From contig OZ007518.1 of assembly GCA_963931865.1 (NCBI GenBank), forward strand, positions 4,136,436 to 4,200,435: DNA of 64,000 nucleotides, given 5' to 3'. The stretch comes from Axinella damicornis. Taxonomy: Eukaryota; Porifera; Demospongiae; Axinellida; Axinellidae. Below, piece after piece: positions 1 through 64,000 of the stretch. Both the position numbers and the translations under genes were made by a program. The notes below the pieces were generated by a model. That model did no database searches, was not told where the DNA came from, and worked only from the letters and a program-made list of their open reading frames with translations. The first letter of the stretch is position 1, and each line of letters opens with the position of its first letter.

Positions 1-2837
1 TGAGATGGTCAACAAGGGGTGTGTACACTAAGCTATTCACTGATCCCAGGTATAGCTACTCTCTGATAATTGGAATGTTGTGAATAGTGCGTGCACACAC
101 ACTTGTGTGGACCTTCATGGGATATATGTTCCACACTGATGCAGGAGTGGCTAATTCACGTTTTGGTTGCATGTGGACACCAAGGCAGTGGCTCTGGCTA
201 CAGAGGTATGGTATGTAGACATGGAATTAATCTGCCTTGCTTCTGCAACTTGTCCCATTCCATCTGCCAATCACACTGCTAGCTGGCAACTTCTGCTTTG
301 AATTCTACTCTGATTATGCAATGCAATTTTGGAATTCTGACTTCACATAGCTACGTCCAATGTTGAGATTGACAGGCTTGCTCAAAGATGAGACCACTGT
401 CATGCCAATAAGGACGGAGCAGCTGAAGATGAGCGAATGAGTACCTTCAGGAGACAACTAACAGAAAAAGATGTGCTTTTAGATAATGAAATATTGGTAG
501 CTATGTGGTAATGTTGGGTCTGAGACTAATTGTGTGACGCTGGTTTGTAGTGATGATCTTCTGCCGGGAAGGATCGATGTTACCACGGAAAACATGTAGG
601 CGGTGCCGGTACCAGCAGTCAGTACCTGCATGGGTTCCCAGGGAGCACTTGGAGAGTTTCTGATATATCTTGTGATAGAAGCTGCAACAAACGTTCGCCA
701 GCACCTGCTGTCACCGCTTGTGTACATCAAAAATACTGTGAATTTCAAGTCCTAAACCTAGGTTTTGGTTGCATGAGGTGCAACTGCATGCCACATACCT
801 TTGCTGGATCCGGTGCTATAGCAACGCACAAACCTAAGTATGCAGTGCGCATGCAGTAACAGTCATTTTACTGTTGCATTTTGGTGCCGGCGTACTGATT
901 TGGATACACTATATATTCACAGTTCTATTCAGCACAGCTTAGGCAAATATTCATGATTGTGTTTTCTTCGAACTTAGTTATCATGTATCAGCCATGCAAG
1001 GCTGTGCCTTGTAGGACAAAAGGATAAGCAATAATTGGTCAAGGGGACATTTAAGTGACAAAAGGTGTAACTAATGTTCATGCTTAAAGGTTTAGATTTA
1101 GATAAACAAGGGGTTGTTTAAGCAAAAGGGAGGAGGAGGGTTAAGGGCTGGGTATGAGGCTAAACTACAACTGCTTACAACCCAACTTATAGGTTCTAGA
1201 TATGTTTTGCAGTGGACGATTGATTGATCGCCTACGCCTTGTGGGCATATTGGATCAGAGTGTAGGGGTGTATAAATTTAGAATCAAGGCATAAGATGGA
1301 ACCAATTACCGTACTGAGTTCCACTCACTTGTGTGTCAAACCATGCACTTATTGCTCTGGAGATTCCATGCATGTCAATTTTGATAGACCAAGAAGTGTT
1401 TGGCATACCTGGTACGTACCAGGCAAATGTCTAGTACAGAATCAGTAGTTACAAGGCTTTTTGATTGCATGCCAACTCTCCTTGTCCATCCAGCATTAAG
1501 GTAGTAAACATGGGTACCGCGATCTCCGAAACCAAGTTGATGGATAAATGGGCAGCATCAAAGCGTACACAAGTTTCAGCAATACTTTGCATCAAACTGC
1601 TCCCTCTGCTTGAAAATGCCCTAAAACTCAATTTTAAGGCCCTCTACGAAACTGAAAATTTGGACCCACTCCAAGGCCCCACCCACACTCTGACCCCATC
1701 ATCAATACACACACAAAACAGGCCCAAAAACTACGGATGGATTTACCACCTGCTCTCCTCACTTGCAGGCTACAGCCCAAAACTCACTGCCACCCTCAAA
1801 AACAGAGGTTTGGCTACCCTAGGCTTTCAAAAAAAATTCCACGCACACCAACTAAAACCGACTCAAGCCAAGGCCAGTTTCCAAAAGGTCAACCTACCCC
1901 CTGCAAAACTAGGGATGCTTTTCCACGTTCACCTCTCGGTTACAGAGTTTTGGCCACACATCTACTCCCTCTCACCAGCCCAGTCCAGCTACCAAACCAG
2001 CCAAATTCGCCCTAACACGAAAATGGGCGGGGCCTGTAATGCCGAAAGGTCAACTCTCTAGACAACTGTCTAGAGTACCTTGGCCAGGGAGCTGTCGGAG
2101 GCTGTTCACTTTCCAGGCTGTTCTTCGGCCACTTCAGCAGACCCACAAACATTCCTGCTCACTCCACCTAGCTATTCACACTCAGATAGCCCATCGCTAC
2201 ATTCAATAAGCCAGAATAGCTCTTTACTTAAAAAAAAAAAAAAGAAAAAAAAAAAAGTGTTCAAACAAATCTTCAAGGTACCGCACGGCCACATCAGAGT
2301 ACCGATTTGAAACTTGAAAGGGCCGCTAGCCGCATCAAAGAGAGAAGCCCCCCTTGTTTATTCCGGTTGCCGCCATGGGAAAACGTAAACAGATGAATAA
2401 CTCTAAATAACCGTATGCGAGTGACGTCATCTTATTAATTATTCATGAGCAAAATTGCGCGATTTCGCCGATGCCGTGCTTCCTACCTTAAAGTGGAGGC
2501 GGTTTGCATAAATATTTCAGACATTCATAATTTCCTCCTGTAATGAATAATTATAGTGGTGCATGTGATCAGTCTGTCATGTGACTAGTTTGTGTTGATC
2601 TGACTTATAGGACCTCCAACAGACACTAGTACTGTTAGTCTAGCTATTACAAGTGCCAATATTGAGTGCTGTGGATGTATATACACTCATTAGTCTGTTA
2701 CAAGTGCCAATAGCTATTGAGTGCTGTGGATGTACATTGATCTATAGCAGCCTAGTACACTGGAATCACATAGCTATAGCTAGCTGGCTTGCTACTTGTT
2801 GGTGTTTGATCAAGACTCTAACAGAGCTCTTTACTGG
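1..2837. other. Region without a recognised gene
   Basis: I see no convincing coding region here. A G-poor stretch (about 1640-2010) keeps more than one plus-strand frame open, including 1465-2061, but the predicted peptides resemble no family and the openness follows from base composition. A minus-strand open frame at 479-748 is also unrecognised. Other items are an A-rich run at 2230-2256, a short palindrome near 2053-2074, and a direct repeat (2649-2679 and 2700-2734) containing GAGTGCTGTGGATGTA just upstream of the RING/TRAF gene. Confidence 0.6.
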
Positions 2838-4175
2838 ATGATGGCAGGAGGATATGATTATGATTTTATTGATGAAGTACCAGAGAGACATCACTGCATG
2901 ATCTGTACCAAGGCACTCCGAGAGCCTCACCTCACTGGTTGCTGCGGACAAAATTTCTGTCACTCCTGCCTCAAACAATGGTTGGAAAGTCAAGAAAAGG
3001 AAGTTTGTCCTCACTGCCGTGCAGAGAGCTTTCCTCACATGATCAACTTAGAGCGTCAACGTGAAATAGATACATTGAGAGTCCACTGTCCCAACAGATC
3101 TGGTGGTTGCCTATGGGCAGGTGACTTGAGCAGCTTACGCAATCACCTTAACCCTACATCAGGGGATGGATGTTTGTTGCGCAGGCATCAGTGCAGGTAC
3201 TGTGGTCTTGAAGACACCTACCACAACATTACAGGGGTAGGACTCAAGTCGTTTATGCACAACAGCAAAAACCACTACACAGTCTGTCCAAGTTTTCCCT
3301 TAGACTGCCCGAATAAGTGTGGGCTAAAAATGATCAAACGAGTTGATGTGGCATCACATCGAGAAGCGTGTTACTTAGAAATAATCATGTGCCCTAATGA
3401 CTCATGTAGTGAACGAATAGTACGGCACCAATATGATAATCATCAAGACAAGTGTCCTATGAAAGCAATCTACTGTTCAAATGAGTGTGGTAAGCGTATC
3501 AAGAGAATGAATATGGCTGCTCACAGACGTGATCAGTGTCCACTGGAGCTCATCATTTGCCCCAATGTGTGTGCGGCCAAACAAATTAAGCGAAAGGATA
3601 TGACTGCTCACAGAGATCAGTGCCCATTGGAGCCCATTAACTGCCCCAATCTTTGCGGGGCAAAAGAAATCAAGAGAATGGATGTGAATGCTCACAGAAA
3701 TCAGTGTCCACTGGAGCCCATTAGTTGTCCCAATGTGTGTGGGGCCGAAGGAATCAAGAGGAAGGATATGACTGCTCACAAACATCAATGCCCATTGGAG
3801 CTGATTAGTTGCCCCAATCTTTGTGGGACCAAAGAAATAAAAAGAAAGGATATGTCTGCTCACAGACATCAGTGCCTACTGGAGCCTATTAGCTGCCCCA
3901 ATGAGTGTGGAGTTAATGGAATGAAACGCATTGACATGGCAGCTCACCGAGGCAAGTGTCCCATGGAGGTAATAGACTGCCCACTTCAAGAGGCAGGGTG
4001 CACTGAAAGGATACTCCGTTGTAATCTCGATGAGCATATGCAACAGAACACTCAGCAACACTTGGTGAAAATGATGAAAGCATTCAAGAGAGTTTCAGAT
4101 GAGAATGAGAGGCTTGTAAGAGAGATGAATGAACTGAAAGTAATAGTTCGACGGTTAAGGGGCACTCGTATGTAA
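2838..4175 (+). CDS. RING finger protein with tandem TRAF-type zinc fingers
   Basis: Intronless 445-residue protein, probably a cytosolic E3 ubiquitin ligase or TRAF-like adaptor. A C3HC4 RING spans about residues 20-60 (HHCMICTKAL to CPHC). About ten TRAF-type zinc-finger units follow. Six of these (about residues 206-373, bases 3453-3956) are exactly 28 residues each and very alike, with a CPLE-I-CPN-CG-KRKDM-AH-Q pattern. The last 50 residues (after KMMKAFKRV) are a likely coiled coil. The MATH/TRAF-C receptor-binding domain of vertebrate TRAFs is absent. I start at the ATG-ATG at 2838/2841 because MMAGGYDYDF followed by the RING is a usual start for such animal RING/TRAF proteins. An in-frame ATG at 2796 would add 14 residues. 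Family assignment is firm; substrate and pathway are unknown. Confidence 0.9.
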   Translation: MMAGGYDYDFIDEVPERHHCMICTKALREPHLTGCCGQNFCHSCLKQWLESQEKEVCPHCRAESFPHMINLERQREIDTLRVHCPNRSGGCLWAGDLSSLRNHLNPTSGDGCLLRRHQCRYCGLEDTYHNITGVGLKSFMHNSKNHYTVCPSFPLDCPNKCGLKMIKRVDVASHREACYLEIIMCPNDSCSERIVRHQYDNHQDKCPMKAIYCSNECGKRIKRMNMAAHRRDQCPLELIICPNVCAAKQIKRKDMTAHRDQCPLEPINCPNLCGAKEIKRMDVNAHRNQCPLEPISCPNVCGAEGIKRKDMTAHKHQCPLELISCPNLCGTKEIKRKDMSAHRHQCLLEPISCPNECGVNGMKRIDMAAHRGKCPMEVIDCPLQEAGCTERILRCNLDEHMQQNTQQHLVKMMKAFKRVSDENERLVREMNELKVIVRRLRGTRM

Positions 4176-5282
4176 GAGCAGTACGTATAAAAAGGTTGTG
4201 TTTATTATTGTAGCTATGCATAATGCTTGCTTTTGGTTGTAATGCTACACTTTCTAGTTCCTATTTTGTAGTCAGTCAGGTATACATACTTGGAAAGTAG
4301 CTTCCCTGTTATAATTATCTTCATCCCTTCAAAGTCATTTATTATTGCTTGATGATAATTAAGACCAACCCGGCCCTTTCACACCGGATACACTGCTTGA
4401 CTACAGTACGTGTGCACAGCAACGCAATGCACCTTTTCTTGTACCACTATATACTCCTGATCCACGTAATGTGTGGCATGCAATTAAGGAATATTACATT
4501 CATGATTCATCCAAAGGTTTCAGAAGTTGGAATGAATTCTATTGGGACATGGAATTGGGTTTGAGGATCGATAGCACACTCTGAATACGTATACATGAGG
4601 GAAAGTACACCTACATAATTGTGCATGCACTCCAGATGTTGTAATGATAACACTGCAGCCCATATATTTGGAACCCAGGAAAGAAACTCCTGCACCATTT
4701 CCACACTCATGGGCAGACAAACATGCATGGTAATCCCAACACATGCAATTGCTATGATATGACTCTCCCTATACTAGCCATGCATCTCTCGCTTTGTTTC
4801 TAGCAGCATATGTGACCTTTGAACTGCCGAGGATGCTTTGATGGTCACCTACACGTATGTGGCTAGGAAGTGAGAGATATGCAGTGCCAGCACCTGGAAC
4901 ACAGCTACCTCGCTTCAATGAATGCATAAGGGAAAGTAGGTACCTCAGTCCAGCAGTCTGCACAGGAAAATGAAAGGAACTAGAATATATTATGTAGACC
5001 GAACCTTTAATTTGTTCTGAATGGTCTTGCTATAGAAGAAAAGGTGCTTTACTTTGATCTGGAAAATAATTTTTTGGAATTGTAATTCCACGTGCTGTTT
5101 GGCTTCATGCAATTCCATCTCTAATCACATACTTATAGAGTTGCCATACATTTACTCCCATAGAAAAGCGTGCATTTTTTTTCTCCAAATTGCACGGTTA
5201 TTGTAGTCCGAGGGCTGTCATCATATTTCTTCCTTGTCAATATACATACACAACATTTGCCAAGCCAGCACACTACCATACA
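4176..5282. other. Intergenic region between RING/TRAF and hydroxylysine kinase genes
   Basis: This gap holds the 3' flanks of two convergent genes. Minus-strand open frames at 4507-4963 carry no recognisable domain and no clear exon boundaries. I see no RNA gene or transposon with defined ends. Confidence 0.5.
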
Positions 5283-7609
5283 CTATACGTTCCTCATCTT
5301 TATCTCTGCCCACATTCGGTCCACATCTTCCTTGGGGGTCTTCAGAAGCTCCTCTGCAAACTGCCATGAGGGGCCAGCCAGGCCACCGACATAGCTATTC
5401 CATGGCTCCCTCTGAAACTGGATGCTGGTCATCACTGCTCCAAGACAGAGCCTGGCCAGGATGATAAAGTAAAGGCACTCGAGTTCTTCCCCACTCAAGG
5501 GGAATGCTTCCAGGTAGCCTGCACAAAGCATTGGTCCGGTAACAGATAATGGACCTTTCGACTTTGACAAGAGTTTAGAAAGCACTTCTGCAAACTCAAA
5601 AATGCAACATGTTCTTGTACAGTCTCCAAAGTCTATGACACCTGCAACCTCATACTCCCCATCCGCCCGCATGCGGACAATAACATTCATCTTGTTTATG
5701 TCCATGTGAATGATACCACATTTCAATGACGCTAACTTGGGCTGCACATGTGTCTCAAACATTGTGATGATGGTCTCAGCCATTCTCTTCCTGTGTGGGT
5801 CCTCAATGGAAGCCAGGTACTTCCTCAGCTGAAGAAAATTCCTCATGTCCCAAACCGGATCCGAGAACACTCGGCTGTCAATCACAGGGTGGCTGAACTC
5901 CTATTATCAAAAGATCAGCAATAGTGAAACATAATTATGTAGATCATAACCTTATCCCCAGTGTACCCCATTTATTCTTCAGTGCATGATCTCAAAGTAG
6001 CCTCATTCCCAGGCGTTCCCACCGCCAGTATTTCATCGCTTCCAGAATGAAATACTGGCGGTGAAAGGCCTGGGAGATCTGGTCACGTGCGATGACATCA
6101 AGTAGACACATGGTAGACACACGGAGGACGGTGCCCAACGAAGAATCTCGACATCCTGTGTTGTACTGTCCGTCCAATGGCTGGATATCAGAGCGTTCGC
6201 AAGGCAGACGATCGATACCGTTCGTTGTTCACAACGCCGGCGACGGATCAACATGAAACAGGTATTTTAACGGTTGGGCACCGCCCCCCGTGTGTCTACC
6301 ATCTGTCTACCTGACGTCATCGCACGTGACCAGATCTCCGCCGTATTTCATACTGGAAGCGATGAAATACTGGCGGTGGGAACGGCCTGGGAACGAGGCT
6401 AGTCTCAAAGATCATGTGAAGTAAACCTGATGTGGGATACATGTGAGTGGGTGGTGTTGCCTAACAGCAAGTACTATATAATGGTTCGAGTGTGTTCGAC
6501 CAGTGACTTGCTGTCTATATAGAGGACTCAGGAGTTTATGTTAATGTAGTAGTCAGCATTAATGTTAGGAAAGAGAAGAGTTGACTGAAATGCCACAAGA
6601 CTGCTTCCTGACAGGAGAAAATCGTGCATCAAATTTCATTGCCCGCTGCATGGGGCCAGCTCTGTAGAGTGGCTGACTCTGCAGAGGTGTGCCTCTGTCA
6701 ATCAGCCCCCCCACATTCCCCAAACTTGACTATCTTCCAGCGCTGTACTGAGAGCCACGTTATGAAGCTGAAAATCTCACATCGCCAAATTTATTATACG
6801 ACGTGGATATTGGTCCGGCAGGAAGTACATACTTTAGGTATAGGTACCGGAAACACGCGTGCATCTAGAACCGGCCCTGGCCCTAATATACCCTAACCCA
6901 TTGCCCTACTTCGTTCCGGACCAATATCCACTTCGTATAATAATTATTATGTCTTGTACACTACGGTGTGTATTACAGCACTCAGCTTTGCCTTGTGCTG
7001 CATACGCCTCTCAACCTGTTCTCACGTAACTAATCCCGTAATGGACTACTTGCTAACTAGTACAAGAATTTCTGATCCATTCACCTGAAGCATGGCATCC
7101 ATTCTGCCAATGTAGTTCCCCACATCGTACGCCAGCTTGGGGGTGAGCTGTACACTGTCCAAAGTCTCTCCTGGAATGAACACCAATACACGAACACAAA
7201 ACTGAACTCCACTTGCATTAGCCCCAACATCACCTGCCAATAGCTGATTTTCAGAGAGCACTTCAACTTCTTCGCCTTTTCTGTTTGTGAGAGGGTATGG
7301 GCAACTGAAAGCTTTACTTTTCAGGTAATTCGTGACTGCATTAATTCCCTCAATGAGCTCATAGGGCAACGAAGAGTTGGAAAGTTTCAACACGAACTCC
7401 GTCATTGATTCTGGCCCCTCTAGACCTCTGCTAATCCCTTTTCCAACCAACTCTCCATCTAGAGTTCCCCTGAAGTAGTAATTTCTGTCCTCATAGCTGG
7501 GTAACTGCCTCACAGAGCACTCCTTCACCTCCCTGAAGGGGAACACCGCTAAGACAAGGCTAGTGGCGCAGTGGTTTTCCAGTTCAGGTGGTCGGCAGTA
7601 GTCAGCCAT
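5283..7609 (-). CDS. HYKK: Hydroxylysine kinase (APH-fold kinase), two exons
   Basis: Exon 1 is 7085-7609 and exon 2 is 5283-5900. The splice sites read CTTCAG|GTGAAT and ATAATAG|GAGTTC, phase 0, and the product is 380 residues, close to the animal family's usual length. It belongs to the aminoglycoside-phosphotransferase fold. Known animal relatives (HYKK/AGPHD1) phosphorylate 5-hydroxy-L-lysine with GTP in lysine/collagen catabolism. The catalytic loop IIHMDINKMN carries the HxD (240-242) and Asn247. The metal-binding motif VIDFGD places DFG at 265-267. The HGD form common in the family is HMD here, but the catalytic Asp is kept. The start ATG at 7609 faces the divergent gene at 7865. The 1184-bp intron contains two short inverted-repeat elements. 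A bacterial-type APH paralogue is an alternative, but the sequence resembles animal HYKK along its whole length. Confidence 0.9.
5998..6401. mobile_element. Short inverted-repeat element (TAGCCTC family) in HYKK intron
   Basis: Termini are TAGCCTCATTCCCAGGC and GCCTGGGAACGAGGCTA. Longer subterminal inverted arms include CGCCAGTATTTCATCGCTTC at the left. The flanks are ATCTCAAAG (5989-5997) and GTCTCAAAG (6402-6410), a 9-bp target duplication with one mismatch. It has no coding capacity. It is the longest member of the family seen here. Confidence 0.85.
6791..6943. mobile_element. MITE-like inverted-repeat element, second family
   Basis: The left arm starts TTATTATACGACGTGGATAT and the right arm is its near-perfect complement, giving arms of about 37 bp around a short loop. 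A left-end fragment of the same family recurs at about 24413-24470 (GTGGATATTGG followed by CCGGCAGGAAGTACATACTT). It lies in the HYKK intron and is non-coding. Confidence 0.7.
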
Positions 7610-7864
7610 GATTTTAGATTTTAGTTGGTGTTTAGGGGTGGAGCTCGGTACAGTAGCCCCACCCTAGTCTGGCGAAGCCAGACTAGCCCCACCCATCAGT
7701 GAATTGTCAATTAAAAAGGAATGTTTAGGGGTGGAGCTCGGTACAGTAGCCCCACCCATCAGTGAATTGCCAATTAAAAAGGAATGCCACACGTGGTCTG
7801 CTCAGTTTCTCGTACCGTCACTGTACCGTTGAAGTGTTTACACGTAGCTCTAAGATATGGGCCC
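7610..7864. promoter_or_regulatory. Shared divergent promoter region with a tandem duplication
   Basis: Only 255 bp separate the start codons of HYKK (minus) and the ZU5/death receptor gene (plus), so this segment should hold both promoters and 5' UTRs. It contains a direct duplication: unit 1 is 7629-7721 (93 bp) and unit 2 is 7722-7784 (63 bp). Both include GGGGTGGAGCTCGGTACAGT. The 30-bp difference is exactly a 21-bp palindromic insertion plus a 9-bp target duplication. Promoter function is inferred from position; no TATA box was assigned. Confidence 0.6.
7665..7685. mobile_element. 21-bp palindromic insertion with 9-bp target duplication
   Basis: The insert is TAGTCTGGC, then GAA, then GCCAGACTA. 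It is flanked by GCCCCACCC at 7656-7664 and again at 7686-7694. The adjacent tandem unit (7722-7784) carries the same surroundings with a single GCCCCACCC, which is an unoccupied site. It is the smallest member of the TAGYCTC...GAGRCTA-type elements in this window. Confidence 0.85.
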
Positions 7865-10800
7865 ATGGGAAGACTAGTGATGAAGGCGTTGGTGCTACTG
7901 GTGGTATGTTTGCTCTCCTGTCAACTGTGCTGCTCTCAAGAGAGAGAAGAATGGGGGCTGAATGCAACTGGTGAGCAGTTTTCGTTGCACTGCAGCAGTT
8001 GCTTGCTTTAAGTCTTTTTGCATGTTTAGCATGTGCACGTCCAGATAGCTAAGTTCAGTAATATACGTAAGCTTTTGGCAGTAGTCAATGCACGACTTCA
8101 GAATCTATGATGGTAGTATAAAACCTTTACAGCCTGGAGTAGGCCTCAAACTCTAAGTCGGTCATATTCAAATGGGAAAACTTTCTGTACAGCAATGGAG
8201 ACAAACCTTTTTTGCTTGTCCAACTTGAAACTACCATAAATTTAAATCAGAATCAGTGCACTTGTAGTACACTTGCAGTACAGCCCGTAGAGTAGCTCAT
8301 CTATTTTCGGACACCATCAGTTGGACAATGCGATATTTCTCGGACACAGTAAGGTAACTAACCGTACTTTGTGCTTTTTTTTTCATGAGACAGTGAATAA
8401 GAAGCAAAATGAATTACAAGTTCACCTATGTCACAAATGGCTCCAATAGCCAGACCATCAACGCTCAGACAGCAACCTCTATCTTCAGACTCCACTGACT
8501 GTATACTTCAATCTTCGGACATCATCCCAACTAGGCTGAATTGTTCTACAATGAGGCTTTGTAAAATGTTGCCATTCGGTCCGTGGAGTTGAAATAAGGT
8601 CGTTCAAGACAACAGAAAGTTAATTAGAGGTCAAAACTATGCATATCCACAGCATGATTAGGCTACAATTTTATCAGAAAACCCCCAGAAAAATACGGAG
8701 CGTATACTAGGATTATCACGTGGAACATAGTCTAAGACAGCATTAGCGTTTCTAGGACCATAGTTCGGCAGTGTCATGGTGTCAGACATACTCTAGTATT
8801 GACCCGTTGCAGCTGACGTCATAATTTCGAGAATACAGACGGGTACACCAACATGGCTATTTGCATTTTTGGAGATAGCAATTTCTATGGCGATCTCGGC
8901 AAATGCAGTCATGCACCAACAATGTTTCTAGTTGTTGATATGTAGGCTACTTACCAGTGATGCAGGGCACGTCTTGATCAATACCCAGTATATTTATTTC
9001 GGTACACCAAGCGGGGGATGATGGTGGCTTCCGGATAGTATACGGAGATGCTACGGAAAACGTGACGTACAAAAGTGCAGCAGGTCTATAAGTGCACTGA
9101 CACTGAACTGTATTTTATGGCAGTGCCTTTTATTACCAGCAGCTAACGTTGGGCCCTTGATGGCATTACAATGAGAGCAGGGCCGCCAAGAGGGTTCAGG
9201 GGGCCCTGGGCAAACTGTACAACTGGGGCCCCTTTGGTCAGTAAGAGTGGGCATAAGCCCACTCTTTTGTAGGGGGTTCTGGAAATTTTAGGTGCTCTGA
9301 GGTGCATTCTGAGGCCATCATAGGAAATTTTTTTTGTAGTCAAAAACACTCACATGGACATACAACACAAACAAGCACATCTATAGCTAATATAGTCACA
9401 CTATGCTTATTCTTCTTGCTAGCGCCCGTATGCACCCGAAACTGGATTCCGGCTTTTTATTGCCATAGCTACGCGATCGGAGTTTGGATAAGTGATTTAC
9501 GTGTCACAGGAAGTCGAGTGAAGCATAATTAGCTGTGGCGTTCCATAGGGACTTTCCCCACAAATCGCGTTAGAAGTTTACTTGTCGTACTTAGTGACGG
9601 TGTCACAGGACAGGATGTCCCCCCCTTAAATTGTCCCTCCGGACGCGTGGTCCTAGGACCAGTTTGTCCCCCCAGACAGCTGGTCCTAGGACCACGCGTC
9701 CCCCTAGGACATGTGGTCCTAGGACCACGCGTCCCCATTAGGACCAGGTGTCCCCCCACATGATCGATCTGTTCTGGTCTACAGAATTCGCTATTCTACA
9801 AGCTCCCTCTCAACAGTAACTTTCAGCAGCTAAACAGTAGCTTTGCTCATAGAAATAACATGGGCGAGCACTCACTCCCCTAGTGGCGTTAACGTTCCAT
9901 GCCACAAGTTCTCTCATGAGACAGAGACTATAGCTAGACAGAATATAAGCTTCTAGTACCATTTCTTCTGAGCCTACAATGGCTTGTGTGGACCCCCAGT
10001 AACATGTTGCTCAAAAGTAACGTTGACACGTCGACACATGCATGGACAGCACTCCATCCTCCGCGCAAAAGTGCTCAATGCACTTGCGCCGAATAATGCG
10101 GCGCTAGTTCTTAGAAGAACCGGTTGGATAACGACTGAAAGATGCATAGTTGTAAAGGTGATCGTATTCGAGCTCTGTCAATCCCATCTCTTCGCACGTC
10201 GTACATTGATATAAATGGGGGGGCGGGGGATTAAACGACATCTCGTCCTGACGGGGGACATCCAGTCCTGGGACTACGTGTCCGGGGGGACCGCTTGTCC
10301 TAGGACCACGTGTCCGGGGGGACATCTGGTCCGGGGGGACAGCTGGTCCTCCCACAACGGCATATTGTACGATCAAGTTGTTGTATCGAGTTTGTACTAG
10401 CCAGTTATCTCACCCACACTGGAAACCTACTGTTGCTGGGCCCTCTGCCGTGGTTTTGCCGTCATTCTCGAGAGCACGGCGACAACCGAGCTGAGCGCTT
10501 GCCTGTGAATTTTAAAGCAATATTTGGGTGTGGGGGCCCCCTTACACAGGGGGCCCGGGGCAAACTGCCCCTTTTGCCCCCCCTTCTCGGTGGCCCTGAA
10601 TGAGAGTGGTATACCGTAGATCGGGAAAATTTTGTTGTTAAAATATTTTCGTAGTTGCCCTCAACCACGAAAATTTAACACACGAATTTTAACCGCAACG
10701 AATAATTTTTAAGGTCAGCCACGTATAGTACTGAATTCACCTGTGCTGCGCTCACGGTCCTTCTGCGATTCTTCTAGCCCGGAGATGGACTCCCCAATCC

Positions 10801-13800
10801 CAAAAGATCTCTGTCGCTCTCCGTTCCTTCGCGAGGTATTGCCTCAGCGAATCGGGAGGTGCTCGAATCGACAAGCGGGCCCGGCCGAAGTGGAAGGGAG
10901 GAAGCGCGGGCCGTACAGGAGATACAGCCCAGAACAACGCTTTGTCGGTACGTCAGTGACCACGGCATAGCATCAGCTCGTTCGTACGTATCCATTCTTG
11001 ACACAATAATCGTTAAAAAATTTTCGTTGATGAGCTAAAATTTAACGCCACGAAAATTTTACACACAAAATATTTTTAACACGAAAATTTCTCGATCTAT
11101 GGTAGTATACAGCACCCAGTATGAGTTATGACTGGATGAATGATTGGATAACTGAATACTGTTTTCCACCCCATTTTCAGATGCCCTTCCACATCACCAG
11201 GGCGTTGGAAAGATTGAAATGTTTATCTCTATCACCTTGTTGATACTGGTGATGATACTGGCCGCTATGGTGATTGCAGTAGGTGTTTCTTTGTACCTGA
11301 AGCACAGACGGTGGCATCTGTATTCAGAGTACATCATGCCTGCAATGGTTGGCCTTCCAGATGTCAGTCCTAGCACTGTACTACAAGCTGCAAATCAGCA
11401 TCAAAACCTTCACGCACCAATGCCGGAACACTCACTCTTTAAACCTAGGGATGGTCGACATCATCCGAGAGGGATCTTAGCAACTCTACTGGAGTTCTCA
11501 GAGGCTGATTCTGGGTATGACACTACCAGTGTTGGAAGTGGGCGTGTCATGAATGGAAGCTGTACTAGTGTGAGATCAAGATCACTGAAAAAAGCTGACT
11601 CACAATTCATTAACAAAGTTGCCACTGGTATGCCATTCATGGAAGCACTAGGTCTGCTAGTTTGTGGTCACTCTGGAGGGGAGTATGTTAACCGTACACA
11701 TGACTTCATAGTCAGTATTCCTCCTGGAGCCATCAGGGTAGGAACGACGGTATGCATTGAAGTTGGAGTAACGTCATGTGGACCATTTGATTTTCCGACG
11801 GGGATGCAACCTGTGTCACCGATCGTTTGGCTGCACGCAAGGGAACCCATTTCCCTCCTTTTTTTGAAATCGGTCGAGCTGATACTGCCCCACTGCATAG
11901 AGATAAAGTCTCAGCTGGACATCCAGACCCTGCAGCTATGCTTCCTGAAAGCAGGCCACAGAAGCAACAAACTGGGGAAGTTTGAATTCTCACTAGCTGA
12001 TGGCCGAATAATACTCTCAGGTGATCACCACGGCATCCTCTGTACTCGGCACTTCTGTTTTAACTGTATTGCCGCAAAGTTAAGTGTGGAAAACTTAGAG
12101 CAGGTGAAATATTGTTTAACGACCGTGGAGCCTCTAGTTATCAGAAGGCCAGCCTGGAGAGTATACTACTGTGTCTCCTTCTTCCTGAAGGCATGCATTG
12201 AGGTTAGACTTAGACATAGATTTACTTATAGTTCAAATTATGTGACTGCCAAACTGGATATTTTTCCCCTTACAGACTATTAGGCGGCAGTATTCTGGTT
12301 ACGGTGAGGAATATAGGTTCACTACGAAACAGTTCAGCTTTGCTGGTGGCCACATTCCTCACATTAAGATTGAGTTTGAGAGGTGTCTTCCACAAGGGTG
12401 GCTCATGGCACTCAAATCTGGGAGTACGAAGGTACAAACTTTGTAGACTGTACGCATAGTAGACTTTGTGGAAGTGAACACGACATTAGTCACAGTAAAG
12501 AACTCGGAATGGCCCAAGACTGACCCCCCCCCCCTACAATTACTATTACTGCACATTCAGGAGATAGAAGATGACTTATAGGACAAGCTACAGGTTCAAT
12601 AATATCCATCCAAAATTTGCCTCACTGTCTATTTTTGCATGAATTTTCATAATCCTTGCTTTAGTAAGTCAGTTGGCCGTTATGTAAGCACGAAGTTCCA
12701 CATTGTAAAGGGTTCATTATAGTGAGGACAGGGGTAATTACATTTACCAAGTTGGATATGGAAATCTAAGTTTAACTGGAACGGCCGTATCTTCGTATTT
12801 TCCGGTTTTAGATCAAGGCCTGTGACGTCAACTTCTGGGATCTTGCAGTGAATGATCTTCAGCTCATGGAAGAGCTGAAGATGTATCCGCCTCGGTTCAT
12901 CGTTCACGTTAGTGGAGAAGCATCCTCCGGGAGTACAGTTGCAGCTGTGCACTTCAGAGGCACCGCGGCTGCAGAGGAACTGTGGTCCGAAATCCACCTC
13001 CCTTACAATGGTAAGCTCTGCATGATGTCCCATTCTTTACTCGAGACTCTATTGAACATAATTTTCTGTTGTTTTGAGTTACATTGGGCTGTCGTTTAGC
13101 CCTAAAAACCTGTTATCGGAGTTGTGATGTCACTTCCGGCAATGTTCTTGGAGGATAAGTTCTAGATCTGTGTGAGCAGAAAGAGTGGGAAAGGGGAGGT
13201 GGGTTTACTGGGTTACAACCAGGATCATTACAAGATCGGTTATAGGTGACTTGTCAATATAGACACTCCATAGTTACTGTAGCACAATACTAGTTATTTA
13301 CTTACTTTCGTTTTGAATGTTCCTGCTCCATGCAGGGCAACCTCTCGCCTGTGGTCGAAGGCAAGTGGAACGTGCAGGCTCTTCACACGTTGGGATGCCA
13401 GCAGTGGTAAGTATTGCTTGGGGTTAATGAGAGGGAGTTGAGAAGAGCCATCTCACAAAACAACCAGCTAGCATCGAGTAAGAAATTCCAGAGAGTTTTA
13501 TTAGTTGGGGGGATCATCTCCAGATTCCTACAAATTCAACACGCATGTTGTAGCATCTCAACCCCCCAGCAAAAAAAAAAATCCTGTTTGAAACCCTGTA
13601 GTTGGAGGGAAACCATCTCCAAATTCAGGATAATAAACTGAAGCATGCATGTAAAGCAGACAGCATGCGAAGCACACCTGTACTAGGGGTCTCCGGGCAT
13701 GTGTTTTTGGTAGCTACCAAATGCTTGTGTTCAAAACCACCTGTGTGCACTCTCTGTATGAAACCCTGAACTAATAGCACAGGTATCAGGTCTCCCAATC

Positions 13801-15099
13801 TGGGATCTTCCCTGGGATTTGCCCTTTGGCCACCACAAGGTGTGACCAGCTGAATATTCTGGTTGATCTCCTGGATACTTGTGGTCACATAGACCTCAAT
13901 GGGTTGACCTCAATGGGTTGACCTCAATGGGTTGACCTCAATGGGTTGACCTCAATGGGTTGACCTCAATGGGTTGACCTCAATGGGTTGACCTCAATGG
14001 GTGGTGTTGTGTCAGCAACCACAAGCAAAAGAGATTTTACTCAATTCCTATAAGGCACTTCTTAAGTTATGGAAAGTAACATACATAGTCTCATATTGGT
14101 GCAATAGGCAAGCAATCAATGAAATACACACCATTAATTGAAAGCAAGGCAATGCGTAAAGTCATCATCCACTGACTCTTTCATAATTGTGCAGTTGCTT
14201 TGACAATCGTGGGCAGTATGTAAACACAGTCTGGATCTGCTGAAGTATGCACAGTGTGAGAGCTAGTGAAACACGAGCTTGCCCTATCATGTTGTTGCCC
14301 CACCCGGAGCGAGGCTATAGCATCGTTCCCAGGTTCCCCCTACGTGTGCAGCAAGATAAGATGCCGTAAAACTTTTGTGGGTAATCCAGTCCACGATAAT
14401 ATTATGACACGAAATAATAAAGCGCGAGAATTTGACAACACGAAAATGTTAAATGTGTGTATTTGCCTTCATCCTGCAGGTTGACCAATCAGACACCCTC
14501 TACGATGCTTCACTGGGGGCAACAAGAGACCGTACTGTTTCAAACCAACAACTCCAACTAGGTTCGTACATTGCAGTACCGCCACAGTAGTTATTTATTG
14601 GCAGTAGTTGAGGCGAACCTAACTTATCCCCACATTGACCTTGCAGTAAAGTTTTTGTAAACTAAAGAAGTTACAACTAAAGCTAAAAATAGAAACAGGT
14701 TGGTAAGATCATTATCATCTATAAATAGAATTGTTTCTGTGTGTTCCAAAGTGTGAGTACTGATCAATTTGCTTGTGTGTATTGTACCTAGCCACAGGTG
14801 ACAGGTCATCTCCGACAGCTATCACTCTTCCTTCCCATGCACTTTGCAACCTCCATGCTGTCTCTCCTTTATCCACCTTCTCTATGGGACCTCCTCTTCC
14901 ACCCGTACCCCTCCCTCCAGGAATGGTGGTCCCTGTACACCTCTCCTCCAGCTGCAGGCCTCATGGATATGCGTGTGTGCACTCACAATGCAGGGTAGAC
15001 CTCTCTCTCCCTCCAGGTGTGTGCACGTCAGCTCACCTACATCAGATTCTGTATACGAACCGTTTTCCTCTCTCACTTCCTGTGTACTGTGTATTGGCT

Positions 15100-15149
<50 letters not shown>

Positions 15150-15834
15150 AGGGAAATGGATAAACTTCAATGGTGTGTGACTCTGGAACACAACAAGCTA
15201 ATGCACTCAAACTAGCAATTGATCTAAGTACCTAGTTTCGTTCCCAGACTCTCTCACGATCAGAAGGGTCTGGGAACGAGACTACAAGTACCTACATTCT
15301 ACATGAAAATGAAGCCAACAATGTCGATTAATCAGTACACAGGAAGTGACATCAGGTGGGAATATGTCTGTTGTTCATGATATGTTCATGATACTTTCAA
15401 TCTTCCATCCCCATTTCCGCATGTTTTATGAGCTCAACCTAGATAAGAAAAATGTGGTGGGCTTAGGTGTGAGTGTCTAAATGGTCGTCAAAACTAATCA
15501 ATATCTCATCCTCATACCAGACTGCCCCACAAACCAGGAACTGGAAGAACTGACTCAGCACATACTGGGAACTCTGCAGCTGGACTGGACAAAGCTTCTC
15601 AGCTACCTCAATATCCCAGACCACCTAATCCCGGCCATTAAGGAGGAATGTACTCTGAGAGAGAGGGTGCTGCGGATGCTGAAGGAGTGGAGGTGTCTCC
15701 ATGCTCGTCAAGCTACTCGGCTCCTTCTGGCGGAGGCGGTGAGGAGGGCGGACCTGAGACTGTGGAGAGCCGCTGATGCTCTGGTGCTGCAGAGCGAGGG
15801 TTGCAACACTGAACCTCAGGATCAGAGCAAATAG
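7865..15834 (+). CDS. UNC5-like transmembrane receptor: ZU5, UPA and death domain
   Basis: Eight exons join in frame to 724 residues: 7865-7970, 11181-12202, 12276-12431, 12812-13010, 13336-13406, 14480-14561, 14792-15016 and 15521-15834. All have GT-AG sites and matching phases. A signal peptide (MKALVLLVVCLLSC within the first 25 residues) precedes an ectodomain of only about 25 residues with one N-glycosylation sequon (NAT). A transmembrane helix (about 49-75) follows. The cytoplasmic part has a ZU5 domain (about 198-280, GGEYVNRTHDF and SIPPGAI), a UPA-like region (RVYYCVSFFLKA onward), a proline-rich linker in exon 7, and a C-terminal death domain (about 625-705). This is the intracellular architecture of UNC5 netrin receptors, but no Ig or thrombospondin repeats are present. 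Known UNC5 proteins signal through the death domain; the ligand here is unknown. An in-frame ATG at 7880 could also start it. The exon chain needs transcript support. Confidence 0.82.
9178..10598. mobile_element. Non-autonomous hAT-like transposon, 1.4 kb
   Basis: It sits in intron 1 of the ZU5/death gene. The ends are CAGGGCCGCCAAGAGGG and, reading inward from the right, CAGGGCCACCGAGAAGG. The exact 8-bp target duplication AATGAGAG occurs at 9170-9177 and 10599-10606. The CAGGG end and the 8-bp duplication fit the hAT superfamily. No transposase frame is visible. Inside are two clusters of GGTCCTAGGACCACGCGTCC-like repeats (about 9600-9765 and 10240-10350) in opposite orientation. Confidence 0.85.
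10610..11106 (+). mobile_element. Inverted-repeat transposon with decayed transposase N-terminus
   Basis: The ends are TACCGTAGATCGGGAAA and, inverted, TACCATAGATCGAGAAA. AT-rich subterminal arms contain CACGAAAATTT. The central part (about 10740-10990) encodes, in one plus frame, KRGPYRRYSPEQRF and, after a frameshift near 10940, RYVSDHGIASARSY. Together these resemble the helix-turn-helix start of DDE transposases. The reading frame is broken, so it is a remnant. It lies immediately right of the hAT-like element, inside intron 1 of the ZU5/death gene. A GTACGT follows the conserved motif but I do not call it a host exon. Confidence 0.65.
13892..14002. repeat. 14-bp tandem repeat
   Basis: About eight perfect copies of GACCTCAATGGGTT lie in intron 5 of the ZU5/death-domain gene. 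Confidence 0.95.
15100..15147. repeat. Poly-G tract of 48 bases
   Basis: An uninterrupted run of 48 G lies in the intron before the death-domain exon. Comparable runs occur at 31836-31874 (39 G) and, shorter, at about 36340, 38645, 43755 (C), 50884, 53059, 61441 and 61949 (C). True lengths may be misassembled. Confidence 0.95.
15233..15284. mobile_element. 52-bp TAGYCTC-family element
   Basis: The ends are TAGTTTCGTTCCCAGAC and TCTGGGAACGAGACTA. AAGTACCT is repeated at 15226-15233 and 15286-15293. It lies in the intron before the death-domain exon and is non-coding. Confidence 0.8.
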
Positions 15835-16770
15835 TTTTGTGCTCTTCTAAAACTCAATTTGATGCCGGATCCAGCATTATGTTGCGTAGTATGATTGACC
15901 TATCACTTTTCTCACAACGGACAAAGTTGTTTCACATTGAAGGGCTGAGAACCAGAGTGGCCTAACCCACAAACATTGAACTAGCGGCCCTAAACTTGAG
16001 AATGCTTATAAAATGTGTTTCATCAGGAGCTACTGAAATTTCAAAATTTCGGTCATATGCTTGTACCCATTGCGTGACCCATTGCATATTTTTTACTCAA
16101 TTTTTGATTCATGCAATTTCCAGTACTTGATTTGGGGTTAGGCCACTCTGGTTCTCATCCCTTCAATATTATCATAGCCGATGAGTCAAGGACATGAGGT
16201 ACTGAAGTACCACTCAACTGGCCATAGTTATATACGCCCGATCATTAAACATGCAAACCTATAATAGAGAACCACATGCAGCCTTTGCAGTGTGAGCTAT
16301 ATAGGCATGTAGCTAGCTGCTGCTGCCCCAAATAAGGATCTCCTCCACCATACGAGACTTGGGGGCCGGGGAACGGCTCCCAGCGGCAGCCAAATCGGTT
16401 TATATCATATGCATCTCTGAGGAATTGAGTTGACAACCATCGGAGGGTGGTATATGGGTTGGACTTGAAGCTGCCAGCAGCTCTGACACAAGAGCATGTG
16501 CAGTGGGCCAGCTGCAGTGTCTGCAGTACATGAAAGGGGGCTAGGATGCCAATTAATCTCCACTTCACATAGTATTACATGCTAGCTTTCTATAATAAGC
16601 CGTATCATCATAGCCTTGTTCCCAGGCCCCATCAGAAAAGGGGCCTGGGAATGAGGATAGTACGATCACACATTGAATTGACACACGTACATGCATGCAT
16701 GGTACGTACTGAGTGAATGTAATAATATAATTCAGGATTTGCTCCACATTAAATTTCCACGCACTGCATA
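15835..16770. other. Intergenic region with two inverted-repeat elements
   Basis: It separates the convergent ZU5/death and glycosyltransferase genes. An inverted-repeat element spans about 15937-16172, with arms containing GAACCAGAGTGGCCTAACCC and its complement. A diverged fragment of the same family occurs near 22970-23060. A 49-bp TAGCC-family element (16611-16659) has flanks GTATCATCA and GTACGATCA, an imperfect 9-bp duplication. No gene is evident. Confidence 0.65.
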
Positions 16771-18366
16771 CTACAATGCACCATCATTGTCCATGCCATC
16801 AACCCCCTGGTGAAGCCGTTCGTTCTCCTTCTTCAGCTCCTTGAAGGCCAGCATCCCCAGCTGAGTATGGGAGGCCTCCCCTATAGCCTTGCTTCCCAAA
16901 CACATGTTGTACTGGAGGGGAGGAAGATGGGGATCACAATGCTTCTCGTGCCACAAGTGGAATATTCCCCCGTCGGGTGCCCGTGTAACTTCCAAATTGC
17001 TCTGCACAAACTTCCTGTAGAGTTTAACATCCTCAAATCCCCAGCCCTGAATGGTGGTATCAAATCCCCGCATGAAGAGGAAATCAGAGCGGTAGATGCA
17101 GGTCATCCCAAAACCAAACGTTCTCCAAAACCCAGTATCTCTCGTCAGGACTAGCTGCTCACTCAAAGCTGGAATCTCTGATTTGTCACTGTAGACAATT
17201 TGCGGGTTGTACAAGCTGAAGACTATAGGATAGAACACTTTAGCACCTGGAGCTGCATTGAGTCTGCAACGGTCCAAGAAGCTTGCATCAAAGGCGATAT
17301 CGACATCACAGAAGAACAGTAGAACGTTGCCTTTATCCCAAGACTCAGCCCCAGCCAGGAGGCCAACCCCACGTGAAAACATATCTGTTCTCTCAATGAA
17401 TTTATAGTGGGAATAGTGATTGTCGTTTGCAATCCGTTCCAAAATCTGCTTTGCTTCTTCTTTTCCTTCCACGCCAAAGTACACAACCGTCAGGAACACC
17501 TTTTGATCCTTTTGGATGCAATTCTCTGCAAACATTTCCATAAATTGCTGGAACGTTTCCACGCGGCCTGATAGAGGAACCACCAGATTTATCCACTCTG
17601 TTCGTTTGTCGTATGTCTGCACTTGGACCTTCTGAATCGGTGCAAACGGTCTGAACAACTCAACATGCTGAAACACGTGCTTCTTATCCTTGGCTTTGAA
17701 GTAGAGCTCGTATTGCGTACCTCTGTTTCTATCAGTGCGGGTGTACCCCTGTTCTAAGTCAAACGGAGTGTACTGCTTTGCCCTGCTGTCAGTATTCAAA
17801 GCTCCGAGAGCTGTCTCCATCACGTCTTCCATTTCTTTCTTCCTGTCAGCAATGGGTGGTGCCTCGGGTTTGTTCATCATGCCAGCTTCTAGCAGATAGA
17901 GCCTGTCTTTCGTGAACGTGACGTACGGTATCACTTCGAATTCCGATGATTGTTGTATGTTCAATGTTCGTGCAATGTTGGGACCAATCTGCGGTGCTAG
18001 TCTGAAATCATTTTCTCTTTTTCTTGGGCCACCACTTTCTAAGCTTGACAGCTTCTCAATCAACTGCCGATTTCTCCTCTCTAAATCCTTCACAAGCGCT
18101 CTCTGCACTTCAAGCTTTCGCCGGGTTTCGGCATTCTGTGCTCGTAACCTCTCCAAGGTATCCAAGCTCTTTTGCTCATTGGCCTTCATCAGAGCCTGTA
18201 GGTAGTCAGTCTGTTGTTCCAAGTCCCTACAACCTTCATCGTTCATTAATCTCCTCCCGTGGATTATTCTGCGAGGAAGAACCGGGTAGTAGTACTGTAC
18301 ACCCGCCAGGGTAAGGATGCAGAGAAGTACAAGTGAAACGGCCTTCCATTTTATTCTGATTGCCAT
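16771..18366 (-). CDS. CSGALNACT: Chondroitin sulfate N-acetylgalactosaminyltransferase
   Basis: Intronless type II Golgi glycosyltransferase of 531 residues, matching the 530-540 of animal CSGALNACT1/2, which add GalNAc to start and extend chondroitin chains. It has a short cytosolic N-terminus, a membrane anchor (AVSLVLLCILTLAGVQYYY), then a coiled-coil stem (DLERLRAQNAE region). The catalytic domain begins near INLVVPLSGRVETF. It keeps LTVVYFG, the metal-binding DxD in LLFFCDVDIAF, KVFYPIVFS, GFWRTFGFGMTC and GWGFEDVKLYRKF, and the C-terminal FHLWHEKHCD. The ATG at 18366 is chosen because the open frame upstream has only non-ATG starts. Lack of introns is unusual compared with vertebrate genes. 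Whether it prefers chondroitin initiation or elongation cannot be told from sequence. Confidence 0.93.
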   Translation of the reverse strand: MAIRIKWKAVSLVLLCILTLAGVQYYYPVLPRRIIHGRRLMNDEGCRDLEQQTDYLQALMKANEQKSLDTLERLRAQNAETRRKLEVQRALVKDLERRNRQLIEKLSSLESGGPRKRENDFRLAPQIGPNIARTLNIQQSSEFEVIPYVTFTKDRLYLLEAGMMNKPEAPPIADRKKEMEDVMETALGALNTDSRAKQYTPFDLEQGYTRTDRNRGTQYELYFKAKDKKHVFQHVELFRPFAPIQKVQVQTYDKRTEWINLVVPLSGRVETFQQFMEMFAENCIQKDQKVFLTVVYFGVEGKEEAKQILERIANDNHYSHYKFIERTDMFSRGVGLLAGAESWDKGNVLLFFCDVDIAFDASFLDRCRLNAAPGAKVFYPIVFSLYNPQIVYSDKSEIPALSEQLVLTRDTGFWRTFGFGMTCIYRSDFLFMRGFDTTIQGWGFEDVKLYRKFVQSNLEVTRAPDGGIFHLWHEKHCDPHLPPLQYNMCLGSKAIGEASHTQLGMLAFKELKKENERLHQGVDGMDNDGAL

Positions 18367-20548
18367 TAGACGTCTATCAACGATGACAAAGGGTATGATT
18401 GTGACTTGTGACAGCAAGATGGCTCAACTTCACAGTGGGTCAATCAACAAGTGCACCTGGATGAATAGATGAATTCACGGACTACATACGTACTTACAGC
18501 AAATCTGTGTTGTTCTTTTTATGATATAGGCTATAGGCTAGATCTAGCTATAGCACAATCATCTAGCTCAGAGTGCTGAGTAAATTGCTGCATGACAGCT
18601 ACGAGCCCCTCCCAACCGGCGAGAGTCCATTCATTATCTTGGAGTAGCTGTTGTACCATCAAAACCGTCTAAAGAACTCACCAAACATATCCGACGCTGC
18701 ATTCTAGTGACAGTCGCTGGTGCTAAGAAAAGACTAGCTAGCACCTTGGCATCGTAGACGTAGCTACGGAATGCCTGTTAGCGGAAACTGCTTATTAGGT
18801 GCGCATTGTGTACATTCCATGCGCCATGCGGAAGTAATCCCAGGCTGTCTTGGTTCGAAATTCGCCCTCTATGGCCTCTTGCATTACGGAAGCGCGCATG
18901 CGCACTCAGCACTGCCGGCCAATTCTGCATCACAATCTGTAGGTAAACTACTGACTGAATGAGAGGCATTTCACTCCCCAAAACATTAACAGTCATCACA
19001 TTCCACCGATTCATTCACTAGTCTCGTGCCCAGACCATCTGGGAGCGAGACTGCATACTCACATACAGCTTTTAATGTGTAATCTACGTGATGGCCATAG
19101 CTGGCACATGCATGCAATGCTGATTAAATTATTATTAAATTTTAACATGCACCTGCAAGTAAAAGAAGATCCACACAAATTAATGGTTGAGCCAAGTTGT
19201 TTCTCCCTGGGTATAGCTACGCATGTACACTAGGACGGCAGAGCTGTTCCACAATCCCAGAGAAAGGATGACGGAGTCCTCAGTGCCGGCTGTAAGCACA
19301 AGTAGAAGGATCTAAATTGTAAGCGTAAGTAGAAGGGATCTAAATGATGTAATTTTGTTGTTCAATGCCTGCTTTGGCTGCAGTCGGCTCCAGGAGGTTC
19401 CCGCAAAATCCTGTAGAGGCCTGCAACTGCTTGGGGAGCAAGTCTGACTGATACAAAATGATGTTTAGTGCCCACCCATTTCCAAGGTTGAATGTGGCAC
19501 CTCGAGATCCATGGAACTGAAGTGGATTGGAGCAATGGTGCTATCATGCAGGACAAGAATATATATAGCTAATTCTCACACGCAATATTATAATTTTGTT
19601 CCTCTTTTCCTAGGCCTGGCCCGGATTACCATCTCTGCCATACTGAAATCGCCTCCGGGCCATATGGTGGCAGCTAGTGTCATAGCTATACCTAGCTATC
19701 AAGAGTTAGCCTTGTTCCCAGGCCCCATCGGCCTGGGAATGAGGTTGCGTACATTAAAGTCACTCCCAACAAATTGAAGTGACTACATTGTGTATACTGT
19801 ACCAATTTCAGAATGTTCACATGGGCATGTAGCTAAGTACACTGTACATGTATAAGATGGTCATGGGTGCAAACTGAAACCCTTAATTGTGGCAAACGTT
19901 GTAGCTGTTCCATGATTGTGCTTTGTAGCTATCTGCCCACGTAAAGACGGCTGAAGTCAGTATTTATAGTGTAGCTATACTAGTATTACACTCCTTTATG
20001 TAACTACCTGATTTCGAAGCTGCTAGCATATCGGGTCCGGGGCGGACACTATCCGCGACCGGACGCGATCCGCTGTGAGACCGGGCAACCGTTTGCTCAG
20101 CTTTGCTGCTCCCCGATTGCGTCCGCTTGAGCTGCTGCTCCCCAATTGCGTCCGTTTCAGCTGCCCACTGAGTTCTGGAAGGTTCCAACCCTGCGCAAGC
20201 ATTCGACGTGACCTTTGACCTCTCGGAAAAGACGCTGCCTCACAGGCTAGGACAACTTGAGGAGCTACCTTCGTAGGCCAGTTTGGTGGTGTTGTATACG
20301 GCTTTTTTGATGAAGTCATAGTCCAGTCCAGACCCTTCTGCGTTTCGTTTCCGGGATGGGCGCCGGCGGGGAGGAAGGGATACGCCCACCCACCCTGGGA
20401 ACCAAACTATCCGCGGTCAAAGTTTTGTAATGTCCCGTTTACGCATGCGCAAGGCTTTGTTTATTATATTTAAGAGGGGCGTAAACTCATCTGAGAGCAG
20501 AGCCTTGTCGCTGGACTCCTGTGTCAAGGAGGCTATAATAGGACGATC
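18367..20548. other. Intergenic region between divergent glycosyltransferase and C2/death genes
   Basis: It presumably holds the promoters of both flanking genes. Two very short TAGYCTC-family elements are visible: 19019-19053 (TAGTCTCGTGCCCAGACC with its complement, no clear duplication) and 19707-19747 (TAGCCTTGTTCCCAGGCC with its complement). A minus-strand open frame at 20023-20319 is unrecognised and not called. Confidence 0.55.
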
Positions 20549-21775
20549 ATGTCTATTCGGATGGTGGTAAAGGCGGCAAGTAATTTGCCAAAACTTGACC
20601 AATTCGGCAAATGCGATCCGTACTGCGAGCTGACTTTCCACGACGAAAAGCAATCGACGCAAGTCATCGACAACAGCCAGAACCCCAAATGGAATGAATC
20701 GTTCAAATGGACATTGGAAGTCGCCCCTGACGTGACTGAAGGGGTACGCGTAGACATCTATGACCATGAAAATCTGGGTAAGAGTCGCTTAATGGCGAAG
20801 GGGGCAGTACCTCTGGCAGAAGTTCTGGAAACTGAAGACGATGTAAATTTGGATATTCAGTTGCAGTCCCCTGACGATGAACCTCTGCAGTCGACTCTAT
20901 CAGTGGAGTTGGAGTATACCGTTCCAGTGTCTCAGAGGCTAAAGCAACAAGCAGAAAAGAATAAGAAGGAGAAGCTCACTCTTCGGGAACAGTTAAATGC
21001 AGCTCAATTGCGACTTGAAGAACTTGAGGAACAACTGCAACAACTCTCTCTTATGGCAGGAAAGAATGAAAAAGAGCTGACCGAAAAGAAAAGGGTTGCC
21101 AAAATTCTAACCAAGCTTGTCGTTGGGGAAAAGGAGCACTATGAGGGTAAACTGCGTGAGGAGCGGCTACTCTTGCAGGATCGAGTGCAAGAGCTCACCT
21201 CGGACTTGGAACGGGAGAGTGGTGGAGACACTGAACAGATACGTGAAGCTAATGCCGAGTTGCGTGATGTTGAAGTCCAACAGAGAACGCTGCAGCGACT
21301 CATTCCCGGATTCAAGGGTGACGTGGCAACCAGTGTGACCACTGATATTGATTTTGATTTAACTGGTGTTCCACTATTCGAGGAAGTACAAGACAGGGTT
21401 CTCACTAACGACGACCACCCCCATGTGAGGGCTTCCATTTCTGATGCTGCTCCAAAGTGGCACAGTATTGGACTTACCTTCGGTTTGAGGCCATCTACTC
21501 TGGATATCATCAAGGCGGCCAACTTCGATGACACGGAGTTCTGCCTCAATGCTGTGCTTGCTCACTGGCTGAACCAGGACTACCAGGTGAGCAGGTATGG
21601 CGAACCAACCTGGAGAAAGCTTCTTATGGTCATTGCTCACCCAACGGGAGGTGATAACGCAAGCCTCGCTGACAGCATTGCGAAGGGACGTCAGCCGAAA
21701 AAGCCCTCGCCAATCCCTCAGAGTCTTCGGAAGCCAGGAGATGCAACAGATAAAGAGTGCTGTACTATTCTGTAG
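20549..21775 (+). CDS. C2 / coiled-coil / death-domain protein with CaaX end, copy 1
   Basis: Intronless, 408 residues. An N-terminal C2 domain (about 1-120) has loop 1 NLPKLDQFGKCDPYCEL and loop 3 IYDHENLGK. Several acidic Ca-binding positions are kept, one replaced. A long coiled coil follows (about 128-265, SQRLKQQAEKNKKEKL onward). A death domain lies at about 295-375 (KWHSIGLTFGLRPSTLDII to WRKLLMVIAHPTGG), then a basic proline-rich tail. The last residues are ECCTIL, a CaaX box with Leu last, which predicts geranylgeranylation, with a neighbouring Cys that could be palmitoylated. A membrane-recruited death-fold adaptor is inferred. I know no vertebrate protein with exactly this order. 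The duplicate at 28065 differs at about 29 residues by eye. Confidence 0.88.
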   Translation: MSIRMVVKAASNLPKLDQFGKCDPYCELTFHDEKQSTQVIDNSQNPKWNESFKWTLEVAPDVTEGVRVDIYDHENLGKSRLMAKGAVPLAEVLETEDDVNLDIQLQSPDDEPLQSTLSVELEYTVPVSQRLKQQAEKNKKEKLTLREQLNAAQLRLEELEEQLQQLSLMAGKNEKELTEKKRVAKILTKLVVGEKEHYEGKLREERLLLQDRVQELTSDLERESGGDTEQIREANAELRDVEVQQRTLQRLIPGFKGDVATSVTTDIDFDLTGVPLFEEVQDRVLTNDDHPHVRASISDAAPKWHSIGLTFGLRPSTLDIIKAANFDDTEFCLNAVLAHWLNQDYQVSRYGEPTWRKLLMVIAHPTGGDNASLADSIAKGRQPKKPSPIPQSLRKPGDATDKECCTIL

Positions 21776-23495
21776 TTGGACATGACAAATTAGCAACCAA
21801 CCACTAAGAGAGCAGCATGTAGCTATTAACTGTAACAAGAAACTGGTGAGATTTGTATGCTTGTTTGACAAGTGCGACAGCATTCATCTTTAGGAATTCC
21901 AGGAATTCCAGGAATTCATGGTCTAACAAACAATCAATCAATACTCCCTCACTTGCATCCATGGCAAACACACATGGCCATGTACTATTATAGAACCACA
22001 CAGGTGTTGTGTAGCCTTGTTCCCAAGCCATTCCTATTGCTTGCAAATTGCATTCTGCTAGTCCCGTTCAGTACCTGGGAACAAGGCTACCATACTGCAA
22101 ATACTGATAGTGGGAATGGTCAGGGAATGAAGCTAGGTGTTGTGTAGTGTAGTAGCTTGTCTATGTACTTGTTGAGGGACATGCTGCCGTGGTAACCAAC
22201 TTATTAAGACTATAGGACTCTCACACAGCTAAATGAAACTTAATGGCAACGTTAGTTTCGACCAGTCTATGCCAATTTTCCTCAAACCGATCTTTTCAGC
22301 CCATACACCTGTTGAAACAGTGCCCTTAATTAGGTTTCAACCTCCTGCAATCCCCAATATGTTGTACTTCTTAACTGCATGGATTATGCCATTGAATTAT
22401 TGGGACTGAAACTATACTAAGCTTGGTAAGTTAAAGATGTTTTTGCAGTTCATCTATTTTGTAAACAATCTTTTACAGGTAGTCTATTACAGCATTACCA
22501 TGTTTACAGTAAATGTGTAAAGGTGAGAATGTTTATTTTGTAGAGTAGCTACAGCATATACATATCAAGTGCCATCTCCTATTCCCGCATTAACACCACC
22601 CACCCATTACGAAAATCTTGAGCATCACTGTTAAACCAAGGTTTGGGTTTCAGAAAAGCTGTTGAAGGTAAATAAATTACGGTTTCCGGATCATCAATAT
22701 TGATGCAAATTAGAGTGCTTACAGCATCAACTTCAGTGTGATTCGATCTGCATTGGCATGTGTTTCTTCTCAAAGAAGGTTGAGAGAGTATAAGTCATGA
22801 ATGATCAATGATCCATGGACACTACGGAGTTGTCTTTGTGGCATTTTAGCTCTTAAATGGTGTACGGACATGCACTTTATGCTACTAATAAAAATGTTGT
22901 TATGAAGTGAGGTGTTGTGATGCTTCGGAGTGAATATCCATCTGAGATCAAAAATTAATGAAGGGTGTTTTAGTGGTCTAACCCCAAAACAAGTACGAAA
23001 TTCTTGAAATTCAGCATCTCCTGAAACACATTTTAACATAATTCCCAACTTTAGGGGGCAAGTTCAATGTTTGTAGCCTGCATATTCACAAGCACATCGA
23101 TTAATACTGGTAGTAATGAATCTAGTCCCAGGCTCTCCCTTATGCAACAAAGCTGGGAGTGCATGAGACCCTGAATATATAAGGGTGCATATGGTAAGCT
23201 GAACTGGAGTAACTGTTATGCTATATCACTGTAAAAAGTAATCGGTTGTTTTAACCACAGAGTGGTTACCTTGAATTGGTTGCAGAGAACCTGGAGACCG
23301 TGGTTATGGGAGGTTTACTCATGCAAGTTGGGCTTACAGAGTTATAATTGCATAAGACAACCTGTGAAGGCAAAACTGGCCCAGATCATCTTACTGCTGA
23401 TCTTGGGAACATCTGCAAGCGCACTACAACTGGTTGTCATGGAAATTTTTCAAGCCCTGATGGCAGCATGTCCCTCACAGATGTTTAGTGGTTAT

Positions 23496-23814
23496 GATCA
23501 CACAACTGTGGTTGTAGATAATCTGGACCATCATCTTCTCAAGTTCCCAAATGCAATTAGTCTCTGAACCCCTTCTTCTGATCACACAACTGTGGTTGTA
23601 AATAATCTGGACCATCCTCCTCTCAAGTTCCCTAATGCAATTAGTCTCTGAACCCCTTCTTCTGATCACACAACTGTGGTTGTAAATAATCTGGACCATC
23701 CTCCTCTCAAGTTCCCTAATGCAATTAGATCTCTGAACCCCTTCTTCTGATCACACAACTGTGGTTGTAGATAATCTGGACCATCATCCTCTCAAGTTCC
23801 CTAACCACTTCTTG
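23496..23814. repeat. 84-bp tandem repeat, about 3.8 copies
   Basis: Units start at 23496, 23580, 23664 and 23749, each with GATCACACAACTGTGGTTGT and TAATCTGGACCATC. The 84-bp length is a multiple of three, which explains open frames across it. Confidence 0.9.
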
Positions 23815-24255
23815 AGCTAATTTATGCACAGGACAACACTGCTATCGCCGTACCACTCGCCATGACCACTTTTGTCTGCCAACTGGCAAGACCAGCAGTT
23901 TTAGCTAGCTACAAACCTATGAAATTCTAGCACGACGCCATTTGAGGCAATGAGGTCACGTGTTCACCAACTGTGCATGCGCAATCCAAAATGCAAGCAC
24001 ATTTTTGTGTTCTTTTGCTTGTGATGGCTGCGTTTGGTACACTAACAGAATCCTTGTGAATCCGTCATCCGGTGGCTCCTACTGCTACGAGGAATTTCTA
24101 CCAACCTTTTCTTTTCAAGATGTAGTGTGACTATGCCATCATGGAGGCGTGGCTTTCTTTTCATGACGTAACTACAGTGCAGAAGTGTCACGGAGGCTAG
24201 ATTTTTGAACATAGCTAGCTACTTGGAGCCATTACAAGCATATGACCTACACAAC

Positions 24256-24317
24256 TAGCCTCATTCCCAGGCCCACACGCAGAACGCATTCCGCATGTGG
24301 GCCTGGGAACGAGGCTA
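24256..24317. mobile_element. 62-bp TAGCCTC-family element with exact 9-bp duplication
   Basis: The ends are TAGCCTCATTCCCAGGCC and GGCCTGGGAACGAGGCTA, making an almost complete hairpin. CTACACAAC occurs at 24247-24255 and 24318-24326. Confidence 0.9.
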
Positions 24318-24808
24318 CTACACAACTGCCATCGAGCTCTCTGATCTGTGAATGCCCCACCCCCTCATCCTCGAAGGCAACAATAAACGTTGATCACAAC
24401 AGCAACATCAAACGATGTGGATATTGGCCGGCAGGAAGTACATACTTTAGGCTTAGGTACCGGAAACGTAGCTTCGTTCCCAGGCCATCGTCCAGCTTTT
24501 CGTCGCTTGCTGTACCCATGTTTCCTACCTTAATTGTAGCTTCTTCAAGCTCCAGGCTAGCTATATATGGATATGTAGCTAGTATCAGTAGCTATGTGGG
24601 ACTTTGCTGTTTTTGTTTGTGGTTAGATCTTGTACGTTTTTTCTGGCTAGGGCCCTCATATACCCATGCACGTGCTGTATGCTGTCCTTTGTTGTATATG
24701 AATGGATCCACGTACATCATTATTCTTTGTGTGCAGGTCGTGAGCTGAATTATATTATTGTAAGTGTAGCTATGCATTGTGCATTAGTAAGTCAGATAGC
24801 TTGGTCAG

Positions 24809-25314
24809 TAGGCCTTGGCGGATTTTGCTCGAACTTTAACCTATTTTTCTTTTCTTTTTTTCTCCTTTAATTACCCTATTTTTCTTTTTCATTGACCTAT
24901 TTTTCTCAATTATGCTGGCATTGATTCTCAAAATTTCACACCATATACATTCAATACACGCTTGTAAACACTTGAAACCTGATTCTGAGTGACAATGTCA
25001 CTGTTACAGCGCATCAACTACAACAAACTATCAGGCCACTTGTTGTACTAGTCGATATACTTCTGAGTAGTTCCATAGCTAGCTAATATGTAGCTATCCT
25101 ATATAGTAGCTAGTAGTCTTTACATTGCTACATGTACTTCTAAACCTGTACCTGACAGTGTTGTTTTTTCAAAATACAACAATACAAAACCCATTTTTGT
25201 ACCCATTTTTCTCATCAGAGTCAGAAAGTGTACCTATTTTTCCCAGCATAATTCACTATGCTTGGAAGCACCTATTTTTCCCAAAATTATGCCAGCAAAA
25301 TCCGCCAAGGCCTA
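24809..25314. mobile_element. hAT-like MITE, 506 bp
   Basis: A perfect 20-bp terminal inverted repeat TAGGCCTTGGCGGATTTTGC is flanked by the exact 8-bp duplication TTGGTCAG (24801-24808 and 25315-25322). The interior has several CCTATTTTTC motifs and no coding potential. Confidence 0.9.
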
Positions 25315-25645
25315 TTGGTCAGAAAGGTACAGCATGCCTAAGGGCCCGACCCTTTGGGGGTTGTGGCTGCCTTGGCCGCATCGATCTTGGGCCATCCCCA
25401 GAATATGACAGTGTATTTAAGATTCTAATTCTGACCTCATTCCAAGTCTTGCAGACGTACCTTGCAAGGTCTGGAGTTCTTATTATGAAGGCTGCATGCT
25501 CATAAACAAGAAAACAGTAAATACGATCTAGAACTGAGCTGAGGTATATAGACAAAAGTGGCAAGAGAGCACATGCTAAGGGTTGAATATTAAGTGAATG
25601 GGCGAATGCAAAACAGCCACAATTACAAAACAGGAAATTGCATTC

Positions 25646-26067
25646 ATAAAGAGCAAGCAGATAGCTAGCTAGCTACAAAGAAGAGAAAGCCATGCAAACT
25701 GAGAATTTTGAAGTACGAGCCGTGAAAACCAACATGCAGAAAGTGGGTGCAGACTAGTGCCGGGCCCTGATGGAGGTGTGGGAGTGGATACGAATCATTC
25801 CTGAGATGTCATCACTTGCTCAGACAGGAATAGCTATTGAGTGCCGGGCCCTGATGGAGGTGTGCCGGGGGGGATACGAATCATTCCTGAGATGTCATCA
25901 CTTGCTCAGACAGGAATAGCTATAGTGCCGGGCCCTCCCACTCCCACACCTCCATCAGGGCCCGCGGCACTAGTACTCTGCACCCACTTTCAGCATGTTG
26001 CTTTGGATTTGTAAAGTAGCTAGCTATATAGCTAGAAATAGCTATCTGCTTGCTCCTTATGAAAGCA
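25646..26067. repeat. Long inverted repeat with internal 92-bp direct repeat
   Basis: The arms include GCAAGCAGATAGC, AACATGC, AAAGTGGGTGCAGACTAGTG and GGGCCCTGATGGAGGTGTGG, and their complements appear in reverse order. Between them a segment with GATACGAATCATTCCTGAGA occurs twice in tandem. It is probably a foldback element; its ends were not resolved. Confidence 0.7.
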
Positions 26068-26660
26068 ATAAAGAGCTAGCTACTTTACAAATCCAAATCC
26101 AAATGCATACTCAGAACAAAAAGACAATTTTAGTCATTCAGTTAACAGTGGTTGCAGATTCTCGCCCAGGATCTCCCTAAGCTCGTCGCACGTCGTATAC
26201 CATCAATCTACACGTTTTCTTGAGGACTCATCTGAGGCCCTCAGTGGGGTCTCAGGTTTTACAGTTTAGTCAGGAGTAAGCACCGAAAACTGAGTGTTTC
26301 TCAAAAGTTGCCCTAAGCCCTCTGAAGCCTGTTAAGGGCATTTAGGGCGTTTTCTGGACTGACTAGCAAATTCAAGCGATGAAATGCTGGCGGTGGGAAC
26401 GGCCTGGGAACGAGGCTAGCACTTTCGGCTGCACGAAAGAACTGCAAGTGATGAAAAGGTGGGCAGGGGCCTGCGAATGAAGCTACTTATTACTGCTAGC
26501 TGGCACTCTGAACTGGCATTGTCTGTCTAGTTTACACATGTGATTCATGTGTGTGCCCTACCGTTTAACTCAGGCACGGCCTCGTTAAATTTCGGATGGG
26601 CGGGGATGAGTTATATGGCCGACTTAAACAGTGACCACTATTGACATGCAGGTTCTACTG

Positions 26661-26792
26661 TAGCTACTTATCTGTTCTTCGGTTTCCGTTGACAATAATA
26701 CACAGATGCGGAAGGGCCCTTCCGCATCCGTGTATTATTGTCAACGGAAACCGAAGAAGAGAATAAACGCGGTAGGCCTGGGAATGAGGCTA
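26661..26792. mobile_element. Foldback element related to 30922-31094
   Basis: Arms contain GTTTCCGTTGACAATAATAC and CGGAAGGG with near-perfect complement. The right end is GGCCTGGGAATGAGGCTA and the left terminus is degraded. A further isolated right end (GGCCTGGGAACGAGGCTA) lies at about 26401-26418. Confidence 0.75.
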
Positions 26793-28064
26793 CATGCTTG
26801 TGACTGCAGTACTGTAACAATTGAAGTTGCCATAGTAATGTATATGGGATATTTACTTAGGCTGAGATAGTTTATCAGTACTGCATCTCGACACATAGCT
26901 AAAGGCAAAAGTGATGTGTGTAGAGTAGGCTAAGTAAACTACCGGCCCTAGTGGCAAATTGAATTGTTGCTGTAGCTACTCCTTGTGCTTTGCATCTGCC
27001 CACATAAAGATGGCTGTCACTTTTCACAAAAGTCAATTTTCCCGTGGACGATAAGGGTGGATCTTCTGATCTGAATGGGAGTCAATGCAGTGACTGAGTG
27101 AACAATGTCCAGACCTCCCATTTTGTAACAGTCATGCACAGCTAGCTAGCTACATCTGCACTTCAATATAGCTAGCTATAGCTAAGTGCTTTTGAACTCT
27201 GCACATAGCTAGCTAGCTAGCTATGTGAATGCATCAAGTAAAAAATAATAATTAAGAACATCAAATAAGGGGAACTGCCCAGATTGTGTAAAATGCATTG
27301 TGGTGTGTCTCGGCATGACTTGGTATCAGCTCAGAATCATGCAGAGGACATGGCAGTTGGTTACGTATGACACTGCAAAACCTGTTAGATATGAGATCGA
27401 CTTTCAGCTTCAGCGTTGGGAGGTTCTATGTGAGCACAAGGGGGGGGGGGGGGGTCAGGGGGAGGTGGGAATGTTCACCCAAAGGGTGAAAGCAGCACGG
27501 CCGTGTCTGGGCTTGGATGTTCAGTGGGAGCCAGGTGGGCTGTTTTGTCCTTGACAACAATTCCCTCACCTTGTTCAAAGGCAATCCTTTCAGCAATTAT
27601 CTATCTAGCTAGCTAGAGCTGAGTGGTGGGTGTGGTTAGAGTCATGTATATAATTATACTAGCTTGGGATGGCTGAGTACAGTGTGGTAATGGCACAATG
27701 CACGTGTACTACTAGTATTCATTGTCCTGTTTATGCCTTGGTAAGTAGATTCATGAGCAACCAAACAAACCCCAGCACGTTACTCGCGCATACGCATTGC
27801 GTAGGCCGTACTCCATTCCCAAGGCAAAAAAATCGTACACCCCCTTGAAGAATGCCTCAAATTTAAAAACCCTACCTTTACTTTGGGGGTTGCCAATTGG
27901 GATTTGTGTTGATGCGCTAGCATACTTATAGGCATGCGCCAGGCTTTGATTAGTATGTGGGTGTTAGAATGCGTGTATATAGCCTCACCTGACCGTCACA
28001 AATAAAATTAGCCCCACTTTAGCCCAGAATTGTCGCTGGACTCAGTCTGTGTCAAGGAGCGATC

Positions 28065-29291
28065 ATGTCTATTCGGATGGTGGTAAAGGCGGCGAGTAAT
28101 TTGCCAAAACTTGACCAATTCGGCAAATGCGATCCGTACTGCGAGCTGACATTCCACGACGAAAAGCAATCGACGCGAGTCATCGACAACAGTCAGAACC
28201 CCAAATGGAATGAATCGTTCAAATGGACGTTGGAAGTCGCCCCTGACGTGACTGAAGGGATACGGGTAGACGTCTATGACCATGAAAATCTGGGTAAGAA
28301 TCGCTTAATGGCGAAGGGGGCAGTACCTCTGGCAGAAGCTCTGGAAACTGAGGACGTCGCAAATTTGGATATTCGGTTGCAGTCCCCTGACGATGAACCT
28401 CTGCAGTCAACTCTCTCAGTAGATTTAGAGTATACTGTTCCAGTGTCTCACAAGCTAAAGCAGCAGGCTGAAAAAAATAAGAAGGAGAAGCTCACTCTTC
28501 GGGAACAGTTAAATGCAGCTCAATTGCGACTTGAAGAACTTGAGGAACAACTGCAACATCTCTCTGATATGGCAGGAAAGAACGAAAAAGAGCTGACCGA
28601 AAAGAAAGGGGCTGTCAAAATTCTAACAAAGCTTGTTGCCGGGGAAAAGGAGCACTATGAGGGTAAACTGCGCGAGGAGAGGCTAATCTTGCAGGATCGA
28701 GTGCAAGAGCTCACCTCGGACTTGGAACGGGAGAGCGGTGGAGACACTGGACAGATACGTGAAGCTAATGCCGAGTTGCGTGATGTTGAAGTCCAGCAGA
28801 GAACGCTGCAGCGACTCATTCCCGGATTCAAGGGCGGGGTGGCAACCAGTGTGACCACAGATATCGATTTCGATTTAACTGGTGTTCCACTATTCGAGGA
28901 AGTACAAGACAGGGTTCTCACTAGCGACGACCTCCCCCGCGTGAGGGCTTCCATTTCTGATGCTGCTCCCAAGTGGCACAGTATTGGACTTACCTTTGGT
29001 TTGAGGCCGTCTACTCTGGATATCATTAGGGCGGCCAACTTCGATGACACGGAGTTCTGCCTCAATGCTGTGCTTGCTCACTGGCTGAACCAGGACTACC
29101 AGGTGAGCAGGCATGGCGAACCAACCTGGAGAAAGCTTCTTATGGTCATTGCTCACCCAGCGGGAGGTGATAATGCAAGCCTCGCTAATAGCATCGCAAA
29201 GGGACGTCAGCCGAAAAAGCCCTCGCCTATCCCTCAGAGTCTTCGGAAACCAGGAGCCGCAACCAATAAGGAGTGTTGTACTATTCTGTAG
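28065..29291 (+). CDS. C2 / coiled-coil / death-domain protein with CaaX end, copy 2
   Basis: Second intronless 408-residue copy, alignable without gaps to the gene at 20549, with about 29 substitutions counted by eye (about 93% identity). The C2 loops, coiled coil, death-domain core and terminal ECCTIL are all kept, so both copies appear functional. Differences cluster in C2 surface positions, the coiled coil and the death-domain approach (for example NDDHPH versus SDDLPR). The 5' leader (GTCGCTGGACT, TGTGTCAAGGAG) and about 1 kb of 3' flank are duplicated too, pointing to segmental tandem duplication rather than retroposition. Confidence 0.88.
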   Translation: MSIRMVVKAASNLPKLDQFGKCDPYCELTFHDEKQSTRVIDNSQNPKWNESFKWTLEVAPDVTEGIRVDVYDHENLGKNRLMAKGAVPLAEALETEDVANLDIRLQSPDDEPLQSTLSVDLEYTVPVSHKLKQQAEKNKKEKLTLREQLNAAQLRLEELEEQLQHLSDMAGKNEKELTEKKGAVKILTKLVAGEKEHYEGKLREERLILQDRVQELTSDLERESGGDTGQIREANAELRDVEVQQRTLQRLIPGFKGGVATSVTTDIDFDLTGVPLFEEVQDRVLTSDDLPRVRASISDAAPKWHSIGLTFGLRPSTLDIIRAANFDDTEFCLNAVLAHWLNQDYQVSRHGEPTWRKLLMVIAHPAGGDNASLANSIAKGRQPKKPSPIPQSLRKPGAATNKECCTIL

Positions 29292-29531
29292 TGACTGTCA
29301 AACATCAATTATTATTGGTGGCTGTATTAGCTATACTGATAAGCTAATGAGGTTTGTATAACAGTATTCATCTTACAGTATTCATCTTTGGTAGTACCGT
29401 ACCATGTTTTAAATGCTGACCACTCCCACACTTGGAATGCCACATGACACAGACTGGTTAACAATATGATCTTGATCACATGACAAACGCATGATTGTAC
29501 TATTTTATAGAACCATGCAGGTGTTGTGTTA

Positions 29532-29573
29532 TAGCCTTAGTCCCATGCAAGGGAGAGCCTGGGAACGAGGCTA
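29532..29573. mobile_element. 42-bp TAGCC-family element
   Basis: It runs from TAGCCTTAGTCCCATGC to GCCTGGGAACGAGGCTA. GTGTTGTGT lies at 29521-29529 and 29574-29582, with two extra bases at the left. It sits in the 3' flank of C2/death copy 2. The matching flank of copy 1 carries a different element (22012-22089) at the same spot. Confidence 0.75.
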
Positions 29574-30921
29574 GTGTTGTGTATACCCTCATTCACGGCC
29601 ATTCCATTCCTACCAACCAGTATAATGATGATTGCTTGCAATACGCACTTTGCATAATACAGCAAGTGATCAGGCAGTGGGAATGGCCTGGAAACGAGGC
29701 TAGGTGCTGTGAATGTATTGTACATGCTTGTTCAGGGACATGGCGCCATGGTAACCGAATGGTATTAAGGCTATAGTTGGACTCACACATGGCTAATAAT
29801 GGCAACACCTAGTTTTCAATATGCCAATTTTCCTCAAGTGAATTTTTGTGGCCCATACACCAGTTGAAACAGTACCCTTAAGTTTCACTCAGCCATGTGT
29901 TTAGTGAATGAACAAGGCAACATGATTGCGACACAAGGCTTGAAGGGGTGTAAGCAATGCATGACACAAGGGGTTAAATAGGTATACACGCAGTCAGCAC
30001 TGTCACAAAAGGCTTGTCTCTGTAAGGATTTCATTGTGGGAGCCAATTCAAGTTCGGGCTCATTTCATAGTTAATTTGTATCGCTGGTACACAGATTATA
30101 ATATTATACAAGAGAATACCGGTGTTGCCTCTCAGAACACAATCACGGCAGAATGATACATAGGAGTGGGAGTGAGATTTGTAAAAATAATCCCCAATGC
30201 TGTATACTTCTAACTGGAGCATGCATGGGAATTGGTGGCATATCAAGTGACAATGATGAATTGGGACTGATGCTATGGGGTTCAAACAAGCCCTGCCGGT
30301 CTTTCAGTGCATCTATTTTGTAAACAATCCTTTTCAGGTGGTATTACACTGGTTGCCATAGCTACAACAGTAAAAGTATCAAGGTCTATTGGATTTTTAG
30401 TGCACACATCATCAAATGTATTTGTAGAGTATCAGGAGTACATTAATGATGAAAAGAGCTAGTCACACGCACTCCTGTACGTATCAATTGGCAACCATGT
30501 ATCATGCAAGAGCCCAAACCCCTCTATTCACCCAGGCTGAGGGTTGAAAGTAGTGCACCCATTATAAAATCTTGAACATCAATGCTAAGGTATGGGTTTC
30601 TGAAAAGCCACTTGAAATTATGGTTTCGGGATAATTAATATTGACACAGAATTTGTGTGACGCAAATTCTTATACACTAGATAACTTGTCACTAACACCA
30701 TTCTCATATGGAATGTGGGATCATTGGAATGGCCAATGAAATCGTAGAGTGGACAAGTTACAGCATCAACTTCAGCATACTGCTTCGATCTGCATTGCCG
30801 AGACTGGTGTTTCTTCTCAAAGGTTTCATGAAGCCACACAAATAACCAACTTCCTTTTGTGCCTTCAGTCATACAGCAGATCACAGTGATCCAATTGTCT
30901 TCTCCTTAGCAACACTAGCTG

Positions 30922-31094
30922 TAGCCTCGTTCCCAGGCCTACCCCGTTTTATCTGTTCTTTGGTTTCCGTTGACAATAATACACGGATGCGGAAGGGCGG
31001 CGAAAAACATTTTCGCCACCCTTTCGCATCCGTGTATTGTTGTCAACGGAAACCAAAGAACAGATAAAACGGGGTAGGCCTGGGAATGAGGCTA
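30922..31094. mobile_element. 173-bp foldback element with exact 9-bp duplication
   Basis: The ends TAGCCTCGTTCCCAGGCC and GGCCTGGGAATGAGGCTA continue into about 80-bp arms (CCCCGTTTTATCTGTTCTTT...). The whole element folds into one long hairpin with a small loop. CACTAGCTG occurs at 30913-30921 and 31095-31103. Confidence 0.92.
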
Positions 31095-31833
31095 CACTAG
31101 CTGCTTGAAATGGAACCTCAAAGTGGCCAGGGAATTCAATCTTTTCCTACACACACCAGAACTCTTACACCCTGGTTTGTGGTTTACTCTCCTTGCCAGT
31201 CAAACTTTGGGGGTTGCTTCAACAATACCCATGGTCCATGCCACCTGTTGTTGCGTAAATCTTTGACTGTTACTAAAGACACAATACATGGTTTTCACTG
31301 CATGCATGACTGGTCTTAGTTTGTACTCTCCTAAGTAACCGCTAGTAAACTAAGATCCTGAAAGGGGTGTAGGACAAGAGCATGTGCACTGTAAGAGATA
31401 ACACAGTCATTCTTCTGTGCATGGGAGATGGCTCCTTCACACTTCAACGAGAGTATCCTCCATGAAAACAATGCAAGTAACTGAGTTTACACTGCATGAC
31501 CTTTGCACTCTCGTTGGGAATATCTACTGCACTACACCGTTTAGCATCAGATAAGAAACCATTACAGAGATGGAACCCCATCCAACCTTGGCAAACACCA
31601 TACTAGAGCTGTCACATACTTAGCCTGCTACTTCCATAGACTTCTTGTAAATCCTTGGGCACTGTAATCATACCATGGAACTTTATGTTGTGTCTATTAT
31701 ATAATATATATAATGTTATGGCTACTACCAGGATGGGAACCAATAGCAGATGGATGCTCTTTGGGATTGATGGATGGCTAATCTGAACTCCCTCTATACG
31801 TTCAGACTGTAGGTGTTGTTTGCTGACATTAGG

Positions 31834-31875
<42 letters not shown>

Positions 31876-33947
31876 GACACCAAGCCTCATATCTCATTCA
31901 AATGCATCGATCCAACATGTCATTCTTGAGATATCTGGCAGACAAGCTTCCATGAAATGGCTCTTCGAAGTTTGGATGATGGGATGATACTTTGTAAACA
32001 TGTTTCTATATAAATTCTGTTCACAGCACTCTGTTATTAACTCTTTACCAACCAGTAAAGAGTTAATAACAAAAGCTGTCATGAGCTCCCATAAGAATTT
32101 ATAAGGGGGCGTTAACTCTTTACGAACCATAAGAAACAGCCTAAGGAAGCAAAAACCCTGTATCAAAGTATAACGTCTAGTATTAACGCCTGTAGTGTGA
32201 GCTCAGTTAATCGGAGTACTTTACTGTTGCCTTCAAATCGAGGATGAAATTGCAAGGATAACCAGCTGAGAGTCATGGTGACATAATCCAACTTATGATC
32301 ATTGTTCAGTGAGTGGAGTTCAGTAACTGTGAACACAGCTCTGCTTCGCAGATGGTGTGCGGCTGACTTCAGATTTCTCTGAACATTCCTCTAAATCCTG
32401 CGGACGAATTACACATTATGTAATCATGGTTGGGCCAAAACAACGGGGTATCCCTGCCTACATTATTATCTGCAGGTGCGAACTTTAGCGAATTCAAAAT
32501 TTTGAACTCACAAACAATGGTTTTAGCAGCATGTGATGTCTCATACATGTGCATTAATTGGAGCGAGTCACAAGCTAGCTCTGCCTACGCAGCAATCTGA
32601 GAAGGATCGAGGCTAGCTGTATAGTACGAATCAGTGTGGAGAGCAACATCATTCTGAAAAGTGAGGTTGTCCTGTACCTGTTGCTCTAGCTTTTACCAGC
32701 AGACTAGTGGCAGCTGCCACTTGAACACGTACGGATTCTGAGATCAGTAATCATATCAGTCCCTCCAAATCCAGTACATGCCCAATTCGCTAAAATTAGT
32801 ACACACAAAAATAGTGACCTTATTAGGCAGTGACAAACTGAAAAGTGAGTACATATTATTAAGTGGCCGTGCCGCAGGTGTCTAATAGCGAGGGTGTGCT
32901 TAATTTCCTTGTACATTCTGTGGCTGGAGGTTGCACTATGCTCAGCTGATGACAGTCATCTAGGGCGTAGCTAGCAATGAGGCAAGGGAGGCAGTTGCCT
33001 CCTCGCTTTTCTGGATAATGACGCGCGTGTCCGGAGTCTCGCACACTCCGCGTACAATGTGCGTTCGATCTGATGACAGAGACAGGAGCTAGGCTGACCA
33101 TGAGCCGGCGTATACTCTTAACGCTGATAGTGCTGCAAGTCTGGGACAGTCAGGGCACCGGCATATTGCTGTAGCATTTCGAGAGCAACTGTTTGCGCGC
33201 ACTGCGTATTAACTAACATGTATAAATAATTAATTAGCTCGAAAAATTTTCGCCGCACGCTTCACGCACGCAGAGAACTCCATCCCTCCTCAGTCTCCAA
33301 ATCCTAACTACGCCCCTGCAGTCATGTGCCTGTCCTGCATGTACACTCCCTCAGGCTCGCCCCACAATGTCCTGCATTCCATAGTAGTGTGCCTCCAGGC
33401 CAGTGAGTGTAGTGGCCTTTGTTACCACACTTTTGTTATCACAGTGTGGTAAGAATGGTCACTACGCTGGGCCCTGGAGGTCACACTAATGACATGAGTG
33501 ATATGACCAGATATAGTCACATGCTGCTGTAAGACAATACTGATAGACAACCTGATATATACCATTCAAGGTGGCCATAAGCCATATATAAGAATTATAG
33601 TCCTATGGCTAATGACAAATTGATCAGCAGTTATAGGGCTGTTAGCATACCTGGGCATGGGATGTGCAATTAAGTGGGCATTAAATAGAAGGCAGTGGCG
33701 CATGTTGCTGGATTAAGTTGCATGCAATACTATGTAAGGCAGTAACTACCAAGTGTAATTGCCGAGCGGGAAGCGAGGCAACTAATCGTGCAGTGTGGAG
33801 GTCGAATCTGAGCTAGTGTGACTATATTTGCCTGTAATGCATTGGAAGAGGTCCCGCATGTAAATTACGCGTTGGACCCCGGCCCCCGCGCGTGTGCGTA
33901 TACAACCCGCACGCGCACCATGTGATCTCACCTTTGTCCTGTACAAA

Positions 33948-34205
33948 ATGGATGAGTATGAGTCGGTTTCTGACAGGAGACGACGATTGGCAAGGCAAAG
34001 AGTGCAGCGACATCGAGGGAGAACTGATGAGGCAAGGAGGGAGACTGCCAGAGCGGCTGACCGCAAGAGACTTGGCAGGCAGAATGAAGTTGACGTTCGC
34101 CGTTCACAGAGACTCGCTATCACTCGTGGTTATGTTCTGAAACTGCCAAATTGTATCAAAGCTTCCCGCGAGGCATCTCTGCGTGGTCAACCACATATGC
34201 ACTAG
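33948..34205 (+). pseudogene. Short Arg-rich open frame, possible transposon-protein remnant
   Basis: 85 residues starting MDEYESVSDRRRRLARQR and very rich in Arg/Glu/Ala (RRETARAADRKRLGRQ). Such basic repetitive segments occur at the N-terminus of many Helitron-type helicase proteins in animals, but the motif is low-complexity and no helicase or Rep domain follows. A related decayed segment (ESPEQREQRLQADRERR) is seen near 41960-42030. Identification is weak, and a short host protein cannot be excluded. Confidence 0.3.
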
Positions 34206-34555
34206 TTACTGTTGACAAAATATTTTTTACCCGGGCATGTCTGGATAAGACTGGGCGCCAATGGGCCACTTCATTGCTGGTCTAACAACAGGGGGAGGTC
34301 ACTCCTATATGACCAATAAGTACCATAGTCACAGCTGCAACCGAGCATTTTGTCCCCGTATACTAAGGAAGAGGTGGAGTCATTACGCATTCTTCCATAT
34401 ATTATCGCGAAGTCAACGGTCAATGAGTGCAGTCAACAGTCAAACTAGCCAGTCAGTGGTCGAACCGCGCAAAAGAGCTGTGACTACAGAGTCTACATAT
34501 GGGCATGACCTCTCCCTGTACAATTATGCATGCTAGCTCACACGGTGTAACTTAC

Positions 34556-34651
34556 ATCGCTTCCCTCACACCGCTCGTGCAGCCTCCTCCTCAGCTTCTC
34601 CTCCAGTAGTAGAACATGCTCAGTTTCCTTCTGCAGCCATTGAAGTTTAGC
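34556..34651 (-). CDS. Coiled-coil protein gene: exon nearest the 3' end
   Basis: One 96-bp phase-0 exon, acceptor CTTGTAG|GCTAAA and donor AGCGAT|GTAAGT. It encodes 32 residues starting AKLQWLQKETEHVLLLEE, with heptad-like Leu spacing. It follows the exon at 36046-36105 in the same frame, so it continues the large minus-strand coiled-coil gene. No stop codon belongs to this exon, and further 3' exons were not located. Confidence 0.7.
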
Positions 34652-35340
34652 CTACAAGCACAACAAAGTTGGTGAGGTGTATCTTGCGGGTGTCTTGGTA
34701 GCACCCATTGTCATGGCAACCAACATTTCCTCCTGAGACATGTGGGAGCACTAGGAGTTCATTAATAGTTGCCCATGGGAACGCACGGGTGTTCAGTGTG
34801 TTCATGTATTGTTAATAAACGTGTTTCTTGTGCGCATCCAGTGAGGGGGTGGGTGGGGGGGGGGGGGGGAGAAGCTTCCCCCCCCCCCCCCTCCCCCCCC
34901 AACAAACCCTGAGAGTCATATATGTGCTCACTGGTGGTGCTCACATTGATTTGACTACCATTATGCTCAAACCTAAGCCAGCATATAATATGCCCACTAG
35001 TACCCATGGCAACTGTTAATGAATTCCTAGAGCCCCACCAAACGCCCATACATGTGCCCTTTGGGCTTCTAATGTGTCCTTTGTGATCTGGTCAAAACCA
35101 AACTGTGCCCTTTGCCCTCCATTAATTACTTCAGGCACCATTTGACACCTCTGAACCAACCCAGCTAGCATCCAATTGAACTTTAGTGGGGTTAGTAATT
35201 GCATTCTGGAAGATTATAATTGCACTTTGGAACAATTGATTTCCATCCAGGACTGTGCATGCACACGCAGATGTTTATAAGCCATGAGATTTAAGACAGC
35301 TGTCCATCTGAAAACAATAAAGGGTTAACTGTGCGAGCAG

Positions 35341-35610
35341 TAGGGCCTGAACAATTAGTTGAATTAGTCGACTAGTTGACTGAACTAAGGTTGTTGACTA
35401 CATTTCTTGCATGTCAACTAGTCGAGAGGGCCATCCTTACTCCATAGCATGTAGAGATGCTAGTCCGTGATTTGAGTGAAGTGATTTGTGCTGTGTACAA
35501 TCAGTGATGACATTCTGTCATTTCTCAGTTGGTACTCAATTAGTCGACTAGTCGTGCAAACTACAAACCAATTAGTCGACTAGAGAAATTCACTAGTTGT
35601 TCGAGCCCTA
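35341..35610. mobile_element. hAT-like MITE with TAGTCGACTA motifs
   Basis: The ends are TAGGGCCTGAACAATTAGT and, inverted, TAGGGCTCGAACAACTAGT. The exact 8-bp duplication GCGAGCAG lies at 35333-35340 and 35611-35618. Subterminal ATTAGTCGACTA repeats are typical of hAT MITEs in animals. It lies in an intron of the coiled-coil gene and interrupts the degenerate GTGTCCAT repeat. Confidence 0.9.
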
Positions 35611-35985
35611 GCGAGCAGAGGATAGTGTGCATCCGAAGCACAACAAATTGATTAAAGCGGACAGACGATAGTGTCCATCAATCTGAAGGGTTCACTATCT
35701 GGACAGACGATGATGAAAGTGTCCATGTGATGGAAAAACAAAGGGTTAACTATGTGGATAGAGGATAGTGTCCATCTGAAGCACAACAAAGAGTTAACTA
35801 CATGTATGTGGACAGAGGACATGTCGACAGTGTCCATTTGAAGCACAATAAAGGGTTAACTATGTGGACAGAGGACATGCAGTGTCCATTTGAAGCACAA
35901 CAAAGGGTTAATTATGTGGACAGAGGACAGTGTCCATCTGAAGCACAATAAAGGGTTAACTATGTAGACAGAGGATGTTGTGTAG
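35611..35985. repeat. Degenerate minisatellite, about 50-bp units
   Basis: About seven imperfect units contain GGACAGAGGA, GTGTCCATCTGAAGCACAA and AAAGGGTTAACTATGT. A first unit lies left of the hAT MITE at about 35297-35340. Confidence 0.8.
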
Positions 35986-36045
35986 AATCATCAAAGGATA
36001 CTGAGCTATACTGAACCATATACATGTAGCCATTACAGTTCGTAC

Positions 36046-39000
36046 CAGCATGTCGGCAATCCACTTCCTTGCGTCTGTCTCCAGTCCAGCTACTGTTGGA
36101 AACACCTGCAAAGCCACAAGGAGGAGGAAAATATGATTGTGCAGGCACGCTACAATGCGTCTGTAACAGTAGTTTGGGACTGCTTGATGGCCACGCAAGT
36201 GGTTAAACAAGTGCAGGACTGTGGGCCTAGAGTCAAGCCCCCACTAGGAGGTAGCGTATTTCCATCACACAGCTCTACTTTAGCCTCGTTCCCAGGCTCC
36301 CCTTGTGTGCGCGGTGAATAAAAAAAATCGCATGCACGGGGGGGGGGGGGGGGGGGGGAGAGTCTGGGAACGAGACTAGTTCTACTTCTAACCAAGTGGA
36401 TGTGTAGGACTTCTGCTCTGTAACTTGAGATTCTACTTGTATGCTATGGTCATTTCACAGTCCAGTCTCCTCGTGAATTAACTGTAGCAGATATGAAATT
36501 ATACCTGCTGGTGAATTAACTGTAGCAGATATGTAATTATACCTGCTCGTGAATTACGTAACTGTAGCAGATATGTAATTATACCTGCTCGTGAATTAAC
36601 TGTAGCAGATATGTAATTACACCTGCTCGTGAATTAACTCTAGCAGATATGTAATTATACATAACTCTGGAATGGTTGTCCAATATGTAATTACACAGTA
36701 AATGTACAACAGTTACTGTGATTATGGGTTCTTTGGCAGTGCAAACATTTCACAAGAATTACCAGATGGTCAGTTTACACAGAACCAGGAGTAACAGGCA
36801 AGCATGCATTGGCAGGTGCACAGTTGATGGAGTACAGTACTTACAGGAATGCTCACTCTCCTGCCTATCTTCTGCACGAGGGCATCCACCTCATCTGTTG
36901 TAGCTCTCAGGATGGTCTGTTGGGGGGGGAGAGGGGGAGGGGGGGAGAGGGGGAAGGGAAAGGAAGGGGGAGAGGGAAAGGGGAGGAGGGGAGAGGGGGA
37001 GGAGGGGAGGGAGGAGGGGGAGGGGGAAGGGAGAGGGGGGAGGGGGAGGGGAGAGGGGGAGGGAAAGGGGGAGGGGGGAGGGGGGAGGGGGAAGGGGGAA
37101 GGGGGAAGGGGGAGTGACTTCTAATGATCTAATGCAGGACAATATGGGGTGACACACACACACACCTACGTACATATACACATCCTGTAAATGCATAAAT
37201 TATGACCTTTGACCTGCACCTTAAGCATCATCTGTAGCGCATGAATCGCACAAGTTCACCGGTCATACCTCGTGGTCTTCTATATGCTGCACCAGAGCAG
37301 CCTGGGAGTCAGCCAGCTGACGGCGATAGCTGCATGAAAGAAAAATGATGTGGGAGACAACAGGGAGTGCAAAACCCTATTAGCGGCTCGATGCGCCCTT
37401 GGTAGAAGCCTGAGTGAGTTAATGGTGGCATTGCATGGACTCATAGCCTCGTATCTGTGGGTCTTTTCACCCCAGCGTTTGTCGCTTGCAGTAATAATGC
37501 GGGGGAAGGCCTGGTAAAACACATCACATGCAGTGACGTGCTTGGACGTTGGGTGGTCGTGTGGAAATTCCTGCAAGTAAGCGAGTGTGCTACCGATCGC
37601 AGCCGTGGGCCACTGAGCAACTGTGCGGGGGATATCAGGCAGTCATGACGACATTTCTTGGGTTCAGAAACTAAATTGCCCCAGAGCTGTACAGAAAGAA
37701 TGTGCCACTCCTCCACATGTCTACCCAACGTCCATGTATGTCACTGCATGTGATGAGTTTCTTGTACTGCAGGCGACAAATGCTGGGGGTGAGAAGGCCT
37801 GGTTATGAGGCTATGGATTGCAGGCTATGTAGGTATACGATCCGTGTGCAGTGTGATACCATGTGTATATCTGTTTTAGCCTGTCAACTCAGTTACGACA
37901 ATGTATGGCTAGCAAGCCGTGCATATAGCAGGAGAGATAGTGAAAGCACTTCTCAGATGTAAATGCTTTGAATATGTGCTGTACCATATTTAGTCACCCA
38001 ACTAGCCACTCAGGTTTCACCCTGAGTGGAGAGGGCAACCACTAACATTTCATATACACCACACTGTTACACACTCTTACACACTGCTGCACACTGTTAC
38101 ACATTGTTACACACTGTTACACAATGTTACACACTCTTACACACTGCTGCACACTGTTACACATTGTTACACACTGTTACACAATGTTACACACTGTTAC
38201 ACATTGCTACACACTGTTACACACTGTTACACAATAGGCTACCAGCACTTGAACAACAGATTCTGCTCACCTTTCAATCTCCTCGCTCTGAGCAACAGCA
38301 AGTTCACTCTCAAGATCTGTGGCCTGGAATAAGCAGTGCACGTATGTCTATAACAGCTCAGAAGACACAATGTACGTATGCACATTATACGTACCATGCA
38401 CTGCACAGTGAATGAGCTACAAGTACTGTACTTGCATGTGTTTGCTTGGAAGCTATATAAGTGACTAAAGTAGTAGCCTCGTTCCCATGCGGCCTGAGAA
38501 CGAGGCTACTAAAGTGGTGGACTCTGGACCTAGATGTCCCAGGTTCTAGCCCCACCAGGAAACAGGGATATTTCAAACAGGAATATTTCGTTTTGGACTT
38601 CAAATCCATGAGTTCAGACTGATATTTGACAATATAGTTTGTTTGGGGGGGGGGGGGGGGGGGGGGGGGGGAGTGCACTATATACATGTACCTTTTCTTC
38701 ATAGAATTTCTTAGCTCTGAGATACTTTCTTCTCAGTTTTTCGGTGTCTTCCACTGATCTACAACGTGTGTGTGCAATGATGCCAACACAACCATAATGT
38801 CCCTTAGAGAGATGTTGTTATTAAAAGAACATTCCCACACTCTTCTGGTATATAGTATCCATACGTAGGTCAAGAATGTACTGTGTCTTACAAAACAACT
38901 GACTACCAGCAAAAGAGGGCCGACCTCACTTTGTAGCTCAGTTCCTGAAAAGGGTCAAAGTTTACTCAAATGAGTGCCCACCAGCCTTGTGCAAGACGGT

Positions 39001-42000
39001 GTCGGGTACTTGAGCGTAGGTGCACATGTTGATTAGACAGTGCATGCATAAAGCAAACCGAGATGTGAAACTACAACGGTATACATACACTTTGTTTCTG
39101 GTGAAAACTACACTATAATATATGTACGCTGTGTTTACTACCGTTTCAGGAAGAAAACACAGCGTAGGTAGTGGTGTCGTTTCACCTCTCAGTTTGCTTA
39201 TGATGGATCTAACTGCCGGTCTGAAAGCAATAGAAACCAAGCATTCATTGGCATGGCAACACACCAGAGGTAAGCAGTTACATTGTAGTTGTGAGCACAA
39301 GTGTATTTTTTTAGCTAGGACGATTAGTGTCATCAACCCAGTGGGAGTGATCTTGAGAGTCGGATGACATAGCGTGTTGGTTGACCAATGTATGTCTTAC
39401 ATGTATCTGTGCATGAACTTCAATTTTGAGGTTGTCACTCAGTGCCTTGAGACTTACTTGGAAAGAGCATCTCCCGTACGTATCTCCATCTCTTAACAAA
39501 CTTCTATACTTCAACTTTGCAAACCGTTTCTGATCCAAACCAGATCCCAATACGTTTCAGGGTATCATCGCACCTACATGTATGCAAACAGTGGATACCA
39601 GGCACTTCATCTTCCCGCGTGGCCTGGGTATGAGGCTAAGAGGGCTACCTCCCTGGTCACAGTGTGGCCTGGGTACGAGGCTAAGAGGGGTTTACCTCCC
39701 TTGTCACAGTGTGGCCTGGGTACGAGGCTAAGAGGGCTACCTCCCTGGTCACAGTGTGGTCTGGGTACGAGGCTAAGAGGGCTACCTCCCTGGTCACAGT
39801 GTGGTCTGGGTACGAGGCTGAGAGGGCTACCTCCCTGGTCACAGTGAGGCCTGGGTACGAGGCTAAGAGGGCTACCTCCCTGGTCACAGTGGGGCCTGGG
39901 TACGAGGCTAAGAGGGCTACCTCCCTGGTCACAGTGAGGCCTGGGTACGAGGCTAAGAGGGCTACCTCCCTGGTCACAGTGAGGCCTGGGTACGAGGCTA
40001 AGAGGGCTACCTCCCTGGTCACAGTGTGGCCTGGGCATGAGGCTAAGAGGGCTACCTCCCTGGTCACAGTGTGGTCTGGGTACGAGGCTAAGAGGGCTAC
40101 CTCCCTGGTCACAGTGTGGTCTGGGTACGAGGCTAAGAGGGCTACCTCCCTGGTCACAGTATCCTATTGCTCACCTTGAAAGGTCATCTCCCATTCTCTG
40201 GTGGTCACCTAGTGTCCTAAAATGCTGCCGTCTCACGGCACGTACTGTGGACTCCTTGTCAGCTAGCTGCAGCTGTGGACAGATGGCAAGTAAATGGAGA
40301 GTAAGGCATATGTACTGCAAGCAGACCATCTCCAGCTCCATTTCTTGCCATGACCTTTGAACTGCCCAACCGGTTCAAAGGTCACATGTGTGGCTAAAAA
40401 TGGAGCAGGAGATGGCCGGGGGACAAAGCTACATGTACATGGCAAGTAGCGGGTAAGAAAGATACCCAAGTCAGAGTAACGTTCCGCTAATGACGCTCAC
40501 CTGCAGCTGGGTCACTTGTTGCTCCAGCCGGGCAGAGGTACGCCGGTGTTTCTGCTGCATGTGCTCGACTTCCTGGCCGTGAGAGAGCTGGCAGGAAGAG
40601 CGCATCACTCGCATATGTGAACAAACATCTTACGTAACCGGCTGGTAAATTAATGATCGGTATGGTATACCAGTTTCCCGTTAACATTATGACTGGCTTT
40701 TGATGGGTCATGTTTCAAGATGCACACCACCACATCCATACACACACATGTACACACACATACAACCCACACATACATTGAATATACGTATCACACATAC
40801 ATACCCACACCCACATCACACAAACACCCATCCACATGCACACATCCCACACATACACACTCCCTCCCTCCCTCCCTCCCTCCCCTCCAGCCATCCCCTC
40901 CACCCCACCCTCTCTCCCTCCCTCCCTTCCCTCCCTCCCTCTCTCCCTCCCGCATCCCTCCCTCATTTAATGTACCTTGAGTGCCTCTACGAGGTCAGAT
41001 ATCTCATGCTCTCTCTGTGCCAATGCTTGTTGCACCTGCAGAAATGAGGTGCAAAGATGGAACATTGTATTCCAAGAAGTTCACAAACATTATCCAAACC
41101 ATCTTTTTTGTCTCGGCGCCGAAGCGCCGAGACACAGTGCTGGGTACGTATACGTCTGTCCACGTCCACGTGCTATAGGGTAGGTGTGGGTATTATGAGA
41201 CAGCACCAATTATGGGTTTCATACTTTACTACAATTTATAGACATCATCACTTTGCCTGAACATTGTCAAATGTATCCTCTACATTTGATAGAATGAATG
41301 GTGCAAAGCATTTGGTATTCATGATTTGGACAGTATGTAAAATTGTGATGAAATTTTATGGGTAGTTCTGATTGTCCTAATAAAAAATGCACTGCCAGAA
41401 TACCAACAAGCATGTTTGCATGGAAATGGTTCTAACAGAATCTTCTATGCTGGTAGGGTGTAGCTACCTAGCCAAATGATGATCAGGTATGAAACATACA
41501 GCAAAAACTGGGGTGTCTCATAATACATACCCTGTCTCATAATTGCCTCATTAACGTGTGTGATAAAATGCAGCCAAATTGCAGTACATCAACAACACTG
41601 AAACTTTGCCTACCATGGATTGTTAGTACAATGTATTATCTTGTTAAATCTATACCACAGTACAATCGCATCCTGTTGACAGCTTGTTGGTTAACTTGAA
41701 ATGGTTATGTGTCTCATAATCGGGGCGGCTACCCTATAGCTGGAGCGCATGCGCGACGGATTTACTAACTAGTAATGTGCATGTGGCCGCACCCTACTGT
41801 GCTAGAGACTGAAGACACAAACAAGATCATGTGAGATTTCAGCAAGAGAGGCTAAAACAGCAAGAAGTCGGATTACAAGGTATACGCAAGAATGACCGTC
41901 TGAGGAGCGCCAAGAATTAACGCAGACTATACAAGCTGACTGAGAAAGGCAGCAGCAAAGAAGGCCTGAACGAGAGTCCGGAACAGAGAGAGCAACGACT

Positions 42001-45000
42001 ACAAGCTGACCGAGAGAGGAGAAAGAAGGCAACAAGAAACCACTGATCAACGTAGGCAACTTGTAGCTAGCTAGATGCTCGTAGACTACATCAGTATTCC
42101 TCCATTGACAATCTAATTTAGGTCTTCTCTTCAAGCCACTTTGTCTGTGTGCTTGTGTATAATCTTACTTTTTTCAGTCCAAGTCAAAGGTATGACCAGT
42201 GCGCCTTTCATTGAAGTTTGTCCATTGTATGTGTCTATTGAATTGTGACCTATTTGCCTGTTGACACACTGTAAAGTCTTTCATCAGTATGGCAGCATGC
42301 GCCAAGATTTGATCAAATCTCAGAGCTATAAGCTAGCTACCAAGCAAATCTTGTTAAACCATCTGTAGTGTCCAACACTTGTATCAGTCTTGCAAGCAAA
42401 CCGCCGAGACAATTTTTCAAAAAAGGCGTCTTGTTAATGCAGGTAGAGTCCACGTACATGTACATATTCCAAACACCAGAACATGGGAATTCGAATAATC
42501 TGATACCAGTTACTTGCTGCTCCAAAGCACACATGCACATCACATGGATCTTTTGTAGTCTTTGCAACAAGATGTCCGCGAGTGTACCTCCCTAGTTACC
42601 CTCATTAATCCTTTTTGATCTCAGTGTAGCCAAATTTGGGCATGGCCTTGCATGGCTGATGTCTTCGTGAATCCTTGTAATCTATAGCCAAATTTGGGCA
42701 TGGTTAAACAGATCTGCTGACCCCACACTCCCGCTCTAACTAGTCTCGTGCCCAGACCCCACCCCTCGCGGGAAAGAGGGTCTGGCGACTTTGCGCAGAA
42801 GCCTCGGTCTTCATTAAAAATTCATACTTTCTAGGCAGGAATTTCAGACTGCCAATGAAATCGTAGAGAATTCAATTTTGTCTTTATTAGGAGCGAGAAG
42901 TTGTAGAAAATTCAAATTTCTCTTGCAATTACGTGTATCATTTCATGCGTAAGACTTCCGGTTCTGTCCGGTTTCAGGCGGTTAGCTGAGCTATGAATAT
43001 TCGATGAAGACCGAGAATGTTGCTGAAAGTCACCAGACGGATATTCCGTACACGTTTCCGGCTGGGCACGAGACTAGCTCTAACTTGCTGGTACATGTAG
43101 GTAGGCGTTAGAGCAATACACATGTATGTCGGATATATATGTAGTAATTTAAAATCTGATGTCTAAACACTTCACAACATCCATGGCCAAGTACAGGACA
43201 TCTGCCGTCCACGAGCGTACCTGTTCCAGCTCTCTAGTTAGTCTGTTGTTCTCCTCACTCCACTCCATCTCCTGTGACCTCAGGATGGCCAAGTTTGCCT
43301 TCGCAGTCTGCAGAGGTTACATGTAATACTGTCGGTTAGGAAGTAGACACTGGCAGTGCACAATGGGGTGCACGATGGTGCACACATAGAGTGAGAGTCT
43401 CTAGTGCTCAACTCAAGCTCCATCCCGGGTTAGAATCCCACTAAAGCCCTTGGTTTTAGTTCGCCTTAAAAAGGGAATTGACCTTTGCCTTTCCTCGAAG
43501 CTCTTTCATACAATTGATGAAGGCAATTGCATAAAAAAGCTCATACGTAGGTCACAAGCTCCGGCCTCTGACCAAAAAACAAATTGCCTACCATCCAAAC
43601 CGTTTTCATTTGGAAACAAAATCCGACAACACCCACTTCCACCTCCTGACTACCGCGAGCTTCATCCACCCGGAAAGTTATGATGCCATTTATCGTAACT
43701 CAAGCAAGTTCAGTGATGATGTCATCACCATTCCCTGTTAATGGGGTCCAGGACCCCCCCCCCCCCCCCCCCCCCCCCCATGGCTATAGCCTCGCTCCCA
43801 GGCCTTCTCACCCCAGCATTTGTCGTTAGAAGGCCTGGGAACGAGGCTACCCCATGGTAACCTTCTGCATCGCAGATCTATGTGACATTCCTGAGTTATC
43901 AAATCAGACAAAACTGAACCGTCATAGTGAATTATGTACATTGTTAGCCTCATTCCCAGGCCCAAGACGGCGAGGAGCCTGGGAACGAGGCTAGTACATT
44001 GTACAACACGTACCTGACATGCCTTTGCGAGTCTGCTGAGCTTGGCCAGCACCTTCTTGTTCTGTGCTCTGCTGGCTCGCAACTCATGCTGGGGTAAATA
44101 CAAGCGGCAAAATTAAAACTGCAACTCATGTATTCGGAGTTTCTGGGTGCTTATCACACACTGGACGCGATTTTCCATCTGCAATGCACCCTTTTAGACT
44201 AATTAGTCTGGCACAAATTGTAGATTAATTAACTCCTTGTTTTCTACCTTGGTGCTGATTTTGAACAGTTGCTGGCTATGACATGTACACAGCAGCAGTG
44301 ACCTATCTGGCTCTACCCTACACCTCTTGGAAACATCAACTTGGCATGTAGAGAGACAGCATTCCTGTTCAAATCTATCTAAGCTCAGCCTGGTGAAATT
44401 TGGCACAGCTCCAGACTTGCGTTGGCTGCAGTCAATGAACTATTCAAAACAGCTTTGACAACCACTTTTGATACATTGTTCCATTACCATGGTTATAAAC
44501 AATAATCATTACATGCCTTGTCCAAGCAAAGCTATGGGATGTAGAAGGTATCAGCCCATATTAACCTCCATGCTGGGCATTTTAGAGTGTGCACTTTACA
44601 GCCCAGGGTCCATGACCTTCCATCGTTTCCATGGATACGCTGTCTAACCCTATACTGGTGTTCAGAAGCAATTGCAGCTGTGTTCACATGCTAACAACTG
44701 TGGTTACATGAGAACAACTGCTGCAGGGATAGAGCAATGCCTTGGTGTCTGTCAGTCGTGTGTCAAGCATGTTAGCTAAGGTGTTTAGAGGCTTCATACG
44801 GACCTCAATTGTCCTTTTGGGACCTGATACAAGTTCCTTTTGCCGTCATTTTCAGCTACTTCCTATTGTCACTTCTTTGGTTCGAATCCACATCTGATCT
44901 GCACTGAACTGAGGTACACCACACAACACCTTGGGTAAGCATTCTATTATCACACTCTAGTTACCCCACGCATGTATGCACAGCAAGGGTAAGGCAATGC

Positions 45001-48000
45001 CTTCATGTCTGTCTGTGATCATCCCGTACCGCACTGAACTGAGGTACAACACACAACACCTTGGGTAAGCATTCTATTATCACACTCTAGTTACCCCGCG
45101 TGTGTATGCACAGCAAGGGTAAGGCAATGCCTTCATGTCTGTCTGTGATCATCCTGTACCGCACTGAACTGAGGTACAACACACAACACCTTGGGTAAGC
45201 ATTCGATTATCACACTCTAGCACGGGGCCACCGTTCACTTTTTTGCCGACGCAATCCCCCTTTTTGCCTTGACCTGTGAACCAACAACCAACCATGACGT
45301 CATAATGGCGTGTGCGTAGTATACGGAGGTATACGGTCCAAGAACTAAGATATACGGAGGTGCACGAGTAATGGACACGTGCAAAGAAGGCTGACGAGCA
45401 CGTTGACGATCCGAGGCCGTGGAAGAAGCGTGTCCTCCTACCAAGAAGCTCTGCAGTTGTGGGGCAGATCTCTCATCACTGAGCGTATATCACGTCAGAA
45501 AATACTTGGCTGGGTTGAAGATACAGGCAGCGAGTGGGCTGCGGGCGCCCACGTCCACCAAGAGGACGCCTGTGGTGCAGCGCCCGTGCGCAGAGCTGAA
45601 ATTGAGGTAGCGAGAGGGCCTAGGGGGGGATAGGGAGGCGGTTTTGACGGCATAAAAGGCTAGAATCCCTGCAAGTACCAAATTGCCACTGCGAGTACTT
45701 TTTTGCCTGAGGGGAGAAACAACCAACCAACTAAAGTGGCATTGCGTCTGGCAATTTGGTAACTGTGGCCCCGTGCACTCTAGTTACCCTGCGCGTGTAT
45801 GCACAGCAAGGGTAAGGCAATGCCTTCATGTCTGTCTGTGATCATCCTGTACCGCACTGAACTGAGGTACACCACACAACACCTTGGGTAAGCATTCTAG
45901 TATCACACTCTAGTTACACCGCGCGTGTATGCACAGCAAGGGTAAGGCAATGCCTTCATGTCTGTCTGTGATCATCCTGTACCGTACTGAACTGAGGTAC
46001 ACCACACAACACCTTGGGTAAGCATTCTATTATCACACTCTAGTTACCCCGCGTGTGTATGCACAGCAAGGGTAAGGCAATGCCTTCATGTCTGTCTGTT
46101 TGTGTGTCTGTAGGTAAAAAATGCTCCAAGTAGGTTAGCTAAGGCAATTATAGATGTCATACTCAATGCAAAACAATAAAACATAAAGGGACATTTCTGT
46201 ATCGATACAAGTCAAGGCCTATTATTGGTTTCCTGGCTACACCCCTTTCGAAACTGCATGTGGTAGTTAGCACGTGACTGTTCTATAGTTGTTGCATGCC
46301 GTCGACATCATCATATAGTACCATTGCTGTTCACAAGTTAGCCATCGTATTCTACTAGCATTGCGGTATGTGTCTTTCAAACACTTCTAGTTCGTACCTG
46401 TGTGGCCATGTGGTTAAAGTACTCGACTCTGGTGTGAGAGGCCACAGGTTCGAGTCCCACCAGTTGCACCTAGGAAGAGTTTTTCTCCAGGTTTTCTGGT
46501 TTCCTTTCCCAGGAGAGGCTTCAAATAAGCATTAATTACCTGCAGCTGTGTCCTCTCTGATTGGCTGGACTCCTCGGAGTGGTGCAGGTGGCTGCTCAGT
46601 CTCTCCTCGGCTAGTCTCTGCTGCTCCCTGGACGTCAGGAGCTCCTGGAGGAGAACAGACCTCTCACTGGATAAGGTGGTTCTGGTTGGCTATGGTACGC
46701 GTCTTTAAAATAGTGATGCCAAGACTTGGAGTGCTTTTCTGGCACGATGTTCACGACACAGCTTTGCCGCAAACAGGAAGGCTTCTTCCGAAGAATGCTG
46801 GCTTTGTACATACCTTAAGTTACTGAAAAACGGTGCAGCATATCACATATCGCTTTACTGAGCTTCGTTTAGGCCTTCCATAGCTTCATTTAGATCTTCC
46901 GGAGATGAATTTGTAACAGAAACCCGGACCAGTGATGGAAAGGTTCCCAAATCTTAGCATCAATTTTAAAGATGCGTACCATATGCACGAATGCAGACAG
47001 TCGTTTACACAGTACTTCTAATCTGGATTCAGTACTACCTTGGTTTCTAAGTCCAAGTAAGCCAACTTACAACTTTTCACTGTGGGTCAGCTTTAGCTAG
47101 TAAGGAACAGCCAGTGAGGTACGATAAGGTTTCCATATCAGCATTCAGATCTATATTACCATGGCAACGAGGCTACAACTACCTCTACAAATGAGCTATA
47201 TAAGCAGCTTCAAATCATGCAGCAAATTTACAAAGGATTAATTAGAATCTGGATTAGAAGTACTGTGTAAATGGAGCTCTACTACATACAACTCAAGGGC
47301 AAACACGTACACATACCTGCTTTAGCGACCTCCTTTCTGCTGCCAGGGAGTGGTTTTGACTCTGAAGCTCCAGAAGATCTCTTTGGTACTGCAGATCAGA
47401 AGCCGACCATTAGCTACCACATAAACTATTCTACTCGCAGTTCACGCACAGGAAATGTTCACTACTGGTATCTAACAATACGTAATAGACATGGTCGACA
47501 ATATTTGAGAAATGGACTGTCAAAGGACTTAAGCTCTGTAGTGTGAAAGTGCAGCTGGCGATGCTGTTGTGTACATATGCATGTGTAATTCGTGTGTATG
47601 TGTTCATGCGTATGTGTTCGTGGGTGAGCATATGTATGTATAATGTTTGTCAGCTAGGTAACCCCATTCTCGGACTGTTCTGCTCTTGTAACCAAAAAGA
47701 AATACGGAAGACGGACAGCAAGTGTGTGGGAGCATTAAGAGTACCCAGTATCACACGTCTAGCCACCACTACATGTACATTATACCTGTTGCTTGTGCTG
47801 ATCACTCTGTGCTTCAAGGTCAGTTACTTGCGACTGAAAATAGAATCACAAATACATGTAGCAGCAAAGCTATAGCAACTATTCTAGCAACTCAATATGT
47901 GCAAACAGTGTACGTAGTTAGCCTCGTACCCAGTCCATTGCCCAGCTTTTCGTCGCTTACAGTACGGAAATTTTGTTCGCGTGTTGGAGAGCTTGGGAAT

Positions 48001-49528
48001 GAGGCTAATACGTAGCATAGCCACAGATGTACATGTCTTGGATGCCGCCCCATAAACCACTACAGCCCAACAAGCAACTTCAATGGTTTAGCGTTCAGCT
48101 AGTCCACTCATCAGACCCTCTCATGCTGACAGTCTGGGTATGCGTACCTGTGTGTCCTTTACTTGTGGAGACCTAAGCTCCGTTTACATTCAAATTCAGC
48201 TGCTGACCTCCAATATCTCTGCCCGACATGACGTCACTGGATTGAACCAACATCATCAGGGTATATACATAGCCAATACCACTTGGCTCTGGGCTTGAAA
48301 TGGCCACCTGTGCAAGATCATGTACCCTTTGTCCTTTGTTATTTTAACAGCCACTTGAAGTCCTTGACTAGGGGAGGGGGGGGAGGCTCCCACAGGAACT
48401 TGTATTATGCACCCTGGAACACTACCCACACAAATTGGCTAGCAGAGTAGTACGCTAGGTACATGTATACCTGGTATTCCTGCAGCTGCCGTTGCAGCGC
48501 TTCACAGCACACCTGGGAATGAGAAGTGAATCAGTAATTCGGTTAAACAGAATATTGTATGCGTATTTAAACTTGTTGCCGAGATTTGGAACGCTTTTCC
48601 AATGTGTTTGCCTGCAGCGTAGCTTCACCGCAAACCGGAAGGCTGCTTTCCAAAATTGGAAGGCATCTTCCGGGGAAGTTTTCTTCTAAAGATGTGGAAG
48701 GTTTCTTCTGAAGAGTGCTGGCTTTGTATGTACCTAAGTATCCGAGAAGTCATGCAGCATCACTAACGGATCTTCCAGAGCTTCGTTTAAGCCTTTCATA
48801 GCTGCGTTTAGATCCTCTGGGGATGAGTTTGTAGTGGAAACCCGACCAATGACGGAAAGGTTTCCAAATCTCAGCATCAATTTTAAGGTATCTGCACTGA
48901 ACATACCACTGTCTCATCCTTCTCCTGGTTTAGCTGAAACATTTCCTGTTCAAACTGGCGGCAGCGCAGTTTATACCTACACATGAGGTATACAGTACCA
49001 CATGTAATGTATACATATAGACAAGACTGTTGAGATTATTTGACGTGCGCGAACATACTTCTTCAGCGACTGCAGAGCCTGAGAGCGCAGGTTTTCTCTT
49101 CTCCTCTCCGACATCTGCAGCCCTTCCCCGAGCTCTCCCACTCTAGACTGAGGGAAAATTAACAGCGGATAACCACATTACAGGCACAGTAAAGGTGATT
49201 TCATATTCATATGGGGGGGGGGGGCATGCCCACAGACACCCCCAGAACAGGCGTGCTTTACTGCTTTGCTAGTCTCATGCCCACACCCTCTTGTATGAGG
49301 GCCTAGCTGAAATGAGCTACTGTAGCTGCCAAACCCTTTACCAACCCTTAAGGTCTCTTTCTCTTCCTTCTCATACTGCAGTCTCTTCAGCATCGCCTCC
49401 AGCTGGGAGACCAGTTTGCTCTGCTTCTCCTCGCCGGCAGACAGCTGGGCAGATAGCTCTCTCAGCTCATGGTTCAATCTCTCCTGCTTGCCCTCATCAC
49501 GATGCACCTCTTGCTCCAGGCTGCGAAC
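36046..49528 (-). CDS. Large coiled-coil protein: exon block, copy A
   Basis: Seventeen exons on the minus strand, 5' to 3': 49346-49528, 49059-49147, 48907-48976, 48471-48512, 47786-47833, 47317-47388, 46540-46644, 44014-44088, 43221-43307, 40976-41035, 40501-40587, 40175-40266, 38692-38758, 38271-38323, 37269-37329, 36845-36916, 36046-36105. All are bounded by AG and GT and keep one frame (441 codons). The product is almost entirely coiled coil: KQERLNHELRELSAQLS, QRDLLELQSQ, ELRASRAQNKKVLAKLSRLA, KLRRKYLRAKKFYEEK. Such proteins are typical of centrosome, cilium or Golgi scaffolds. I cannot name the orthologue. The block is nearly identical to copy B. Here one 42-bp exon (48471-48512) replaces two exons of copy B. 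Confidence 0.75.
36281..36377. mobile_element. 97-bp TAGCCTC-family element
   Basis: It runs from TAGCCTCGTTCCCAGGCTCC to GTCTGGGAACGAGACTA. Flanks GCTCTACTT (36272-36280) and GTTCTACTT (36378-36386) match at 8 of 9. A poly-G run lies inside. The same insertion is present in copy B (about 50825-50919). Confidence 0.85.
36921..37113. repeat. GGGGGA-rich purine microsatellite
   Basis: A long G/A-only stretch begins 4 bp outside the acceptor of exon 36845-36916, where the minus strand reads as its polypyrimidine tract. Its counterpart in copy B (51423-51603) is about 12 bp shorter. Open frames across it are composition artefacts. Confidence 0.92.
38060..38233. repeat. 10-bp tandem repeat, copy A
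   Basis: About 17 units of ACACTGTTAC variants lie within 40 bp of the donor side of exon 38271-38323. Copy B has only about nine units (52569-52664). Confidence 0.92.
38474..38508. mobile_element. 35-bp TAGCCTC-family element
   Basis: TAGCCTCGTTCCCATGC and GCCTGAGAACGAGGCTA make a near-perfect hairpin. Flanks CTAAAGTAG (38465-38473) and CTAAAGTGG (38509-38517) match at 8 of 9. It is also present in copy B (about 52893-52929). Confidence 0.85.
39620..40160. repeat. 45-bp minisatellite built on an element end, copy A
   Basis: About 12 units contain GGCCTGGGTACGAGGCTAAG and GGCTACCTCCCTGGTCACAG. The first part is the right end of the TAGCCTC-family elements. The 45-bp period keeps frames open on both strands, so no protein is implied. 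It ends 14 bp from the donor of exon 40175-40266. Copy B has one unit fewer (54023-54519). Confidence 0.93.
40721..40975. repeat. CACA-rich and CCCT-rich low-complexity tract
   Basis: CA-rich sequence passes into (CCCT)n and stops at the donor side of exon 40976-41035. The copy B counterpart (55078-55377) is longer in the CCCT part. No gene is implied by the open frames. Confidence 0.9.
41110..42434. mobile_element. 1.3-kb segment present only in copy A
   Basis: Copy B reads straight from ACCATCTTTTTT to AATGCAGGTAGAG (about 55500-55520), whereas copy A carries about 1.3 kb between them. Its ends have GTCTCGGCG (left) and CGCCGAGAC (right). A nested inverted-repeat element lies at 41173-41739 (CTATAGGGTAG with TATTATGAGACA, and the complement). 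Beyond it is a decayed basic coding trace (about 41840-42045) resembling the Arg-rich frame at 33948. Element class is uncertain. Confidence 0.65.
42741..43076. mobile_element. 336-bp TAGTCTC-family insertion, absent from copy B
   Basis: It runs from TAGTCTCGTGCCCAGACC to GGCTGGGCACGAGACTA. The duplicated target GCTCTAAC lies at 42733-42740 and 43077-43084. Copy B has the single site GCTCTAAC at 55809-55816 followed by the same flank, an empty site. Confidence 0.9.
43787..43849. mobile_element. 63-bp TAGCCTC-family element
   Basis: It runs from TAGCCTCGCTCCCAGGCC to GGCCTGGGAACGAGGCTA. CCATGG-containing flanks on both sides suggest an imperfect target duplication. It lies beside a poly-C run in copy A only. 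Confidence 0.7.
43945..43993. mobile_element. 49-bp TAGCCTC-family element with exact 9-bp duplication
   Basis: It runs from TAGCCTCATTCCCAGGCC to GCCTGGGAACGAGGCTA. GTACATTGT occurs at 43936-43944 and 43994-44002. It is shared with copy B (about 56394-56442), so it predates the split of the two copies. Confidence 0.9.
44898..46110. repeat. 132-bp tandem repeat, copy A, interrupted by a transposon
   Basis: About five units contain GCACTGAACTGAGGTACA, CTTGGGTAAGCATTC, ATCACACTCTAGTTACCCC and GGTAAGGCAATGCCTTCATG. A hAT-like element splits the array at 45221-45775. Copy B has about seven units (57409-58316) and no interruption. Confidence 0.9.
45221..45775. mobile_element. hAT-like element, 555 bp, absent from copy B
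   Basis: Terminal repeats are CACGGGGCCACCGTT and, inverted, CACGGGGCCACAGTT. The exact 8-bp duplication CACTCTAG lies at 45213-45220 and 45776-45783. Every other unit of the host array has a single CACTCTAG, so empty sites are available. The interior has unrecognised short open frames and no transposase. Confidence 0.92.
46399..46510 (+). repeat. tRNA-derived SINE-like sequence
   Basis: An A-box-like TGGCCATGTGGTTAAAGTA is followed 40 bp later by a consensus B box GGTTCGAGTCC. A proper acceptor stem and T stem cannot be formed, so it is not a functional tRNA. It sits about 30 bp from exon 46540-46644 and is missing at this spot in copy B. Confidence 0.6.
47919..48007. mobile_element. 89-bp TAGCCTC-family element
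   Basis: It runs from TAGCCTCGTACCCAGTCC to GCTTGGGAATGAGGCTA. Flanks GTACGTAGT and ATACGTAGC match at 7 of 9. It is shared with copy B (59605-59693). Confidence 0.75.
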
Positions 49529-49725
49529 CTAGGTAGGGTCAAATAGAGCAGTGTTCTCGCCAGGACTTCATAGCTGAAAGGTACTTTGACCACTGCACTC
49601 TGTTCAGCAGCAGACATGAACACACCAGCAAGTAAACAATCTGGTGTCCTCAGAAACAACTTCTAATTCAAAGACAGCTACTTCGCTAATCAGGAGGTAC
49701 AAGTGTAGACAACTTTGTTGCCTCG

Positions 49726-50133
49726 TAATTACCCCGTGCGCATGCGCAGCAGGGGGTAGAGTGATCGGTTTGTGTCTGTCCGTCTGTCCGCAGTCCAAGC
49801 GCTGTTTGAGCAGTGAAGGCCTTATTGAAGGCTTATTTCAGGATAGAAGTGTCAGAATTCAGAAAATACTAGCGTCTACATAACTCACAGACCAGAGATC
49901 TACTCGAGAGGCTGAGAAAAGCTGCGTGAAAGTCGTGCTTCTAATTTATACAATTTGACCACACCCAATTTCTAACATTACTGCCACAACTTACGGTATC
50001 TCATTCTGCATGCTGACATCGCTGTATTATCCATGAGCTAGCTCATCGTGCATGCAGCGGCTGTATGAATAGGCCTATAGCTGTCAAGTCAAAGTTGCGC
50101 ACGGGGTACGTGCTCTGCTGAGCACCTCTAGTT
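49726..50133 (+). repeat. 400-bp dispersed repeat, inverted relative to 62507-62911
   Basis: It contains TTACCCCGTGCGCATGCGCA, GTCTGTCCGTCTGTCCGCAG, GAAGGCCTTATTGAAGGC and GCTGCGTGAAAGTC, and ends near TGCTGAGCACCTCTAGTTAA. A diverged copy lies at 62507-62911 on the other strand. Both are in introns of the coiled-coil gene. It is probably a transposon; a target duplication was not resolved. Confidence 0.65.
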
Positions 50134-50319
50134 AATTATAAGTTATCAGGAACTACTTGACTCAGTATACAGGTTGTTTATTTATTGTTTGTATTGGCTT
50201 CTGCAAGAGCAAATGAGTAGACCACGCCCCCACGGACTACTTCTGCTAAGCACATAGCCCTGTGCTGTTGCAGTCAAACTCAGCATTGAACAACACAGTC
50301 TATATTATCTCACGCTTAC

Positions 50320-50519
50320 NNNNNNNNNNNNNNNNNNNNNNNNNNNNNNNNNNNNNNNNNNNNNNNNNNNNNNNNNNNNNNNNNNNNNNNNNNNNNNNNN
50401 NNNNNNNNNNNNNNNNNNNNNNNNNNNNNNNNNNNNNNNNNNNNNNNNNNNNNNNNNNNNNNNNNNNNNNNNNNNNNNNNNNNNNNNNNNNNNNNNNNNN
50501 NNNNNNNNNNNNNNNNNNN
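50320..50519. other. Assembly gap of exactly 200 N
   Basis: This unresolved sequence lies directly at the junction of the two near-identical blocks. The round size suggests a scaffolding placeholder rather than a measured length. In copy B the exon equivalent to 36046-36105 would fall in or beyond it. Confidence 0.98.
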
Positions 50520-50740
50520 GTGGTTAAAATATGATTGTGCATGCACGCTACAATGCGTCTGTAACAGTAGTTTGGGACTGCTTGATGGCCAAGTGGTTAA
50601 AATATGATTGTGCATGCACGCTACAATGCGTCTGTAACAGTAGTTTGGGACTGCTTGATGGCCAAGTGGTTAAAATATGATTGTGCATGCACGCTACAAA
50701 GCGTCTGTAACAGTAGTTTGGGACTGCTTGATGGCCACGC
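50520..50740. repeat. 73-bp tandem repeat at the gap edge
   Basis: Three units start at 50520, 50593 and 50666 (GTGGTTAAAATATGATTGTG...GCTTGATGGCCAA). Copy A has one equivalent unit (about 36127-36200). The array probably caused the contig break. Confidence 0.9.
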
Positions 50741-51346
50741 AAGGGGTTAAACAAGTGCAGGACTGTGGGCCTAGAGTCAAGCCCCCACTAGGAGGTAGCG
50801 TATTTCATCACACAGTTCTACTTTAGAGCCTCGTTCCCAGGTTCCCCCCTGTGCGCGCGGTGAAGAAAAAAAATTGCATGCACGGGGGGGGGGGGGGGGG
50901 AGTCTGGGAACGAGACTAGTTCTACTTCTAACCAAGTGAATGTGTAGGACTTCTGCTCTGTAACTTGAGATTCTACTTGTATGCTATGGTCATTTCACAG
51001 TCCAGTCTCCTCGTGAATTAACTGTAGCAGATATGAAATTATACCTGCTGGTGAATTAACTGTAGCAGATATGTAATTATACCTGCTCGTGAATTACGTA
51101 ACTGTAGCAGATATGTAATTACACCTGCTCGTGAATTAACTCTAGCAGATATGTAATTATACATAACTCTGGAATGGTTGTCCAATATGTAATTACACAG
51201 TAAATGTACAACAGTTACTGTGATTATGGGTTCTTTGGCAGTGCAAACATTTCACAAGAATTACCAGATGGTCAGTTTACACAGAACCAGGAGTAACAGG
51301 CAAGCATGCATTGGCAGGTGCACAGTTGATGGAGTACAGTACTTAC

Positions 51347-54300
51347 AGGAATGCTCACTCTCCTGCCTATCTTCTGCACGAGGGCATCCACCTCATCTGT
51401 TGTAGCTCTCAGGATGGTCTGTTGGGGGGGGGGGAGAGGGGGAGGGGGGGAGAGGGGGAAGGGAAAGGAAGGGGGAGGGGGAAAGGGGAGGAGGGGAGAG
51501 GGGGAGGAGGGGAGGGAGGAGGGGGAGGGGGAAGGGAGAGGGGGGAGGGGGAGGGGAGAGGGGGAGGGAAAGGGGGAGGGGGGAGGGGGGAGGGGGAAGG
51601 GGAGTGACTTCTAATGATCTAATGCAGGACAATATGGGGTGACACACACACACACCTACGTACATATACACATCCTGTAAATGCATAAATTATGACCTTT
51701 GACCTGCACCTTAAGCATCATCTGTAGCGCATGAATCGCACAAGTTCACCGGTCATACCTCGTGGTCTTCTATATGCTGCACCAGAGCAGCCTGGGAGTC
51801 AGCCAGCTGACGGCGAAGGCTGCATGAAAGAAAAATGATGTGGGAGACAACAGGGAGTACAAAACCCTATTAGCGGCTCGATGCGCCCTTGGTAGAAGCC
51901 TGAGTGAGTTAATGGTGGCATTGCATGGACTCATAGCCTCGTATCTGTGGGTCTTTTCACCCCAGCGTTTGTCGCTTGCAGTAATAATGCGGGGGAAGGC
52001 CTGGTAAAACACATCACATGCAGTGACGTGTCTGGACGTTGGGTGGTCGTGTGGAAATTCCTGCAAGTAAGCGAGTGTGCTACCGATCGCAGCCGTGGGC
52101 CACTGAGCAACTGTGCGGGGGATATCAGGCAGTCATGACGACATTTCTTGGGTTCAGAAACTAAATTGCCCCAGAGCTGTACAGAAAGAATGTGCCACTC
52201 CTCCACATGTCTACCGAACATCCATGTATGCCACTACATGTACATGTGATGAGTTTCTCGTACTGCAGGCGACAAACGCTGGGGGTGAGAAGGCCTGGTT
52301 ATGAGGCTATGGATTGCAGGCTATGTATAGTAGGTATACGATCCGTGTGCAGTGTGATACCATGTGTATATCTGTTTTAGCCTGTCAACTCAGTTACTAC
52401 AATGTATATATATATGGCTAGCAAGCCGTGCACATGGCAGGAGAGACAGTGAAAGCACTTCTCATAACAGCAGATGTAAAAGCTTTGTGCTATACCATAT
52501 TTAGTCACCAGACTAGGCACTCAGGTTTCACTCTGAGTGGAGGGCAATGGCTAAAATTACATATACACCACACTGTTACACACTGTTACACAATGTTACA
52601 CAATGTTACACACTGTTACACATTGCTACACAATGTTACACATTGTTACACACTGTTACACAATAGGCTACCAGCACTTGAACAACAGATTCTGCTCACC
52701 TTTCAACCTCCTCGCTCTGAGCAACAGCAAGTTCACTCTCAAGAGCTGTGGCCTGGAATAAGCCGTGTACGAATGTGTATAACAGCTCAGAAGACACAAT
52801 GTACGTATGCACATTATACGTACCATGCATTGCACAGCGAAGGAGCTACAAGCACTTGCATGTGTTTGCTTGGAAGCTAAGTGACTAGAGTAGTAGCCTC
52901 GTTCCCATGCGGCCTGAGAACGAGGCTACTAAAGTGGTGGACTCTGGACCTAGATGTCCCAGGTTCTAGCCCCACCAGGAAACTTCAAACAGGAATATTT
53001 CGTTTTGGACTTCAAATCCATATGAGTTCAGACTGATATTTGACAATATAGTTTGTTTGGGGGGGGGGGGGGGGGGGGGGGGGGGAGTGCACTATATACC
53101 TTTTCTTCATAGAATCTCTTGGCTCTGAGATACTTTCTTCTCAGTTTTTCGGTGTCTTCCACTGATCTACAACGTGTGTGTGCAATGATGCCAACACAAC
53201 CATAATGTCCCTTAGAGAGATGTTGTTATTAAAAGAACATTCCCACACTCTTCTGGTAGTATCCATACGTAGGTCAAGTTTGTGTCTCACAAAACAACTG
53301 ACTACCAGCAAAAGAGGGCCGACCTCACTTTGTAGCTCAGTTCCTGAAAAGGGTCAAAGTTTACTCAAATGAGTGCCCACCAGCCTTGTGCAAGACAGCG
53401 TCGGGTACTTGAGCGTAGGTGCACATGTTGATTAGACAGTGCATGCATAAAGCAAACCGAGATGTGAAACTACAACGGTATACATACACTTTGTTTCTTG
53501 TGAAAACTACACTATATATGTAGGCTGTGTTTACTACCGTTTCAGGAAGAAAACACAGCTTAGGTAGTGGTGTCGTTTCACCTCTCAGTTTGCTTATGAT
53601 GGATCTACATTGCAACTGCCGGTCTGACAGCAATAGAAACCAAGCGTTCATTGGCATGGCAACACACCAGAGGTAAGCAGTTACATTGTAGTCGTGAGCA
53701 CAAGTGTATTTTTTTAGCTAGGACGATTAGTGTCATCAACCCAGTGGGAGTGATCTTGAGAGTCGGATGACATAGCGTGTTGGTTGACCAATGTATGTCT
53801 TACATGTATCTGTGCATGAACTTCAATTTTGAGGTTGTCACTCAGCGCCTTGAGACTTACTTGGAAAGAGCATCTCCCGTACGTATCTCCATCTCTTAAC
53901 AAACTTCTATACTTCAACTTTGCGAACCGTTTCTGATCCAAACCAGATCCCAATACGTTTCAGGGTATCATCGCACCTACATGTATGCAAACAGTGGATA
54001 CCAGGCACTTCATCTTCCCGCGTGGCCTGGGTATGAGGCTAAGAGGGCTACCTCCCTGGTCACAGTGTGGCCTGGGTACGAGGCTAAGAGGGGTTTACCT
54101 CCCTTGTCACAGTGTGGCCTGGGTACGAGGCTAAGAGGGCTACCTCCCTGGTCTCAGTGTGGTCTGGGTACGAGGCTAAGAGGGTTACCTCCCTGGTCAC
54201 AGTGTGGTCTGGGTACGAGGCTAAGAGGGCTACCTCCCTGGTCACAGTGAGGCCTGGGTACGAGGCTAAGAGGGCTACCTCCCTGGTCACAGTGAGGCCT

Positions 54301-57300
54301 GGGTACGAGGCTAAGAGGGCTACCTCCCTGGTCACAGTGTGGCCTGGGCACGAGGCTAAGAGGGCTACCTCCCTGGTCACAGTGTGGTCTGGGTACGAGG
54401 CTAAGAGGGCTACCTCCCTGGTCACAGTGTCGTCTGGGTACGAGGCTAAGAGGGCTACCTCCCTGGTCACAGTGTGGTCTGGGTACGAGGCTAAGAGGGC
54501 TACCTCCCTGGTCACAGTATCCTATTGCTCACCTTGAAAGGTCATCTCCCATTCTCTGGTGGTCACCTAGTGTCCTAAAATGCTGCCGTCTCACGGCACG
54601 TACTGTGGACTCCTTGTCAGCTAGCTGCAGCTGTGGACAGATGGCAAGTAAATGGAGAGTAAGGCATATGTACTGCAAGCAGACCATCTCCAGCTCCATT
54701 TCTTGCCATGACCTTTGAACTGCCCAACCGGTTCAAAGGTCACATGTGTGGCTAAAAATGGAGCAGGAGACGGCCGGGGGACAAAGCTACATGTACATGG
54801 CAAGTAGCGGGTGAGAAAGATACCCAAGTCAGACTAACGTTCTGCTAATGACGCTCACCTGCAGCTGGGTCACTTGCTGCTCCAGCCGGGCAGAGGTACG
54901 CCGGTGTTTCTGCTGCATGTGCTCGACTTCCTGGCCGTGAGAGAGCTGGCAGGAAGAGCGCATCACTCGCATATGTGAACAAACATCTTACGTAAACGGC
55001 TGGTAAATTAATGATCGGTATGGTATACCAGTTTCCCGCTAATATTATGACTGGCTTTTGATGGGTCATGTTTCAAGATGCACACCACCACATCCATACA
55101 CACACATGTACACACACATACAACCCACACATACATTGTATATACGTATCACACATACATACCCACACCCACATCACACAAATACCCATCCACATGCACA
55201 CATCCCACACATACACACTCCCTCCCTCCCTCCCTCCCTCCCTCCCTCCTCCCTCCTCTCTCCCTCTCTCCCTCCCTCCCTCCCTCCCCTCCAGCCATCC
55301 CCTCCACCCCTCCCTCTCTCCCTCCTCCGTCCCTCACTCCGTCTCTCCCTCCCGCATCCCTCCCTCATTTAATGTACCTTGAGTGCCTCTACGAGGTCAG
55401 ATATCTCATGCTCTCTCTGTGCCAATGCTTGTTGCACCTGCAGAAATGAGGTGCAAGGACGGAACATTGTATTCCAAGAAGTTCACAAACATTATCCAAA
55501 CCATCTTTTTTAATGCAGGTAGAGTCCAGGTACATGTACATATTCCAAACACCAGAACATGGGAAATCGAATAATCTGATACCAGTTACTTGCTGCTCCA
55601 AAGCACACATGCACATCACATGGATCTTTTGTAGTCTTTGCAACAAGATGTCCGCGAGTGTACCTCCCTAGTTACCCTCATTAATCCTTTTTGATCTCAG
55701 TGTAGCCAAATTTGGGCATGGCCTTGCATGGCTGATGTCTTCATGAATCCTTGTAATCTATAGCCAAATTTGGGCATGGTTAAACAGATCTGCTGACCCC
55801 ACACTCCCGCTCTAACTTGCTGGTACATGTAGGTAGGCGTTAGAGCAATACATATGTATGTCGGATATATATGTAGTAATTTAAAATCTGATGTCTAAAC
55901 ACTTCACAACATCCATGGCCAAGTACAGGACATCTGCCGTCCACGAGCGTACCTGTTCCAGCTCTCTAGTTAGTCTGTTGTTCTCCTCAGTCCACTGCAT
56001 CTCCTGTGACCTCAGGATAGCCAAGTTTGCCTTCGCAGTCTGCAGAGGTTACATGTAATACCGTCAGCTAGGAAGTAGACACTGGCAGTGTATAATGGGA
56101 TGCACGATGGTGCACACATAGAGTGAGAGTCTCTTGTGCTCAACTCAGGCTCTGTCATGGGTTTGAATCCCACTAAAGCCCTTGGTTTTTCTGTTGAAGG
56201 TTACATGTAGTTTGCCTTAGGGAATTGACCTTTGCCCTTCCTTTGAGCAAAGCCACTCAAGTAAGTTCAGTGATGATGTCATCACCATCCCCCCCCCCCA
56301 GGACCTGAAATGTGCAGATGTGACATTCCTGGGTTATCAAATCAAAACAAACTGAACAAAACTGAACCATCATAGTGAATGTACGTACATTGTTAGCCTC
56401 ATTCCCAGGCCCGAGACGGTGAGGAGCCTCGGAACGAGGTTAGTACATCGTACAACACGTACCTGGCATGCCTTTGCGAGTCTGCTTAGCTTGGCCAGCA
56501 CCTTCTTGTTCTGTGCTCTGCTGGCTCGTAACTCATGCTGGAGTAAATACAAGCGGCAAAATTATAACTGCAACTCATGTATTTGAGTTTCTGGGTGCTT
56601 ATCACGCACAGGACGCAATTTTCTATCTGACAAACCCTTTTAGACTAATTAGTCTGGCACGAATTGTAGATTAATTAATTAACCCCTTGTTTTCTACCTT
56701 GGTGCTGATTTTGAACAGTTGCTGGTTATGACATGTGCACAGCAGCAGTGACCTATCTAGCCTCATACCCAGGCCTTCAGAAGGCCTGGGTATGAGGCTA
56801 TGACCTATCTGACCTCTTGGACCTGTCTGAACATCAACTTGGCATGTAGAGAGACAGCATTCCTGTTCAAATCTATCTAAGCTCAGCCTGGCATCAAAGG
56901 GTGAAATTTGGCACAGCTCCAGATTTGTGTTGGCTGCAGTCAATGAACTATTCAAAACAGCTTTGACAACCACTTTTGATACATTGTTCCATTACCATGG
57001 TTATAAACAATAATCATTACATGTCTTGTCCAAGCAAAGCTATGGGATGTAGAAGGTATCAGCCCATATTAACCTCCATGCTGGGCATTTTAGAGTGTGC
57101 ACTTTACAGCCCAGGGTCCATGACCTTCCATCGTTTCCATGGATACGCTGTCTAACCCTATACTGGTGTTCAGAAGCAATTGCAGCTGTGTTCACATGCT
57201 AACAACTGTGGTTACATGAGAACAACTGCTGCAGGGATAGAGCAATGCCTTGGTGTCTGTCAGTCATGTGTCAAGCATGTTAGCTAAGGTGTTTAGAGGC

Positions 57301-60300
57301 TTCATACGGACCTCAATTGTCTTTTTGGGACCTAATACAAGTTCCTTTTGCCGTCATTTTCAGCTACTTCCTATTGTCACTTCTTTGGTTCGAATCCGCA
57401 TCTGATCTGCACTGAACTGAGGTACACCACACAATGCCTTGGATAAGCATTCTATTATCACACTCTAGTTACCCCGTGCGTGTATGCACAGCAAGGGTAA
57501 GGCAATGCCTTCATGTCTGTCTGTGGTCATCCTGTACCGCACTGAACTGAGGCACACCACACAACACCTTGGGTAAGCATTCTATTATCACACTCTAGTT
57601 ACCCCACGCGTGTATGCACAGCAAGGGTAAGGCAATGCCTTCATGTCTGTCTGTGATCATCCTGTACCACACTGAACTGAGGTACACCACACAACACCTT
57701 GGGTAAGCATTCTATTATCACACTCTAGTTACCCCGCGCGCGTGTATGCACAGCAAGGGTAAGGCAATGCCTTCATGTCTGTCTGTGATCATCCTGTACC
57801 GCACTGAACTGAGGTACAACACACAACACCTTGGGTAAGCATTCTATTATCACACTCTAGTTACCCCGCGTGTGTATGCACAGCAAGGGTAAGGCAATGC
57901 CTTCATGTCTGTCTGTGATCATCCTGTACCGCACTGAACTGAGGTACAACACACAACACCTTGGGTAAGCATTCTATTATCACACTCTAGTTACCCCGCG
58001 TGTGTATGCACAGCAAGGGTAAGGCAATGCCTTCATGTCTGTCTGTGATCATCCTGTACCGCACTGAACTGAGGCACACCACACAACACCTTGGGTAAGC
58101 ATTCTATTATCACACTCTAGTTACCCCGCGTGTGTATGCACAGCAAGGGTAAGGCAATGCCTTCATGTCTGTCTGTGATCATCCTGTACCACACTGAACT
58201 GAGGCACACCACACAACACCTTGGGTAAGCATTCTATTATCACACTCTAGTTACCCCGCGTGTGTATGCACAGCAAGGGTAAGGCAATGCCTTCATGTCC
58301 GTCTGTTCGAGTGTCTGTAGGCAAAAAACGCTCCAAGCAGGTTAGCTAAGGCATTCATACTCAATGCAAAACAATAAAACATAAAGGGACATTTCTGTAT
58401 CTGATACAAGTCAAGGCAGTTCTTTTCACCTATTTCCTATTATCGGTTTCCTGGTTACACCCCTTTTGAAATCGCAAGTGGTAGTTAGCATGCGACCTTT
58501 CTAGTTGTAGTGCATGTCGTTGACTTCGCATCGTACCATTGCAGCTGTTCACAAGTTACCCGATTGACCGGCCGGGCGGAGAGGGGCTAGCGGCTAGACT
58601 GGTGTTCTTCCAAACACTTCTAGTTCGTACCTGCAGCTGTGTCCTCTCTGACTGGCTGCACTCCTCGGAGTGGTGCAGGTGGCTGCTCAGCCTCTCCTCA
58701 GCTAGTCTCTGCTGTTCCTGGGACGTCAGGAGCTCCTGGAGGAGAACAGAACCTCTCACTGGATAAAGGAACAGCCAGTGTGGTTAAGGCTAGCACATGG
58801 CTGTGATGAGGCTTCCATATCAGCAGGTATATCAGCACCTGGTATATTACCATGGCAACAAGGCTTCAAATACCTCTACAGATGAGCTAAGCAGCTTCAA
58901 AGTCCCAATGTGGATTACAATCCAGAATAGAAGTGTACTGTGTAAACGGAACTTACAATGTAGGTCTCCACAACTAAAGGACACGCACGTACACCCACCT
59001 GCTTTAGCGACCTCCTTTCTGCTGCCAGGGAGTGCTTTTGGCTCTGTAGCTCCAGAAGATCTCTTTGGTACTGCAGATAAGAAGCCGAGTGTTACGTAGC
59101 TATCACACAAACTATTCTACTCGCAGTTCATGCACAGGAATTGGTCACTACTGGCATCTAACAATACGTAATAGACATGGTCGACAATATTTGAGAAATG
59201 GACTCTCAAAGGACTTAAGCTCTGTAGTGTGAAAGTGCAGCTGGCGATGCTGTTGTGTACATATGCATGTGTAATTCGTGTGTATGTGTTCATGCGTATG
59301 TGTTCGTGGGTGAGCATATGTATGTATAATGTTTGTCAGCTAGGTAACCCCATTCTCGGACTGTTCTGCTCTTGTAACCAAAAAGAAATACGGAAGACGG
59401 ACAGCAAGTGTGTGGGAGCATTAAGAGTACCCAGTATCACACGTCTAGCCACCACTACATGTACATTATACCTGTTGCTTGTGCTGATCACTCTGTGCTT
59501 CAAGGTCAGTTACTTGCGACTGAAAATAGAATCACAAATACATGTAGCAGCAAAGCTATAGCAACTATTCTAGCAACTCAATATGTGCAAACAGTGTACG
59601 TAGTTAGCCTCGTACCCAGTCCATTGCCCAGCTTTTTGTCGCTTACAGTACGGAAATTTTGTTCGCGTGTTGGAGAGCCTGGGAACGAGGCTAATACGTA
59701 GCATAGCTACAGATGTACATGTCTTGGATGCCGCCCCATAAACCACTACAGCCCAACAAGCAACTTCAATGGTTTAGCGTTCAGCTAGTCCACTCATCAG
59801 ACCCTCTCATGCTGACAGTCTGGGTATGCGTACCTGTGTGTCCTTTACTTGTGGAGACCTAAGCTCCGTTTACATTCAAATTCAGCCGCTGACCTCCAAT
59901 ATCTCTGCCCGACATGACGTCACTGGATTGAACCAACATCATCAGGGTATATACATAGCCAATACCACTTTGTATAAGGCTCTGGGCTTGAAATGGCCAC
60001 CTGTGCGAGATCATGTACCCTTTGTCCTTTGTTATTTTAACAGCCACTTGAAGTCCTTGACTAGGGGAGGGGGGGAAGGCTCCCACAGGAACTTGTATTA
60101 TCCACCCTGGAACACTACCCACACAAATTGGCTAGCAGAGTAGTACGCTAGGGTATACATGTATGTGTAGCCTTGTTCCCAGGCCATTCTCACCGCCAGT
60201 ATTTGATCACTTGCACTCTACGAGTGTAGACTCGTTCCCAGGCCCCCGCCCAGCTTTTCATCACTTGCAACTACACGTTCAACATTTGGTGTATATGACA

Positions 60301-61827
60301 GTCACCCCTGCTAGCTAGATACATGGGGTACGCTACCTACCTCATACCTTTGCTCTTCTTGCTGTTCTGAGCACCAGTTTACCCAAGTTCAATTAAGTCT
60401 TTTCTACCATCTTTCTACCTTCGACGTCACGCACGAGGTAACATACCAAGCCCTCCACGTTCTTTTGTGCAACCGTAAGCGGCGTGCAGGCCTGGGAACA
60501 AGGCTAGAAACGAGGCTAATGTGCCTACTCTCACTTTCAGATTGGTATTCTCCTGCCTGAGCAGTGCCAAGCTGACTTCATCTGTGTATCAAAACGATAG
60601 CAGGGTTTGAATACGGGACAGTGGTGCACAATGGCAAGCTCCATGCATCACCGCAGCAGCTGCACCGATCACCAGCTTACCAGTGTCCAGGCGGGAGTGG
60701 TATTCCTGCAGCTGCCGTTGCAGCGCTTCACAACACACCTGGGAATGAGAAGTGGATCAGTAATTCGGTTACACAGAATACTGCATGCATATTTAAAATT
60801 GATGCCGAGATTCGGAACGCTTTTTCAATGTGTTTGCCTGCAGCGTAGCTTCACCGCAAACCGGAAGGCTGCTTTCAAAAATCGGAAGGCATCTTCCGGG
60901 GAAGTTTTCTTCTAAAGATGTGGAAGGTTTCTTCTAAAGAGTGCTGGCTTTGTATGTACCTAAGTATCCGAGAAACCATGCAGCATCGCTTACGGATCTT
61001 CCAGAGCTTCGTTTAAGCCTTTCATAGCTGCGTTTATATCCTCTGGGGATGAGTTTGTAGTGGAAACTCGACCAATGACGGAAAATCGCGGCATCAATTT
61101 TAAGGTATCTGCACTGAACATACCACTGTCTCATCCTTCTCCTGGTTTAGCTGAAACATTTCCTGTTCAAACTGGCGGCAGCGCAGTTTATACCTACACA
61201 TGAGGTATACAGTACCACATGTAATGTATACATATAGACAAGACTGTTCAGATTATTAAGACGTGTGCGGACATACTTCTTCAGCGACTGCAGAGCCTGA
61301 GAGCGCAGGTTTTCTCTTCTCCTCTCCGACATCTGCAGTCCTTCCCCGAGCTCTCCCACTCTAGACTGAGGGCAAAATAGCAGCTGATCACTACATTACA
61401 GGCACAGTAAAAGTGATTAACAGGGTTCCATATTCAAATTGGGGGGGGGGGGGGGGGGGGGGGGACATGCCCACAGACACCCCCAGAACAACCGCTTTGC
61501 AACGTAGTCTGGGAACGAGACTACTGCTAGCGTGCTGAAGTCTCCACTCCCCAGCAAAAATCCTGTATGAAACCAAACCATGGTTAAGAACTGGAGATAT
61601 TGATCGAAGGCTGAAATGAGCTAGCTGCCAAACCCTTTACCAACCCTTAAGGTCTCTTTCTCTTCCTTCTCGTACTGCAGTCTCTTCAGCATCGCCTCCA
61701 GCTGGGAGACCAGTTTGCTCTGCTTCTCCTCGCCGGCAGACAGCTGGGCAGATAGCTCTCTCAGCTCGTGGTTCAATCTCTCCTGCTTGCCCTCATCCCG
61801 ACGCACCTCCTGCTCCAGGCTGCAAAC
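51347..61827 (-). CDS. Large coiled-coil protein: exon block, copy B
   Basis: Seventeen minus-strand exons, 5' to 3': 61645-61827, 61277-61365, 61124-61193, 60681-60738, 60535-60581, 59472-59519, 58999-59070, 58631-58735, 56463-56537, 55953-56039, 55378-55437, 54859-54945, 54533-54624, 53100-53166, 52700-52752, 51759-51819, 51347-51418. They form 442 codons in one frame. It is homologous to copy A exon by exon, and exon differences are few and partly silent. The exons at 60681-60738 and 60535-60581 (SRLDTDEVSLALLRQENTNL) are replaced in copy A by a single shorter exon, yet both versions stay in frame. The exons at 62214 and 63598 precede it in phase. If the duplication is real, both blocks would lie in one protein; if it is haplotypic, only one set exists. 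Confidence 0.75.
56758..56800. mobile_element. 43-bp TAGCCTC-family insertion with empty site in copy A
   Basis: It is a perfect palindrome apart from its centre: TAGCCTCATACCCAGGCCTT and its complement. TGACCTATC is duplicated exactly at 56749-56757 and 56801-56809. Copy A has the single TGACCTATC at 44299-44307. Confidence 0.93.
57409..58316. repeat. 132-bp tandem repeat, copy B
   Basis: About seven units are homologous to the array at 44898-46110, without the hAT-like insertion. It is an intronic array of the coiled-coil gene. Confidence 0.9.
60168..60506. mobile_element. TAGCC-family element with nested second end, copy B only
   Basis: The outer ends are TAGCCTTGTTCCCAGGCC and GGCCTGGGAACAAGGCTA. 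A second left end (TAGACTCGTTCCCAGGCCCC) lies inside at about 60227 and a second right end (CGAGGCTA) follows at about 60511. It lies just beside exon 60535-60581, within a segment missing from copy A. Confidence 0.65.
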
Positions 61828-62080
61828 CTAGGTAGGGTCAAATAGAGCAGTGTTCTCGCCAGGACTTCATAGCTGAAAGGTACTTTGACCACTGCACTCT
61901 GTTCAGCAGCAGACAATAACCTGCTCATTGTAGGGGGTCCATTGGCTCCCCCCCCCCCCCCCCCCCTCCCCCCTCCCCCCTTCCCCCCTTCCCCTCCTCC
62001 CCCCCTCACCCCCCTCCCCCTTCCCGGGCGGGAGGGAGGGAGGGAGGGAGGGAGGGAGGGAGGGAGCGAGCGAGCGAGCT
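61441..62080. repeat. Homopolymer and GGGA/GAGC microsatellites around exon 61645
   Basis: A 24-G run lies at about 61441-61464. A C-rich tract from about 61949 passes into GGGA repeats and GAGC repeats ending near 62078. These are intronic. Confidence 0.85.
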
Positions 62081-62213
62081 ATATACTGCTAATTCGGATA
62101 CTCCTCGTTATGGGCTCCGGATAGACTCAGAACAATGATGTAGCCACTTATAGTTAGCTGGCCCAGTAGAGTGAGTGTCAACATTGGATCTGGAGGTTAC
62201 GGCACTGGTCTAC

Positions 62214-63758
62214 CTGTTCCTGCAAGGTGCTTCTCTCAGCTGTGACGCCTCTCAGTTCGGCCCTCAGCTGTGTCACTTCCGCTTTGCTATCACTGCATTC
62301 CCGGTCCGCTGAGCCAACTCTACGCAGCAGACACTCCCTCTCTTCGACGCTCTCAGCCAGTTTGGCTTGCAGCTGCTGGCACCTGTCCTGCAGAGTCTGC
62401 TCCACACTGCTCTTCTGCAACAGCCTGAGCTTCGCCTCCTCGTAGCGACCCTCTAAACTGCTCTGCTCACTCCTGGGGTGCAAATGATATGTAACAGTGA
62501 AAGAGTAACTAGAGGTGCTCAGCACAGCACGTACCCAGTGCACTACTTTAACGTGATATAGGAAAGCCTACCGCCACAGCTTGCACAATGAGATAGTTAG
62601 GCCTACTGATTATCAATACAGCGATGTCAGCATGCAGACTAAGATACCGTAAGTTGTGGCAGTAATGTTACAAACAGGGTGTGGTCAAGTTGTATAAATT
62701 AGAAACAAGACTTTCACGCAGCTTTTCTCAGCCTCTCGAGTGGATCTCTGGTCTGTGAGTTATGTAGACGCTATTATTATCTGAATTCTGACACTTCTAT
62801 CCTGAACTAAGCCTTCAACAAGGCCTTCATTGCTGAAAGCGCTGCTCCACAGACAGACGGACAAAACTAATCACTCAACCTCCTGCTGCGTGTGCGCGCA
62901 CGGGGTAATAACTGCCACAATGAGTTTAGAGCAATGGCATAGCCAGGGGAGTTGCCAGGGTACGTGTTCATGGTAACTTCTGCATGAAGTGCAGAAGTAT
63001 CTTGGGGGGTCTGGGGGCACATGCCTGCAATAAGAGTAATTGAACTAGACAGCTCACCATCCTAAGTAACCTGGCAGGGAGGCCCACATGGCCTGGGAAT
63101 GAGGTTAAACCTGGCAGGGAGGCCCACATGGCCTGGGAATGAGGTTAAACCTGGCAGGGAGGCCCACATGGCCTGGGAATGTGGTTAAACCTGGCAGGGA
63201 GGCCCACATGGCCTGGGAATGAGGTTAAACCTGGCAGGGAGGCCCACATGGCCTGGGAATGAGGTTAAACCTGGCAGGGAGGCCCACGTGGCCTGGGAAT
63301 GAGGCAGGGAGGCCCACGTGGCCTGGGAATGAGGTTAAACCTGGCAAGGAGGCTCACGTGGCCTGGGAATGAGCTGGCAGGGAGGCCCACGTGGCCTGGG
63401 AATGAGGTTAAACCTGGCAGGGAGGCCCACGTGGCCTGGGAATGAGGCAGGGAGGCCCACGTGGCCTGGGAATGAGGTTAAACCTGGCAGGGAGGCCCAT
63501 GTGGCCTGGGAATGAAGTAGGGAGGCCTACCCACATGCAGGAGGGAGCCAAGGCGCTCCTGCAACACGGCTCCATGCTGTGTGGTTTGGTGTCTCACCTG
63601 TGCTGGGTAATGCGAGCTTCGACGTCTCTGATCTGTGAGCTCAGTCTGCTGTGTGTGAGCTCCTGCTGCCTGCACTGCTGCAGGAGGGAGCCATGGCGTT
63701 CCTGCATCACGGCTCGACGCTCCTCTGACCTGGACAACTGCAACTGCAATTCCTCCAC
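62214..63758 (-). CDS. Large coiled-coil protein: two upstream exons
   Basis: Exons 63598-63758 (acceptor TATCCAG|GTGGAG, donor CACAG|GTGAGA) and 62214-62472 (acceptor CACCCCAG|GAGTGA, donor GAACAG|GTAGAC) join at phase 2 and lead in frame into the exon at 61827. The 140 codons are coiled coil (VEELQLQLSRSEERRAV; KLRLLQKSSVEQTLQDRC; TQLRAELRGVTAERSTLQEQ). These exons are outside the duplicated block and occur once. The gene's start lies beyond the right edge of the window. Confidence 0.75.
63070..63530. repeat. 40-bp minisatellite built on an element end
   Basis: About 12 units, some shortened, contain CCTGGCAGGGAGGCCCAC and GGCCTGGGAATGAGGTTAAA. The second part is the right end of the TAGCCTC-family elements. 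It lies 70 bp from the donor of exon 63598-63758. Confidence 0.93.
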
Positions 63759-64000
63759 CTGGATAATTACAACAAAAAAGATATTCTCCTGGTCGGATGC
63801 AGTGACACAGGAAACTGCTACACGTACATCTGATTCATATGTCACGAAATTTATGCAATATGCGTACATGTGTGTATGATCATTCCGGATGCTGTCGTGA
63901 GCCTTGCAGTCATACGTACATAGATGTACAAAGATGTACATAGGTATATCCAATTATAATTCAACACTGCTGTAACTATATAGCTATAGGTGAATGCACA

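Follow-up and report, generated by a model that had tools for sequence, protein, structure and literature searches.

The window analysed here, a 64,000-nucleotide stretch of contig OZ007518.1 of Axinella damicornis, contains two tandem units of unequal length beside a phosphotransferase-like reading frame, and the longer unit carries a short palindrome between two direct repeats. The features are as follows:

7049..7663, minus strand: open frame of a phosphotransferase-like (HYKK-like) gene, PF01636 at 17.3 bits, below the cut-off of 23.2
7629..7721, plus strand: occupied tandem unit, 93 bp
7656..7664, no strand: left copy of the 9-bp target duplication GCCCCACCC
7665..7685, plus strand: 21-bp palindrome TAGTCTGGC-GAA-GCCAGACTA of the GAA-loop tip type, most probably a collapsed AcademH-type element
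7686..7694, no strand: right copy of the 9-bp target duplication GCCCCACCC
7722..7784, plus strand: unoccupied tandem unit, 63 bp, with the target 9-mer at 7749-7757
56758..56800, plus strand: second compact palindrome, 43 bp, with tip TAGCCTCATACCCAGGCC... and flanked by the 9-bp TGACCTATC, which fits the pattern of a second family

The full 21-mer at 7665-7685 reads TAGTCTGGCGAAGCCAGACTA. The first ATG of the HYKK-like frame is located at 7609-7607, approximately 56 bp from the palindrome. Judged by profile matches, the exons beside the palindrome look like parts of a phosphotransferase and a ZU5 protein: PF01636 scored 27.6 bits in one neighbouring exon and 17.3 bits in the exon adjoining the palindrome (cut-off 23.2), and a ZU5 match in a neighbouring exon reached 20.7 bits, slightly under its cut-off of 21.

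Between unit 1 (7629-7721) and unit 2 (7722-7784) there is one substitution and a length difference of 30 bp. The original prediction held that this difference equals the palindrome plus a repeated GCCCCACCC, which was confirmed: the extra 30 bp of unit 1 consist of the 21-bp palindrome and a second GCCCCACCC. A search of the 226-Mb genome found no further copies of the 63-bp unit, so that gain and precise loss are indistinguishable from the window locus alone. Scanning the window for palindromes with flanking duplications gave five candidates, namely the present palindrome (7664), the second-family palindrome (56758), and those at 9702, 13706, and 26023, and three Markov controls gave none. 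Three of the five were set aside: candidate 9702 lies inside a tandem array, where flanks repeat in any case, and candidates 13706 and 26023, each with 9 bp and one mismatch, are possibly due to chance.

The palindrome belongs to a family that is spread across the genome. Tip matches with at most two mismatches number approximately 1,500 genome-wide (730 + 774; control, 9 + 12), and mirrored pairs were frequent among the first 100 of these matches listed. The 21-mers are the shortest family members found and the others range from 23 bp to 6,058 bp, forming a graded size series with common ends (21–64 bp, 135–912 bp, and 6,058 bp). Two intact 9-bp ends within a total of 19–49 bp were identified at 37 loci; the variable-gap control gave five per strand, so a few of these loci may be chance. 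The corresponding pattern of 50–80 bp was found at 21 loci (control, 0), and because C2:14321060 falls in both size patterns, the compact loci represent 57 distinct places. Both patterns required intact 9-bp ends, and shorter or mutated remnants are therefore undercounted.

Flanks were read at 56 of the 57 compact places (C11:8143994 was left out). The 9-bp flanks matched at 9/9 positions in 32 elements and at 8/9 or better in 39, whereas only 41 of 54,921 re-paired flanks reached 8/9; the 56 elements include paralogues of single insertions (L039/L045, L053/L058, and L080/L112). Among nine longer elements (135–6,058 bp), eight have a 9/9 target duplication and the 135-bp one lacks it. The proposal that the window palindrome is an insertion which duplicated 9 bp of its target is thus backed by flank matches throughout the genome, and the excess of flank duplications that it anticipated was strongly borne out.

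The longest member, L037 (C5:18699589-18705646, 6,058 bp), is flanked by the target duplication AGTACTAGT (9/9). It contains pieces of a RecQ/DEAD-type helicase on one strand (PF00270, 4e-09; PF00271, Helicase_C, 4.2e-09) and pieces of DUF6589 on the opposite strand (8.2e-38), in reading frames fragmented by introns or decay. A protein search with the DUF6589 piece gave 947 relatives, 120 of which were listed; SPONN_105 of uncultured Thioglobus is among the listed relatives. An alignment of 18 DUF6589 sequences revealed invariant D/E residues, including the E of HMEHLNR, and these acidic residues might correspond to those of a DDE-type transposase.

The founding paper for AcademH is reportedly Kojima 2020. 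Elements of this class generate 9- or 10-bp target duplications and encode a helicase, according to a 2023 paper (PMC10045372). The 9-bp duplications and the encoded helicase of the present family fit AcademH, and the inverted tips are a further likeness. The family differs in that its source element carries DUF6589 and in that its copies include palindromes of 21–64 bp, the smallest of which consist of two 9-bp ends around a 3-base loop. A literature search for DUF6589 tied to Academ or to transposition found no paper; a search for palindromic AcademH derivatives or elements this short found none either, which is no proof of absence. The short derivatives share inverted ends and duplications with a coding element of the same genome, as expected of MITEs or other non-autonomous derivatives.

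With its 3-base loop left free, the 21-mer has exact matches at 11 places in the 226-Mb genome, and the reversed control pattern has no match there, even at one mismatch. This is the most frequent length among the compact elements (n = 11). The loops are GAA in four cases, GCA in five (including the rearranged L008), AAA in one, and AAT in one; they also recur in long tips, which indicates that the 21-mers derive from several tip types. Flush target duplications of 8–11 bp with at most one mismatch flank 7 of the 11; the flush direct repeats include GGTAGCTAG at L001, GCCCCACCC at L004 (the window locus), CAGGCTCTA at L011, GTCTCTGAC at L012, and the 10-bp ATAGAGTGGG at L013. L003 has an offset 8-bp match only, no duplication was found in the flanks of L002 and L010, and L008 is a rearranged 21-mer.

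Paralogous empty sites reveal the polarity of the change. The flanks of ten 21-mers were joined without the insertion and, where clear, without one duplication, and were searched genome-wide; the best 40 of 1,797 candidates were scored, so paralogues of some 21-mers may be missed. L012 and L009 sit within high-copy repeats, and among the candidates scored the joint was spanned in one match by 24 copies for L012 and 18 for L009, at 93–99% identity. Six empty copies were fetched and aligned for each locus, and all 12 lack exactly 30 bp, that is 21 + 9 bp; the 21-mers of L012 and L009 therefore mark insertions. The target 9-mer of L009 in empty copies is CGCCATGAG, and both copies at L009 have an altered first base (A and T).

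Sister copies of the L009 host repeat further reveal how a 21-mer is made. A search with the 52-bp element L112 and its flanks recovered the L009 site, and four host-repeat copies were found to carry an insertion at the same site, which is 52 bp long on C13, C5, and C2 and 21 bp long on C6 (L009). The derived bases AAGAT, TATGAGG, and AGCCATGAG are common to the four inserted copies and absent from five aligned empty ones. Deletion between successive GTCTGGC repeats of the 52-mer predicts TAGTCTGGC-TGC-GCCAGACTA, which L009 matches exactly. At L009 a longer element was reduced to a 21-mer without leaving its site, through a deletion between direct repeats of 7 bp, and this is the one locus at which the 52-to-21 collapse was seen directly. 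Outside the host repeat, C6 and C13 have 5′ sequence in common, which looks repetitive itself; the 3′ end of the C6 copy is different, and at one base of the right duplication C6 agrees with C2. With such conflicting affinities the four copies do not form a clean tree. Two origins were first suggested for the 21-bp unit. This set of sister copies shows the first, an inverted-repeat element reduced by internal deletion to its smallest end product; none of the present results requires the second, a distinct insertion mechanism.

Other sister pairs display further states. L008 (C2) and L051 (C8) are the same site, with flanks identical over the compared stretch. L051 holds a 48-bp element; in L008 a 21-mer is succeeded by 17 bp that repeat the left flank in inverted orientation (one mismatch) and then by a second tip, an arrangement that would be expected from synthesis primed by the folded tip hairpin (snap-back). 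A paralogue of L011 retains only the 9-bp residue TCCAGACTA between two copies of the L011 9-mer, and a paralogue of L001 retains two imperfect 9-mer copies and one base (a 1-bp footprint). Erosion of insertions in this family seems to leave 21 bp, 9 bp, or next to nothing, a direction that we infer for the L011 and L001 pairs.

Junctions were analysed in 51 compact elements matched exactly to the tips of longer elements; the count omits L008 and the loci L053, L054, L056, and L058, whose interiors are unrelated. The overlap at the junction is at least 7 bp in 10 of the 51, nine of which are 21-mers, 1–3 bp in 16, and 0 bp in two. It is negative in 23 (filler, diverged arms, or no matching tip), or in 17 with one mismatch per arm, and such elements are not accounted for by two known tips simply being joined; the tenth 21-mer, L011, was counted as negative because the tip set had no AAA-loop tip. 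Random junctions within the outer 9–59 nt of seven longer elements gave overlaps of at least 7 bp in 0.8%. The excess of 21-mers among the junctions of 7 bp or more agrees with the prediction from microhomology, and microhomology at deletion junctions is likewise expected of products of abortive gap repair.

We consider it very probable that the window palindrome is a collapsed AcademH-type insertion and that the 21-mer is a recurrent end product of in-place collapse, a reading that builds on the family, the insertion polarity at two other 21-mers, and the single 52-to-21 collapse. An AcademH-type transposon, or a short non-autonomous derivative of it, would have inserted into one 63-bp unit, duplicated 9 bp of the target, and then collapsed in place. 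Each tip is built as a small hairpin, GTCTGGC-NNN-GCCAGAC, which gives the left and right tips two 7-bp direct repeats in common, GTCTGGC and GCCAGAC. Calculated folding energies as single-stranded DNA are -8 kcal/mol for the 21-mer and -31 kcal/mol for a 52-mer. The tips would be joined through this 7-bp microhomology, either during abortive gap repair that follows excision or when replication slips over the hairpin; everything between them would be lost, and an identical 21-bp product would remain in every case, apart from the loop, which would be that of the retained tip. The window copy itself presumably took this route, and the collapse may have started either with excision followed by abortive gap repair or with replication slippage.

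Palindromes between direct repeats are prone to precise loss, and the shorter window unit could accordingly be the derived one: the insertion would have come first, then a tandem duplication, and exact recombination between the two 9-mers would have removed the palindrome and one 9-mer from one of the units. The paralogues of two 21-mers that retain just 9 bp or 1 bp are in line with such losses, and the genome offers no outgroup copy of the 63-bp unit to decide. This history calls for one more event, however, by which the target is exactly restored, and we regard it as a minority possibility; whichever unit is derived, the 21-mer remains an inserted element.

It is also conceivable, if somewhat doubtful, that compact palindromes of approximately 45–64 bp serve as a preferred substrate for the helicase-bearing transposon, possibly travelling in hairpin or cruciform shape under the action of the helicase, and that the 21-mers are their decay. 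Movement of compact forms as units could be read from identical shapes at differing 9-bp targets (L047/L050 and L080/L111) and by one 55-bp palindrome that is present, up to strand, at L139, L152, L154, and L155 with duplications of 8–9/9; the same palindrome at L151 has a diverged end and no duplication. If this were so, the identical shapes and the 290 loci of a second tip family (see below) would reflect transposition and not recurrent collapse. With the compact palindromes it can be asked cleanly whether hairpins of approximately 50 bp can be moved by AcademH.

That the 21-mer itself is mobile, moved in trans by AcademH proteins as a 21-bp substrate, appears improbable. Such mobility would suit the eleven near-identical copies at separate sites, seven of them with clean 8–11-bp duplications, and the net gain of exactly 21 + 9 bp seen where 21-mers are inserted in high-copy repeats. 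The loops, however, come from four tip types, one 21-mer arose from a 52-mer in place and another lies within a snap-back rearrangement, and 21 bp leave scarcely any room for two protein-bound ends. A Mutator-like element (MULE) as the source is less probable still. MULEs typically make 9-bp target duplications as well, and the MULE transposase domain PF10551 has 51 matches in the genome, but none of the 51 is inside L037, which has the family tips, the 9-bp duplication, the helicase, and DUF6589. An ordinary regulatory palindrome (factor-binding site), as the distance of approximately 56 bp from a start codon might hint, or a chance repeat can hardly account for copies at unrelated places in the genome, 7 of 11 with target duplications and none for the control pattern; the flank result speaks against a regulatory origin and leaves room for a secondary regulatory use.

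Several known systems resemble parts of this picture. The mariner MITEs of aphids (PMC5490172) are non-autonomous with intact ends and microhomology at deletion breakpoints, and abortive gap repair is proposed for MITEs with such microhomology; these traits are shared by the present family, but the sizes quoted there are hundreds of bp, whereas here the end point is fixed at 21 bp and the microhomology lies inside tip hairpins. Foldback insertions of approximately 5–34 bp at breaks in yeast, as reported in PMC11724301, are short templated inverted duplications, and the 17 bp of L008 falls within their range; here a transposon tip would set the foldback, in natural paralogues and not in an assay, and the order of events is our reconstruction. 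The repetitive hairpin elements reported from sponge mitochondria (PMC2800124) are likewise short hairpin-forming repeats; the present elements differ in lying on contigs of nuclear size, with 9-bp target duplications and a coding transposon as the source.

Two 9-bp ends, a 3-base loop, and a target duplication mark the limit to which a still recognisable DNA transposon has shrunk here. The end point seems to be set by the hairpin of the tip itself; if so, "excision footprint" and "smallest element" would describe a single process from two sides. Where sister copies of a host repeat hold the same insertion in several states, the steps can be followed without experiment. Remnants of this kind may well escape repeat annotation.

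Other compact palindromes are present in this genome. The second tip family, TAGCCTCRTACCCAGGCC, has 290 compact palindromes genome-wide (control, 0), and 11 of 20 loci fetched have a duplication of at least 8/9 at the expected boundary, which suggests that compact collapse is general in this genome. An imperfect 21-bp palindrome of another tip type, TAGTCTYGCGGGGCCAGACTA, was identified at 11 loci (L014, L060, L061, L063, L064, L065, L068, L069, L073, L074, and L076); among the ten loci read, two have 9/9 duplications, one has 8/9, and the others have lower matches. A third type, the 20-bp perfect palindrome TAGTCTCGGTACCGAGACTA between GGTCACAGG and GGTCATAGG (8/9 duplication), occurs at L126 (C7:13298687-13299446), in another copy of the L009 host repeat and a few bases from the L009 site.

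Within the window, 45-bp tandem arrays at 39619-40160 and 54022-54518 have a unit that includes GGCCTGGGTACGAGGCTA, a second-family tip, and this minisatellite may have grown out of a transposon tip. A series of tandem arrays (38-bp, G-rich, 10-bp, G run, 45-bp, CTCC, 20-bp, and 130-bp) is repeated in the same order at approximately 36470-45220 and 51010-58306, suggesting a segmental duplication of 7–9 kb. The window also contains a perfect 14-bp tandem array of GACCTCAATGGGTT at 13892-14002 (7.9 copies, 100%).
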